Positions 1-64,000 of a DNA stretch of 64,000 nucleotides are shown here, in pieces. Position 1 is the first letter of the stretch. Each line of letters opens with the position of its first letter. The stretch lies in contig CP136069.1 of the NCBI GenBank assembly GCA_032622095.1, forward strand, positions 154,369,043 through 154,433,042. The letters run 5' to 3'. Below the pieces are notes generated by a model. The model ran no database searches. It was not told the origin of the DNA and saw only the letters and a program-made list of their open reading frames with translations. Source of the stretch: Siphonodentalium dalli. Taxonomy: Eukaryota > Mollusca > Scaphopoda > Gadilida > Siphonodentaliidae. Both the position numbers and the translations under genes were made by a program.

Positions 1-48
1 AGGTGAGGTCGGGGTCACGATTTGAACACTCAGTGGACAAAAGTAACC

Positions 49-292
49 CGTATCCGAGGCAAGATACATTCACATACCAAATTTCAAGTCCATAGCTCCG
101 CCCGTTTCCGAGATCTCGTCTGCGCATGCGCGAAGCTGGCGTCGCACGGGCTCGGCGACCCGATAAAATTCGTATCCGGGGCAAGGTACATTCACATAGC
201 AAATTTCAAGTCGATAGCTTTACCCGTTTCCGAGATCTCGTCTGCGCATGCGCTGCTCGGGCGTCGCACGGGGTCGCCAATACGACAACGAC
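49..292. repeat. Two-copy tandem repeat, unit about 122 bp
   Basis: The segment from about 49 to 170 recurs at 170-292. Both copies share the CACATTCACATA, CAAATTTCAAGTC and TTTCCGAGATCTCGTCTGCG blocks followed by CATGCGC, and both carry GTCGCACGGG near the end. They differ by scattered substitutions. Open frames across it are by-products of the repeat. Confidence 0.75.
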
Positions 293-378
293 CGTGTCCG
301 TGGGATTTTACCCCTAGATAGGAAGTTTGGTCTCGATCGGTGGAGAATCGTAGATTTGTATAAATGACAGACAGACAA

Positions 379-587
379 ACAGATAGATTGTATCAAAATA
401 TGTAAGAGAGATATGTAAATTAGATAGATTGTATCAAAATATATAGGAGAGATATGTAAATTATCTACACACCATTACTGGCATTTGTCAAAGTTTAGTG
501 GGGTATATCAATACTCATTCACGATCATATCTTTGAGGTCCGGAGGATGTGGGTTATCTCTCGAACAGATTGTATCAAAATATATAG

Positions 588-624
<37 letters not shown>
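379..624. repeat. Short repeats (AGATTGTATCAAAATAT) and an AT microsatellite
   Basis: AGATTGTATCAAAATAT occurs three times (near 384, 424 and 568), twice followed by an AGAGATATGTAAATTA block. A pure (AT)n run of about 33 bp follows at 590-622. No gene is seen here. Confidence 0.7.
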
Positions 625-784
625 CACAGCCCATTAAGAACGCGCGATCTTGAGGAAACATGAGCCTCGTGTCGGCGGTAAGCATTGTTTCACTGTGTGT
701 TTTATACAGCTGTTGACACGTCTCTCGAAACCCTGGAGCACAATGTGAGCTGATCTCACACGGGTATATAAGATCCACGGAAAA

Positions 785-2019
785 ACCTAAACATTCGAGA
801 AGGGAAAAAACAACTCAGCTCCAGGCAACGACAGCATCACATACTCAATACTTCGACAAGCTCCACTAGCCTTCTTCGCCAGACTACTGTTACTCTTCAA
901 CGCATGCCTAACCATTGGATACTTCTCAACAGCATGGAAAACAGCAGTAGGAGTAATGATCCCAAAGCCAGACAAAGACCGATCCACCCCCAGCAACTAC
1001 CGACCCGTCAGCCTCCTTCAATGTACGGGAAAACGCTTCGAGAGAATAATCAGCAGCAGACTCCGAGACCACCTAGATTCATCCAACTTTTTCAATCCAT
1101 GACAGCGCGGTTACCGACAAGGAAAAGAGGGCATAGAACACATCATCAGAATAGCAGAAGACGTCCGACTATCCCTAGGAAAAAACTGGACAACAGCCGC
1201 AGTCTTCCTAGACGTAGAAAAAGCCTTCGACTCAGTATGGCACGACGGCCTCCGATACAAGATCAGCCACCTCAACCTTGCAAGAAAATACACACGCCTC
1301 ATCTATTCATTCCTAAAAGACCGCCAACTCAGCGTCCGCATCAACAACGAAACATCTAACCCAGTCTACGCCAACGACCTACCCATAGACAAGAGAAACA
1401 CCGTTGAAATATCACAGTTCGCAGACGACCTAGAACTCTGGACGACTCATACAAACCCCCGAATCATACAGAAAAGACTACAAAAGTCACATCAACATGG
1501 TGCCCAAAATGGAGAATTAAACTCAACACCAAAAAAACCCAACTCATCATATTCCACAGAAGAAAAACAACACAATCCATCAACAAATGACCTTCATCCA
1601 TAACACCAACAAGATAGCCGATAAAGCCCGAAAAAGAACAAATCTACTACGATGCCTCCTGGGGAACCAACAGCCAAACCCTTATCAACCTCTACAAAAT
1701 CTACGTCCGACCAGTCATGGAGTACGGTGCTGCCATCCTCACAGCAGCCCCAAAGACCTACATTGAAAAACCACAGAAAGTCCAAAACCTAGCCCTCCGC
1801 ATCGCGCTCCGCCAACCACCATGGACACCGATCAACGCCCTCCACGACGCAGCGAACATACCTACAATCAAGCAAAGACTGATGGAACTCAGAAACATGA
1901 CACTTTCCCGACTAGACAACAGCCCACTCCTCCAAGAACTACAAGTTAGAAACCAACTACTCACCACGAAAAAGACAAAGTCCATCCTACAACTAGACGC
2001 AACAGACAGACCCATATAA
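785..2019 (+). pseudogene. Decayed non-LTR retrotransposon reverse transcriptase
   Basis: Frame-by-frame reading recovers a LINE-type reverse transcriptase. It starts near 795 with SAPGNDSITYSIL. It continues with VMIPKPDKDRSTPSNYRPVS (about 955-1015), motif A FLDVEKAFDSVW (about 1207-1245) and motif C QFADDLELW (about 1414-1440). The motif B block (normally GVPQGS...) is missing: the frame jumps from NNETSN directly into YANDLP near 1360, an internal deletion. The last open piece, 1717-2019, begins MEYGAAIL and is a typical post-RT LINE tail. The endonuclease and everything 5' of the RT are absent, and several frame changes and stops occur. It is a 5'-truncated dead copy. The clade is uncertain; Jockey/I-like is a guess. 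Confidence 0.8.
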
Positions 2020-2208
2020 CATCGACAGCACTTGACGACTCCATCACGCTTCCGCCGCTTTGCCTCCAACCACAGTAACTACGACAGCCACAAGATCGAT
2101 CCCCATCGAATAACCAAGAAAGGGTGAAGGGACATGCAAACTGCAGTCCGACCATCCTACCCGGCCTTCGGCCGGAAACGACCCAACAACTAAACATTCG
2201 AACCTAGC

Positions 2209-3618
2209 TTGCTTCCTGAAGAAGGTAATTCTACCGAAACGTTGAGGCAACTTGGCAGTGCGCTCCTAAGTACTTTTTTAATTTTTTATTTTATATCTTC
2301 GCGTTCCATTCTTTGTGTATTATATGTTACTAATCATTACCTTTATTCACAGCCAAAATTCAAGTCCTGGATCAAAATGACTCAACCAAAACAACCTAAA
2401 AATGGAAAAACTAACCACCCAGAGCGGCAAAAAGACCAGGCTTATTTAGACCATTCAAATCTAGTAAAGTTGCTGTACAAAATTATACAAATTTGGCACC
2501 ATAATAATTTTTTACAGGACCGTTTGGAGAAGAAGGTCCCTCCGAAAGGCTTTACGGCCATCGTAGAGTCAGGGCGAAAGAAGACATTCCGACCAGTGCT
2601 CCCCTGTGAGGATGTCTTCAATTCGCTTAAAGCGGACGCTTTTGAGTGAGGTTTAAACTCCATGAAAACTTTGGTCAAGTATTATCGGAAAACGGAATCA
2701 GAAATTGAAGTCAAGGTTCTTTCGGCTCTTTCTTCTAAAACCCTTGACTTCGACCGAGCACGTGATACGGCATTAAAATGGGGACTGAAGAATTTTGGCA
2801 CCAAATTAACTAATGAGACAAAATCAAAGTTCTTGAGCATCTGTGGTAATCTTCAGTCCTCGATAGGTACACGAGTTGGCGTCCAAACTCATAAAAACAA
2901 ACGTGGTCGGTCACCCTCCCCTCCCCCACCAATCGCTCGCCAGCTTCAATTTCAGGATAGTCCAGCCAGGGATCAGACAACGTCGTCGTCTGTGAGATCC
3001 ACACCAAAACGCGTCAAAGCCACACCACAGCCACAGCGACCTGCACCAAATACATCACTTCAAAATTCACCAGCCAAGAGAACAACACCATCAAAGCACA
3101 TCTCTTCCAGTCCTCCTTCGCCTGTTGGTTCCATTGCTTCGATGACATCGCCAGCGATTTCAACATCATCACCATCGTATGCCGAGGTATTATCAACATC
3201 ACCTAAGGTATCCAAATTTTATAAATTTCGTCAACCTGGCCCTAAGAAGGATTGGTCCTTCCCTAAACAGATCAAAAACCCTGTTGTTATTTTAGGCTCT
3301 TCTGTGTCCCGGATCGATGTCGATCCTCCCAAAAATGTTTGTATTGCTTCTTGCCCAGGTGGCAATTTAGGTCATTTCGGCAACATCGCCCACAAACTGA
3401 AGTCGAAGCCAGAAAAGACACATCGACACGTCATCATCAGCATTGGCATCAACAACAGAGAGGACTGGAAGACAGACAATGACAAAGGCAAAACAGCAGG
3501 CACCACAGCTAAAAGCAGGGTAACTAACATGGTTTGTTATTTCCGAAAAGTTGTTCCTAATGCGACACTTCATTTTCAGGAAATAAATATCTCATCTAGT
3601 TTAGATTCTAGGGACCAG
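2209..3618 (+). pseudogene. PLE N-terminal part with SGNH/GDSL-like domain
   Basis: Open from 2209 apart from one TGA at 2647, then from the ATG at 2662. It holds a basic region, a Ser/Pro/Thr-rich linker (about 2900-3230), and then a domain with three blocks typical of SGNH hydrolases: VILGSSVSR (about 3288, block I, GSS in place of GDS), CPGGNLGHFG (about 3352, block II) and VIISIGINNRED (about 3430, block III). The SGNH family are esterases/lipases; a role in retrotransposition is not known to me. At 3616-3618 the CAG codon is followed by the Harbinger-like insertion, so the apparent C-terminus QGPVS is read-through into the transposon. The real continuation is at 5552. Confidence 0.75.
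2216..2250 (+). other. Hammerhead-like core motif at the 5' side of the PLE
   Basis: CTGAAGA is followed by a possible stem GGTA/TACC closed by ATTC, then GAAAC. This matches the CUGANGA...GAAA core of hammerhead ribozymes known in PLE terminal repeats. The helix II boundary is not canonical (an extra A) and helices I and III were not verified. Confidence 0.25.
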
Positions 3619-5548
3619 GGGCCTGTTTCATGAAGCAATGTCATAAGATTATCTTAAGATGGACTTAATCTAAGATCTAAGGTGGATCTTATGATGTAAC
3701 TTTTCCGTTTCAAGAACGCGTTTCACAAAACAAGATTAAGTCCTACTTAAGTAGTATTTTAATTTCGCGCGCTTTTAGACTGGCTCTCGACAATTTATTA
3801 CAGCTATGCGCAGAAAATGTTGGTTCTGTGTATGTTATATGCCCAGGTACAGTGTCTGGTGACAGACACTAGGGCGTGTCTAAGAATAATTATGATATTG
3901 TAATCCAAGGGCGATAATCAGTATAATGATTTGTGCATACTTAACTACACGAGCGCGCTTTTTAACTGTGTTTTCGCGTCAGACTCCATCCACACATAGC
4001 TGAATGCTTCCAGTGCCTATTTTAAACAAACGTAACGAGCTCAAATATATTATTTCAGTTATTAAAGGGACTTATACATCGTAACTCAGAATGTGAACCT
4101 TCACTCTTATAACATGCCATTAAGGCGACGAGAGACATCTGTTCGCCCCTTTCAATGCAGATATTAGGTTCTAATACATTATACGTCTTTGAAGCATCTA
4201 TAATACCAGGAAACCGAATATGTCGCAACGACGGCATAACCATACAATACACCACGATGGAAGCACTGAGCTAAACGCTCTTTATTAATATTGCTATAAT
4301 GTGAACAGGACTTCATATCGTGCTCCAAATAGACTTATTTCCAATCTGAGACATACTTGTAGAAGCCATATATAAATGATGTTAATGCCATTTGCTCTGG
4401 TTATGTTGACAAATATGCTAAACGCCTGTTACAGTTAACAAACTGCGTATGGACTTCGAAGAAGTTATGTTGAACGACATTTTGCATATATGTTTTAATA
4501 AAAACCAAAGCAACGACTTCTAATAAAGAGCGTTTATTAATTAACAACACACGAACAGACGGCCGGTTTAGGAGCCCCTGGAGAAAATTACTAAAATACC
4601 AATATAGACTATACCACTGGTATAGTCTATATTGGTATTTTAGTAATTCCCCCAGTGGTCCGTGGGCCGGTTCACAGTGATATGTTCTTTCGCGGATCCT
4701 GGTGTGCCCGCGCGGTCCGTATACTATATATAATACATGCTATATATCTTTTTATTTCATAGTTAATAAACATGTGATGCAGATGTAATAAATGTATAAG
4801 ATCTGAGATTCGCGTGGGTGGGTTATGATAATATACATAATAATAATAAAATAACACATAGTATGTATTATCTTGCCGATATATATACGGGGTACATATA
4901 CAATATATTTTACAATCAAATTATAACATAATAATATAGAAAGGCAAGTAAATAATACTAATAATAATAATAGCTGACATAAGCATTTATAAAAAAAAAC
5001 TGAGTATAAATCATTCACTATTATCCTCGATGTGAAAATGTTCGGACTAATTGTCTCAACATGATTATTGTCTACAGTGCGATTGGGTGATTTGAATCGC
5101 AAATGATGTCCAACTCTATGGAAATATATTCTTTTTGTTGCAGCAATTATAAATGTATATATAGTCCGGTCTTGGCAGATAGTAGCGGACACCTGCCAAT
5201 CATGCAACCACTGGCCACGTCACTGCTATAGCTTACCAGTTGGTTATTAATTACAACCATTTCTGAAACACCCCTCCGTGCTAGCAAGATGTTATTTAGT
5301 TAAATGTGTTTATAATAATATATACATGAACTAGATCCCATCCACATTTCGGACCAACTGCGGATCACAACGTAGGTCTTAACTTTAAGATTATCTTATG
5401 ACACCTCACAGCAGTCGTAAAGTTAAGACCAAAGTTAAGACAATCTTAAGTTAAGACCTTGTTCGTGAAACGAACTTATGACTGAAGTTTGAACTTATGA
5501 CCATCTTAAGTCCCAACTATGTCATAAGTTGCCTTCATGAAACAGGCC
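3619..5548. mobile_element. PIF/Harbinger-like non-autonomous transposon (copy 1), CAG target duplication
   Basis: The ends read GGGCCTGTTTCATGAAGCAA at the left and TTCATGAAACAGGCC at the right, flanked by CAG at 3616-3618 and 5549-5551. The subterminal regions (about 3640-3755 and 5380-5535) are full of TCTTAAG/TCATAAG motifs. The interior (3760-5340) is AT-rich with no transposase frame. Removing the element and one CAG restores the PLE reading frame exactly. A second element with the same ends lies at 59075-61186. A 3-bp TSD of CNG form fits Harbinger, where CWG-type sites are known. Confidence 0.85.
4586..4648. repeat. Perfect 63-bp palindrome
   Basis: Arms 4586-4616 and 4618-4648 are exact reverse complements (31 bp each) around a single C. 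The left arm begins AATTACTAAAATACCAATAT. It lies inside the Harbinger-like element. Confidence 0.9.
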
Positions 5549-7185
5549 CAGGAAGTTCTGCGTGCCATTAACAGCCAAGCTCGTCAGACACGGAATCTCA
5601 AGGTCATACAGGCATGTGGAAAGAGTCGGTCTCGGCACCGAGATAGTCAATCTTTTCCCGACCTTTCCCTGAGCGCTGGTGAGAAATCATTACTTAGGTA
5701 TGGTCTAACCTTTGTTCCTACCCCACCCGATCTCAAAGAAACACCAAATGTTGTTGAGACGGAGGATGGAATATTGGTTTTACCAGACTCTGTTTATGCC
5801 ATGGAAATGAACGGCGTTCCAGCAAGCATGCAATTTAGGGAAGTAACAGCTATGGCTGATTTCTTTCGTAATTCGACAGGTTTAAAAGATCAATTTAAAG
5901 AACCTTCGATGTGGACCCCCACTGATCGCCAGATTGACAAATCAATTCCCAAGGTCGCTGGATTAGTCAAAACCGACATTACAAATTTACCAAAATTTCA
6001 CAACGAGGATAACCTCACTAAAGTTGAAAGAACTGCACTAAAAACCCATCGCAGCAATAAAAACATTGTAATAAAACCTTGTGACAAAGGCAGCTCGCTC
6101 GTTATCATGTCTAAAGAAAATTACATTCTAGAAGCGACGCGCCAATTAAGCAACACTAAATATTACAAACCATTGGATGAGCCAATTTGGAAATCCAATG
6201 TTTTAAAATTCAATCTCATTCTTAAAAGCTTGCTGGACTAGGACGTTTTAAAGAAAAAACATGTTCAGTATCTAATTGCAAAATCTGAATCCAATAATAG
6301 GACATTTTATTTGCTACCTAAAATACATAAACCTTTGAGCTGTTGGACTAATCCATACACACCACCCGGACGCCCCACCATCAGTGACGTAGCTTCGGAA
6401 TCGTACCACATTTCGGAGTTTATTGATTTATATTTGAAACCAATTGCTACCCGCCATCCGAGCTATCTAAAGACACGGAGGACTTCCTCATTAAATTGTC
6501 AAAAATTGATGTGGAATCTATGTATACAAATATTGGAATAGATGCCGGATTAAAGTCAATTAAGAATGCATTTGATTTCCACCATGATCCTCATAGACCT
6601 GGAGATGAAATACTTCAATTATTAGAACTTTCTCTTAAAGGGAATGACTTTGAATTTAATGGACGATATTATTTACAGGTCTCCGGCTGCAGTATGGGAA
6701 AGAAGTTTAGTCCTAATTTTGCCTCATTTTATGTTGCAGAGTGGGAGAAAGGCGTCCTAGCTAAATCTGATAAACAACCATTAGCCTATTATAGATTCTT
6801 GGACGACATATTTATCATTTGGACTCATGGTCTGGGTGAGTTTAGGGTGTTCTTGGACATCTTGAACAGTCATGATGAAGCAATCAAACTCAAAGAATCA
6901 ATATCGCAAACCAGCATTGATTTCCTGGATTTAACAATATTTAAGGCCCCACAATTTACATCATGCAACATTTTCGATACAAAACTTTTTACGAAACCAA
7001 CGGACTCTCACCAGCTTCTTCATCGTACATCTTTCCATCCGCCAAAAGTTTTCAATGGATTGATTAAATCTCAAATCATTCGATACCACCGGAACTGCAC
7101 GAACAGAAGCGATATCAAGCTTGTTCAGTGCTGTTCCAGGCTTTACAACCGCGCGGCTACTCTAGTAGATTACTGCACCAAGTAA
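5549..7185 (+). pseudogene. Penelope-type reverse transcriptase (decayed)
   Basis: It continues the PLE frame at 5552 (EVLRAINSQA). Recognisable blocks are IVIKPCDKGSSLVIM (about 6067-6110), FYLLPKIHKP (about 6306, the PLE-typical LPKIHK block), LIKLSKIDVESMYTNI (about 6488, motif A), GCSMGKKFSPNFASFYVAEW (about 6686, motif B), YRFLDDIFIIW (about 6789, motif C with the DD pair) and the FLDLTIFK region (about 6925). The domain order and the KIHK block separate it from LINE and LTR RTs. It carries an in-frame TAG at 6239-6241, a frameshift near 6470 where the frame of the 6311 block passes to that of 6496, and a stop at 7183. Catalytic residues survive, but the chain cannot be translated as one. 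Confidence 0.85.
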
Positions 7186-7830
7186 AGTCCGAAACTCTCA
7201 GAGAATTTAAATCGTTACGCCATGACCCAACATCGACTGAGCCAACAAGGATACGGCACAATCGGCCGGTGTTGGGTAATGGTTCAGCCTCATTTTGTCA
7301 CAAAAAACGATGTTACATCAATACAATGGGATATAATACTAGTAACACTTTCACCAGCGAACAAACACGCATATCGTATCAAATGCATTGCGAACTTAAT
7401 TGTGATTCTAAAAATGTAATTTACTTAATCACATGCAAAAGATGCCGCATACAATATGTTGGACAAACAAAAACCTCTCTCAAAGTTAGAATGTCTAATT
7501 ATCTTTCCAGGCAGTGTTCGCAAAAAACTCGACATGCAAATTTCCGATCATTTCAACTCATCTAATCATGACATTAAATCCCATTTCAGCCAATAGAACA
7601 GACACCAATTCTAGCCGACGAAGACCAAACCGATTCAATACGCCTAGAACGCGAAAATCATTGGATGGGCGTACTGAAAACATATCTTCCGTTCGGACTT
7701 AACATTGACAACAAAGGTGTTTCTCGAAATTTCTTGTGCTTTCCTCTGATCTACAATCGTAGAAATGTTGAAATCGCAAACATTTTCAGAAAAAAACTTT
7801 GCATTATTAAACACTAAATTCACCAAGACT
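7186..7830 (+). pseudogene. GIY-YIG endonuclease tail of the PLE (decayed)
   Basis: After a frameshift the 7128 frame gives NVIYLITCKRCRIQYVGQT (about 7412-7470). This is the GIY-YIG start with the Cys pair usual in PLEs (IYLITC-x2-C-x3-YVGQT). After another shift near 7565 the conserved C-terminal block LERENHWMGVLKTYLPFGLN follows (about 7644-7703). In intact PLEs this domain nicks target DNA for priming. The frame is broken at least twice. Confidence 0.75.
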
Positions 7831-10090
7831 CTCGACAAACGGGTGATTATTGCCTAGAAGAAAAATCGCAGTTTGAGAGATATGCTCGTTCGATCAAGAC
7901 TCAGACCTTGATTAACACGCAGTTCAATTAGCTTTTTAGCATTTTCAACATCATTATCCTTTGTTTGTGCTCAACACAATATTTTATGTCAATTTCCGAC
8001 ACAACCTAACAAAAATTAGCTAGTTCCATAGAAATAATTACACAAGAAATCGGATAACCGACCTGTGACAGTGCTCTCCACACTTTCCAAATATATATAT
8101 ATATATATGGTTTATGAATTCCAAAAACGCCGAACCATTATCACAACTGTCAAGACCCTCTCATGACACAAGCAACATCACTTTCATAAAAAAAACTATA
8201 TTAAATCAATACAGTGGATACGATCATTGCAATCTGGGCTATATAGACTATATGTATAATATATATTGGCACAGGTTCAAACCCCGACATGGGCGAAAAT
8301 CTGGACATCTCAATGTGCCATTCCGACCGAAACGTAGCAATGACGACAATAAATGAGAAATTTTTCAAGTTCATTGAATTAAGCACATTTGAAACAACAA
8401 ATACTCATACTTCGTCCGTGCCTCCATAAATCTTATATATCTTTGGTGAAGTTTGGCGACACTGTTTGTGTCCATTTTGCCAGCTCCCTTCCCCTAGCTC
8501 CAACATTTCTGAAAAGTACCGCTTTCGAAACTCTGTATACCACGTCATGAGATTCAAGTTCCTCCTGTATACATGTATATGAATATGACAATAGCTGAGA
8601 ACAAACTGTTCTACCAAAGTATTGAATGCCTCTCCCCGATACACAATTCGAATCAAGGACAACACGGACACTTGTAAATATTGTTAGTGGCCTCGTTTTG
8701 TGGGTACCGACAAAGAGGTAGACGCCGATATCATAAATCGTCGTTGATTGCTGTCAGCCAGCCACGACGGAGCACGAGCTAGTCGGCAGCCTGCACAAAA
8801 TGCCAGCTAACAAAACGACCATCGGGCATGGCATTTTTGCAGTTTTCAGTGCAATTTTGCCAGCGTATGAACGTATATCCTAACGCCTTCACACAATGAA
8901 TGATGTTATGTTGGCAATATGAACAGATACATTTTGCTATTTACATTAAATTGCGATGACGTTTCCAATATGGCGCCGACTCAAGTTCAAGATGTCGGCG
9001 CCTCAAATTCAAGTCAAGATGGCGGCGCCCATGTTGAAAAGCGTACTGGAATCACTGAACTAAATGGTTTCCCCATAGGCGACAGTGTTAACGTTTCGGC
9101 CAAATTCACTGAATTGAAGCCTGCAGGCCATACCAGTGATGTTTACCCAGCTAGATTGACACCAGTTTATCACGAAAATGCAAGAAACATCATAGGTCAT
9201 GAGTTTACTTTTTAAAATAAATCCCCAAGTCTACGACAAGGCTATCTCACAGCCAAATTTGATCTGGATAAACCCAGAACTACAGCAGCTAGTTAAATAA
9301 ATTTCCCGCTCACAAAATCCATTCCCCCATTCATTCACCAGTTTAAATTATTTAGATATTATGTACAAATCAAATAAACGCGATGTCATCCTTTAATAAC
9401 GTGTCGCATGTATCAGGTGAAGGTCATTCTTCAGTTACCTTCACCTTTAGTATTCCACGGTGTACTCGCTCCCCGACTCTAGAACACATTTAGCTCCCTG
9501 ATTCCTACTTAGTATAAGGACGCGACCAGCGATAAGCAACACATGCGCAGATGGTAGTCCTTATAAAACGGTAGTTATTTGTGCATCACATGCGACTGGT
9601 CCCGGACAACAAACCTTGCCACCGCTCTGCTTCAGGCGTCGTTATTAGGGTTGCTGTTGACTCTACGTCGTTATATTCGGATCGATGACGCAAATGACGC
9701 TGGTGGAGGGGTATAATGTCGTTGGAGCTATAATTTACCTTCACCCCAGAATTGGCAGTCACGTTATATTAACTAATTAACTGATCTATTTTGGCCTTGG
9801 GTGTTTTTTAAAACACCAAAGTGGGTGGAGCATCTTGCAATATAAGTCAAATTGCACACGCGGGATGGATGGAGTCGATTTTAGATTATAGATGCGCGCC
9901 CTACGACTATACCGTTAAACGATGTCAAGGACGAGTATAGCTCTTGTGACATCACCCCTCTACCAATGACGCCATCGACTTAAAGATGGCGGTGGTATTT
10001 TAGGGGAGGGCATATATCAGATCGATAGCGTCGTATAGTGTTTCACTTATGAGTCAGGGACGAGTCTATACATAACGCAAGCGTTGTTGA
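7831..10090. other. No gene recognised
   Basis: AT-rich DNA with an (AT)n run at about 8093-8108. There is a B-box-like GGTTCAAACCCC at about 8273 without a convincing A box, and ATGGCGCC/ATGGCGGCGCC motifs at about 8970-9030. A 98-codon frame at 8919-9215 matches nothing I know. Confidence 0.5.
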
Positions 10091-10265
10091 CGTTATGTCC
10101 GCCATCACTCTTTGGAAACAACGTAAACTGCAAGTAGTTTCGGCTTATAAGTATTCCTCTTGTGGTATGCATGTAACAATGTGTTTCAATGGCTGGTATT
10201 CCATTGAATACATGTGCATGTCTCACGCCAAAGAGTGTATGTGGAATTAAGTATAATATTTAAAA
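10091..10265 (+). repeat. Old dispersed repeat, second copy at about 42670-42830
   Basis: The run from CATCACTCTTTGGAAACAACG through CTTGTGGTATGCATGTAACA to the TATAATATTTA end is matched, with many differences, in the same orientation at about 42670-42830. Confidence 0.6.
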
Positions 10266-10579
10266 CAGTGTTAAATTTTTTCAATATTATGTACTAGTGG
10301 CACCCACTGCGCTATCCGCCGCTCAGTTGTGTAACTAGGGTCATATCGACGCTTTGTTTTGACTGTCACACAGCCAGTTAGGCGATATAATAATTGCGAT
10401 TATTATATTTTCATCAACTTTTTACCTCAAAATATAAATCATATCTCCACTCACAGAACACCAAACGTGTTATCCTGCTCTCATCATGTTATCCTACTCT
10501 CAGCACTGCGTCATGAAGTCAAATGTTGCGTCATTCGGTATCCTTGCGCGTATTATTAACAGAAATGGCTGGTGATGTT

Positions 10580-11130
10580 GTAGATTTAAAGGCACGGGCG
10601 GCGTTCGTTGCAGAAATAGTTATATTTGTTCAAATCGTCATCAACAGAAGGAACTCCAAAATATATACAGTTCCGCTCATATGCCAAACATAATCAGCGC
10701 GTAAATAATATATTGTCGCCAGGACGTACGGTGGTGTACGTAAACAATAGACTGCTCGTGTTACAGAAGTTTTGCTTCTGTTTACATAACATAACGCATT
10801 TCTATTGGTTACTCACACAAAAATGATATAAACGCTCTTTATTATTTCCACATAAGGAAAACAGTAACAAATAACGCTCTTTATGTTCACCATATCCGGA
10901 TCTAAACAAAAGCCAGGAAACGTAACTTTTTTGCTTTTGTTTACATAACAAAGTGGGCAAAACTGACAATAACATACTGTCTATGCCATATTTTTGATTG
11001 CCATATAAGAACAAAGTCTGTCGATATCTTACTATTCCTTCTGTTTATGGCGGAGTTTTTGACGGAGGTGAATATTTTAACAGCATACCCACCGCCAACA
11101 CCCCCCGTATCTTTAAGGACGTGTTAGGTC
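10580..11130 (+). repeat. Dispersed repeat family R1, reference copy
   Basis: It starts at GGCACGGGCGGCGTTCGTTG, runs through CATATGCCAAACATAATCAG and ATCCGGATCTAAACAAAAGCC, and ends after GGAGGTGAATATTTTAACAGC. Related segments occur at 12375-12660 plus 13054-13130, at 14146-14295, at 23075-23212 and at 27395-27655. It serves as an empty-site reference for the insertions at 12669 and 23213. Confidence 0.8.
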
Positions 11131-11198
11131 TAACCGTGCGTTTCATTGTGGTCTGGATCGTAACAACTGGTATAGAAAATATAATAAACACAACAGTC

Positions 11199-11315
11199 AA
11201 CTGTTCTGAGTAGCGTACGGATTTTTTCCTGTCGTGATAAACGTGAGCGCCTCGTAAAAGATAATCCCCCGCAGTTTCATCCGAGGAGAAAAACCGTACG
11301 CTACTCAGAACAGTT
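11199..11315. mobile_element. Small MITE-like element with ~22-bp inverted ends
   Basis: AACTGTTCTGAGTAGCGTAC at the left is matched in reverse at the right (GTACGCTACTCAGAACAGTT), separated by about 70 bp. No clear target duplication. Confidence 0.7.
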
Positions 11316-12374
11316 AACAGCGAGAGCGATAAGAGATTTTGACATTTTCTCCTGATCATTTTTCGGAATAAATGTTGGCAGAACATACACGTTATTGCAG
11401 TGGGCTGACGGTAACATTGTGTGATATTGACTTCTTGGAAGCCTATGTTCAATTTCGTCGCTTCGACTCAAAGCTGTCACTGTCACACCTTGTTATCGTC
11501 AATCCGCCACAATAACTTACAATAATCGAGTAAAGGTCTACTCTAGTTGAAACGTGTTACATAACAATATGATTCAGACGACACATATACGTGAATATTC
11601 TCGCTCGATGTCTGACAATCAAAACAAAACGCCGATATAATCATAATCAGGGAATAATAAGCAATTACTTCTACCCTCCTAATTTGGTAGTTGAAGGGAA
11701 GATAGCGTTGCGGATGTAAAAAGTACATACACCTCCAAGTTATCTTGTATGCAGGTGAAAGTTAATAATTAAATGCTCATAAACAGCCGCCGTACCTTTA
11801 CGTGTATTCTCAGATTAAACAGTATATATATGATCGATCACATCCGACGTACATTGTGCAATTATTCAGGATGTGCGTAATACGAAAATCAATTCGCTTT
11901 CAAGCAATCAGGATTTGATCAGACTTTAGATGGTTTCTGTGAGAATCGATTCCTGTGGGAAACTACATACCCCATGTCATATTTTCGATAAATGCAGATT
12001 GCCGAGAAAATTGATTTAAAGCGCCGTTTATATTAGCAATGTGAGACGCCCACATATATATACTATATAAGAGATACCCGAGGTGGGTATTCTGAAACAC
12101 CCTGGACGACGAGATGACGTCTGAGGCTTCTCCCAAGCCGAACATGCACGTGAGTAAAATTATAGTTTCAATGGTAGGGCGTGGCACGAAGGTAGAACTT
12201 CCATGATATATTGCCGATCATATGTCGGGGTATAGAGAATGCGATGTTTTGTATTGTTTGTTTGTTTGTTTGTTTTTTGTTTTTTGTTTGTTTTCTTTTT
12301 CTTTTTATTATATAAACTAGACATACCCGAAAACACTCATTTTGTAATAATACTAATTGTTGATATCATGTTAA
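11316..12374. other. No gene; T-rich simple sequence at 12246-12312
   Basis: Mostly non-repetitive AT-rich DNA with no supportable coding signal. A (TTTG)n-like pyrimidine tract lies near 12256-12300. Confidence 0.5.
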
Positions 12375-13130
12375 AAGCACGGGCGGCGTTTGTTGCAGAA
12401 ATATTCATATTTGTTCAAATCGCCATCAACAGATGGAATATTAAAATATATATAGTTTTGTTCATATGCCAAACACAATCAGCGGGTAAATAGTATATTA
12501 TCGTCAAGACGTACGATGGTGTACGTAAACAAGAGCCTGCTCGTGTTACATATGTTTTGCTTCTGTTTACATAACACAACGCAATTCTATTGGTTAATCA
12601 CACACAAATGATATAAACGCTCTTTATTATTTCCATATCAGGAACAGTAACAAATAACGCTCTTTATGAGGCCCCCACCCCCTACCCCCTGGAGTACGGA
12701 ATACCACATAACACAGAGGGTGGAATACGGAATACCAGTTAACAGCCAAATTTATTTTCCGGATAATTTTTCTATTGCCGTACGAACGCCGGGCATCCCG
12801 CAGTGTCCACGTCTAAAATGATATAAAATGACGATGATCGACGATTTGTATGTCAAACCGTGAATTTATTGTGACAAAAATCGCATTTTTAATATTATGA
12901 TCATTTTTTGGAAGGTCGGCGTACGAATACCGGTATTTTTTGGAATACCGAATACCTCCTAACAGAGGGGCCGGAATACGGCGTACCTCATACCAGGGCA
13001 TGGAATACGGCGTACGAAAGGGTGGGGGGGGGGGGGGGGGGGGGTGGGGGCCTCCTTTATGTTTGCCATATCCGGATCTAAACAAAAGCCAGGTTCTGTA
13101 ACGTTTTTTTGCTTTTGTTTGCATAACAAA
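12375..13130 (+). repeat. R1 repeat copy interrupted by a 385-bp element
   Basis: Positions 12375-12668 and 13054-13130 together match the R1 copy at 10580-10960. They are separated by the insertion 12669-13053. Confidence 0.8.
12669..13053. mobile_element. 385-bp hAT-like non-autonomous element with 8-bp duplication
   Basis: The ends are AGGCCCCCACCCC and GGGGTGGGGGCCT. They are flanked by TCTTTATG (12661-12668) and CCTTTATG (13054-13061). The R1 copy near 10877 shows the uninterrupted site with a single TCTTTATG. The interior repeats GGAATACGG motifs and has a G-run at 13023-13044. The 8-bp duplication suggests hAT; no transposase is present. Confidence 0.75.
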
Positions 13131-14145
13131 GGAAAACCATTTGACAACTAGAATGCACTCAGGGAGATGCCAACGTGCGCAAAAATGTAATAAACAATAA
13201 TTTCACTGTATTTTACTTAATTTATTTAATTTAATTTAATGTTAGCAAAAAAAGACAATTACCATTTCTCATTTCATCACAGATAAAAGGCAAATTACTA
13301 TATTAATCATTTAAGTAATTAAAACCAATTCCATGTTGCCGAAAGGATGAGACTTTAATATCGATTACATTTTTTTCAGCGGCATATTTTCATTTTCCGA
13401 TAGTCAAAGTTGACCAAAGGAGCAATTATAAGAAATAATTAATACCATTTGTGTAAATATTGATAGCAGCCAATACATGTATGCAACAATAAATATCAAT
13501 AATTAATCAATAATTAATCAATAACGATCATTTATGTAATAATAAACTCTTCAAACGGTGTTTGTGTCAACAAATGCGTTTTGTTTTGTATCACGTCATT
13601 CGTCGTATTTGACCCGGAACTCGGCTGAAGGTTATGCTATTCAATCTATTGTGTCGAATTACGAAATCGCGTTTTGAATGTCTCTCTTTTCCCGCACGAT
13701 AAAAAGAGGTCTTCGCACGAACCAAAATGATAAAACTTCCGAATTATAAGTAAAAATGACGAAATGAAGGAGTCTATGTTGGTCCCGAAGGAGTCTATAG
13801 ACTCTTTGATGTAGAGTTCTGATGGAGAAAATGTAGGTCGATCTATTTTTGTCATAACTCTGACGTATTTTGACCTGGGAGAACAAATCGAAATCGAGGC
13901 TCACTACGAGCATGCCAGTTTTAAATATAGAAACAGGGAATCCCGACAAATGGCGATATCGGCGACAAACAAATAATCGAAAACAACACATAAAATAAAC
14001 ATAGCAAAAACGCGGCACAGTAAAAACGTCAGAACGCCACGAGGTTTTACGTCGTTTTTGGTGACGCCATGGAGTGAAACGGAGTAGGGTGACACGAACG
14101 TACCTACGAATATGTCTGATCGCCATACTGTTGCGCGAGCGCAAG
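13131..14145. other. Unclassified segment between two R1 parts
   Basis: About 1 kb separates the first part of the second R1 copy from its tail at 14146-14295; in the reference copy these parts are only some tens of bases apart. It is probably an insertion, but no ends were resolved. Minus-strand frames of 69-230 codons here show no recognisable domain. Confidence 0.45.
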
Positions 14146-14295
14146 TAATAACATACTGTGTATACCATATTTCTGATTGATATAAGAACAAAGTACATGT
14201 ATGTATATATTTTACTATTATTTCTGTTAATGGCGGTTTTTGATGGAGGTGAATATTTTAACAGCATAGCTGCCGCCAACGACGCCCGTATCATT
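14146..14295 (+). repeat. Tail of R1 repeat
   Basis: CATACTGTGTATACCATATT through GGAGGTGAATATTTTAACAGC matches 10973-11090. Confidence 0.7.
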
Positions 14296-15524
14296 AAAGC
14301 AGCGGAACTAATATGAAATAAATGCATTTGGGAATTCAATATCAAACACAATTTCGTGCTCCAAACATGTAATTTTTTCTATATAAAAAGTAAAATAGGT
14401 ATCGTAACTATTAGCCTGGAATCCTATTTACACATTTAAGAACTTGACGTGACGGCTAATCTCACACGTTGCTTTGTATACTGATTTACGTTGGTGTTAA
14501 TGTGATATATACGCCTGAATATATCCGACGGGATGGACGTGCAACGTCAGATCTGGCCTAAACACAATTCAATGCAGGGTTGTCGGTTTTAACACCACTA
14601 AATATGCCCTTCGAATTCAACATCCTTTGATATAGTTCGATCTTTTATTTTACAAACTGAACGGGCCCCATGACACCGAATTGATACAAATCTTCCTGTG
14701 TCCTTAGCAAGGACAACAACTTAGGGGATAAATATGTTGTCTGATGTGATTTTGGGACGTGTATCGGTTTGTTTTACGATGGAAAATGCAGTTTTACAGG
14801 CGACGCGAGGAGACATCCTTTCTGAACTGTACAGAAATGTATTCTATTTCAAGCGGAAATAATTCGCACCTAAGAATTATGTGATATTTTTAAACAGAAA
14901 TTGTTTTTCTAAAAACTAAATTAAAATGAACAAGGGTTATCCTAAGTTATAATATTTTCCAATAGACTGATGTATTTCACACATTGTCTGATTGTTTGCC
15001 ACTTGGGCGTTGGGACTTTTTATTTTATTTTATAGCGATTTTTAACAAACTACTGATTTGTTGCGATCAAATTCTTACTAGGGGGTAGGGGAAGTATTTC
15101 TCTACAAATTAATACTAAAACGGTATGTATCTTTTCAAACTCAGTTTCAATCAAACGGTATATAATAAGTGTCCGTACAGTGTGTGAACTTAGGCATGAA
15201 TAACGTAATTCCACTATGAACAATGTCGATGTTTTTCCATGATTTTCACGAGAACATAGGTCAGGAGAGTTTTCTATAACAATACACGAGTATTTGGATG
15301 TCTATTGGTTGTCAATGCTCACATGTTTCGAGGCCGATTTTTGTTTACATGTTTTCAATATGGCCGCCAAAATTAAATATCTGACCTGGTAAATTTCAAT
15401 TCGCAAATAATCAGGAAGTTTATGAGTTATTAAGTCGTGTGATATGTCACTCTAATGGTAATTTAGTATTCCTTATTTGTTGCTATGAATCAAATTCATA
15501 TATTTAAAATGGCCGCCAAAATGG
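14296..15524. other. No gene recognised
   Basis: AT-rich sequence. Scattered ATGGCCGCCAAAAT motifs (about 15359 and 15508) belong to the arm family of the following inverted repeat. Confidence 0.5.
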
Positions 15525-16469
15525 TCGCCGAAATCTTATAGTTCAGTTTCTGTTGTTTGGAACTGGTTGAAAATTGTGACTTTATTTTGAATTTGTTATA
15601 TTAAGTGATCTGTGGGGGCAATGAAATAAGCAATTATTGGGGTCCTAGCCCGTTCCGATCCCTCAAAAATTTGATTTTACAGAGAAAAAAATCACAGTTG
15701 GCTTTCTATTCATATTTCAACAAGAAATGAGCAGAACTGTGGAATGTAACTGAGGAATACCACAACTCATGAATATTCTAACATGGGAACAAAAATTGTA
15801 ACTTTGGCTCAAAATGGCCACTAAAATGGCCGCCAAAATGTGGAAAATGATAGATATTGCCCCAGTGTGTCCTGCTGCAATCGCTTACAAGTTGTGGTTG
15901 GTGAATAAAATTGGCTATTCTACCTTCTATATATTGAATATTAACATGTCTGATGCACTTTGGTTACTAGTTACAATTATAACCAAGACATTACCATAAA
16001 TATTGGATTTTTCTATTACTAAAAAATTGGCAAAACAGTATTCAAGATGGCTTCCAAAATGGCAACTTATTTGGGTAAAAAGTAGATTTTTCACATAAAT
16101 CCGGAACATAATTCTCTGCGGTTCCGAAAAGGTAGCAAAATGTGACCCATTTGGTTGTTAGACATGTTAGTTAATCGACTGACACTATATTCTAATATGG
16201 TTGTCCCGGTACATTATGAGGCATGACAAATTTAATTTTAAATTATGCAGTATGCACAGGAATTGTGCCAAAAAAGTCTGTTTGGTTGCTGTTTTTGAAA
16301 GGAAATGAGCAGAATTGTTAAACGGACCTGCGATTGACATAATATATGGCTACTCTAGCATAAAATATATATCAACTGTTGTCAGGGAAATCGTTTAACA
16401 GTTCCTCCTCTGACATGACCTCTCTATGGATTAACATATCGTTGAGTTACTGTTAAAAGTGATAGCCAC

Positions 16470-18110
16470 CCAAGGTACACATGTACAACCCACCCATGAC
16501 CATACAGTCACTCCATATACACATAAACACCACACAGATGACAATATAGTAGCTCACTGTATACACATACAACTCACCCATGACCGCACATCAAATTTGT
16601 GTATACCCATACACACCACACATGACCATACACCCAATAGTAGCAATGCAGGCACACCAAGTATACTTCTATTGACCTCAACATTGGCCATGCAGTTCCA
16701 CACTATGGCCAAATAGCCACTGAAGATATACATATACACCGCACACACGACCATAGTGATCCAATGTATACATTTGCACCTAACCATCGGTCATATAGAC
16801 ACTCGCTTTATACATTACCCCCTCACCAAGACCATACAGCCACACTCGTGTATACCCGGGAAACCCCACACAGCCATGAGTCACCATACAGGCACACCAT
16901 GTAATCCCCTGCACCCGACCCACGGACATATAGTCACTCCCTGTATAGCTATTTACCACATTCATGATCATACAGTCAATAATTGTATACCCATCCACCT
17001 TACAAGTGGCTATACGGTCCCTCCCTGTATATATATTCACCACGTATGCAAAATAGCCACTCAAGATATACACCCCACCCTTGACCATTGAGTCACTCCA
17101 GGTATACATATGCACCTCATCAATCGTTTTATACCCATGCCCCTCATCCATGACCATACAGCCACACTTGTGTATACCTGTAAACATCACGCATGGCAAC
17201 GCAGCAATGAATCACCATACATGCACACCCGTGTACTCATACACCTGACACATGACCATATTGTCACCCCCTGTAAACCTATTCACCACATTCATCATAA
17301 TAGAGTCACTCCTTGTTCACCTATTCACCTCACCATTGACCACACAGTCACTGCCTGTATACCGACTCACCATACCCATGGCAATATAGCCACTCGATAT
17401 ACATATACACCCACCCAGATGCACCAATACCCCGCACACATGGCCACTCACACCTTATTGACTTGCATATACACACACATGACAATTCAACCACTCGCTG
17501 TATACTCACACACACCATCCGTGATCACAAAGCTACTCTCTGAGTCCATGTATATCTATACACCTACCAATGACAATATACACCCCTGACATATATTAAT
17601 ATGCACCCCACCCATTAACTATATACCCACACGCTCAACAACGACGGCACAGCTATACCCAATGCATACATATACACTTAACGCATTGTCGTAATGTCAT
17701 TACATGTACACTTACTCGTATACACATTAACCATATCCATTTAACCAATCCCTGTTGCACTCACGAAAAAACAGAAAACAGATGGGTGACAATACATCCA
17801 TCCAAGATACACATGTACATCCCACCATGACCGTCACTCCATATATACATAAACAACACACCACATCAATGCCCATACAGCCACATCATGTATACATGTA
17901 CATCCATACATAACCATACAGTCACTCCCAATATAGATATTCACCTCGCACATGATCAAACACCCTCTACTTGTATACATATACATCTCACAATGGACAT
18001 TCCACCATGACCATATAGTAACTCATTGTATACATATTCACATAATTCATGACCACAAAATAACTCCCCTATTCACTGCACTTACACGTGACCATACAGT
18101 ACCTAACAAT
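16470..18110. repeat. Degenerate satellite, unit about 42-43 bp
   Basis: A CATGACCATACAG...GTATACATATACAC consensus recurs about every 42-43 bp (for example CATGACC near 16495, 16579 and 16622). The units are highly divergent. Frames read through it are His/Thr/Pro-rich artefacts. Confidence 0.8.
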
Positions 18111-18578
18111 AGCCACAGATTATGGTTCATCTCAGTTCCGTTTCAAAGTTCTGCCCATTTGCTTTAAACCATATTTCCAGAATCCCAAAAGAGGTTCTCA
18201 GCAAAATTCCATGTTGCAACTTTAAAATTAATTTGTCATGCCCCATAAGGAACTGATACAACCAGAAAATTACCAGATATAATAATTAGTTGTCAGTTGA
18301 TTACCTAACATATATAATAACCAAGTGGGTCACAATATGCTAACTTATTTGGTACAGCAGAGAATACTGTTTCGGATATATGTTTTTTTCATCCAAGTGG
18401 GTTGCAATTTTGAAAACCGTCTTGAGTCTACAACACATTAAAAATAGATCAAAAACAATAAGCACCTCGCATACCAAAGTTAGTTTCATCTTACTTTAAA
18501 GATGGTCCAAACCTGCTCGAAAAATGAATTTTTACAGATATTTATGTCAAGTTTGTGTTAGCAAAAATCCAATATTTC

Positions 18579-20071
18579 CAGGGGGGGGGGGGGGGGGTCG
18601 GAAAAAATTTCCAGGCACGTATGATCATTTTAATTTTTTCCGGCCTCGGGGGACCCACCCACCCAATTTCTTCCGTTTCAGACCTTTTTTTCCAGGCAAT
18701 TTTGGACACCCACCCTTTTTTTGCGGTCAGTTTTGGACACCCACCCCCCTAAATTTGAGAAAATTTTCAACTGAGCAACCAAATAGCTGATTATCCTGCA
18801 TTATCATAATTTATTGCGCGATATTTGAAAAGAACAGTGCATAATGAGATAACGATACTATTTGAATTTATCATATAAGTGTCATTAATCAAGAGATGTG
18901 TCAACATAATCACATTTCTAGGGATATATAGGCAGAGTGCCAAAGTTTTTATTAACATTCATTTTCATAATATATAGTCACATGATCTAGTCACATAATC
19001 ACATTTGAGTATTCTACAGAATACATGGTACCGGTACAACAAATTTCAGATTATTTGATATTTTGATATTTGCTATGTGATATACAGTAATGTCCTAATT
19101 AATTGTCTCCATAACCACAGCAAAATAATGGGTAATTTTTCAGGATTTAGTTGGAAATATGGCTTGTTGTCATTCATCGGAAAGCTCTCCCCTGAAAAAT
19201 TACCCATTATTCTGCTGTGGTTATGGAGTCGTTTAATTAGGGCATTACTGTATTGCTGGAACCAAATTGTTTATCAAAACATGTGGAAATACAACTGTTC
19301 ATCCCAGTTTATCCCAGTTTGAAGAATAATGCTAATACCAAACACAACCATGATATACCCGCGTGACTCTTCATGGTGCATCTCAGAAACCAGAACTGAG
19401 GAAACATGTTATAGCGTGTAATGGCAGGCTGGTAGCCACTGCCTGAAGTAATAGGCTTCGTAATAATTGGGAATAATATGGATGGATAGCCCAATCTCAC
19501 TTCTTTTTTGCTCACGATATCAGTGACGATAAAATCTTTGTCACTGTGATCAACATTACAAGCTGATCCACATTAACTTGGAAAACAATTTGAAATTGTT
19601 CAAGCTGGCCTTCAATTTATTTGTTAAGATTTTATGTTTTATGTTGTCAAAAGTCTATTTTATTCCATTATTTATTATATCTTTATTTCCATGTCATATA
19701 TGGTCAAATGTGCTTTCATTTTATTGCTTATTTTCAGCTGAGTTCTGCATAGTTATTCTTATTTTGTTGTATCAGTAGATGGAATCCTGATTAAATTTAA
19801 TTTTCCAATAGCGCAGTTTCTAGTTCTGTCAAGTTGAATTTGGGTTATTGTTGGCCATTGTGCAACTGATCCAACTTCTGATAACCTCTATATATAGTAT
19901 AGCATTACTATTAACTATATATAATCTGTTTCTGTTCAAAACACATCAAAATAAGACTCAATAGCAGGAGTGGAAAACAATTTTGGCATATGGAAAAAAC
20001 TGCTTTTTGGACCCGAGAGACGCCCACCCACCCCATCATACGTGCCTGGAATTTTTTCCGACCCCCCCCTG
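18579..20071. mobile_element. hAT-like element with CAGGGG...CCCCTG ends
   Basis: The left end CAGGGG(G)n TCGGAAAAAATTTCC mirrors the right end GGAATTTTTTCCGACCCCCCC then TG. It is flanked by ATATTTC (18572-18578 and 20072-20078). The paralogous unit at about 20739-20770 shows the unoccupied site AAAATCCAATATTTCTGG, confirming the insertion. No transposase frame; a Tc1/mariner-type MITE is nested inside. Confidence 0.8.
19083..19252. mobile_element. Tc1/mariner-type MITE (TA target), copy 1
   Basis: TACAGTAATGTCCTAATTAA at the left is matched in reverse by TTAATTAGGGCATTACTGTA at the right. Internal arms include CCATAACCACAGCA and AATGGGTAATTTTTCAGG. A related copy is at 42098-42209. Confidence 0.8.
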
Positions 20072-20079
20072 ATATTTCT

Positions 20080-21360
20080 GGTAATTTCAGTGGTTACACT
20101 ACTAACCATTACATAAGGTGAATCAGAATGTTAGTTTTCAATGGATATAAGGCAGAATATCCCATTTTATTCATCAACAACAACGTGTACGCGATTGCAA
20201 GGCACGCTGGGGCAATATCTACAAATTTCCATATTTTGGCGGCCATTTTGAGCCAAAGTAACACGTTTTGTTTCATGAGATGGAATATTCATGGGTAATG
20301 ATCTGGCTCACTTACATAACACATTTCTACTCATTCTTTGTTGAAATATGACTAAAATCACAATTGTGATTTTTTTTTGGTGAACTTTTATACTGCGTTC
20401 TGTAAACTCAATTTTGTTAGGGATCGGAAGGAGCCAGGAACCCGACAATTACGTGTTTTAGTGCCCAATGCTCAGTTAATATAAAATACAAAAAAAAAAT
20501 CTCAACCAGTTCCAAACAGCAGAAACTGATTTAGAAGATCCGCATTGGGGGCGGTCTACATGCAGCGCAAGATCTAATTTCATTTGGAGGGGACTTCAAG
20601 CAGACGACAGACATGCGAAAAAATAATCCAAGAGGAGAATGGTTCATATATATTCATGGGTGGGAACTGTTCAGACAGTAAATATATTGTGATTGAAAGG
20701 TGAATTTTTACCGATCTTTATGTCAGTTTGTGAGCGTAAAATCCAATATTTCTGGTTATTTCAGTGGTTACACTACTAACAATTAAACAAGGTGAATCAG
20801 CATGTTAGTTTTCAGTGGATATAAGGAAGAATATTCCATTTTATTCATCAACGACAACGTGTAAGCGATTGCAGGGCACGCTGAGGCAATATCTACAATT
20901 TTCCTTATTTTGGCATCCATTTTGAGCCAAAGTAACACTTTAGGTTTCATGAGTTGGAATATTCATGGGCATTGGTGTGCCTCACTTAGGCCTACATAAC
21001 ACATTTCTACTCATTCTATGTTGAAATATGACTAAAATCCCAATTTTATACTGCGTTCTTTAAACTCAAATTTGTTGAGGGATCGGAAGGGTCTAGGACC
21101 CCAACAATTACGTGTTTTATTGCATCAATGATCTGTTAATGTAAAAATACAAAATAAATCACAATTATCAACCAGTTCCAAACAGCAGAAACTGATTTAG
21201 AAGATCCGCATGGGGGGTGTTCTACGTGCAGCGCAAGATCTATGTTCATTTCGAGGGGACTTCAAGCAGACGACAGACATGCGAAAAAATAATCCAAGTG
21301 GAGAATGGTTCATATATATTCATGGGTGGGAACTGTTCAGACAGTAACTATATTGTGATT
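20080..21360 (+). repeat. Tandem duplication, unit about 680 bp
   Basis: The block beginning TTTCAGTGGTTACACTACTA (about 20086) recurs at about 20758. Both copies end near CAGACGACAGACATGCGAAA and CATGGGTGGGAACTGTTCAG. The copies differ by substitutions and small indels. Confidence 0.8.
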
Positions 21361-22238
21361 TGCAATTTGCCGCACACTGGCATCAAAAAATTGCGAATGT
21401 GTTGAAAATGAGCCTACAAAATGTCACACAGTTCTTAATTGATATAATCTCTTCAGGAACACATTGTTTCCTCGAAAAATGATAGGAGTGTTTTAGATAT
21501 CACGGTGGATATCTTCCGTGCAGTAACGCACTATTATTAAATATTACCCGATGCGCGTTCAACTCATCGTCAATACCACAACAAGGCCATTATATAGCGA
21601 ACACATTCGGCAAGAGACGAATTATGAATGAAATTGATTAAACCACAACAGTGATATACTATCAAGACGACAAAATTGGAAACAAAATCCTGCGCAATTT
21701 TCGGTGTAGAATTTTCACGGCGATCATAGTTTGTCATCATCTGCACTATCTTCTTATTAGTATGTATTGTCATTATCATCATTGTCATCATGATGGACGG
21801 GTATATATGTTTCCCGTTTGCACAACTAGGCTGTCGATTAAATTGTTACTTCAACTGTTAATATAGTATATATTCACGCCTATATAAACAACTCGAATGA
21901 CGTTGATTGTACTCTTTGCAGCGTGTGCATGCATGTCCCGTCGATTCTACTAATATCTTTGTTATCAATGTCTCACGAGATTGGGTACGAAAATAGAGGT
22001 ACGATCGATTAGATTATGTCGCAAACGCAATCGTATGTTCTCTCGATAGGTCACGGTGCTCTGGGATAATTACACGGTGTTCAGGCATGTAATTCGTCAT
22101 TCTCAGATAAGAACAGCTCACCTTCCACGTAAGGAAATCTCTAAAACAGATTATGAGAATAATCGGGTTATCTTCTAATGAATGCTGTCACCAATATCGA
22201 ACGTTAGATTATGTGAGCTCAGACGAGATCAGCATGTC
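21361..22238. other. No gene recognised
   Basis: AT-rich DNA with a short CATCATTGTCATCATGATGG stretch near 21777. Confidence 0.5.
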
Positions 22239-23212
22239 GTTTAGATGTACTGAGGCCGGGTGGGGGGGGGGGGGGGGTCGGAAAATTGTTTCAGGCACAT
22301 ATGCTGATTTTTTACTTTCGACCCTTGTTGGGACCCACCCACCCCCTTTTAACACTAAAACAGAGATTTGCGGGGGGGGGGGGGAAATTCACTGTAAAAA
22401 GCTGTATATGAATTTCTGTGCATAAAATTTGCCATGGATGTTACCATTGACATGTAAATAGGAACGAGTCATTTCCAAATTTGCAACAAAATACAACACG
22501 ATAACTGCCTGAAGTCAGTTTAGCAGTTAGAATTACATTATTTCTCTTATTCTAAGGTGTTTTAAGCCAAACTCATTGCAAAAACAGTAAAAAAACGTGC
22601 AGGAAATTGTTTTTTGAGTTGCGAAAAAATTTGCTTGTTGGTCCTATCGACCACCCATCCACCCGGCATACGTGCCCGGAAAAATACCCCCCCCCGGAGG
22701 CGACTAATTTTTTCACCCTGATGAAAATCTCAGTTCCTCGCAGACATTCAATTCACTTCACTTGATGCTACTGATCTACATTCATGGTAAACCAGACATC
22801 TTTCTGAAATATAGGTACTGTCATGGACCATCATACAGGGCGACTTGGGACACATCTTCTCCCTAAAATATGTCCCATCTCCCTATTTTGTCCCATACCA
22901 GGAGAGGTGACCTCTCTCATTTACCAATAGCATCTTTAAAGAATATTTACTGATTATAGTCGTATTCTTACTCAATATATGGTTTTAAAAATGGGCTCTT
23001 GTATCGAATAATACGTATTTGATCATAGAAGAGATGTAATTCATGAGTCAGAACCATTAAGTCATATATTAAAAGCACGGATGGCGTTCGTTGCAGAAAT
23101 GTGCGTATTTGTTCAAATCGCCATCAACAGAAGGAATATTAACATATATAAAGTTTTGTTCATATGCCAAACATAATCAGCGCGTAAATAGTCTATTGTT
23201 GTCAAGACTACG
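22239..23212 (+). repeat. Direct repeat A1, 5' flank of truncated LINE
   Basis: GTTTAGATGTACTGAGG through GTTGTCAAGACTACG is almost identical to 26567-27528 (roughly ten substitutions plus G-run and small indel differences). It holds a G-run bounded element (about 22256-22699) and the start of an R1 copy that is cut off at 23212 by the LINE. Confidence 0.9.
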
Positions 23213-26071
23213 TATTGTTCTTGGAGTATCGTACAGATCTGCACAATTCTGCTCTCAAAATTATTGGGAACACCTGGAATCCTTAATATCAGACGCTCTC
23301 GACATTTCCGAATACGTTGTCATTACAGGAGATTTTAACTCCAATTTCATGGATAGTTCATCGAAGTTGAAAAATATAACGGATGGTTTCAGCATGAAAA
23401 ATTCAATAATGGTCCCCACGAGAGTGACCTCCACCTCAAGCACGTTACTTGACCCAATTATTACTTCAAACTCTCTCCGTGTAATATATGCCGATGTCCT
23501 AGATCTCGGAGTTTCAGACCACTTAGGTGTATATGCTACAATAACATTTGAAAACACGACCGCAGCGTCATTTCTAAGACAAGTGTGGAACTACAGAAAA
23601 GCTAACTTTTCCCATGCAAATAACCTACTTGCTAATGTCAACTGGGATGACCTCATAACACATGCATCGGATGTGAACACAGCTGCCAATAACATTCAAT
23701 TAGAATTTCTGTCCATAATGGCGAAAACAATTCCACAGTCGTACATTACAGTAAGAACTTCTGATAAAATCTGGTTCAACTCGGACATCCGTTTTGAGAT
23801 ACGAAAACGTGACAGAGTTAGGAAAAAAGCCATGAAAAATGAAAACCCTGAAATCTGGAGAAAATACAAAAATATAAGAAACAAAGTCAATAACATGAAG
23901 AAGCACGCAAAAATTAAATTTGAAGAAAACCTAGAAGAACGAATAAGAGAAGCGTCCAACCCGCGAGACTTTTGGCGAATAATGCATTACCTACTAAACA
24001 AGAAACGAACAAAAAATATCCCCCCACTATACAGCTCCTCCGGTACTATCTCTGCTAACAATAAGACATATGCAATAGATGATAATGAAAAAGCCAAAAT
24101 CTTAAACGACAGCTTCATTGCAAATTCTACAATTAATGGTGCTAATAATAACCTGCCTAATTTTCCGAAACGCACCGCAAACACCATGCCTGACTTGATC
24201 TTCACAGAAACCGAGGTTGAAACAGCCATCAAATCTTTTAAACTTAACAAAGCCCACGGGCACGATGGGATTAGCGTTAGAATGCCCCGCGAAACAGCAA
24301 AATCGATAGCTCACCACTGGTCCTTCTATTCAGGAAATCTATCAATACAGAGAAATTCCCAAACTCCAGGAAATCCGCAAACGTGATCCCGATTTTCAAA
24401 AAAGACGATCCAGCTGACGCCAAAAATTATCGACCAATATCCCTTTTACCATGTGTATCTAAAATTTTGGAGAAAGTTGTTCTGAAACAGATTAGTAAGT
24501 TTTTCATCGAAAATGAGCTCTTGTATTTTCATCAATCCGGTTTTCTCCCAGGTCACAGTAAAACATACCAACTATTAGACCTATACCACAACTTGTGCCA
24601 AACCCTCGATAAAGGACTATTTACATGTTCCATATTCTGTGATATATCCAAAGCTTTTGAAAGGGTTTGGCACAGGGGACTGATACATAAATTGAAAGCT
24701 TATGGATTAAAAGGAACGACTTTAAATTGGATAGAAGACTACCTAGATAACCGGACGCAAAGAGTCCTAGTCAATGACATATTTTCAAAATATGAGGTCA
24801 TCCAAGCAGGAGTGCCCCAGGGATCTATCCTGGGACCTTTCTTGTTCCTTGTCTATGTAAATGATCTAGCCGATGGTATTGAATCGGTAACGATAATGTA
24901 CGCTGATGACACTTGCCTCACGAATAGCCACTTTGATATTAATATACTTGAAGGTACTATGAACAGCGACTTAGACAAAATTACAGCGTGGTCCAAAAAC
25001 TGGCTGGTCAGCTTTAATCCAATTAAAACAGTTGGAATGTCCTTCTCATTGGTTGCTCCATCTACAGAGAATCCGAACCTCAAATTCGTGGGAAATTCAA
25101 TCGACTTTGTGGACAAGCATAAACATTTAGGTCTGGAACTCCAATCAAATCTCAAAAGGAACGCCCACATCGAAGGCTCTGTCAAAAAGATTGCATCGCG
25201 CCTATCTCAACTTCGTCGCATCAAATATCAACTAAACAGGAAAACCATCGAAATTATTTACAAAACATACATTTTACCACTATTTGATTATTCAGATGCC
25301 GTTTGGGACAATGCCTCTAACTATATGTTAGAAAAGCTTGACCGGCTTCATATCGATGCTGGCCGGATAGTCAGCGGTATCACCCGTTCTGCCTCGGGTG
25401 ATGCGGTATTACAGGAAGTTGGATGGCCTTCACTCAATAAAAGACGCCAAACACATAAATTGCAGGCACTCTATAAAATCGTCAACAATTTAGCACCAAC
25501 ATATCTATCCACTATACTTCCCCCCAGATCTCATGAAGTTGCAGACTATAATTGGAGACGCCCCAGTAAATTTTATTCATATTACTGCAATACTGAACAC
25601 TTCAAACAGTCATTTTTCCCAAAGATGGCCATGGAATGGAATAAACTTGCCAAATTAATCACTGACGTTGAACAATTTTCTACCTTCAAAACCAACTTGC
25701 AACATATAGATCCAACGCCCAGTCCCCCTCGACATTTCTACGTTGGACTCAGAAAATACAATATTTTTCACTGTCGCCTACGTAACTTGTGTAGTGAACT
25801 CCGATCTGATATGTTCAACAACTATATCGCTGACAGCCCCGCATGTTCGTGTGGAAACCGGTATGAAGACGCATATCATTATTTCTTCATGTGCCCATTG
25901 TACCAAAGAGAGCGCTCAGAATTATCTGAGAAACTAACCCGTGAAAATCTCATAATAAGCAACATTGCAGAACTCATGTGTGGAATACCTAATATCTCGT
26001 CCCAAAAAAATATGAGACTATTTGACATCACACAGCAATATATTGCCGCGACTAAACGTTTCGACCCCTAA
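23213..26071 (+). pseudogene. LINE ORF2: partial endonuclease plus reverse transcriptase, one frameshift
   Basis: Reading from about 23214, a partial APE-type endonuclease is seen, with VVITGDFNSNF (about 23309) and VSDHLGVYA (about 23512). Then come the linker, LNKAHGHDGIS (about 24243), and after a one-base frameshift near 24313 the RT: VIPIFKKDDPADAKNYRPIS (about 24383), FCDISKAFERVWH (motif A, about 24636), AGVPQGSILGPFLFLVYVND (motif B, about 24806) and MYADDTCL (motif C, about 24897). The tail has a Cys/His block CSCGNRYEDAYHYFFMCPLY (about 25847-25905), common in CR1/Jockey-like LINEs. The ATG at 23091 upstream belongs to the flanking repeat, not the element. Only one frame lesion, so the copy is fairly young but non-functional because the 5' end is missing. 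Confidence 0.9.
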
Positions 26072-26566
26072 AAGATTTTATATTATATGTATGTATATGT
26101 GTGTCCACACGGATCCATATATGTGTGCATGTGTATATTTAGGTGTATGTACATACATAAGTATATCACTTCTGAATATACTTAAAGGTGCTTCCGAAAT
26201 TTCAATTTTTATGTGGCAGTTATCTCACAAACGGACCAACCTCCCCCACAAACATGCACGTTCTTATCAATTGTCGGTACTGTCTTCCAGAACGCTACAA
26301 TAATGAAAACCTAGTTCATGACTGTCTACTATTATTATTTTTTCACAATGTAGCCTCATTGTTTTAAACACAAATCTACACAACCTCTGGAAGGCAATAC
26401 AAATTATATATCTCTAAACTGATCATCATGTAAATACGTTTATATACCGTCATCTTGATCACATGTATGTAATATTATTGTATCGGGAGAGGGGCTTCGT
26501 AAGTTGTAAAAACTTGTGCCTCAATCCCTTTTGTATATTATACAAATAAAATATGTTTCAAGTCAA
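23213..26566 (+). mobile_element. 5'-truncated LINE flanked by ~970-bp direct repeats
   Basis: The element starts abruptly inside the endonuclease domain immediately after repeat A1. It ends AATAAAATATGTTTCAAGTC then AA immediately before repeat A2. The R1 repeat cut by it resumes in A2 as ACTACGATGGTGTACG. The arrangement is flank, A, LINE, A, flank, as for a target-site duplication, but with A almost 1 kb long. Confidence 0.85.
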
Positions 26567-27655
26567 GTTTAGATGTACTGAGGCCGGGTGGGGGGGGGGG
26601 GGGGTCGGAAAATTGTTTCAGGCACATATGCTGATTTTTTACTTTCGACCCTTGTTGGGACCCACCCACCCCCTTTTAACACTAAAACAGAGATTTGCGG
26701 GGGGGATTCACTGTAAATAGCTGTATATGAATTTCTGTGCATAAAATTTGCCATGGATGTTAACATTGACATGTAAATAGGAACGAGTCATTTCCAAATT
26801 TGCAACAAAATACAACACGATAACTGCCTGAAGTCAGTTTAGCAGTTAGAATTACATTATTTATCTTATTTTAAGGTGTTTTAATCCAAACTCATTGCAA
26901 AAACAGTAAAAAAACGTGCAGGAAATTGTTTTGTGAGTTGCGAAAAAATTTGCTTGTTGGTCCTATCGACCACCCATCCACCCCGGCATACGTGCCCGGA
27001 AAAATACCCCCCCCCCGGAGGCGACCAATTTTTTCACCCTGATGAAAATCTCAGTTCCTCGCAGACATTCAATTCACTTGATGCTACTGATCTACATTCA
27101 TGGTAAACCAGACATCTTTCTGAAATATAGGTACTGTCATGGACCATCATACAGGGCGACTTGGGACACATCTTCTCCCTAAAATATGTCCCATCTCCCT
27201 ATTTTGTCCCATACCAGGAGAGGTGACCTCTCTCATTTACCAATAGCATCTTTAAAGAATATTTACTGATTATAGTCGTATTCTTACTCAATATATGGTT
27301 TTAAAAATGGACTCTTGTATCGAATAATACGTATTTGATCATAGAAGAGATGTAATTCATGAGTCAGAACCATTAAGTCATATATTAAAGGCACGGATGG
27401 CGTTCGTTGCAGAAATGTGCGTATTTGTTCAAATCGCCATCAACAGAAGGAATATTAACATATATAAAGTTTTGTTCATATGCCAAACATAATCAGCGCG
27501 TAAATAGTCTATTGTTGTCAAGACTACGATGGTGTACGCAAACAAGAGCCTGCTCGTGTTACATAAGTTTTGCTTCTGTTTACATAACACAGCGCAATTC
27601 TATTGGTTAATCACACACAAATGATATAAACACTCTTTATTTTTTCCATATCAGG
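26567..27655 (+). repeat. Direct repeat A2 (26567-27528) and continuation of R1
   Basis: Positions 26567-27528 repeat A1. From 27529 the R1 repeat continues uninterrupted (GATGGTGTACGCAAACAAG...) to about 27655. A2 and the following sequence therefore show the original target joined. Confidence 0.9.
26585..27021. mobile_element. G-run bounded hAT-like non-autonomous element (copy in A2)
   Basis: CGGGTGGGGG...TCGGAAAATTGTTTCAGGCAC at the left mirrors CGTGCCCGGAAAAATACCCC...CCGG at the right. The same element is in A1 (about 22256-22699), and a related one is reversed at about 28803-29082. The exact TSD is unresolved. Confidence 0.55.
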
Positions 27656-28793
27656 AAAACATGGCTGCCAGCGGCCATCTTGGATTTCAAAATTTGCAAC
27701 AAAATACAACACGATAACTGCCTGCAGTCAGTTTACCAGTTAGAATTACATTATTTCTCTCATTCAAAGTGGTTTTGAAGCCCAACTCATTGCCAAAACA
27801 CTAAAAAAACAAGCAGGAATTATTTTTTTTAGTTGCGGAAAAAATTGCTTGTTGGTGGCTTTAACCACCCACCCACCCCGGCATATGTGCCGGGGTGAGA
27901 ATAGGTTGTATATGTACATATATGTGGCAGTATCCGCGGGGCGAGAATAGGTTGTATATATGTACATATATATGTGGCAGTATCCGCGGGGCAGAAGCTA
28001 CACGCATTTCTATGTATAGGTGTACACACATGTACATGTCTGTCTATATTTGTACACGATGACACACCAACTTAATGTCAGCCGTATGTAAAGTTTGCTC
28101 TAACGTTGCACATCGATTCTACGAACACAAATGCCATGTTGCCCGTATAAAAACGGAAGAAAACGCTTACAAATCGCCGCATGAATCTCGCTGAAATTTT
28201 TTTCCGGCACATATGCCGGGGTGGGTGGGTGGTTAAAGCCACCAACAAGCAATTTTCAGCGAGATTCATGCGGCGATTTGTAAGCGTTTTCTTCCGTTTT
28301 TATACGGGCAACATGGCATTTGTGTTCGTAGAATCGATGTGCAACGTTAGAGCAAACTTTACATACGGCTGACATTAAGTTGGTGTGTCATCGTGTACAA
28401 ATATAGACAGACATGTACATGTGTGTACACCTATACATAGAAATGCGTGTAGCTTCTGCCCCGCGGATACTGCCACATATATATGTACATATATACAACC
28501 TATTCTCGCCCCGCGGATACTGCCACATATATGTACATATACAACCTATTCTCGCCCGGCACATATGCCGGGGTGGGTGGGTGGTTAAAGCCACCAACAA
28601 GCAATTTTTTCCGCAACTAAAAAAAATAATTCCTGCTTGTTTTTTTAGTGTTTTGGCAATGAGTTGGGCTTCAAAACCACTTTGAATGAGAGAAATAATG
28701 TAATTCTAACTGGTAAACTGACTGCAGGCAGTTATCGTGTTGTATTTTGTTGCAAATTTTGAAATCCAAGATGGCCGCTGGCAGCCATGTTTT
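27656..28793. repeat. Near-perfect palindrome, 543-bp arms, 52-bp spacer
   Basis: The arms 27656-28198 and 28251-28793 are reverse complements with only a couple of differences (for example GCCGGGGTGAGAA against GCCGGGCGAGAA). The spacer 28199-28250 is itself a copy of an arm segment (CGGCACATATGCCGGGGTGG...). The arms contain two tandem GGTTGTATATGTACATATAT units and are derived from the G-run element family. Confidence 0.9.
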
Positions 28794-28802
28794 TTTGGCC
28801 GA

Positions 28803-29082
28803 ATGACCTCAAAATGACTCATTCCTATTTACATGTCCATGTTAACATCCATGATAAATAGTATGCACAGAAATTCATATACAGCTGTTTACAGTGAATT
28901 TCCCCCCGCAAATCTCTGTTTTAGTGTTAAAAGGGGGGTTGGTGTCAAAAAATGGTCGGAAAAAACTGCCGAAAACGGAAAAAAATTTGGCGGTGGGGGT
29001 GGGTGGGTACAAAAAATGATCGAAAGGGAAAAAATGCCATACGCGCCTGAATTTTTTTCCGACCCCCCCCCCCCTGATATAC
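28803..29082 (-). repeat. Reverse-oriented end of a G-run element
   Basis: GTTTACAGTGAATTTCCCCC near 28889 and TTTTTTTCCGACCCCCCCC near 29051 are reverse matches to 26583-26720. It ends at CTGATATACATG, similar to the CTGATATTTC end at 20070. Confidence 0.65.
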
Positions 29083-29515
29083 ATGCTTTATATGGGTAGA
29101 AGCGTATAAAGTAGCAATCTTTCAGTTGTTTCGATAATAGTGAGACAAACTCTCTTGTGTTTACTGTATAAATATTAGACTAAAATGAACGCTCTTTATT
29201 GTTTCGTGTTTAGGAAAGGTCTGGCGGCTTGGTCTGATTGTTGTCCCCAAAACAAAATATTCGGGGGATTTCGGTGTTTGCCCGTTGAGCCGTCCGTTTT
29301 TCCGTCCACCCGAAACATGTATTGCCCGGATGATAACTTGAATAGTTTTCGACAGCATTTGATGAAACTTTCATGGCCTTCATATAAGAAACTCCCTATC
29401 AAATTCTAAAACACATTTGGAAAAAAATATATATTGTTATCAAGTGCACTAAAGTCATTGGGTAGCAGCTTGAAATGCGGAAGTGTCGTTTTGTAGGAAC
29501 CGTGCCCAAGCAGTA
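29083..29515. other. No gene recognised
   Basis: Unique-looking sequence between two repeat blocks. Short frames on both strands have no known domain. Confidence 0.45.
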
Positions 29516-32500
29516 TAGTCCAGGAGATATTGGTCGACCTCTGCACCCCCCCCCCAGGACTTAACTTCACCCCACTAATTTTCTTCCTTAAGGTCTCCTC
29601 TAATTTTTTTCACTTGTTAACAAGAAAAAAAAGTGGCCGCAGAGACTCCAGACAAGATGGCGTCCATCATGGCAGCCATTTTATTTTAATGCACCAGGTC
29701 TCTTTGATCGCCATTATAGTAAAGATGATAGCACATGCGGTCTTGTTTTCCGCTCGATTCGTTATGCTAATATACAACCCTTACAAATTAGCCAAAAATC
29801 CGACACCAGAATCCAATATGGCGGCCAAGATGGCCGCCGAAATGTGAAAATACGCTATTTTTCTGACATGTTACCACCTTTCGGTTGTCTCTGTGGGAAA
29901 ATGTTAGAATTTTTGCGTCATGTTATACATTTATCATATAGAGGAGTCCTTGGCGAACACACGGAGACCATAATAGGCATTCATTGCTGGATATTTTTGT
30001 CCGATATCACGTTTTCCCAAATGCCGGTATCATAGGTCAAAGCCGAATCTCCGTTAATAACGCGATGTTATGTTTCGAATCAATGAATGTTATTGCTATT
30101 ATAGCAACACACATGCATATATATTTGCAGGAGATACTCGAGCTAGGATTCCTCTTATACCTGAGTTGAGGAATATTTACCCAAATCCAAGATGGCGGCC
30201 AAAATGGCCACCAGAAATAAAAAATCGCCGAAAATCGCTGAGTTTAACATCAATGAGCATTATTGTCATGACAACTCCACACCTGCTTACTATTGTAAGT
30301 TGGGAACACTTAGGCGAAGAACTTTCCTTGTACCATATCCAAATAAAAGTCCCCCAAATTCAAAATGGCGCCCACAATGTTCACATCATTGGGCATTATT
30401 GTCGAGACAACTCTATCCATGCGTACAGTTGAGTTGGAAATACTGAGGTGAAGTAATTATCTTACATCTCATACAAGAAATGGTTTTCCAAATTGAAGAT
30501 GGCGGCCAAAATGGCGACCGAAATTTGAAAACAAGTCTACATTCCTTTACTTTCTTACGATGGGCGTTATTGTTTCGCGATTTCTATCCACCATTACATG
30601 TTGATATGGAATAGTGATATGAAGTATTCATTAGGGTTTGGCAATTGATACTCACAGCCAAGATCGCTGCTAAATTGGCGGCTAGAAATTGAAAAGAAAT
30701 CGATATTTTCACATATTAATTTCAACTTTTTGTCATAATATCGGTATGTATGGACGAAACTGTATATAAACCATCTGCTAGTTCAACTTAAAGGTATAAA
30801 AACGCATAACATAGCTTGTATCCTTCTGGAAAGATGAAAAACCACCATTAATATCGCGATGTGGCATTTCGAAATCCAGTCTCCACTTAGCACCGATAAT
30901 GGCCGTAAGCGAGGTGCGCCGAATAGTTATATCAGAACAATTACCTGATAACATATTCTGATTTGCCACGTCATGTCCATAATTATCTGGACCAGCTTCC
31001 ATTTCTTTGTCTGATAAATCTAGGTCGCTCACACCGACAAATTATTCACCACTTCCTGGGAGTAGGGTCCCTCTAATCATAACGTTTCAAACAATTCATT
31101 TTCCGGTGTCTAGCTTACGATTTTAAATATTTGCTAAATATGATATTTGTGCGTCATCTTGAACTAGGAAGGCATATGGCCGATGGGTATACAAGCTTAC
31201 ATAAGGTCATCTCTATGTATGTGTCTCATACCCCATGGGATAACGACATGTAAACCTGGCGAACCAGTTAGCTAGTCACTTCTCAATAGATGGTTTATCA
31301 ACTCACAAACTCAGCGAACGCAATGGCATATGTGGACAACTTCGACAGTGTTTCGAAGGTTGCTAGCTGTCTCATTCCCTTCGACAGATGTCTATCTGCT
31401 AAGGAGAAGACCCTAGTGTACAGACTACCCACACTTCTTGACCATTATCAGAAGCAAACTGTGTGACGCACCGCAGTTGTCTCGTCGAATATCTCCCAAC
31501 AGAGAAGAACAATGCTCGCGGTGCTAGTTTGTGGACATGCGCCATGATACTGGGAATGAAATGGACCACTGTATACACCACCCCTACACCTGGTGCATGT
31601 TTAAGATATCGAATGGCATGCGTGTCGGTTTTATTTGGTGTGGTAAGATTGTATTTCCACATCCGTTTCGAAGCCTTTCTGATTCAACTACGTACACTTT
31701 TGCCTGAATAATACTATGCTAGCCTCCCTCAAAACAGTCGGATGGACTAAAGGATAATGTCTTAAAAGCATGAATGTATGCGTGTTTTGTTATCCTCTCT
31801 CGGGGTTAGGGTCAGTATGTGGGCGATATTATTCAAGAAAATGTCAGGAACTGTGGTGCATTTATTTCACTAAGTATTTAAAGAACAATTTACAGTCTCG
31901 ATGGCAATGGCTGTGAACGTTGGGGAACGCGACCTTTATGATCATATAGCTTTATATATATAACTTTAGAATATAGTAGTTAATGTCTCATGCAGGAAAC
32001 TGGTCGCATTGGTGATGTTACCAAGAAATCACTTGGTGTACCAACGTTTGTTGAACTGAATGCAAGAGCTCATCAACGTAACATTCCTCTGGATGTTCTT
32101 CGCGTTGAACATTTCACCCTTTTGTTGATGGCATTTGTACATTCTTGAACCATACCACCCAGCGTGAGCATGACATATCAACCAACTATCAAAGGTATCG
32201 CCTTTAAGACTACACCCCAGTATTGGTGGGGCTTATACATCAGTAGCCAATGGCATACTCCTGGTCCAGTTGTTTAAGAACGGCTTCCAAACGGATGGGA
32301 ACATACACTCTTAGCATACAAGGAAGGCAAAGCCACACATGAGATCCTGTCGGAATCTAAATCATAACAAAATGAGGGGCGGTGCAGTCATGGTCCAATT
32401 TCATTTCCACTGTCATGACACATACCCACAAACTAGCACCGTGTGTATTGTTATCATCTACTTGGATATGTTCGGTGAAACGATTGCAGGACGCCAACAA

Positions 32501-34536
32501 GCTTGTTCTTATGATCATGTTCAAGGAGTTTGGGTATATTATGCATTATGGTCTTCTACGGCTACGCCTAAGCAGAAATACATCCGTCAAATGTCGGGCT
32601 TTCAACATTCGAAGCCATATACAGAAGTTGTCCGGGTACGTCAGTGCATTAGATGAGTATGTGAATTGATAAACCATATATTGAGAAGTGGCTTTTTGGG
32701 AAGATCACCAGGTGTACACGTTGTTATCCCCATTAGGTCACCAAAGCTGACAATACGCAGATAGATAGGTCCTTCTGGAAGCTAGTATACGCATCGACCG
32801 AATACCTTTATAGTGTATCACACAAGATGACGCATATACCCCATATGTAGCATCTGAATTATACCATAAGCTATACCACGAATGAAGCTCGCTAAGAATT
32901 CCAAGTTTTCGAAACACACGTGAGCTGGACACCGGCATATGTATTGTTTGAAACATTCCGATTAGTGGCACACTCCTACAAAGAAGAGTAGTGAACCGTT
33001 GTTGTGAGTGAGATAGATTAATCTGACGAAGAGATGGAAACGAGTCTAGATAATACTGAATGTGGCAATTCAGAATAAGCTCAGGTACTGTTGTTTTGAT
33101 TCTTGGAAGTCATAATATGACTATTCGGTGCACCTATATACGGTTACGGCCAGTATGAGCCCTTAGTGGAGAATGGATTTTGAAATGCCACATTGCGATT
33201 GTGGGTTTTCATCCTTCCAAAAGCCTACGACTTACATTGGAACTAATAGATGGCTTATATTATGTACCGTTTCGTTTATACAAATCAATATTATGACAAA
33301 AAGTTGAAATTAGTATGTGATAATATCGGCTTCTTTTCAATTTCTGCCTGCCAGTTTGGCCGCCATATTGAATGTGAGTATCACTTGCCAAACCCTAATG
33401 AATAATTCATACATATCAACATGTAATGGTGGGTAGAAATCGCGTAACAATAACGCCCATCCTAAGAAAGTAAAGGAATGTAAGCGTGTTTTCAAATTTC
33501 GGTCGCCATTTTGGCCGCCATCTTCGATTTGGAAAACCATTTCTTGCATGAGATGTAAGGTAATTACTTCACCTCAGTATTTCCAACTCAACTGTACGCA
33601 TGGATGGAGTTGTCTCGACAATAATGCCCAATGATGTGAATATGAGGAAATTTCGGTGATTTTTCAAAATCTGTCCGTCATTGTGGGCGCCATTTTGGAT
33701 TTGGGGGACTTTTATTTGAATATGGTACAAGGAAAGTTCTTCGCCTAAGTGTTCCCAACTTACAATAGTAAGCAGGTGTGGAGTTGTCATGACAATAATG
33801 CTCACTGATGTTAAAATCAGCGATTTTCGGCGATTTTTTATTTCTGGTGGCCATTTTGGCCGCCATCTTGGATTTGGGTAAATATTCCTCAACTCAGGTA
33901 TAAGAGGAATCCTAGCTCGAGTATCTCCTGCAAATATATATGCATGGGTGTTGTTATAATAGCAATAACATTCATTGATTCGAAACATAACATCGCGTTA
34001 TTAACGGAGATTCGGCTTTGACCTATGATACCGGCATTTGGGAAAACGTGATATCGGACAAAAATATCCAGCAATGAATGCATATTATGGTCCTCGTGTG
34101 TTCGCCAATGACTCCTCTATATGATAAATGTATAAGATGACGCAAAAATTCTAACATTTTCCCACAGAGACAAACGAAAGGTGGTAACATGTCAGAAAAA
34201 TAGCATATTTTCACATTTCGGCGGCCTTCTTGGCCGCCATATTGGATTCTGGTGTCGGATATTTGGCTAATTTGTAAGGGTTGTATATTAGCATAACGAA
34301 TCGAGCGGGAAAAAAGAGCCGCATGTGCTATCATCTTTACTATAATGGCGATCAAAGAGACCTGGTGCATTAAAAAAAATGGCCGCCATGGACGCCATCT
34401 TGTCTGAAGTCTCTGCGGCCACTTTTTTTTCTTGTTAACAAGTGAAAAAAATTAGAGGAGACCTTAAGGAAGAAAATTAGTGGGGTGAAGTTAAGTCCTG
34501 GGGGGGTGCAGAGGTCGACCAATATCTCCTGGACTA
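29516..34536. mobile_element. 5.0-kb element with ~1.45-kb terminal inverted repeats, GTA duplication
   Basis: The left end TAGTCCAGGAGATATTGGTC mirrors the right end GACCAATATCTCCTGGACTA. It is flanked by GTA at 29513-29515 and 34537-34539. The arms (about 29516-30960 and 33090-34536) are close reverse complements for the first 1.25 kb and more divergent inside. They are studded with ATGGCGGCCAAGATGG-type motifs, C- or G-runs near the ends and AAGAAAAAAAAGTGGCCGC. Frames found in one arm appear mirrored in the other and are not genes. Confidence 0.85.
30961..33089. other. Interior of the long-TIR element; no transposase recognised
   Basis: A short open stretch near 31997-32150 (from GAAACTGGTCGCATTGGTG, preceded by an AG) reads TGRIGDVTKKSLGVPTFVEL and could be a remnant of a coding region. 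I do not recognise it. Other frames (31463-31711, 32339-32656) have no visible domain. Confidence 0.35.
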
Positions 34537-34809
34537 GTATATTTCCCGAAAAATCACAATAATGCCAGAACTAGTTACCTGGTTCCTCTGGCTAGTTGGA
34601 AGATGCAGTTGCGTTTTGAAAGATTTAGTAAATAAAAACTAAATGCCTTGAAAACGCCATTTCTGAGCAACCCCAAGGTGACTCACATTCCGAGCTACCT
34701 GTCGATAAATTGTCTAGCGGTAACGGTTATAATGAGTTTGACTACTCCGCCCATTATCACTCTGTTGTAACGTGTTGTTACATATAAGTAATGTTCCTTT
34801 CTCTTGCAG

Positions 34810-34849
34810 GTGACGCTGGTGGTAGTTATTGTGCTGGCGTTCGTTGACT
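34810..34849 (+). CDS. Exon encoding signal-peptide core of a Cys-rich secreted protein
   Basis: A 40-bp exon follows the acceptor TTCCTTTCTCTTGCAG and ends at a consensus donor GTGAGTA. The open frame reads VTLVVVIVLAFVD and ends in phase 1 (one T over). Joined to the exon at 42228 it makes a Cys codon and continues VLTATYGEVC. Hydrophobic core, small residues and then a Cys-rich mature chain fit a signal peptide. A stop lies just upstream in this frame, so the ATG must be on an earlier exon that I could not place. It lies about 270 bp after the end of the 5-kb long-TIR element. Alternative: a chance splice-like site; the phase agreement and hydrophobicity argue against it. Confidence 0.6.
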
Positions 34850-35257
34850 GTGAGTACACCCATACCTATTTACCTGTCTGTGCGTGGTATTAATTACATA
34901 AAAATTCCCGATTCCCGAACTTGGATGTCATGGCTTATAATGATGGGGCCCAGTAGTGATTCTGGTCGGAGATGTAATCACATATTTGAATGAAAAATAA
35001 TCCGTGATATTTATTAATTTGGACGAGGGATCAAGATATTTTGAATTAAAATCCCCTACTATAGTAGTAGTATTACGTTATGGAAGATGAGATATCTAAG
35101 CTTCATAAATGGATTCCACGATGAGGGTCCCATAATTTGTCAAAGTGTCGGGATGGATTTCAGTTATACACTGAAAAACTTTTTCGTGTTGTAACTGTTT
35201 CAACAAGTCGTTTTAACGTCTTGTTTTTATTTCTACAATTCAATATAATGACTTCAA

Positions 35258-35363
35258 ACAACTCGTTATAACGACTTGCAAGTCATTATAACGAGTTGTA
35301 GGTCGTTATAACGAGTGGTTGCAAGTCATTATAACGACTTACATGTCGTTATAACGAGTTGTA
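35258..35363. repeat. Cluster of TCGTTATAACGA palindromes
   Basis: At least five spaced CGTTATAACGA or CATTATAACGA units occur, about 21 bp apart, linked by ACTTGCAAGT or GTTGTAGG. A variant TCGTTTTAACG lies at 35208. Confidence 0.8.
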
Positions 35364-35636
35364 TATTTCCTAATGCTATTTCGTGGGTTCACACATCGGG
35401 TAAATTGCCTGTAATTAACTTATACTTTATAATGCCATGTGGTACAGATGGCTATTTATACATACATGGATACTCCACACATTGTAAACATAGAGATTAC
35501 GAAGTATGTGACTATTTGAAAGGGGGAGGCCCAAAACATTGTATTACAAACTCATCCGGTGTAATAAAATGTGAACATGTTGTTTTTGTTGAGATACCAA
35601 CCTGTGTTCTGTTCTCGTTTCTGAATAGAGTCTAAT

Positions 35637-35703
35637 ATTTTCAATGGAAGGGCAATGACTCCATATCTTAAATATAGTGAGTTATTCCCCTTCCATTGAA
35701 AAT
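35637..35703. repeat. 67-bp hairpin ending ATTTTCAATGGAAGGG
   Basis: ATTTTCAATGGAAGGG is matched by CCCTTCCATTGAAAAT. A related, imperfect hairpin is at about 54107-54170. Confidence 0.75.
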
Positions 35704-36009
35704 AAATTATAGTTTAAATTATGTTGCATTCTGGGAGCCGCAACGGGGGCAATGTTTCAACTATGTTCTGTTACTCTATATACACTTTCTGAGACACAAA
35801 ACTTCCAAATGGTGATGAATTATAGTATTGTAATCATATGTTGTGGCATAGATTATTATTAAAACCGTACATCAAGGCACTATGAGGAATAATCAGTGAC
35901 TTGAACAAACGGGCCTTTAAGGTTATGTATAGTAAAGGGCGGCGCGTGTACGTTTTATAAACCTATGATAGCCCTCACACTTCATGAACTTTTTGTATAA
36001 AATTGGATA

Positions 36010-36236
36010 CATGGGCCTAAAAATATATAAGCCAGTGTATTATCTTATATGTCAATGCGAGGCTCCCTATGGGAGACTCGCATATATAAGAAAATGCATT
36101 GGCCTAACAATATTGACCTTGATGTTGTTAGGCCAGTGCATTTTCTTATACATGTATATGCGAGGCTCCCTATATAAGAGCATGTACTGGAACATAATAT
36201 TAAATGCTGCATCACCGCGGTTCCTGTTATGAATGG
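36010..36236. mobile_element. Hairpin MITE of the GCATTCTCTTATATATGCGAG family (diverged)
   Basis: Two hairpins (CGAGGCTCCCTATGGGAGACTCG... and a second at 36120-36200) share TATATAAGAAAATGCATTGG. The right end GAATGGG is followed by TTAA at 36237. The left end is unclear. Confidence 0.6.
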
Positions 36237-36359
36237 GTTAATACTATTTTTAGTTTGAGAAAACAAGCAGCAGAAGCTTTTGGCACTAGGAAGTAATTTA
36301 GTTTCTATTTGCTATGAACCCGGACATAATGTCACTATTTTTTGGAAGACTACACGTGC

Positions 36360-36500
36360 AGTAGTTAATAGGATAGAATAGAAAGCATACTTTTATTTAC
36401 AATACACATATGAATAGTGCAATGGAATTAACATATTATATAGATACTGAATGGCTTGGAGTTGACTATGTCAAAATAGTGCCAAAAGAAGAGGAGCGCA
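36360..36500 (+). repeat. Left part of an old repeat split by the 2A/PHD LINE
   Basis: ATGGCTTGGAGTTGACTATG...ATAGTGC resembles 58274-58306. The right part (about 41800-41890, ending AAAGTCACGTGAGATA) resembles 58595-58705. The LINE appears to have inserted into a copy of this repeat. Confidence 0.5.
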
Positions 36501-37062
36501 TGCGCGGAAGTGTCAACCACGTAATTGTTTTCTCGTCCGCAAAATGATAAAATAACACACATTACACCATCAACGCATCGTGGATCATTAAACCTGAAGC
36601 AACATACTGATAACTTAGCATACCAACATTTGTTTAAGGACTTTAATATTGTGAAACTGTTTATTTACAATGTATTTCATGCGCCTGTAAACAAGTAAGT
36701 GGGCTGACCCAAATTTGTCAAGGGCGCCGCCATCTTGTTGTCAGTATAAACAATCGACCTGTTCGTGTCTAAATGTCAGAACAAAAACTCAAGAAGATAT
36801 ATATAAAAGACGACACACCAGACATATGAGACTGCAAACAAGGAAAGCCTATATAAGATATGACAGTAAAGGAATCTACCTATAAAATCAGATAGCATCA
36901 TCTACGGAAAAATCGATTGTTTGGAAATCTTCTCCAGGCTACAGAACTGACCACACAACCCTGTGGCTGGAAACTCATCTGAAAACCATAGCAAACCTTA
37001 GTTTTACATCTGGTTAGGAACTTGTGATCTCACCGACAAGAAGGGAAAGTTCATCGCATTAA

Positions 37063-37455
37063 CCCTTTACCCAACAAACCGGCCAAAACCGGCCGAATAA
37101 AGCTTCAACAGCCTAAAATATCTTCGGTCTGTCTCAATAGAACCATACAAATATGGATATCATTGGAACCGGCTCCTTGACCACATTGTGATAGTTACAG
37201 TTATGCCCTGTGCCAATGCATTCTCTTATATATGCGAGTCGACCATAGGTCGCCTCGCATATATAAGAGAATGCATTGGCCTAAAAAAAAATCTTTTTTT
37301 AACACTTTTTACCATTTTTTCATACATTCTTTAACAATTTTATAATTTTTAATGTGCTAAGCCAATGCATTCTCTTATATATGCGAGGCGACCTATGGTC
37401 GACTCGCATATATAAGAGAATGCATTGGCACAGGGCCCTTCTGTTGGGTAAAGGG
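37063..37455. mobile_element. piggyBac-type MITE, TTAA target, copy 1
   Basis: CCCTTTACCCAACA at the left and TGTTGGGTAAAGGG at the right are flanked by TTAA (37059-37062 and 37456-37459). Inside are two hairpins built on CCAATGCATTCTCTTATATA and TGCGAG around a GTCGACC/GGCGACC loop. Confidence 0.9.
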
Positions 37456-38249
37456 TTAAACCCGAAGGCTGAACTATGAATACCAGAGGTACTAGATAAG
37501 CTATCCAGAATCCAAGATCTAATCGATAACTTCACAGAATGCAGAGTATCCATACTAAAGATTCCATCCTACTCCATAAAGCTGTTCAACAAGTCACGAG
37601 GCCACACTCACCCAGACTGGTTTGAGGAATACGACATCGTACTCTGCTCACTGATAAAGGCATTAAATCAAGAGATAAGAAAGATAAACACATTAAACAG
37701 GACCTATTCTCCTAAATTATCCAACAACCTATACGCCTGATCAAGCAACAAAAGAAAGAAGGTGAGTCGTCGTTATTACAACTACTCACTATACACAGAC
37801 GGCATCCACCCAACAAGCTGCTTGCAAAAACCTGGCTTCGCCGTATAGCAGACCAAAGCCAAAAGGACTGCTGGGAACTCTAAACCCCAGGTCAGAAACA
37901 TACCGATAGCACATATACACTGATTGACAACCACCCATACAGTATGGACTTGTCACCAAGCTTTTCGGAGAAAAACTCTCCTTCCAAAATCCATCTACTG
38001 CCACTGGGCAGCAATAAAGATCAAATGCCACCCACCAAGTTATTGCGATCATTCGGATAGCATGGGCTTGCTACCAAGCTACGCCGAATGAGACCGAGAA
38101 CTAAAAACACAGATCTGGCACACAGATTGATATTACAACTATTTATCTTAACATCCATAACTACGTACCTCAACTCTGATAACCAGAAGACGTGATATCA
38201 CCAACAACTGGTACATAACCTAACAAACCCTCGACTATCAACAGCACGA

Positions 38250-39065
38250 ATGGGCCCGATAACATGGTCAGATAATACGTACCCATCTAAACCCATCTTC
38301 CTTCTGACTTTGACGCTTGCAGGCGATATAGAGTCAAACCCCGGACCAAGGCTCGAAGAGAAGTTCCCATGTGGATACTGCCAATGTCTAGTAACGTGGA
38401 ACCAACAAGAAGTCTGTTGTGACGAATGCAGCATCTGGTACCATCAATCATGCATTGAGATGTCAGCGGGAGAATACAGCAACCTGCACAGAAAGAGCGT
38501 TTCTTGGATTTGCTGCAAATGCGAAAGCATAAATCTGAATAGCTTCACCTTCCACTCATATGAAGCTGACTCCAACATATATGAATACCTCAACCTGGAC
38601 TCAACCATCGACTCAGTTTCACCAGAGTATGTCTTCAATCAAATTGAGGCAGGACCACGAAATAGATCGAATAGCACACGGAACACCACTGGATCAACAT
38701 CATCTCGTACTGGACCGTACAAATTACCACCCAAGAGAAATATGAGGATAATGACAGTTAACTGTCGCAGCATACGTGACAAACGTGCCGAACTAGCTGT
38801 ATCACTGGATTACACCAAGCCAGATATTGTAATAGGGACTGAATCATGGCTACAGGGAGTCAAACATGGGAGAAACCCAACACCTGAGCACACCATGTCA
38901 AGCGAAATCTTCCCAGAGAACTACGCGTGCTACCGAAATGACAGAGAATCCACTGGAGTGGGCGTCTTTATCGTTGTCCACAAGAGCTTAGTATCAACAG
39001 AGCAACCACAACTGGTGACAGATAGCGAAATCAACTGGGCCAAGGTCAGATCAACATTCAGCTGA
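38250..39065 (+). pseudogene. LINE ORF: 2A-like peptide, PHD-type finger, start of APE endonuclease
   Basis: 271 codons from an ATG. Residues 25-33 are GDIESNPGP, a full D-x-E-x-N-P-G-P 2A-like motif at which the ribosome would skip between G32 and P33. The hydrophobic LLTLTL just before may act as a signal-like segment. Residues 41-91 form a PHD-type zinc finger: C41-x2-C44, C57-x2-C60, H65-x2-C68, C88-x2-C91 with W86. From about residue 163 the APE-type endonuclease begins (MRIMTVNCRSIRDKRAEL, then GTESWLQ). The frame ends at TGA near 39063; the rest of the endonuclease (CGDFNCPDIEW near 39160, GISDHSIVI near 39370) is in other frames. 2A plus PHD at this position is known in CR1/L2-like LINEs of several marine animals. 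Confidence 0.85.
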
Positions 39066-41720
39066 TAGGGGCTTACTATATGCCTCACAGAGAAGACCAC
39101 ATCGCAGAGCTGTGAAGTCCATCAACCTAGCGACATCCGGAAAGCAAAAATCATCTGTGGGGACTTCAATTGCCCGGACATAGAGTGGGACATCTCAGTA
39201 GTAAACAGAGGAGCCCAAGACAAAGACGTACAAACTAACCTACTAAAAATCAAGTCAGAAAAATGGCTAAAACAAATCCACTAAGAACCAACGCGGGAAA
39301 AGAATTTTCTAGACATAGTCTTCACGAACAATGCATCATTGTTAAAATAATCAACCAGCATAACAGGCATATCTGACCACTCCATAGTCATTACTGACAT
39401 CGACATGAAGCCCAGATACCAACATTCAAAACCGAGAAAGTGCTATCTATATAAAAAAGCAGACTGGACGCAACTTGGACTGGACCTGCAAATACTGGGC
39501 GAAGGCCTACGAACACTAAATAGTGGAAGATATGTGGAAACATCTGAAGGAGGGGATACACATGGACCAACATATACCATCTAAGCGTATATCAAAAAAG
39601 CAGAACACTCCACGAGTAAACCACAAGATCAAGAAATTGCTACGAAAGAAACAGCGCCTGTTTTCACAGGCAAAGAAGAACAACATCTGAACCAACTATC
39701 GTGCCATGCAGAAAGAGTGTAAAATGGAAATGAGGAAGGCTGAGTGGGATTACATTAATGCTAACATTAAAGAAGGTTTAGAACAAAAGACGACGAAACC
39801 ATTCTGGAGATGCATCAAGAGCAGAAAACAAGATAACATCGGAGTGTCACCATTGAAATCACAAGGCAAGCTGATTGACGACCCAAAAGGCAAAGCAGAA
39901 ATCCTGGTAAAACAGTTCCAGTCAGTATTCACCAAGAACCAACCACCACTACCCGACCATCAACCCAAATGCGGAAACATCGGCAAACTGACAGTGACAG
40001 TCAATGGCATCGAAGCTCTGCTGAAGAGATTAAACTGATCCACAGCCTCGGGCCCAGACGGTATCCCAAACTCTATCCTGAATTACGCAAAACAACTGAC
40101 ACCTGCCTTCATGCTCATATTCAAACTCTCATTAGACAAAGGCACATTGCCAAGGGACTGGCGCAGCGCCAACATAGCCTCAGTCTACAAAAAAAAGACC
40201 GACGTCAAGCGGAAAACTGTCGTCATGTGCCCCTAACACCAGTACAGTGCAAGCTACTAGAACACCGCATATTCCGCCATATACTGGAACACCTGGATAA
40301 GCATAACATATTAACAAAACTAAACCACGGCTTTCGAAGGCGCTATTCCCGCGAAACACAACTAGCAGTGACAACACAAGATATATTACAATCGTTTGAC
40401 AACAAGAAGCAGATCGACGTGGCTATCCTTGACTTCTCTAAAACTTTCGACACTGCACCACACAATAGCCTATTGACCAAACTAAATCACTACGGTATCA
40501 CAAGCCCGACCAACAGGTGGCTATCATCCTCTCTGAAAGAAAGAAAGATGAGAGTTGCACTCGATGGATATTACTCATAATAAGTTGCTGCTATTTCTCT
40601 GTCGCATAAACGACACATTTATTAACCCTTTAATACCCAACAGAAGGGCCCTGTGCCAATGCATTCTCTTATATATGCGAGTCGACCATAGGTCGCCTCG
40701 CATATATAAGAGAATGCATTGGCTTAACACATTAAAAATTATAAAATTGTTAAAGATTGTAAGAAAAAATGGTAAAAAGTGTTAGGCCAATGCATTCTCT
40801 TATATATAAGAGAATGCATTGGCACAGGGCCCTTCTGTTGGGTATTAAAGGGTTAATAAATGTGACACAGTAAAGTCCGTCTATTCACAGATGACTGCCT
40901 CCTGTACCGCCATATAAATATATACAAAACCACGAAATATTGCAACAAGAGCTACGCAAACTGGAGTCATAACTGGAGTCATGGCCACCAAATGGGGGAT
41001 GCGCTTCAATCCATCTAAGTGCTACAATATGAGCCTAAAGCAGAAGACACAAAGATTTTACCAACTAGAAGGGCAGATACTCCAAGAAGTTACAAACAAT
41101 CCGTACCTTGGCGTCCAATTCTCAAATGACATGCAGTGCCAACACCACATCGACGACACCACGAAGAAAGCAAACTGCACCCTATAGGCATCCTTCAGCG
41201 AAATACTGCCAAATGGATCTTAGAAAAACGGCATATATAGCATTAGTCCGCCCCAGCTAGAGTATGCATCGACAATCTTGGATCCACACTATGAAAAGGA
41301 CAAGACAAAACTGGAGATGGTCCAACGCAAAGCAGCAAGATTTATAAAACAGGACTACCGATCGAGAGAGAAAGGCGTAACATCAATGCGCAGTGAATTT
41401 CAACTACCATCCATAGAAGCAAGAAGAAAGGAACAGAGACTGACACTGTTTTATAAAGTGGTTAAGGGATCGGCCCCGGGTATCAACTCCGAGGAAAAAG
41501 AAACCCATAAAATTCAAGGACTTTGTTAGTGACAACATCGTGGAGAAACTAACCACAAACAACGAAAGTGCTTACGAACCAATTAAAACAAACACAGACC
41601 AATACGATATTCCTTCTTTCCGAGGACTGTACTTGACATGAACAAACTGGACAAAAGCACAGTCAATGCCGCCGACCTAGAAACATTCAAGGCGGCTCTG
41701 GGAGAACAAAAATAGCGCGC
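39066..41720 (+). pseudogene. Broken endonuclease and reverse transcriptase of the 2A/PHD LINE
   Basis: Fragments in changing frames are: GDFNCPDIEW (about 39163), a linker ORF at 39706-40038 (KECKMEMRKAEWDYINANIK), ASGPDGIPNSILNYA (about 40043), RSANIASVYKKKTDV (about 40164), LDFSKTFDTAPHNSLLTKLN (motif A, about 40429), LFTDDCLLYRH (motif C, about 40880), NPYLGVQFSNDM (about 41098) and a tail at 41278-41529. The GVPQGT motif B block is deleted before 40583. A piggyBac-type MITE (40626-40852) sits between the motif B position and motif C. Many stops and frameshifts make it clearly dead. Confidence 0.8.
40626..40852. mobile_element. piggyBac-type MITE, TTAA target, copy 2
   Basis: CCCTTTAATACCCAACAGAA at the left mirrors TTCTGTTGGGTATTAAAGGG at the right, flanked by TTAA (40622-40625 and 40853-40856). 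It has the same internal hairpins as the copy at 37063; the second hairpin has lost its loop. Confidence 0.95.
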
Positions 41721-42097
41721 CTCCCACCGTCCTGTAAAAGCCAGCGTTGGTCACAGGGACGGCTTGTTACTATAAATAGAAAAAGAATAGTAGGCATGTA
41801 GGAATCCTACTGGCGCACTATCGTAAAATAGTATAGCAGTGTGCAGCCAATCAGTATGCGCGAAAGTCACGTGAGATATAATATAGCAAGATAATAATGC
41901 AGTATATTGCTGGTAGTAACATAGCCCTGTCAGGCCATCTTTGTATTTCCCCTAGTAGTATATATGTTAACTGTGTGTATGCCTGTCGTATGTCCCTTCA
42001 AATAAACAATAATAGACAATTCCAATGTATTTTATGAATCATGGATGAAGTCATTCGGTCAAGTGTTAAAGCGTGTAATACCACCAAAGCAGACTTC

Positions 42098-42209
42098 TAC
42101 AGTTAATGCCCTAAATAATCGACAACAAGCTATATTTCAGACTAAATCCTGAAAAATTACCCATAATTCTGCTGTGGTTAAGGAGTCGATTATTTAGGGC
42201 ATTATTGTA
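42098..42209. mobile_element. Tc1/mariner-type MITE, copy 2, next to a splice acceptor
   Basis: TACAGTTAATGCCCTAAATA at the left mirrors TATTTAGGGCATTATTGTA at the right, with internal CCTGAAAAATTACCCATAAT. It ends 18 bp before exon 42228-42395, directly against its polypyrimidine tract. Confidence 0.85.
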
Positions 42210-42227
42210 TATACTCTTTTTCAACAG

Positions 42228-42395
42228 GCGTGCTGACAGCAACTTACGGTGAGGTTTGCGAAAATGACACAGCGTGTGCGGCAGACAAAGGATTATCATG
42301 TTACAAACCATATCAGGAATGCTCAAAGGGGTACTGTTTGTGCGCAAATGGTCCGCTCAGAAACGACTGGGATAGTAATGACGGAGTATGCAAAA
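42228..42395 (+). CDS. Cys-rich exon 2 of the secreted protein (EB/EGF-like module)
   Basis: 168 bp between acceptor CTCTTTTTCAACAG and donor GTAAGT, starting and ending in phase 1. It encodes about 56 residues: ATYGEVCENDTAC, then ADKGLSCYKPYQEC, SKGYCLCANG and DSNDGVCK. The spacing C-x5-C-x7-C-x6-C-x4-C-x-C-x15-C resembles EB-type modules of invertebrate secreted proteins. The first residues complete the signal peptide started at 34810, so cleavage is likely near TATYG. The shared cysteine spacing with the exon at 53377 supports one gene. Function unknown; secreted or extracellular location is inferred. Confidence 0.8.
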
Positions 42396-42669
42396 GTAAG
42401 TTGGGGTTTTATTGTTGTTCAACTTCAACAATTCATTTGGTAGATCGTACACAACAAGAATCTTGGTAGATACTTTATCAAATGAGCTGCGGACGGCGAT
42501 ACAAGATTATATATTGTGACGTAAGTTGTGTTCTGTATTTATTCTACACCCTTGTGTCAGATAAGTTTAATCCATGACTGTGACTACCATTGGTACTATA
42601 ACTACCTTTATTGTGATTTAAGTCTAATGCAAAACCGGTAATTATGTGTGCACTACACGAAGGGGGTAG

Positions 42670-42830
42670 TTAACATTACGTACGTCATCACTCTTGGCAA
42701 CAACACCAACTCGAAGTAGTTCCGGTTGTATTCAACTTGTGGTATACACTATGTTTCCAATGACTGGGATTCGATTGAATGCAATGTACATGGTGCCTCG
42801 CGTCAACGGGTGAGGAATAATATTTATTAT
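42670..42830 (+). repeat. Old dispersed repeat, copy of 10091-10265
   Basis: Matches through GTCATCACTCTTGGCAACAA, CTTGTGGTATACAC and the final AATAATATTTATTA, with many differences. Confidence 0.6.
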
Positions 42831-42934
42831 ACTGATAATTCAGAAATGTTCAAGTCAGTTATGTGAATTATATGTGTGCAATTATAGCATAAATGCGCAC
42901 TTATTTATAGTGGTTAACGGGTAAAGACAAATCT

Positions 42935-43734
42935 GTATCATCATCATCATCACCATAATCATTACCAGAATTATCGTCATCATTGTCAACATCAACATTA
43001 GTTTCAGCATCATCGTCATTCTCATCACCATAAACATCGTCATCACTATCAACATCATAATAATCATTGTCATTATCATCATCGCCGCCGTCGTGGTGAT
43101 CAGCATCATTATCATCATCATCATCTTCATCATCATCATCATCATCATCATAATCATCAGCAGCATCACCATTATCACGATCATCATCTTTATCAGTTTC
43201 AACATCATCGTTGTCATCATCAAACATCTTAATTATCACCATTCTCATCATCTTCGTCACTATCATTATCGTCATCACAATCATTATCAACATTATCGTC
43301 ATTATCATCACCATAATCATCGTTTTCAACATCATCATACATAATCATCATCACCATCATTTATCGTCATTATCATCATCATCATCATCGCCGTCGTCGT
43401 CAGTTTCAACATAGTCGTTTTCATCGTCAAATATCATAATAATCATCATTGTCATCATCATCAATATCATCATCACCATCGTCATTATCATTACCATAAT
43501 CATCGCCATCATTTTCTACATCATCATAATAATCATCATCACCATTATCATAACCATCATCATCGTCATTACCATCACCACCAACATATCTACCAGCATC
43601 ATCATCATAATCATCATCATCTTCATCATCATCATCACCATAATCATCGTCATAATTTTCAGCATCACTATCATAATCAATTTCATCGTCATTATCATTA
43701 GCGTAATCACCGTTATCATTATCATCAACACCAT

Positions 43735-43766
<32 letters not shown>

Positions 43767-45117
43767 TCATCATCACCACCACCACCACCACCACCACCAC
43801 CACCACCACCACCACTACTACCATCATCATCATCATCATCATCATAACATCGTCGTTGTCATCGTCATTATCATCACCATAATCATCGTCATCATTTTCA
43901 ACATCATCATAATCATCATCATCACCATCAGCATCATCGTCTTTATTATCATAATCCTCGTCATCATTTTCAACATCATCATAATCACATCACCACCATC
44001 ATCATCATCATCATTATCATCATCATCATCACCACCACCACCACCACCACCACCACAACCACCACCACCACCACCATCACCATCATAACATCGTCGTTGT
44101 CATCGTCAAATATCATAATCATCATCATTGTCAACATCATCGCCATCACCGTCATAATGAACATCATCGTCATCATCATCACCATTATGATCGTCATCAT
44201 TGTTAACATCATCATCAGCATCGTCATCATCACCACTACCATTATCCTCATAATTAACATCATCACCATCATCATCACCATCACTATCATCATCATCATC
44301 ATCAGTGTCAGCATCATCGTTGTTATCATCGTCAAATATTATAATCATCATCGTCGTCACTATTATCATCATATCCATCGTCACCAACATCATCGTCATT
44401 ATCATCCCCATAAACATCGTCATCACTTTCAACATCATAATAACCATTGTCATAATCATCATCATCGCCGTCGTGGTGATCATCATCATCATCGTCATCG
44501 TCACCACCACCACCTCTACCACCATTATCATCATCATCAACATCATCATCATCATCGTTATCATTATCGCCATCATCATCGTCATCAATTTCAACGTCAT
44601 CGTCACCGTCAAACATCATAATCTGCATCATTATCATCAAGATCATCGTCACTATCATCACGATAAGCATCGCCATCATTTTCAACATCATCATAATCAT
44701 CATCGCCATCGTCGTCGTGATCATCACCACCATCATCATCATCACAGTCATCAACATCATCGTCACTACCATCGCCATCAACATCATCATCAGTAGCATC
44801 ATTATCATCATCATCACAGTCATCAACATCATCATCACAGTCATCAACACCATCGTCACTATCATCACCATAAGCATCGTCATCATTTTCATCACTATCA
44901 TCACCATCGCCGTCGTCGTGTGGTCATCATCATCATCAACACCAACACCAACACCACTACCATCAGCATCGTCATCATCATCATCATCAACACCAACACC
45001 ACCACTACCATCACCATCATCATCATCATCAACAACATCATCATCGTCATCATCATTATCATCACCATCGTCATCTTCATCAGCACCACCATCATCATCA
45101 CGCTGCACTGAGTCTGG
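42935..45117. repeat. Imperfect trinucleotide (ATC/CAC) array; 43490-45117 is direct repeat B1
   Basis: A 2.2-kb array of TCATCA variants with pure CCA blocks (near 43770-43815 and 44025-44080). Every frame is open for long stretches on both strands (Ile/His/Ser/Thr, or Met/Val/Asp on the other strand), so these frames are not genes. The part 43490-45117 recurs at 51168-52801 on the other side of the LINE, ending in the non-repeat CGCTGCACTGAGTCTGG. Confidence 0.95.
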
Positions 45118-45598
45118 CCTGAATTAGGTCCCCTTTATGTTAAGTCGTAAACAATGTGTCTCTTCGAATTATCGCATATATGTCGGAATAAATAGATTCT
45201 CTCTCGATTTTGATGGTATGATGTGTTTGCGGAAGTTATTCCGATTCCAATGATGTTACCAATTCGTTTGATCGTCAACCGAATGTTTCAACATGACCGA
45301 ATAAACTCTCGTATGTATACTCCATTCGTCCGAATTTCCGTTATTGTTTTGTAAACGACGCCATGTTTGACGTGTCTTGTGTACCTTGATGAACTGTACT
45401 CACAATATACAAGTGTATACTGGAGTCTTCGCCGTGTGAAAATGTCACGCTTCACTGCTACTACTATAAACACTAAGTTGTAAATGCCGTGCGGGAAATA
45501 TCATTACTCACTGATACTCATGTACGGGTGGACAGTTAGCGAATTCATCTGGTGATTGGCAATTATACCACTTACCTGTTCCAAAAGAAGATATAAAC

Positions 45599-47155
45599 AT
45601 GGGAGTAACTGATCATGACATCAGCGACAACGGTAACGACATTCGCACATTAATTAAATGCTTATCAGCATGGTATGACAGTATCGAATCGCAACAGTAT
45701 ACTCGAAAGAAAGAAGATATGATACAAATAACCGAAAATTTAAACCACGTCCTAAAATTTATAAACTCTACCACGCAGGAGATGTTCGTAGCGGCTATCG
45801 TTGAATTTGTTGCAAACCAAGAAAAACTTCTGGACACACTCAGGGACAATATATTCTCACATGTGAAGGAACTAGAATCTTTTCCGTTTGATAAGTCGTC
45901 ATGTATGAAACAAAGAGTTATCAGAAGTCAAACAGGTGATCATGTGGTGGACAAAAACAATAAGCACAAACGAATGGCATGTGATGTATATAGACTTATG
46001 AAATTCATGGTTGATGGTCAATCGGACTGCATTGGTGACATTATTAGTAAAGGTGGGCGACTCAAAAGTGTTTGTCGACCATCCATATCAGGAATGATCA
46101 ATGATGAAGAAGATGTCGGCATCAACATTAAATGTGCAATCGTGGAAATTCAAAAGGATATATCGTGCATGAAAACTGACAATGAAAACTTTCACCACAC
46201 CTTTAATGACCGTATACCCAAATTCGACTCATCAATCGCCAGCTTAGATGCCAGACTCGAAAAAATTGAAGAAAAACTTAAAATCGTAAACAACATTGAA
46301 CAGATGCAATCGGATGTAAAACAAATAAACACAAAAATCAAAGAAATTGACGAAAGGATACAAAGCGACACACTAACAATTGAGAGAATCCAAGACGACA
46401 AATATTCGGGTGCTAGAAAACTAAAAAGTGAAATTGATGGAATCAAAGGTGACATCGGAAAAATAGTGAACGGGCTAGAAGAATACAATGGGAAACAAAA
46501 AAGACTGGAAAATCAATTCGCAACACTCAGAGACATTGTTAATAAAAAACATGTGCAACCTACCCATTCTTGTGATAAGTTCGTAAACGAAACAATCAAA
46601 CAAAATGTTGAAGTCATGAAAAATGAATTCAGGAACTTCACAACATCAGTTACAAACAATTTACAATTATTTGCTGATTCCGTAAATCAATCAATGGGTG
46701 AAATTTGCAAGACACAGCGTGAATTGGTCGAAACCATAAATAATATTATGCATCAGTCATATGAGGAGGAAGTTTACATGGACGAATCATATACCTCACA
46801 CCCAAATGATGTCAGCGTAGAGTCAGACATTCCGCATACAAATCAGCAGACGAAAAGAACTCCCGACAGACCAGTTCAACCGAAATCAAATGACGATGAC
46901 TACTTTTTTCAACTACACGACAGACCGATTAAAACATCACAAGTGTTCTTAGGTGCATTCGACGATAGTGTGACAATACATGACATTAAGAAATATCTGA
47001 ATAAGTATGAAATCCGGTTTACAGTTATTCGTATGCTCAGAGGAAATACAGCCAGATTGAACATATGCGACAGGGACCTTGACGATGTATTATCTGACAA
47101 CTTCTGGCCGAAAGGCGCTGTATGCAGATTGTGGGTTCATAAGAGCGACATTTAA
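45599..47155 (+). CDS. LINE ORF1 protein (coiled coil, nucleic-acid-binding type)
   Basis: 518 codons from the first ATG after the leader. The N-terminal half is charged and helical. Residues about 205-320 form a strong coiled coil (LDARLEKIEEKLKIVNN, VKQINTKIKEIDERIQSD and similar heptads). The C-terminal about 75 residues (SQVFLGAFDDSVTIHDIKKY ... DNFWPKGAVCRLW) look like a small compact domain of the kind that follows coiled coils in LINE ORF1 proteins and may bind RNA. No CCHC knuckles were seen. In other LINEs ORF1 trimerises and packages the RNA; that role is inferred here. ORF2 starts 44 bp downstream. Confidence 0.8.
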   Translation: MGVTDHDISDNGNDIRTLIKCLSAWYDSIESQQYTRKKEDMIQITENLNHVLKFINSTTQEMFVAAIVEFVANQEKLLDTLRDNIFSHVKELESFPFDKSSCMKQRVIRSQTGDHVVDKNNKHKRMACDVYRLMKFMVDGQSDCIGDIISKGGRLKSVCRPSISGMINDEEDVGINIKCAIVEIQKDISCMKTDNENFHHTFNDRIPKFDSSIASLDARLEKIEEKLKIVNNIEQMQSDVKQINTKIKEIDERIQSDTLTIERIQDDKYSGARKLKSEIDGIKGDIGKIVNGLEEYNGKQKRLENQFATLRDIVNKKHVQPTHSCDKFVNETIKQNVEVMKNEFRNFTTSVTNNLQLFADSVNQSMGEICKTQRELVETINNIMHQSYEEEVYMDESYTSHPNDVSVESDIPHTNQQTKRTPDRPVQPKSNDDDYFFQLHDRPIKTSQVFLGAFDDSVTIHDIKKYLNKYEIRFTVIRMLRGNTARLNICDRDLDDVLSDNFWPKGAVCRLWVHKSDI

Positions 47156-47199
47156 CCCCAATATACATCTATATTCAGTACTAAAATAGTACCGTTGAT

Positions 47200-50100
47200 A
47201 TGGGCATTCATTACTGCAATGCTCTACTTCTTTTAGTTGTGTGTTTGTTGAGCAATTGTGTATTTTCAGGTCACAAAGCGGATTACAGAATGGATAGTTC
47301 CACTCTTAATCTGTTGACTTGGAACGCTACTGGTATTATGTCATCAGGTTCATATCTCAGTAAGATGCTCGGCACGGGCTTGTATGACATAATTGGTGTT
47401 AGCGAACATTGGTTGTCTGCACACAATGTTGACTTTATCGAATCACTTGACAAATCTTATGAATACCACGCGGCATGTGATTATCGTCAGAGAACACCAA
47501 AACTGCCTAATAAAAGAGGGAGACCATCGGGTGGAGTAGCTCTTTTGTGGAACAAAAGGATCTCCCACTGTGTGTGCCCCTTGCCTATCAACAGTGATCG
47601 TATAATAGGCATTCAGATACATTTATACCAAAATACCTTTATTTATATATTTCAAGTATATCTTCCATCGACGAATTACACACCAGAATTCTATGGAGAA
47701 TGTATTCAAATGTTATACGATGTATGTAATATTTATAAAGCACATGGCAATATAATAGTAATGGGCGACTTTAATGCTCGATTAAATGTCAGTGCTGACC
47801 GCAATATGGCGTTCACAAAATTTGTCAAGCAATTAAACCTATTGTCTACAAATGTTCAAATGTGCGGAAATACCCCGCCCGTAACTTGTGTTCCATTTGG
47901 AACTATTAATCATATGATACAAGGTTCAATCATAGATCACATTCTTGTACCGGAGACACTAAAAACATGTGTCAAAACTGTGAATGTTCTCGATGATGAT
48001 TCTATTGATGTATCAAATCACAAACCGATTTCCGTGGGTATTAACGTTCCTGTGCACGCCAAAGCTAAATCGCTAAACAGTCATCAACCCGTATCAATGA
48101 TAGATTGGAAGCGTGTATCACGTCAGACAAACTTAATTGAAATATATCACAATTCTTTAGATGCAGAATTAAGGTCGATCGCTATATCCTCTAGAAAACT
48201 AAATTCTTCAGAACTATACGATACTATTATGCATGCTATATCCACTGCAACGGATAAAGCGCTACCAAAAAAGAAATTTAAAAAAAATCTGAAGCCCTTT
48301 TGGAACGAAAAACTGAAACAATTGCATGCAAATATGGGAATCTTGCGAAATAACTGGATATATAAAGGGCGCCCAAGAGCAGATTCTAAATCAGATGCCT
48401 ATAATTTATATAAATTAGCCAAACGCGAATTCCGTAGAGAATATAGGAAAGCAGCAGAAAAACACATGACAGATTTAAATGATGAGATTGATGAACGGGC
48501 GCAAGTTGACAGGGACTATTTATTTCGTATTTTACGTAACAAACGCCGGCGTACACATTTGGATCGAAATCCGATCTACTGTCATGAAGGAAAAACACTA
48601 CGCACAGAAGAGGAAGTTTCAGAAGGTTGGGCAACTTATTTCGAAAAGCTATACTCGCCCCTGTACCACTATGAGTTCAATTCTGAACATTTTGATAAAA
48701 TCACTTCATTTGTATCGCGCGAGACTTCTGAACAGTCATGTAGACAAACGAGCGAAATTGACCGTCGCATTCTGTTCCCTGTAACCGGAAAGGAACTTGT
48801 ACCAATTTATCGTTCTCTTAGTCGAAACAAAGCGGCCGGGTGGGATAATATTACAAACGAACATTTAATTCATGGAAGCCCTCTACTAACGAAAACTATC
48901 GCTGAACTACTCACGTCAATCTTTATGACACAAAATGTTCCCAATCAAATGAAACGCGGAATAATCGTAACACTGTACAAAGGAGGATCAAAGCCCAGAA
49001 CAGAATTTGACAGCTATCGAGCAATTACTCTAATGCCTGTATTGTATAAATTATTTGAGAAAGTTATGCAATCTCGACTGGAATCATATGCACCGAACAT
49101 TCTTTCAGTACACCCGTTACAACATGGTTTCCAAAAAAGTGTAAGCGCAACAATGACATCATACCTTTTGAGGGAATGCATTTCTTACACTTCCGATTGC
49201 AATCAGAAATTATACTGCTTCTTTCTAGACGTTTGGAAAGCATTTGACACTGTCTGGATTGATGGTCTATTATACAAACTACATAAACGTGGAATGCAAG
49301 GACATACATTTAAACTGATAAACCAACTACTCAAAACTGTTCAATGTTGTATCCGGTATGATGAAACATATTCGCGTTGGTTCGATGTACAACAGGGCGC
49401 CAGACAGGGAAGCATTCTCTCGCCTCTGTACTACATGATATACGTAGACGAATTGATAAAATTGTTATCAGAGTCACCATATGGTCTTACTATACTCGGC
49501 GTCAACTGTACTTGTCCTACACACGCAGATGACATGGTATTGCTCTCATTGAGTAGTACGGGGTTGTCGGAATTATGTAATATTTGTGAAAAATACAGTA
49601 ACAAATGGCGGTACAGATATAACTCCAATAAATGTTCGGTTCTGGTTTTAAACGAATCCAAAAATGAATTTTCTAATCGAGCAAAAAATTGGACTTTGTG
49701 TGCCAATCGGGTGGAAGAATGCACAGAAACTACTCATCTTGGCATACCCATCGACAAATATGATTTCAATACTGCTTTCGTTGAACGCATTTGTGACAAA
49801 CTAAGAAGTGCACTCATGATGCTAGCAAACGCAGGAGTTTATCCCGGTGGAATAACGCCACAGAGTTGCACGATGCTATATTCATCAGTAGTCTTATCTA
49901 AAGGTCTTTATGGTTCTGAATTACTATGGGATCTCAATAGAAATTGTGTTGATCGACTTGAGAAAACTCATCGATTCTGCATAAAATATTACCAGGGTTT
50001 ACATAGACGAACATCAACAAATATAGCATGCGGTTTGGTCGGTATGTCGCCAATAAATGCAATAATTGAAAAACGTAAAATGTCATTTTTTGGTTCCTTG

Positions 50101-50802
50101 TGCAACTTAAAATCCAACAAAACCGGTAAACAATTATTTTTCACGAGATTACATCAATATCTGACGGGCCTCGTTAAATTTTCAGGGAATTTCATGGCCG
50201 ATATCATTTTTATCTTTGACAAATATAAGTTGACAGGGGAACTGGAAGCGTTTATTCGTCATAGATCCTTTTTAAATCCGACAACATGGAAGCGAAAAGT
50301 CAGACAACGTTGGTCGGAAATAAACGATGCAGAATGGACACAAAACATATTAAGCGATAATAGACTTATTCGGTTCCATGACATACATTCCAGTCGTCAT
50401 ATGTCCCAATTATGGCAAAATTGTCGAAAATTCCCCAAAAACAAAGAGTCATATTTAATTGTTGCGCGACTGTTGTCTATATTACAAACCGAAGAAGCAA
50501 ATTGCTCACTCTGTCGATTAAAATACACAGATATAGTGTCCCATGCATTAGTGGAATGCTCCTCGTTACATCGTGATAGGGATCTTATCGAATATGAACT
50601 ACTAAATGAATTTCACGTGGACGTTTATCTAAAATTTGACTCACTCGATACTGAATCTAAAACACGCATATTTCTATCTAGATGTAATGATCTCGTACAT
50701 GAATCCGCAGAAGTTGAAATTTATCTAATCGACTTTTTTGTGAGGAAATGTGCTTATCTGTGGAAATTATATGTTGACCGAACAGCAGCTGAGAATGTTT
50801 AA
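47200..50802 (+). CDS. LINE ORF2: APE endonuclease, reverse transcriptase, Cys/His tail
   Basis: 1200 codons, uninterrupted. The true start may be M31 (MDSSTLNLLTWNATG), because residues 8-22 are an odd hydrophobic stretch. Endonuclease: N42 in TWNATG, E69 in VSEHWL, VMGDFNARLN (188-196), D246 in IIDHILV and H274 in SNHKPIS (variant of SDH). RT: NKAAGWDNITNEHL (about 545), YRAITLMPVLYKLFEKV (about 608), motif A FFLDVWKAFDTVW (about 674), motif B QQGARQGSILSPLYYMIYVD (about 731) and motif C HADDM (775-779, His where Tyr or Phe is usual). C-terminus: CSLCRLKYTDIVSHALVEC (about 1102-1120), a C-x2-C...H...C block. It would nick target DNA and prime cDNA from the 3' end. Clade not assigned. Confidence 0.9.
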   Translation: MGIHYCNALLLLVVCLLSNCVFSGHKADYRMDSSTLNLLTWNATGIMSSGSYLSKMLGTGLYDIIGVSEHWLSAHNVDFIESLDKSYEYHAACDYRQRTPKLPNKRGRPSGGVALLWNKRISHCVCPLPINSDRIIGIQIHLYQNTFIYIFQVYLPSTNYTPEFYGECIQMLYDVCNIYKAHGNIIVMGDFNARLNVSADRNMAFTKFVKQLNLLSTNVQMCGNTPPVTCVPFGTINHMIQGSIIDHILVPETLKTCVKTVNVLDDDSIDVSNHKPISVGINVPVHAKAKSLNSHQPVSMIDWKRVSRQTNLIEIYHNSLDAELRSIAISSRKLNSSELYDTIMHAISTATDKALPKKKFKKNLKPFWNEKLKQLHANMGILRNNWIYKGRPRADSKSDAYNLYKLAKREFRREYRKAAEKHMTDLNDEIDERAQVDRDYLFRILRNKRRRTHLDRNPIYCHEGKTLRTEEEVSEGWATYFEKLYSPLYHYEFNSEHFDKITSFVSRETSEQSCRQTSEIDRRILFPVTGKELVPIYRSLSRNKAAGWDNITNEHLIHGSPLLTKTIAELLTSIFMTQNVPNQMKRGIIVTLYKGGSKPRTEFDSYRAITLMPVLYKLFEKVMQSRLESYAPNILSVHPLQHGFQKSVSATMTSYLLRECISYTSDCNQKLYCFFLDVWKAFDTVWIDGLLYKLHKRGMQGHTFKLINQLLKTVQCCIRYDETYSRWFDVQQGARQGSILSPLYYMIYVDELIKLLSESPYGLTILGVNCTCPTHADDMVLLSLSSTGLSELCNICEKYSNKWRYRYNSNKCSVLVLNESKNEFSNRAKNWTLCANRVEECTETTHLGIPIDKYDFNTAFVERICDKLRSALMMLANAGVYPGGITPQSCTMLYSSVVLSKGLYGSELLWDLNRNCVDRLEKTHRFCIKYYQGLHRRTSTNIACGLVGMSPINAIIEKRKMSFFGSLCNLKSNKTGKQLFFTRLHQYLTGLVKFSGNFMADIIFIFDKYKLTGELEAFIRHRSFLNPTTWKRKVRQRWSEINDAEWTQNILSDNRLIRFHDIHSSRHMSQLWQNCRKFPKNKESYLIVARLLSILQTEEANCSLCRLKYTDIVSHALVECSSLHRDRDLIEYELLNEFHVDVYLKFDSLDTESKTRIFLSRCNDLVHESAEVEIYLIDFFVRKCAYLWKLYVDRTAAENV

Positions 50803-51167
50803 GTGTAAGTGTATACGCGTCACCAGTATAAAACTTTCGCAAATATACATGGCATATACAATATGAGCAGCGCTGACATGAGAGGAATATATCGTAATAT
50901 CAGCCACAACAACAACAACAACAAAAATTAAATAATGTCAGCAGCAAAGGTCAATTGAATTTCATGCTACCTATGCCTTTATCGATATCTTGCATATTTA
51001 TGTTACTATAATGATTGTATGCTGAATGTTTATGGATACTTGTCATGTTGTATAATTATGTAAAATATGATAAAAATTCAATGTGTTGTGTGTAAATGTT
51101 GAGACGACAGTCTCTATTATTGTTATATATTTTGATATCTTCGGAAACGGAGGAAATAAAGATATAT

Positions 51168-51413
51168 ATTACCATAATCATCGCCATCATTTTCTACATC
51201 ATCATAATAATCATCATCACCATTATCATAACCATCATCATCGTCATTACCATCACCACCAACATATCTACCAGCATCATCATCATAATCATCATCATCT
51301 TCATCATCATCATCACCATAATCATCGTCATAATTTTCAGCATCACTATCATAATCAATTTCATCGTCATTATCATTAGCGTAATCACCGTTATCATTAT
51401 CATCAACACCATC

Positions 51414-51447
<34 letters not shown>

Positions 51448-52801
51448 TCATCACCACCACCACCACCACCACCACCACCACCACCACCACCACCACCACT
51501 ACTACCATCATCATCATCATCATCATCATAACATCGTCGTTGTCATCGTCATTATCATCACCATAATCATCGTCATCATTTTCAACATCATCATAATCAT
51601 CATCATCACCATCAGCATCATCGTCTTTATTATCATAATCCTCGTCATCATTTTCAACATCATCATAATCACATCACCACCATCATCATCATCATCATTA
51701 TCATCATCATCATCACCACCACCACCACCACCACCACCACAACCACCACCACCACCACCATCACCATCATAACATCGTCGTTGTCATCGTCAAATATCAT
51801 AATCATCATCATTGTCAACATCATCGCCATCACCGTCATAATGAACATCATCGTCATCATCATCACCATTATGATCGTCATCATTGTTAACATCATCATC
51901 AGCATCGTCATCATCACCACTACCATTATCCTCATAATTAACATCATCACCATCATCATCACCATCACTATCATCATCATCATCATCAGTGTCAGCATCA
52001 TCGTTGTTATCATCGTCAAATATTATAATCATCATCGTCGTCACTATTATCATCATATCCATCGTCACCAACATCATCGTCATTATCATCCCCATAAACA
52101 TCGTCATCACTTTCAACATCATAATAACCATTGTCATAATCATCATCATCGCCGTCGTGGTGATCATCATCATCATCGTCATCGTCACCACCACCACCTC
52201 TACCACCATTATCATCATCATCAACATCATCATCATCATCGTTATCATTATCGCCATCATCATCGTCATCAATTTCAACGTCATCGTCACCGTCAAACAT
52301 CATAATCTGCATCATTATCATCAAGATCATCGTCACTATCATCACGATAAGCATCGCCATCATTTTCAACATCATCATAATCATCATCGCCATCGTCGTC
52401 GTGATCATCACCACCATCATCATCATCACAGTCATCAACATCATCGTCACTACCATCGCCATCAACATCATCATCAGTAGCATCATTATCATCATCATCA
52501 CAGTCATCAACATCATCATCACAGTCATCAACACCATCGTCACTATCATCACCATAAGCATCGTCATCATTTTCATCACTATCATCACCATCGCCGTCGT
52601 CGTGTGGTCATCATCATCATCAACACCAACACCAACACCACTACCATCAGCATCGTCATCATCATCATCATCAACACCAACACCACCACTACCATCACCA
52701 TCATCATCATCATCAACAACATCATCATCGTCATCATCATTATCATCACCATCGTCATCTTCATCAGCACCACCATCATCATCACGCTGCACTGAGTCTG
52801 G
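51168..52801. repeat. Direct repeat B2, 3' flank of the full-length LINE
   Basis: 1634 bp matching B1 (43490-45117). The only differences I saw are in the length of CAC and CAT runs near 51416-51500. The sequence continues past it as AATATGTGGGGGGATC, which I take as the original right flank. Confidence 0.95.
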
Positions 52802-53376
52802 AATATGTGGGGGGATCACTATTACCACAAGCAAGCATTACATCAGTCGCATCCAATCACAAATTAGTATCAACAAAGCGATGTAGCCATCCAGGCGAGT
52901 GTTGGAATCTCTATACAGTCGCAGATTTCCACATAACTAAAACTAGCGCCAGTTTGAAGCATCGGATAATAATCATAGAGGCGATATCTTTCATTGGTAA
53001 AGCTATATATATGTGATGTGGTGTCATAATGCATGGGTCGCATGAGAAGTTATTTATATCGACACAGTTCTATTTGGTAATAGGAGACACGGGCATTTTC
53101 TCTAGACCAACTATTGCCTTGCTATTCGAGTCGGGTTTACCCAGAGTTGCATCAAAATCGTCATCATTGTGTATATCCAGACTCGAACATACATGTAATT
53201 GTTTTTTTACTCTCATAGTTTATGCATTTTATATTATATGTTATATATTTATTTTTTTTATTATAAAATCTTCATAGTTTTTGGGGAAATCAATATATAA
53301 TATTTTACTGAGAAGGATAGCGTACAAATAACTGGACGTGTTAAGCTATCAAGATACCAACTCGATTCAATTTCAG

Positions 53377-53571
53377 ACTACATAGCGTATGATGCAGCTT
53401 GCTCAGCTAACGCACAGTGCAACCAGAACTCGGGACAGGAATGTGCTAGCTTCCTCTGTGCCTGTGCCGCTGAGACTTGGAACAGCACAGCCATGGTCTG
53501 CAAAGGAACATCAAGGATCGCAGCAGCAACAACACCCCCTGTGTGCACGGACGTCAATTATAAATGCGTGG
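53377..53571 (+). CDS. Cys-rich exon 3 of the secreted protein
   Basis: 195 bp between acceptor TCGATTCAATTTCAG and donor GTGAGT, phase 1 at both ends. It encodes YIAYDAACSANAQC, NQNSGQECASFLCAC, AETWNSTAMVCKG, an Ala/Thr/Pro linker and PVCTDVNYKCV. Cys spacing C-x5-C-x7-C-x4-C-x-C-x11-C repeats that of the exon at 42228, so the gene has grown by duplication of phase-1 module exons. Joined to the previous exon the frame is kept (A plus AC gives Asn). NST is a possible N-glycosylation site, consistent with secretion. The final Cys pair may begin the next module. Confidence 0.85.
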
Positions 53572-53589
53572 GTGAGTTCGGCTTATTGT

Positions 53590-54060
53590 CTAAAGGCCCA
53601 CTTAATGTTCGAACACCCAGATTACATTATATAAAATATATGCCATATTATATACCATGAACCCCCAGATTACATTATATAAAATATATGCCATAGTATA
53701 TACCAAGAGGAAGCTCCAAAACATTGTATTATCAATATGGCCGGTGTAATTAACTGTGGGCATGTTTTTTTGTTGAGGTATACCGACGTGTTTTCTGTGT
53801 AAATATTGTTAAGCCAATGCATTCTCTTATATATGCGAGGCGGCCTATGGTTCGACTCGCATATATAAGAGAATGTATTGGCACAGGGTTTCGTAAAAAT
53901 TCAGGACGCTCCAGTCATCAAAGGTTTAAAGGCTCACTTAGTTTTCGAACACCCAGATTACATTATATAAAATATATGCCATATTATATACCATTTGAAA
54001 GAAAAAGCTCCAAAACATTGTATTATCAACTTATCCGGTCTAATAAACTATGGACATTGA
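53590..54060 (+). repeat. Dispersed repeat in three partial copies
   Basis: CAGATTACATTATATAAAAT and ATATGCCATA occur at 53621, 53670 and 53956. CTCCAAAACATTGTATTATC occurs near 53713 and 54009 and, diverged, near 35531. The 53614-53705 part is a local tandem duplication of about 48 bp. Confidence 0.75.
53814..53930. repeat. Hairpin of the GCATTCTCTTATATATGCGAG family
   Basis: CCAATGCATTCTCTTATATA, a GCGGCCTATGG loop and the reverse arm to GAATGTATTGGCACAGGG. Only the right half of the MITE appears to be kept. Confidence 0.8.
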
Positions 54061-54485
54061 GTAGCCAACGCGTTTTGTCATCAAGATTGGAGTAAAAATC
54101 AGCATTATTTCCAATGCAATGGGAATACCTCTATATATTAAAGATAGAGTTCTTCCCCTTCCATTAAAAGGTTTGAAGACACAAGATTACTTCCATATAT
54201 AATGATAATAATCTACAGGAATACAATGCACTATATATCATATCCCTTAGTAAAAGCCATATATAGTATCTATCAAGCTATACCTATACCCTATACCCAT
54301 TATGATTCATCCATATTCTACACATTTCACTTCCACTCATTTATTTATCAACACGGTGACAACACCAACCACCAATTACTAATTATATATGAAACTCACA
54401 GGACAATACATACTCTTAGAACAAATGTGTACAAATTCTACACAAAATGTGTTACATTTTATCTTAAACAAAATTGTGCAGAAAT
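54061..54485. other. No gene recognised
   Basis: AT-rich intron sequence with an imperfect hairpin at about 54107-54170 related to 35637-35703. Confidence 0.45.
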
Positions 54486-57374
54486 CACCCTATGTGTGCC
54501 GATCGGTGTATTGCTGTGGGTCGGTGTAGAGCTGCTAACCACGGGAATTCCCGTACGAGGGGTAGATTGGAAAACGTGGTTTATCAAAGCACAGATTGAA
54601 ATTTTCTTAACTGTTTTTTTGCTTTAACATCGAACAAAGGAACCAACAAACAGTAAGTATGATTGCCTAGTTAATAATATCGCATAATCGTGTCCCTTCA
54701 ATACTTTTATCACAGCTTTTGCCTCGAAAAAGTTAAAATTCCTGTTTAAATCTCCATAACTTTTGCAAACCAAGACCTTTACTTCGGGAAACCAATTGAA
54801 ATTATAGGCAAATATATTGAGAATCAATTTGGGTGCATAAACCCAACCATCAAAGCTATATTTCTTGGTGAAAATTTAGTTTGACGGAGGGCACTACCGA
54901 GAAAAAATGGCACGAATATAGCACGATAAGATCATCTGATAGTTACGATTTTACCGCAAATGTCCGGGAAATAGCAAATTATTGACATTCCAGTTTCATT
55001 GAGATTTTAATGGAATTTGAACTAAATGCAGCCGTTTCCTTATTCGATGATCTGTTGGAATATGCAATTGATCTAATATCGATATGACATGCCTGTAATA
55101 ACCCACAACATTGTATTTATTACCTATCTAGCATATATGTGTGATTTATACAGATTTCCCAGTTAATTATCAGGTAGGCCTATATATGTATATTGTCACT
55201 ACCGAAATTGACGTCATTTTCCCTTTGACGTTTAATTTCTGTTTGTGAAATTTCGTGCATAAATTGTCTTTTAAAAGTTGTTCCGAACAATTTAAACCAC
55301 ACCATCAAGCTGCCAAATTTCTAGCTTGGATATGTAATAAACAGAATAACCAACATGTTGTGGTGATTACGTGATATAACGCACTCAATATAGATTTACT
55401 AACTTGTAAACTCTTTTATTCGGGTTTCTGTCAGGTCCATCCACCTTGTGACGCATATCACGTAATCATTGAATTCAGTTGATTGATCTCAATATAAGTA
55501 ATTTCCATAGTATTCATTCACATGGTGATTTCTCTCATCATTTCTGGGATGGTGCAGGCGTTTAAATGTTTTCACTGTGGATCAAAGTGGACGAACCTGA
55601 GTGATATTGCAGATCACAATGTCACAGATCACGGACATGTGAGTTGCGCTATTTGGAAAAGTTTTTGGACCATGCGACATGTCGCAGGGACAGAGAGATA
55701 CGCGCTGAAAGTTCATCATGGTGTCATTCCAACATACCTAGTCTCAGAGGGGAGAATGGTCGATGTTAACGACGAGTCAATATACATTGTCAATGTGAAA
55801 TCGAAAGTAAAAAAACTCAACACACCTGCCAAGCGAAAACTAAACTATGAATCAGAACTAGTTGATGGACAAGAAGACAGTTCAATGGATGATACCAGTG
55901 GCAGTAGTATCCCAATAGACGAAACGGAATTTGAAGTTGAGATTGAGAAACTAACAGACCTGCTGCCAAAAGTGCTACAACAGTCAGAAGGTGAGGGGCC
56001 TGTCGATCTGTATGTGGAGATGAATAGACTGATCGCTCATGGCTCACTGCCCTTAGACAATATATGTTATTTCAAGGAAAATTTCTTCGTTTCATGCGGG
56101 GTCCTCAACACATTGGCGACTTAACTCAAGGATTAACAGAGAAAAACTATAATATGACCCTCTAACAGCTAAGCTGAATTTTGCCGTACCTCATAGACTC
56201 AACCTTATGACAAAGGACCAAGAATCTAAAAAAGTCCAATTGTTCTTAAGAATCTAAGGGTTATCTTCCTGGTATTCGCCAAGACATTATCCAGCAAGTA
56301 GCACATGTGTTTGGAAAAAATAGTTAAGATAGCAGTCGACGGAAAAAAGATATGCAGAGGAAAAGGCAAAGTTCTTGGTGATGTTGATTGTTGGGGAAGA
56401 TAGACCGATATTAGATATCTAATATCGATATGGCATGCCTGTAATAACGATCAAAGTGGACGAACCTTTGTGACCGAGCCAATTCTGGAAGACAGGCGGA
56501 AAACACTGGAGAAGGACAAAGAAGCAGTATCAAGATGTTTGGAAATTATAGAAGATTGTGAGGCCTTTGGAATCGATGACTTGGAGTCAGTCTTATCTTC
56601 TGCATCTTTGGAATTAGTCGAGATAATACAACACATCATCACAAGACTCGTTGAGACCAACATGATTCTAAAAGCTAATGCCAACAGTTTCTCTGCGACG
56701 CAATTAATACAATACGAAACAGCGATGGCTAAGTCATAATAAAATGATATTTGCACCTGACGTAAATGTTTATACGAAACGATTAGTCACGATCAATCAG
56801 TCCCATATATGTTCGAAGAATGTCCTGAGAATAACACCGCCTAAACCTGTTAAAATACCAGCATATATGAAGGTTTAATTTCAGCTATCATCCGTTCCAT
56901 GAAAGCTTTTTCCCGATCATACCATGTTTTCTCATTGCTATATTCGTGCCATGTTTTCTCGGTTGTGCGCTCCGTCAAACTAAATTTTCACCAAGAAATA
57001 TAGCTTTGATGGTTGGGTTTACGCACCCAAATCGATTCTCAATATATTTGCCTATAATTTCAATTGGTTTCCCGAAGTAAAGGTCTTGTTTTGCAAAAGT
57101 TATGGAGATTTAAACAGGAATTTTTCCTTTTTCGAGGCAAAAGCTGTGATAAAAGTATTGAAGGGACGCGATTATGCGACATTATTAACTAGGCAATCAT
57201 ACTTGCTGTTTGTTGGGTCCTTTGTTCGATGATTAAAGCAAAAAAAACAGTTTAAAAAATTTCATTCATGCTTTGACAAACCACGTTTTCCAATCTACCC
57301 CTCGTACGGGAATTCCCGCGGTTAACAGCTCTACACTGACCCACAGCAATACACCGATCGGCACACATAGGGTG
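54486..57374. mobile_element. 2.9-kb element with ~440-bp TIRs carrying a broken gene
   Basis: TIRs 54486-54925 and about 56934-57374 are reverse complements with modest divergence. The left end is CACCCTATGTGTGCCGATCG and the right end CGATCGGCACACATAGGGTG. They are flanked by GAAAT at 54481-54485 and 57375-57379, a 5-bp candidate target duplication. The TIRs contain CGGGAATTCCCGTACG-like ends and ACGGAGNGCAC near the inner side. Between them lies the orphan gene remnant 55522-56739. CAC termini with a 5-bp duplication recall Transib-type transposons, but no transposase is present, so the class is open. Confidence 0.8.
55522..56739 (+). pseudogene. Broken orphan gene with a C2H2-like finger
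   Basis: The first open part (55522-56124, 200 codons) has a C2H2-like finger FKCFHCGSKWTNLSDIADHN followed by VTDHGH (residues 14-39), a basic stretch and an acidic Ser-rich middle. It ends with DNICYFKENFFVSCG. Conserved-looking pieces follow in shifting frames: YDPLTAKLNFAVPH (from 56153), LPGIRQDIIQQVAHVFG (about 56268), KIAVDGKKICRGKGK then VLGDVDCWG (about 56325-56397), and a helical frame 56470-56739 starting MTEPILEDRRKTLEKDKEAV. From memory this order resembles an unnamed family repeated in cnidarian and mollusc genomes; I could not verify that. Frameshifts and stops make it a pseudogene. Its position inside the TIRs means it was either captured by the transposon or is the element's own gene. 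Confidence 0.55.
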
Positions 57375-57379
57375 GAAAT

Positions 57380-58268
57380 GACTCATGATATATACGCGTC
57401 GGTGGAATTTCCTCAACGTTCAATATGAGTGAATATGTCAAATGATATATGTCAAATGTAAATTAATAAACACCGAATAAAAGTCAATAAGTCAATTGCA
57501 ACTTACCAGAAGTCATTTTAAAATCAAATTACAATATTTTCCAAATAAATGGACTTGTCAAAAGTTAACAGACATCGCTGTCAATATCAATAGATGGGGA
57601 AGAACTCTATAGCTTTTTTTTTCATTTGACGACAAATACGAACCAATAAACCTTCCCACAGCTGTCAATCAAATATTTATTAGCGGATATTTTCGACTAA
57701 TCAGCGATTGAGCCGGCCAATGGCTGCCATCTTTGTTCGCCCTAATGTTGATATCCATGCATAGAAATATATAGCTTTTCAATTCAACAAGGAATAAATA
57801 TAATTTTATAGGGAAGCATATAATAAATCAAGATATTTTACATCACACCATAATATATTGCAGCGACTGAGCTTTTTGACTCATTAGTTATTTTACATAT
57901 GAATGCACGTTGCATCCCTATTATTCCAATCTATTCTATTATGTAGTATAGCTACCTCACAAATGGATAAACTTCTCATCTAAACATATAATTTCAATTA
58001 AAAGTGAATTCATGGCCAGTTGTAACAACAACAACAACATAATTTATTTTAATATCATTTTCCGATTTTTTTATGTGGAAAAAAAAATGAAAGCAAATGT
58101 AACATAGAGACTAGATATATAAATGCAATTCTCCTTCCAAACATGTTTTTTTTTATATTAAGCACTAGAATATAAATAAAACCAAAATAAATGTAGGAAG
58201 CGCAAACATTATCCCGGAACTGTGAATACATCTTTAACTACGTGTATCGGTATTGACTATTTAATAAA
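57380..58268. other. No gene recognised
   Basis: AT-rich intron sequence with a short (AAC)n run near 58023. Confidence 0.5.
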
Positions 58269-58401
58269 TAGAGCATGGCTTGGAGTGAAATACGCCGATA
58301 TAGTGCATAGTGAGGTTGTGTAGTTCACGACGCGAAGCGGAGTGAACTACACAACCGCACTATGCACTATATCGGCGTATTTCACGACAAGTCATGCTCT
58401 A
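58269..58401. repeat. 133-bp hairpin, ~60-bp arms
   Basis: TAGAGCATGGCTTGGAGTGA through GGTTGTGTAGTTCA is matched in reverse by GTGAACTACACAACCGC through CATGCTCTA, with a GACGCGAAGCG loop. Sequence similar to its left arm and flank occurs at 36460-36490. Confidence 0.9.
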
Positions 58402-59074
58402 ATTATTATATTGTATCGAACAAATATTTTGATTTAGCAGTAGGAAACTACTATTTTCAACTTTTACTAAGTTCAGACAATTGATGTTCGCCTTACTGAA
58501 GCTTTAATTTGGATCAGCGGCGAAATAACAAGTAGTTTCAGAACAAAGTTTGATGTAGTGTTCGTTACTATTTTTAGTAGTCAAAACTACATATGCATAG
58601 TGCACGATGGGAGAGACTTGAAGGCGTAGTATACAACTACGACTAATAGAGTCGAGTAGCCAACCAATCGGAAAGCTTGATTTCAATAACAAAGTCACGT
58701 GAGATACAATATATATATTATACAGCATGCGTATCCGTACACATGTACATGATTTGTAACCTCTTAATCTCTGACACGCATGGCATTAACAATTCACAAC
58801 ATATATCTACCTTTATACCGACTTCTTGTTGTCTTGTAAACAATATGTATTTCATTTTATGCATGGTGTCGGGAGATGGACCTCCATAACACATGTGCCA
58901 CATCGATTTGTATTTATAAACGACCGAGTAACATGTAAATTCCCGAACGTGCAACCACAAACTTCCAATTGCGGTGGGTAAATGGCAAGACACTGAGAGA
59001 GATATCATTTATTTTCGTGACGTGCGTGCATAGTCATATACAAAATAATGCAAACAAATACAACAAACACCCGG
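58402..59074. other. No gene recognised
   Basis: Right part of the old repeat (to AAAGTCACGTGAGATACAAT near 58710), then unique AT-rich sequence. Confidence 0.45.
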
Positions 59075-61186
59075 GGGCCTGTTTCATGAAGCAAGGTCAT
59101 AAGATTATCTTAAGATGGACTTAATCTAAGATCTAAGGTGGATCTTATGATGTAACTTTTCCGTTTCAAGAACGCGTTTCACAAAACAAGATTAAGTCCT
59201 ACTTAAGTAGTAAGTTAAGTTCCCGCTCATTTAGACTGGTAATCGACAATTTTCTACAGTCCGGAACGAAAAAATGTGGGCTTATGCAATCTTTATGTAC
59301 GGCATTGAGAGGTTATCGAGAAAGAGCCGAGTCCGAGTTGACATTATTGTGTGACAGGGATGCTGGATAGCGGCTGGGGTGGGGTGGGCGAATCAGCGCA
59401 TGTATCTTAGTGTCTATAGTCAATGCATGGCCTTATATTCGCATATGGATCTTAGACTTGTATGAGTTCCACGATGTGAATTCGAACATGAGTACATCAC
59501 AGGCTTTGCGTTTACTGACGAGTGGCGGTGTCAGAAATAAGACAATATAATTATATGGATCGATGCATGACTGCGACCATGCATTCACGCCGAGTTAATC
59601 AACTGAGAGCAATGATCAGGCGGCGATTTTATTATGTGAGCCGACATAACTCGTATATTATCGACCACCGCTCTCTACGTGTAGCAATAATCAAAATAAA
59701 TCGGCGATGTCATCAGGACACACATAGGTCATTTTTCGATTCAAAGGGAAATGAAAACTATTTGTTAGAGTAACTTTTTTATTATTTTTATGCAGATGTT
59801 TTATGCGGTTGTCATACCATGGATATATATATAAAACTACGTTTTCGTTAGCACACTCGTATTAAGGGGTGTCATCGTTACGGGTGTGTATATCATATAT
59901 ACAGTATGATGTACAACGGTCATCCCACCCCTGCAAAAAAAAAAACATGACCAAAATTGGGACAGCCTTGAAAATCACGACATATTCTCTATAGAAAATT
60001 TCTAAAACATATTTTGATAAAGAGCGTTTGTGTTACCTTTCCTATATGACATATCTGCTTTGTAAACAGCCGACGGAAATTTGGAAAGAGGAAAGAATCA
60101 ATACATTAATTGATCGCATTTTACCCCATCTCCCACACACACATGGAATAACATAGAGGAGATTGTGAGCTTTGAGTTAGGCCATAATTCTTATCAAAAG
60201 TTTAATTCGTGGGTAATACAATTTATAATATATATTATCTATAGGTCACATACACAGCTGATAATTGACTATATCCTACATTCGACGAGGCTCGGGGTGG
60301 CTAGTTGGTCTCTGTGTGGGGGGGGGGTACATCGTGCAATTTCCAACTGCGCCCGCCCCTTAATTGAACCGGGCCAAACTTCCATGTTCGCGAAATGACA
60401 TGTCCACCCCACCCGTTGGATTTAAACTTTCCAATTGGTATCTCAAATATTCCAACTGTTTCTAACCTGACGCCCCTAAAGTTTGTGATTTTCGGTCGCT
60501 GCTGTTTATCTAAAACAACACATTCCTTTACTAGTTAGAAATTCAAACAATTGAAACCTATATATAGTGTACGATTAATGTTCTTGTCAGGCATGAAATT
60601 TCCAATTGCTAAACATTTTGACCAAAGTGTGTGTGTGTGGTGGGGGGGGGGGGTGGGGTAGACAACACACAAACCCCATTCGCCACGTCCCTGATGATAA
60701 GTCTGTACTCTGAATTGTTTTTACCAAATTAACCCTATGGTTATACGGTGGGGGGGGGGGGGGGTTGCCCTCTCCAAACTTTGGTTTTGAAATGTTTGAG
60801 GTACCAGTTGGAATGTTTAAACCCAAAGAGAATTTGGTGTTGTTTAATGGGGTGTAGTTGGACATTTCGAGGCGAACACCCCCTCTAACTCTGTAGCCAC
60901 GACCCTGTATACCGACGACGAATTGCCCACCCAGACAATGTACAGATATCTCCGTAATTGCAAAATATCATAGGCCGCCATACTTGTGATCGATATGCCA
61001 CTTATCACGTGGGTCTTAACTTTAAGATTATCTTATGACACCTCACAGCAGTCTTAAAGTTAAGACCAAAGTTAAGACCATCTTAAGTTAAGACCTTGTT
61101 CGTGAAACGCACTTATGACTGACGTTTGAACTTATGACCATCTTAAGTCCCAACTATGTCATAAGTTGCTTTCCTGAAACATGGCC
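59075..61186. mobile_element. PIF/Harbinger-like non-autonomous transposon (copy 2), CGG duplication
   Basis: It shares both ends with the copy at 3619: GGGCCTGTTTCATGAAGCAA and the TCTTAAGATGGACTTAATC subterminal block at the left, and TCATAAGTTGCTTTC...CATGGCC at the right. It is flanked by CGG (59072-59074 and 61187-61189). About 150 bp at each end match copy 1, but the interior differs entirely and holds G-runs near 60318, 60640 and 60750. No transposase seen. Confidence 0.85.
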
Positions 61187-61894
61187 CGGACCAGTACAGC
61201 CTATATGTCACGCTTAATATCAAACGGTTTGCATACATGTAAGGAATATTTTGCGTATCAAATCCTGCAAAAATATATATAGTTAAATGAAAATTAAACT
61301 TTCATTCTAATTCATTGCATACATGTGTTAACCACTAAGATAATCGAGAGCTTTTCTATTTACATAGATAATTCTTTCTTTTGCCGAAAGCGTCGGAGAG
61401 ATACTTAGATAATTGTCGTGGATAAGATATTATTTCTGCTAATGCCTCATCATATTTTCCTTCCGATATCATACCAATTCAGAGATTATTTTATTGGGTA
61501 GAGATTTTAACAGTAATACCCCGATGTCACGATAATGAGGGCAATACAAGAGAAAGTGAGTTTAATCTTCAACCTCCTTCAAGTTACATATGACGCAAAT
61601 ACGTTAATGGAGTTTCTCATTGGTATCGAAGATCGTATTTGCACCGCTATTTTGTTCTTCATTAAGCGTTGGCGATGAATTCCACTACTTATTTCAGTGT
61701 GACAAAAATAATTTACTTAGAAACCGCCTAGTGCCGAAAGAATTGACATAGATGAGCCATGTTGACCACATGTATCTACGTATATACTGTATACATATCA
61801 CTAACTCAATACCTAATACTAAGGTAGTCAGACACACATGAATTGAATCGAATCTTATGGATATGAAATAGTTTTCAAATCATTCAAATTCCAG
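61187..61894. other. No gene recognised
   Basis: AT-rich intron sequence up to the acceptor of the exon at 61895. Confidence 0.45.
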
Positions 61895-62008
61895 CATCCA
61901 GCGGACCGACCACTCCAGACTTTGAAACGGCATGCGCTAGCAGCCCGGGAACTTGCTCATGTGCAGATGATACATACGACGGTGCTGCAGGGTGTGCCAG
62001 CAGACTGG
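61895..62008 (+). CDS. Cys-rich exon 4 of the secreted protein (short module)
   Basis: 114 bp between acceptor CATTCAAATTCCAG and donor GTAAGC, phase 1 at both ends. It encodes SSGPTTPDFETACASSPGT, then CSCADDTYDGAAGCASRL. Only the C-x6-C-x-C-x10-C end of the module is present, so it is a shortened relative of the exons at 42228 and 53377 with a Ser/Pro/Thr linker in front. A MITE starts 20 bp after the donor. Confidence 0.8.
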
Positions 62009-62028
62009 GTAAGCTGTAGACATATTAA

Positions 62029-62284
62029 CCTTTTCATGATGGGAGCTGGGCTGGTGCAGCATTAAAGAACCGGTGCGTCCTTACTCTTATATATGCGAGT
62101 TTCCCATAGGGAGCCTCGCATATATAAGAGAATGCACTTACAAGGTCAAGGTAAATACTGTTAGGCCAATTAATTCATTATCTTATATATGAGAGGCTCA
62201 ATATGGGCGACTCGCATATATAAGAGAATGTATTGGCACAGGGTTTTCGCAAATTTTCAGGAAACTCCTGCAGTCATGGAAGGG
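62029..62284. mobile_element. piggyBac-type hairpin MITE, TTAA target, next to a splice donor
   Basis: CCTTTTCATGAT at the left and GTCATGGAAGGG at the right are flanked by TTAA (62025-62028 and 62285-62288). It contains two hairpins of the TATATATGCGAG family. Confidence 0.8.
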
Positions 62285-62288
62285 TTAA

Positions 62289-63628
62289 CCGTGGTCGCGG
62301 TAACCTACAGTATATGTCGTAATATATATGCTTTTCGCGCGTTTACAACTTTTCGACCATATATGTCAAATGCACCCCAAATTTAGACAACGGCCCATGA
62401 TCCCATCAATTAGTTCAAAATTCCATATTTTATACTGATGGTACTCGAAACTTCCCAATTCTACGAATTAGATCAAAATATAGATTTTAAACCAACATGG
62501 CTAATTCGAACGCCAAAGTTATATACACATAATGTGGTAAAAGGTATCTCAAAACGTACTTTCTCTACTCGAAAGATTTCTAAACAAATTGTGGACATAT
62601 ATCGCTAAAAACATATGCTTAGTTCCGTATATATGTAGATGTATGTTTTGATCAATGTGAGATCATGTTGTTTGTGCATGTTCATTTAGTAGTCGCGTAA
62701 ACATTGCAATTGTAGACCATGGAAAACTAGATATTCGTCGCTCTGAAATGTTTATGATACCTGATGATGCCACATAATATTGATGATTAAAAGGAAGAGA
62801 GCGTGGATTTTTTCAAGGTACTCAATCCGATCAGACGCTCCTAAATTACTATTTCTTTGGCTTGGGGGGGGGGGGGGGTGAAAAATATTTGATTCGAGTC
62901 GAGAAACCCACCCATCAAAGCTCAGAGTGATCAGATATCGAATTTTGAATTTGTTATTTCTCGAGATGTGTAATAATATGTGGCCCAGAAAAACGATGTC
63001 AAACGGAGGATCTCGGACAAAATTGCGGATGAAGATGGATAACCCTAAAATCAAGTGGTAATACGGTCAAATTTCGTGATACTTTAGTGATAATACGGCC
63101 ATATATTCTTGAACAAAATGTTGATAAATAACAAGGTTTGGGAAAATTGATACCATAGTTGACAGTGGTGAGCATTATTTTGTTGCAATAAATCGCTTCT
63201 GATAACTAAAGCGTATTTAGAAGAAATGTTTTTGTTGTATCTTGATGGTATGGGGACCGTCTGATCGGATTGAGTACCTTTAAGTAATGTATGTTAACTT
63301 AAAATATCGCATTATAACTTTTCTGGACGGTCACGCATTATTCCGTTTGCATTTCCAGAAATCCAATCACTCAAGTGTTGCTTTAAGTCCGATTTTTGTG
63401 TTCGAAATTGTATTTATTTATTACTTGAATTCGTCTGTATGTGAAAGTCTCGTAGAAAGGTGGTTCAGATATTAAAATGTTATCGACTTATTTTTATATC
63501 CGAATAAGTCAAAAGCGAACACTATCATGTGCATTTTGGACCACAAACCGCCATGTGGCTTTAAGAGTAGAATTATTTACCTCCTTATTTCAGTGTAAAT
63601 GTGTTCATACCATAATTTTGTCCTACAG
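62289..63628. other. Intron; inverted fragments only
   Basis: AAGGTACTCAATCCGATCAGACG (62814-62836) is mirrored by CGTCTGATCGGATTGAGTACCTT (near 63258-63280), together with AT-rich sequence and a G-run at 62863-62878. These ends could bound a ~465-bp inverted-repeat element. No exon seen. Confidence 0.5.
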
Positions 63629-63841
63629 TTTACGCCAAGGCAATGACGTGTGGAGATATCCAAGCCGAAGCATCAGCTGGAACTACGAATCTCTGCGCCA
63701 CGGATATCAAATTCACAGTCGACAGCGGCACCATCTCAAACATTACGTCAAATATGGTGTGCACAAGTTTGGCATGCGCATGTCCAACCGAAGGATCAAC
63801 GTCATACGTCAAACTCTCCACAACTTTAGGATTCTGCAAAG
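63629..63841 (+). CDS. Cys-rich exon 5 of the secreted protein
   Basis: 213 bp between acceptor TTTTGTCCTACAG and donor GTTCGT (weaker), phase 1 at both ends. It encodes VYAKAMTCGDIQAEASAG, TTNLCATDIKFTVDSGT, a possible N-glycosylation site NITS, then NMVCTSLACACPTEGS and LSTTLGFCKG. It keeps the C-x4-C-x-C signature of the other exons but has a longer first loop. The gene continues beyond the window: the exon ends in an open phase-1 junction with no stop. Confidence 0.8.
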
Positions 63842-64000
63842 GTTCGTTTAAAGCACAGGTCCTTGAGAAAAGTTTGCTCCAATACCTAATGTTTACTGCA
63901 GTATACATGTATATATATATAAAATTTTAATATACTTGCATGTTTACATTATATATACTCGTCACGATGCTTGAAAATAATGGCGTAGAAGAATTGTAGG

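Follow-up and report, generated by a model that had tools for sequence, protein, structure and literature searches.

A LINE enclosed by 1.63-kb direct repeats

The window analysed here is a stretch of 64,000 nucleotides from contig CP136069.1 of the scaphopod Siphonodentalium dalli. The locus at the centre of this work comprises a triplet-repeat array, a LINE and a second copy of part of the array:

42937-43489, no strand assigned: part of the (ATC)n-type array lying left of the duplicated segment (TRF array 42937-45100)
43490-45117, + strand: putative target-site duplication, copy 1 (1628 bp, of which the last 17 bp lie outside the array; self-alignment)
45118-51167, + strand: full-length LINE of 6.05 kb, APE endonuclease and reverse transcriptase type (ORFs, Pfam, family comparison)
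45599-47155, + strand: ORF1, 518 aa, open; coiled-coil-like matches only
47200-50802, + strand: ORF2, 1200 aa, open; Exo_endo_phos and RVT_1 (Pfam)
51164-51169, + strand: (AT)n 3' tail, length 6, the last AT being common to the target (family comparison)
51168-52801, + strand: putative target-site duplication, copy 2 (1634 bp; self-alignment)

The preliminary description of this DNA held that the LINE is bounded exactly by two 1.63-kb direct repeats that are identical except for the lengths of repeat runs, and self-alignment of the window bears out both points. The segments 43490-45117 (1628 bp) and 51168-52801 (1634 bp) are 99.4% identical, and their match stops exactly where the LINE starts and ends, with no extension past either end. 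All differences are confined to three neighbouring run lengths within one triplet run, which reads (CAC)4(CAT)9(CAC)9 in the first copy and (CAC)5(CAT)8(CAC)11 in the second; beside it the sequence is identical for 251 bp to the left and 1338 bp to the right. Self-similarity of the array does not explain repeats of this size, since exact non-overlapping repeats within one array copy are at most 41 bp long and alignments out of register attain about 72-73% identity over 700 bp or more. Because of the short (AT)n tail of the element, 1-2 nt at 51168-51169 can be assigned to either LINE or target; the second break is placed 17 bp beyond the triplet array. The second copy had also been said to run into new sequence: the match does end at 52801, but the DNA that follows is not unique, its first ~344 bp matching a dispersed repeat (86-90% identity) at 38 or more places.

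Identity of the element

ORF2 matches the Pfam families RVT_1 (1e-28) and Exo_endo_phos (2.4e-11). The presence of an endonuclease and reverse transcriptase reading frame without LTRs, together with flanking repeats that are specific to their locus (0/700 swapped flank pairs, below), identifies the element as an APE-type LINE. The 26 other loci surveyed below share its 3' end with an (AT)n-type tail, and most begin inside the element, as 5'-truncated copies do. Their flanks, judged by eye, are diverse and do not mark a microsatellite-specific LINE. With its 26 nearest relatives, which show 29-38% identity, ORF2 falls into one group (SH-aLRT 100). No homologue of ORF1 was found at E<=0.001 among 7992 scored candidates, no relative was confirmed in viral contigs, and a set of genome contigs yielded one locus (26%), on a contig that ends soon after the match. 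Rfam gave no match at gathering score within 40000-56000.

The family 3' end reads ..AATAAAGAT and is followed by a short AT-rich tail. Four other full-length copies start at about TACGTCCCC or TTACGTCCCC, and judging from these starts the 5' junction of the window copy may include roughly 4-9 additional nt, counted from 45118; L035, another member of the family, has about 11 extra bases at this junction.

A LINE-free paralogue with one array

The right flank of the locus has a 93% identical paralogue, L072, 145 kb upstream on the same chromosome. Its order is left-flank-like sequence (88% identity), about 360 bp of other sequence, a single array of about 2.1-2.2 kb (84% identity) and an uninterrupted junction (CTGAGTCTGG followed directly by AATAT), all without the LINE; further along, its right flank is interrupted by about 0.5 kb of inserted sequence. 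At 84-93% identity L072 is a diverged paralogue, not an allele of the window locus, and it and window positions 42662-53600 are diverged segmental duplicates of a triplet-array locus. Since this LINE-free relative holds one array, the window locus probably had a single array at an earlier stage. The reading as a target-site duplication, as originally proposed, finds support in the exact ends, in an (AT)n 3' junction like that of the family and in the one-array paralogue.

Long duplications at other insertions of the family

The search with the LINE 3'UTR covered a genome of 2.23 Gb in 9 contigs, in one assembly. The best 40 of 88 candidate places, the window's own included, were scored, and many of these 40 match at 98-100% identity; 26 other loci were chosen from them and read. 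As L026 and L029 stem from one insertion event through segmental copying, the sample amounts to 26 independent insertions, window included. A duplication was called long when the flanks shared a match of 100 bp or more, anchored at both termini to within 25 bp. This test, run automatically, was positive for the window, L021, L023, L025, L026, L029, L033, L034 and L037, as well as for L012 and L022, which are tandem-repeat loci. Three insertions in or beside tandem repeats were set aside, leaving 23 scoreable: L012 (a minisatellite), L022 (a 1095-bp satellite) and, with more reserve, L038, which is followed downstream by a repeat arrayed elsewhere at about 3.95-kb spacing, with one copy in the vicinity of L038 among the matches listed. 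L022, L026 and L029 are located within or next to tandem repeats of long period (about 1095 bp and 1242 bp), and an older relative lies upstream of L034.

The window duplication is no one-off. Long target-site duplications accompany 9 of the 26 independent insertions, while 14 (L010, L011, L013-L020, L024, L027, L028 and L036; 14/23 scoreable) show none in the range examined, about 2.5 to 9 kb by locus, and 3 were set aside. Besides the window, the duplications are:

L021: 484 bp, 100% identity, including some of the AT tail
L023: about 1490 bp, 98.5%
L025: 3103 bp, 100%; outer flanks differ on both sides; the clearest case
L026 and its segmental copy L029: about 707 bp
L033: 668 bp, 99.85%
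L034: about 712 bp, 98.9%
L035: about 693 bp, in two pieces, one anchored at each end; a later insert of about 115 bp interrupts the downstream copy
L037: about 135-145 bp, 92%, with 10 gap positions

The nine lengths are about 135, 484, 668, 693, 707, 712, 1490, 1628 and 3103 bp (median 707). At all nine insertions the repeats are exact at the ends of the element and specific to the locus, and flanks swapped between loci gave no long match in any of 700 pairs. Shorter duplications did not exceed the swapped null (0-6 bp in both) among the 14 insertions lacking a long one and L038, and no scoreable copy has a convincing duplication of 7-60 bp. The family gives about 135-3103 bp, or none, rather than about 5-30 bp, the usual length for L1.

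Three further candidates among these loci were rejected. A 399-bp flank match at L010 is unanchored, and its ends resemble a dispersed repeat with inverted termini; a match at L020 is anchored at the start, has 70% identity and is unanchored at its other end; and a short match at L027, which measures 11 bp of (AT)n or 4 bp depending on where the junction is placed, was read as tail. Eight additional family copies, several of them old, were tested indirectly, and none had a second nearby copy of its flank at a threshold of about 97% identity among the matches listed, which were partly repeats; for one of them a second copy lies 15 kb downstream, on the wrong side. A flank search of seven copies lacking long duplications was little informative, the matches listed being dominated by the repeat of L038.

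The boundary on the side of the first nick appears rather regular. The base before the duplicated segment is C, followed by AT, in 6/9 insertions when L029 stands for its pair and in 5/9 with L026; 6/9 has a probability of about 0.002 on base composition, for a motif noticed after the fact. The side of the second break has no pattern by eye. Slipped pairing within the triplet array, earlier suggested as an aid to the duplication, is not supported: eight other insertions have duplications of 0.13-3.1 kb, and the duplicated targets of L021, L023, L026 and L029, checked for internal repeats, showed none.

A second LINE and other features of the window

The window contains another LINE with long direct repeats exactly at its two ends:

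22239-23212, + strand: putative target-site duplication, copy 1 (974 bp; 97.4% identity to 26567-27528)
23213-26566, + strand: second LINE, unrelated to the first, 5'-truncated inside the endonuclease domain; reverse transcriptase in frame at 24281-26071 (Pfam)
26567-27528, + strand: putative target-site duplication, copy 2 (962 bp; self-comparison)

That an unrelated LINE has a 974-bp duplication hints that the host, and not only the first LINE family, allows long duplications. The 3'UTR of this second LINE has 2403 candidate places in the genome. The downstream flanks of eight other copies were searched, and after L042 and L049 were left out of the count for their repetitive flanks, none of the six judgeable copies (0/6) had a second copy of its flank nearby.

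Elsewhere in the window, broken reverse transcriptase and GIY-YIG reading frames at 5528-7565 (RVT_1 below and GIY-YIG above the Pfam cut-off) resemble a Penelope-like element. Long inverted repeats (29516-30379 and 33679-34536, 97%) bound about 3.3 kb within 29516-34536, and a palindrome-like 1.1-kb inverted repeat lies at 27656-28793 (96%). An 80-bp direct repeat, 37205-37284 and 40648-40727, was rejected as a duplication, being part of a repeat present in both orientations.

Origin of the direct repeats

We consider it highly probable that the 1.63-kb repeats are a genuine target-site duplication, arising from target-primed reverse transcription, and that such duplications are a habit of the family. 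Triplet arrays change copy number easily, and the LINE might instead have landed exactly at the junction of two array segments that were already duplicated in tandem; against this, a single array is present in the LINE-free paralogue, and an equal coincidence would be required at nine insertions, which leaves this reading with very little credence. We give just as little to unequal exchange between two LINE insertions in the same allelic region. Such an exchange would leave one LINE between overlapping flanks, an identical layout, and many family copies are young, but it would demand two same-strand insertions within about 0.1-3 kb of each other at each of nine places. False joining of haplotypes or copies by the assembler, through near-identical LINEs or arrays, is improbable, though somewhat less so than these two. 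The evidence comes from one assembly, among the 40 best-scoring of 88 candidate places many 3'UTR matches reach 98-100% identity, the duplication copies of L025 and L021 are identical, unlike most, and in another study calls of large duplications from brain sequencing proved to be chimaeras (PMC4805530). Against this, nine insertions with differing flanks and lengths are exact at both termini, compared with none of the swapped pairs; most duplication copies differ slightly, and one copy at L035 has acquired a later insert.

A finer version of the target-site duplication reading, compatible with it, would place the cause in the host, whose repair would finish insertions with a distant second break whichever LINE family was involved. 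The duplication at the second LINE favours this, as does the median of 1495 bp in nucleotide excision repair (NER)-deficient cells (PMC5223499); the absence of positives among the six other second-family copies speaks against it, as do the XPA_C domain, found at one place in the genome, and the Rad4 domains, found at two, which are domain matches, Rad4 not in itself proving XPC. Loss of XPA is accordingly not supported and loss of XPC is unlikely. We hold a host-wide cause to be possible, with the balance tilted somewhat against it.

A model for the insertion

The rather regular look of the first-nick side, the second-break side without a pattern to the eye and the outcomes that are either long or absent together suggest that the second break does not fall beside the first nick. 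In the model that we favour, target-primed reverse transcription with an uncoupled second break, the first nick would prime on the (AT)n tail, and the other strand would be broken up to about 3 kb away. A second break downstream of the first nick would leave the intervening span duplicated; one at or upstream of it would give no duplication or a deletion, so that the model predicts target-site deletions. The order and position of the nicks, the fill-in and the end joining at the 5' end would be steps of this reconstruction, built on what is directly established: duplications that bound the element exactly and recur at other insertions, and a LINE-free paralogue with one array.

Relation to known systems

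Target-site duplications of L1 usually measure about 5-30 bp (PMC5223499); canonical human insertions have a median of 21 bp (PMC12350158), intact Hebe copies of a rotifer have 7-12 bp (PMC2861651), and the duplications gathered in a survey of insertions in human and chimpanzee were restricted to 5-30 bp (PMC2912911). L1 in NER-deficient cells resembles the present family in making insertions with kilobase duplications (5 bp-5.3 kb, median 1495 bp), for which a distant second nick was proposed (PMC5223499), but those were engineered insertions in mutant lines, whereas here natural copies lie in a genome with XPA and Rad4 domains. The authors of a study of L1 in brain knew large duplications at an appreciable rate only from HeLa (PMC4805530). 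The zebrafish element ZfL2-2 offers two likenesses, a long duplication in wild-type cells, where 1/25 insertions in chicken DT40 had a duplication over 20 bp (1228 bp), and extra bases, which in zebrafish occur at about 40% of 5' junctions (PMC2666801). Long duplications number 1/25 there against 9/23 scoreable here (Fisher p = 0.004; p = 0.0046 for 9/24 with L038 counted as none; p = 0.03 for 9/31 with the eight indirectly tested copies added), in systems and under definitions that differ.

The rotifer element R9 has an endonuclease of the RLE type. With its 126-bp target-site duplication it shares a natural long duplication as a family trait (cited in PMC6895275), yet R9 makes one length at an rDNA site, whereas the present family is of the APE type, with variable lengths at dispersed sites. 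In a tumour, an L1-bridged tandem duplication of 22.6 Mb likewise has a single LINE separating the two copies of the segment; that event was somatic, of megabase scale and ascribed in a proposal to sister-chromatid bridging, in contrast to the 0.1-3.1 kb found here (PMC7058536). Long LINE duplications were already known from cultured cells and a tumour. A literature search, largely confined to open-access papers, listed no natural germline LINE family with frequent kilobase duplications.

Of all steps of LINE insertion, how the second strand is broken and joined is understood least, and a natural family with a distant second break would offer many independent end-points to read. We see even chances that this is an active LINE family without fixed second-strand cleavage, one that duplicates hundreds to thousands of bases or none (perhaps with deletion) and would act as a germline engine of segmental duplication. 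With such a family it could be asked whether element or host repair is the source of the looseness, and LINE activity would be linked to duplications of host DNA up to kilobases in length.
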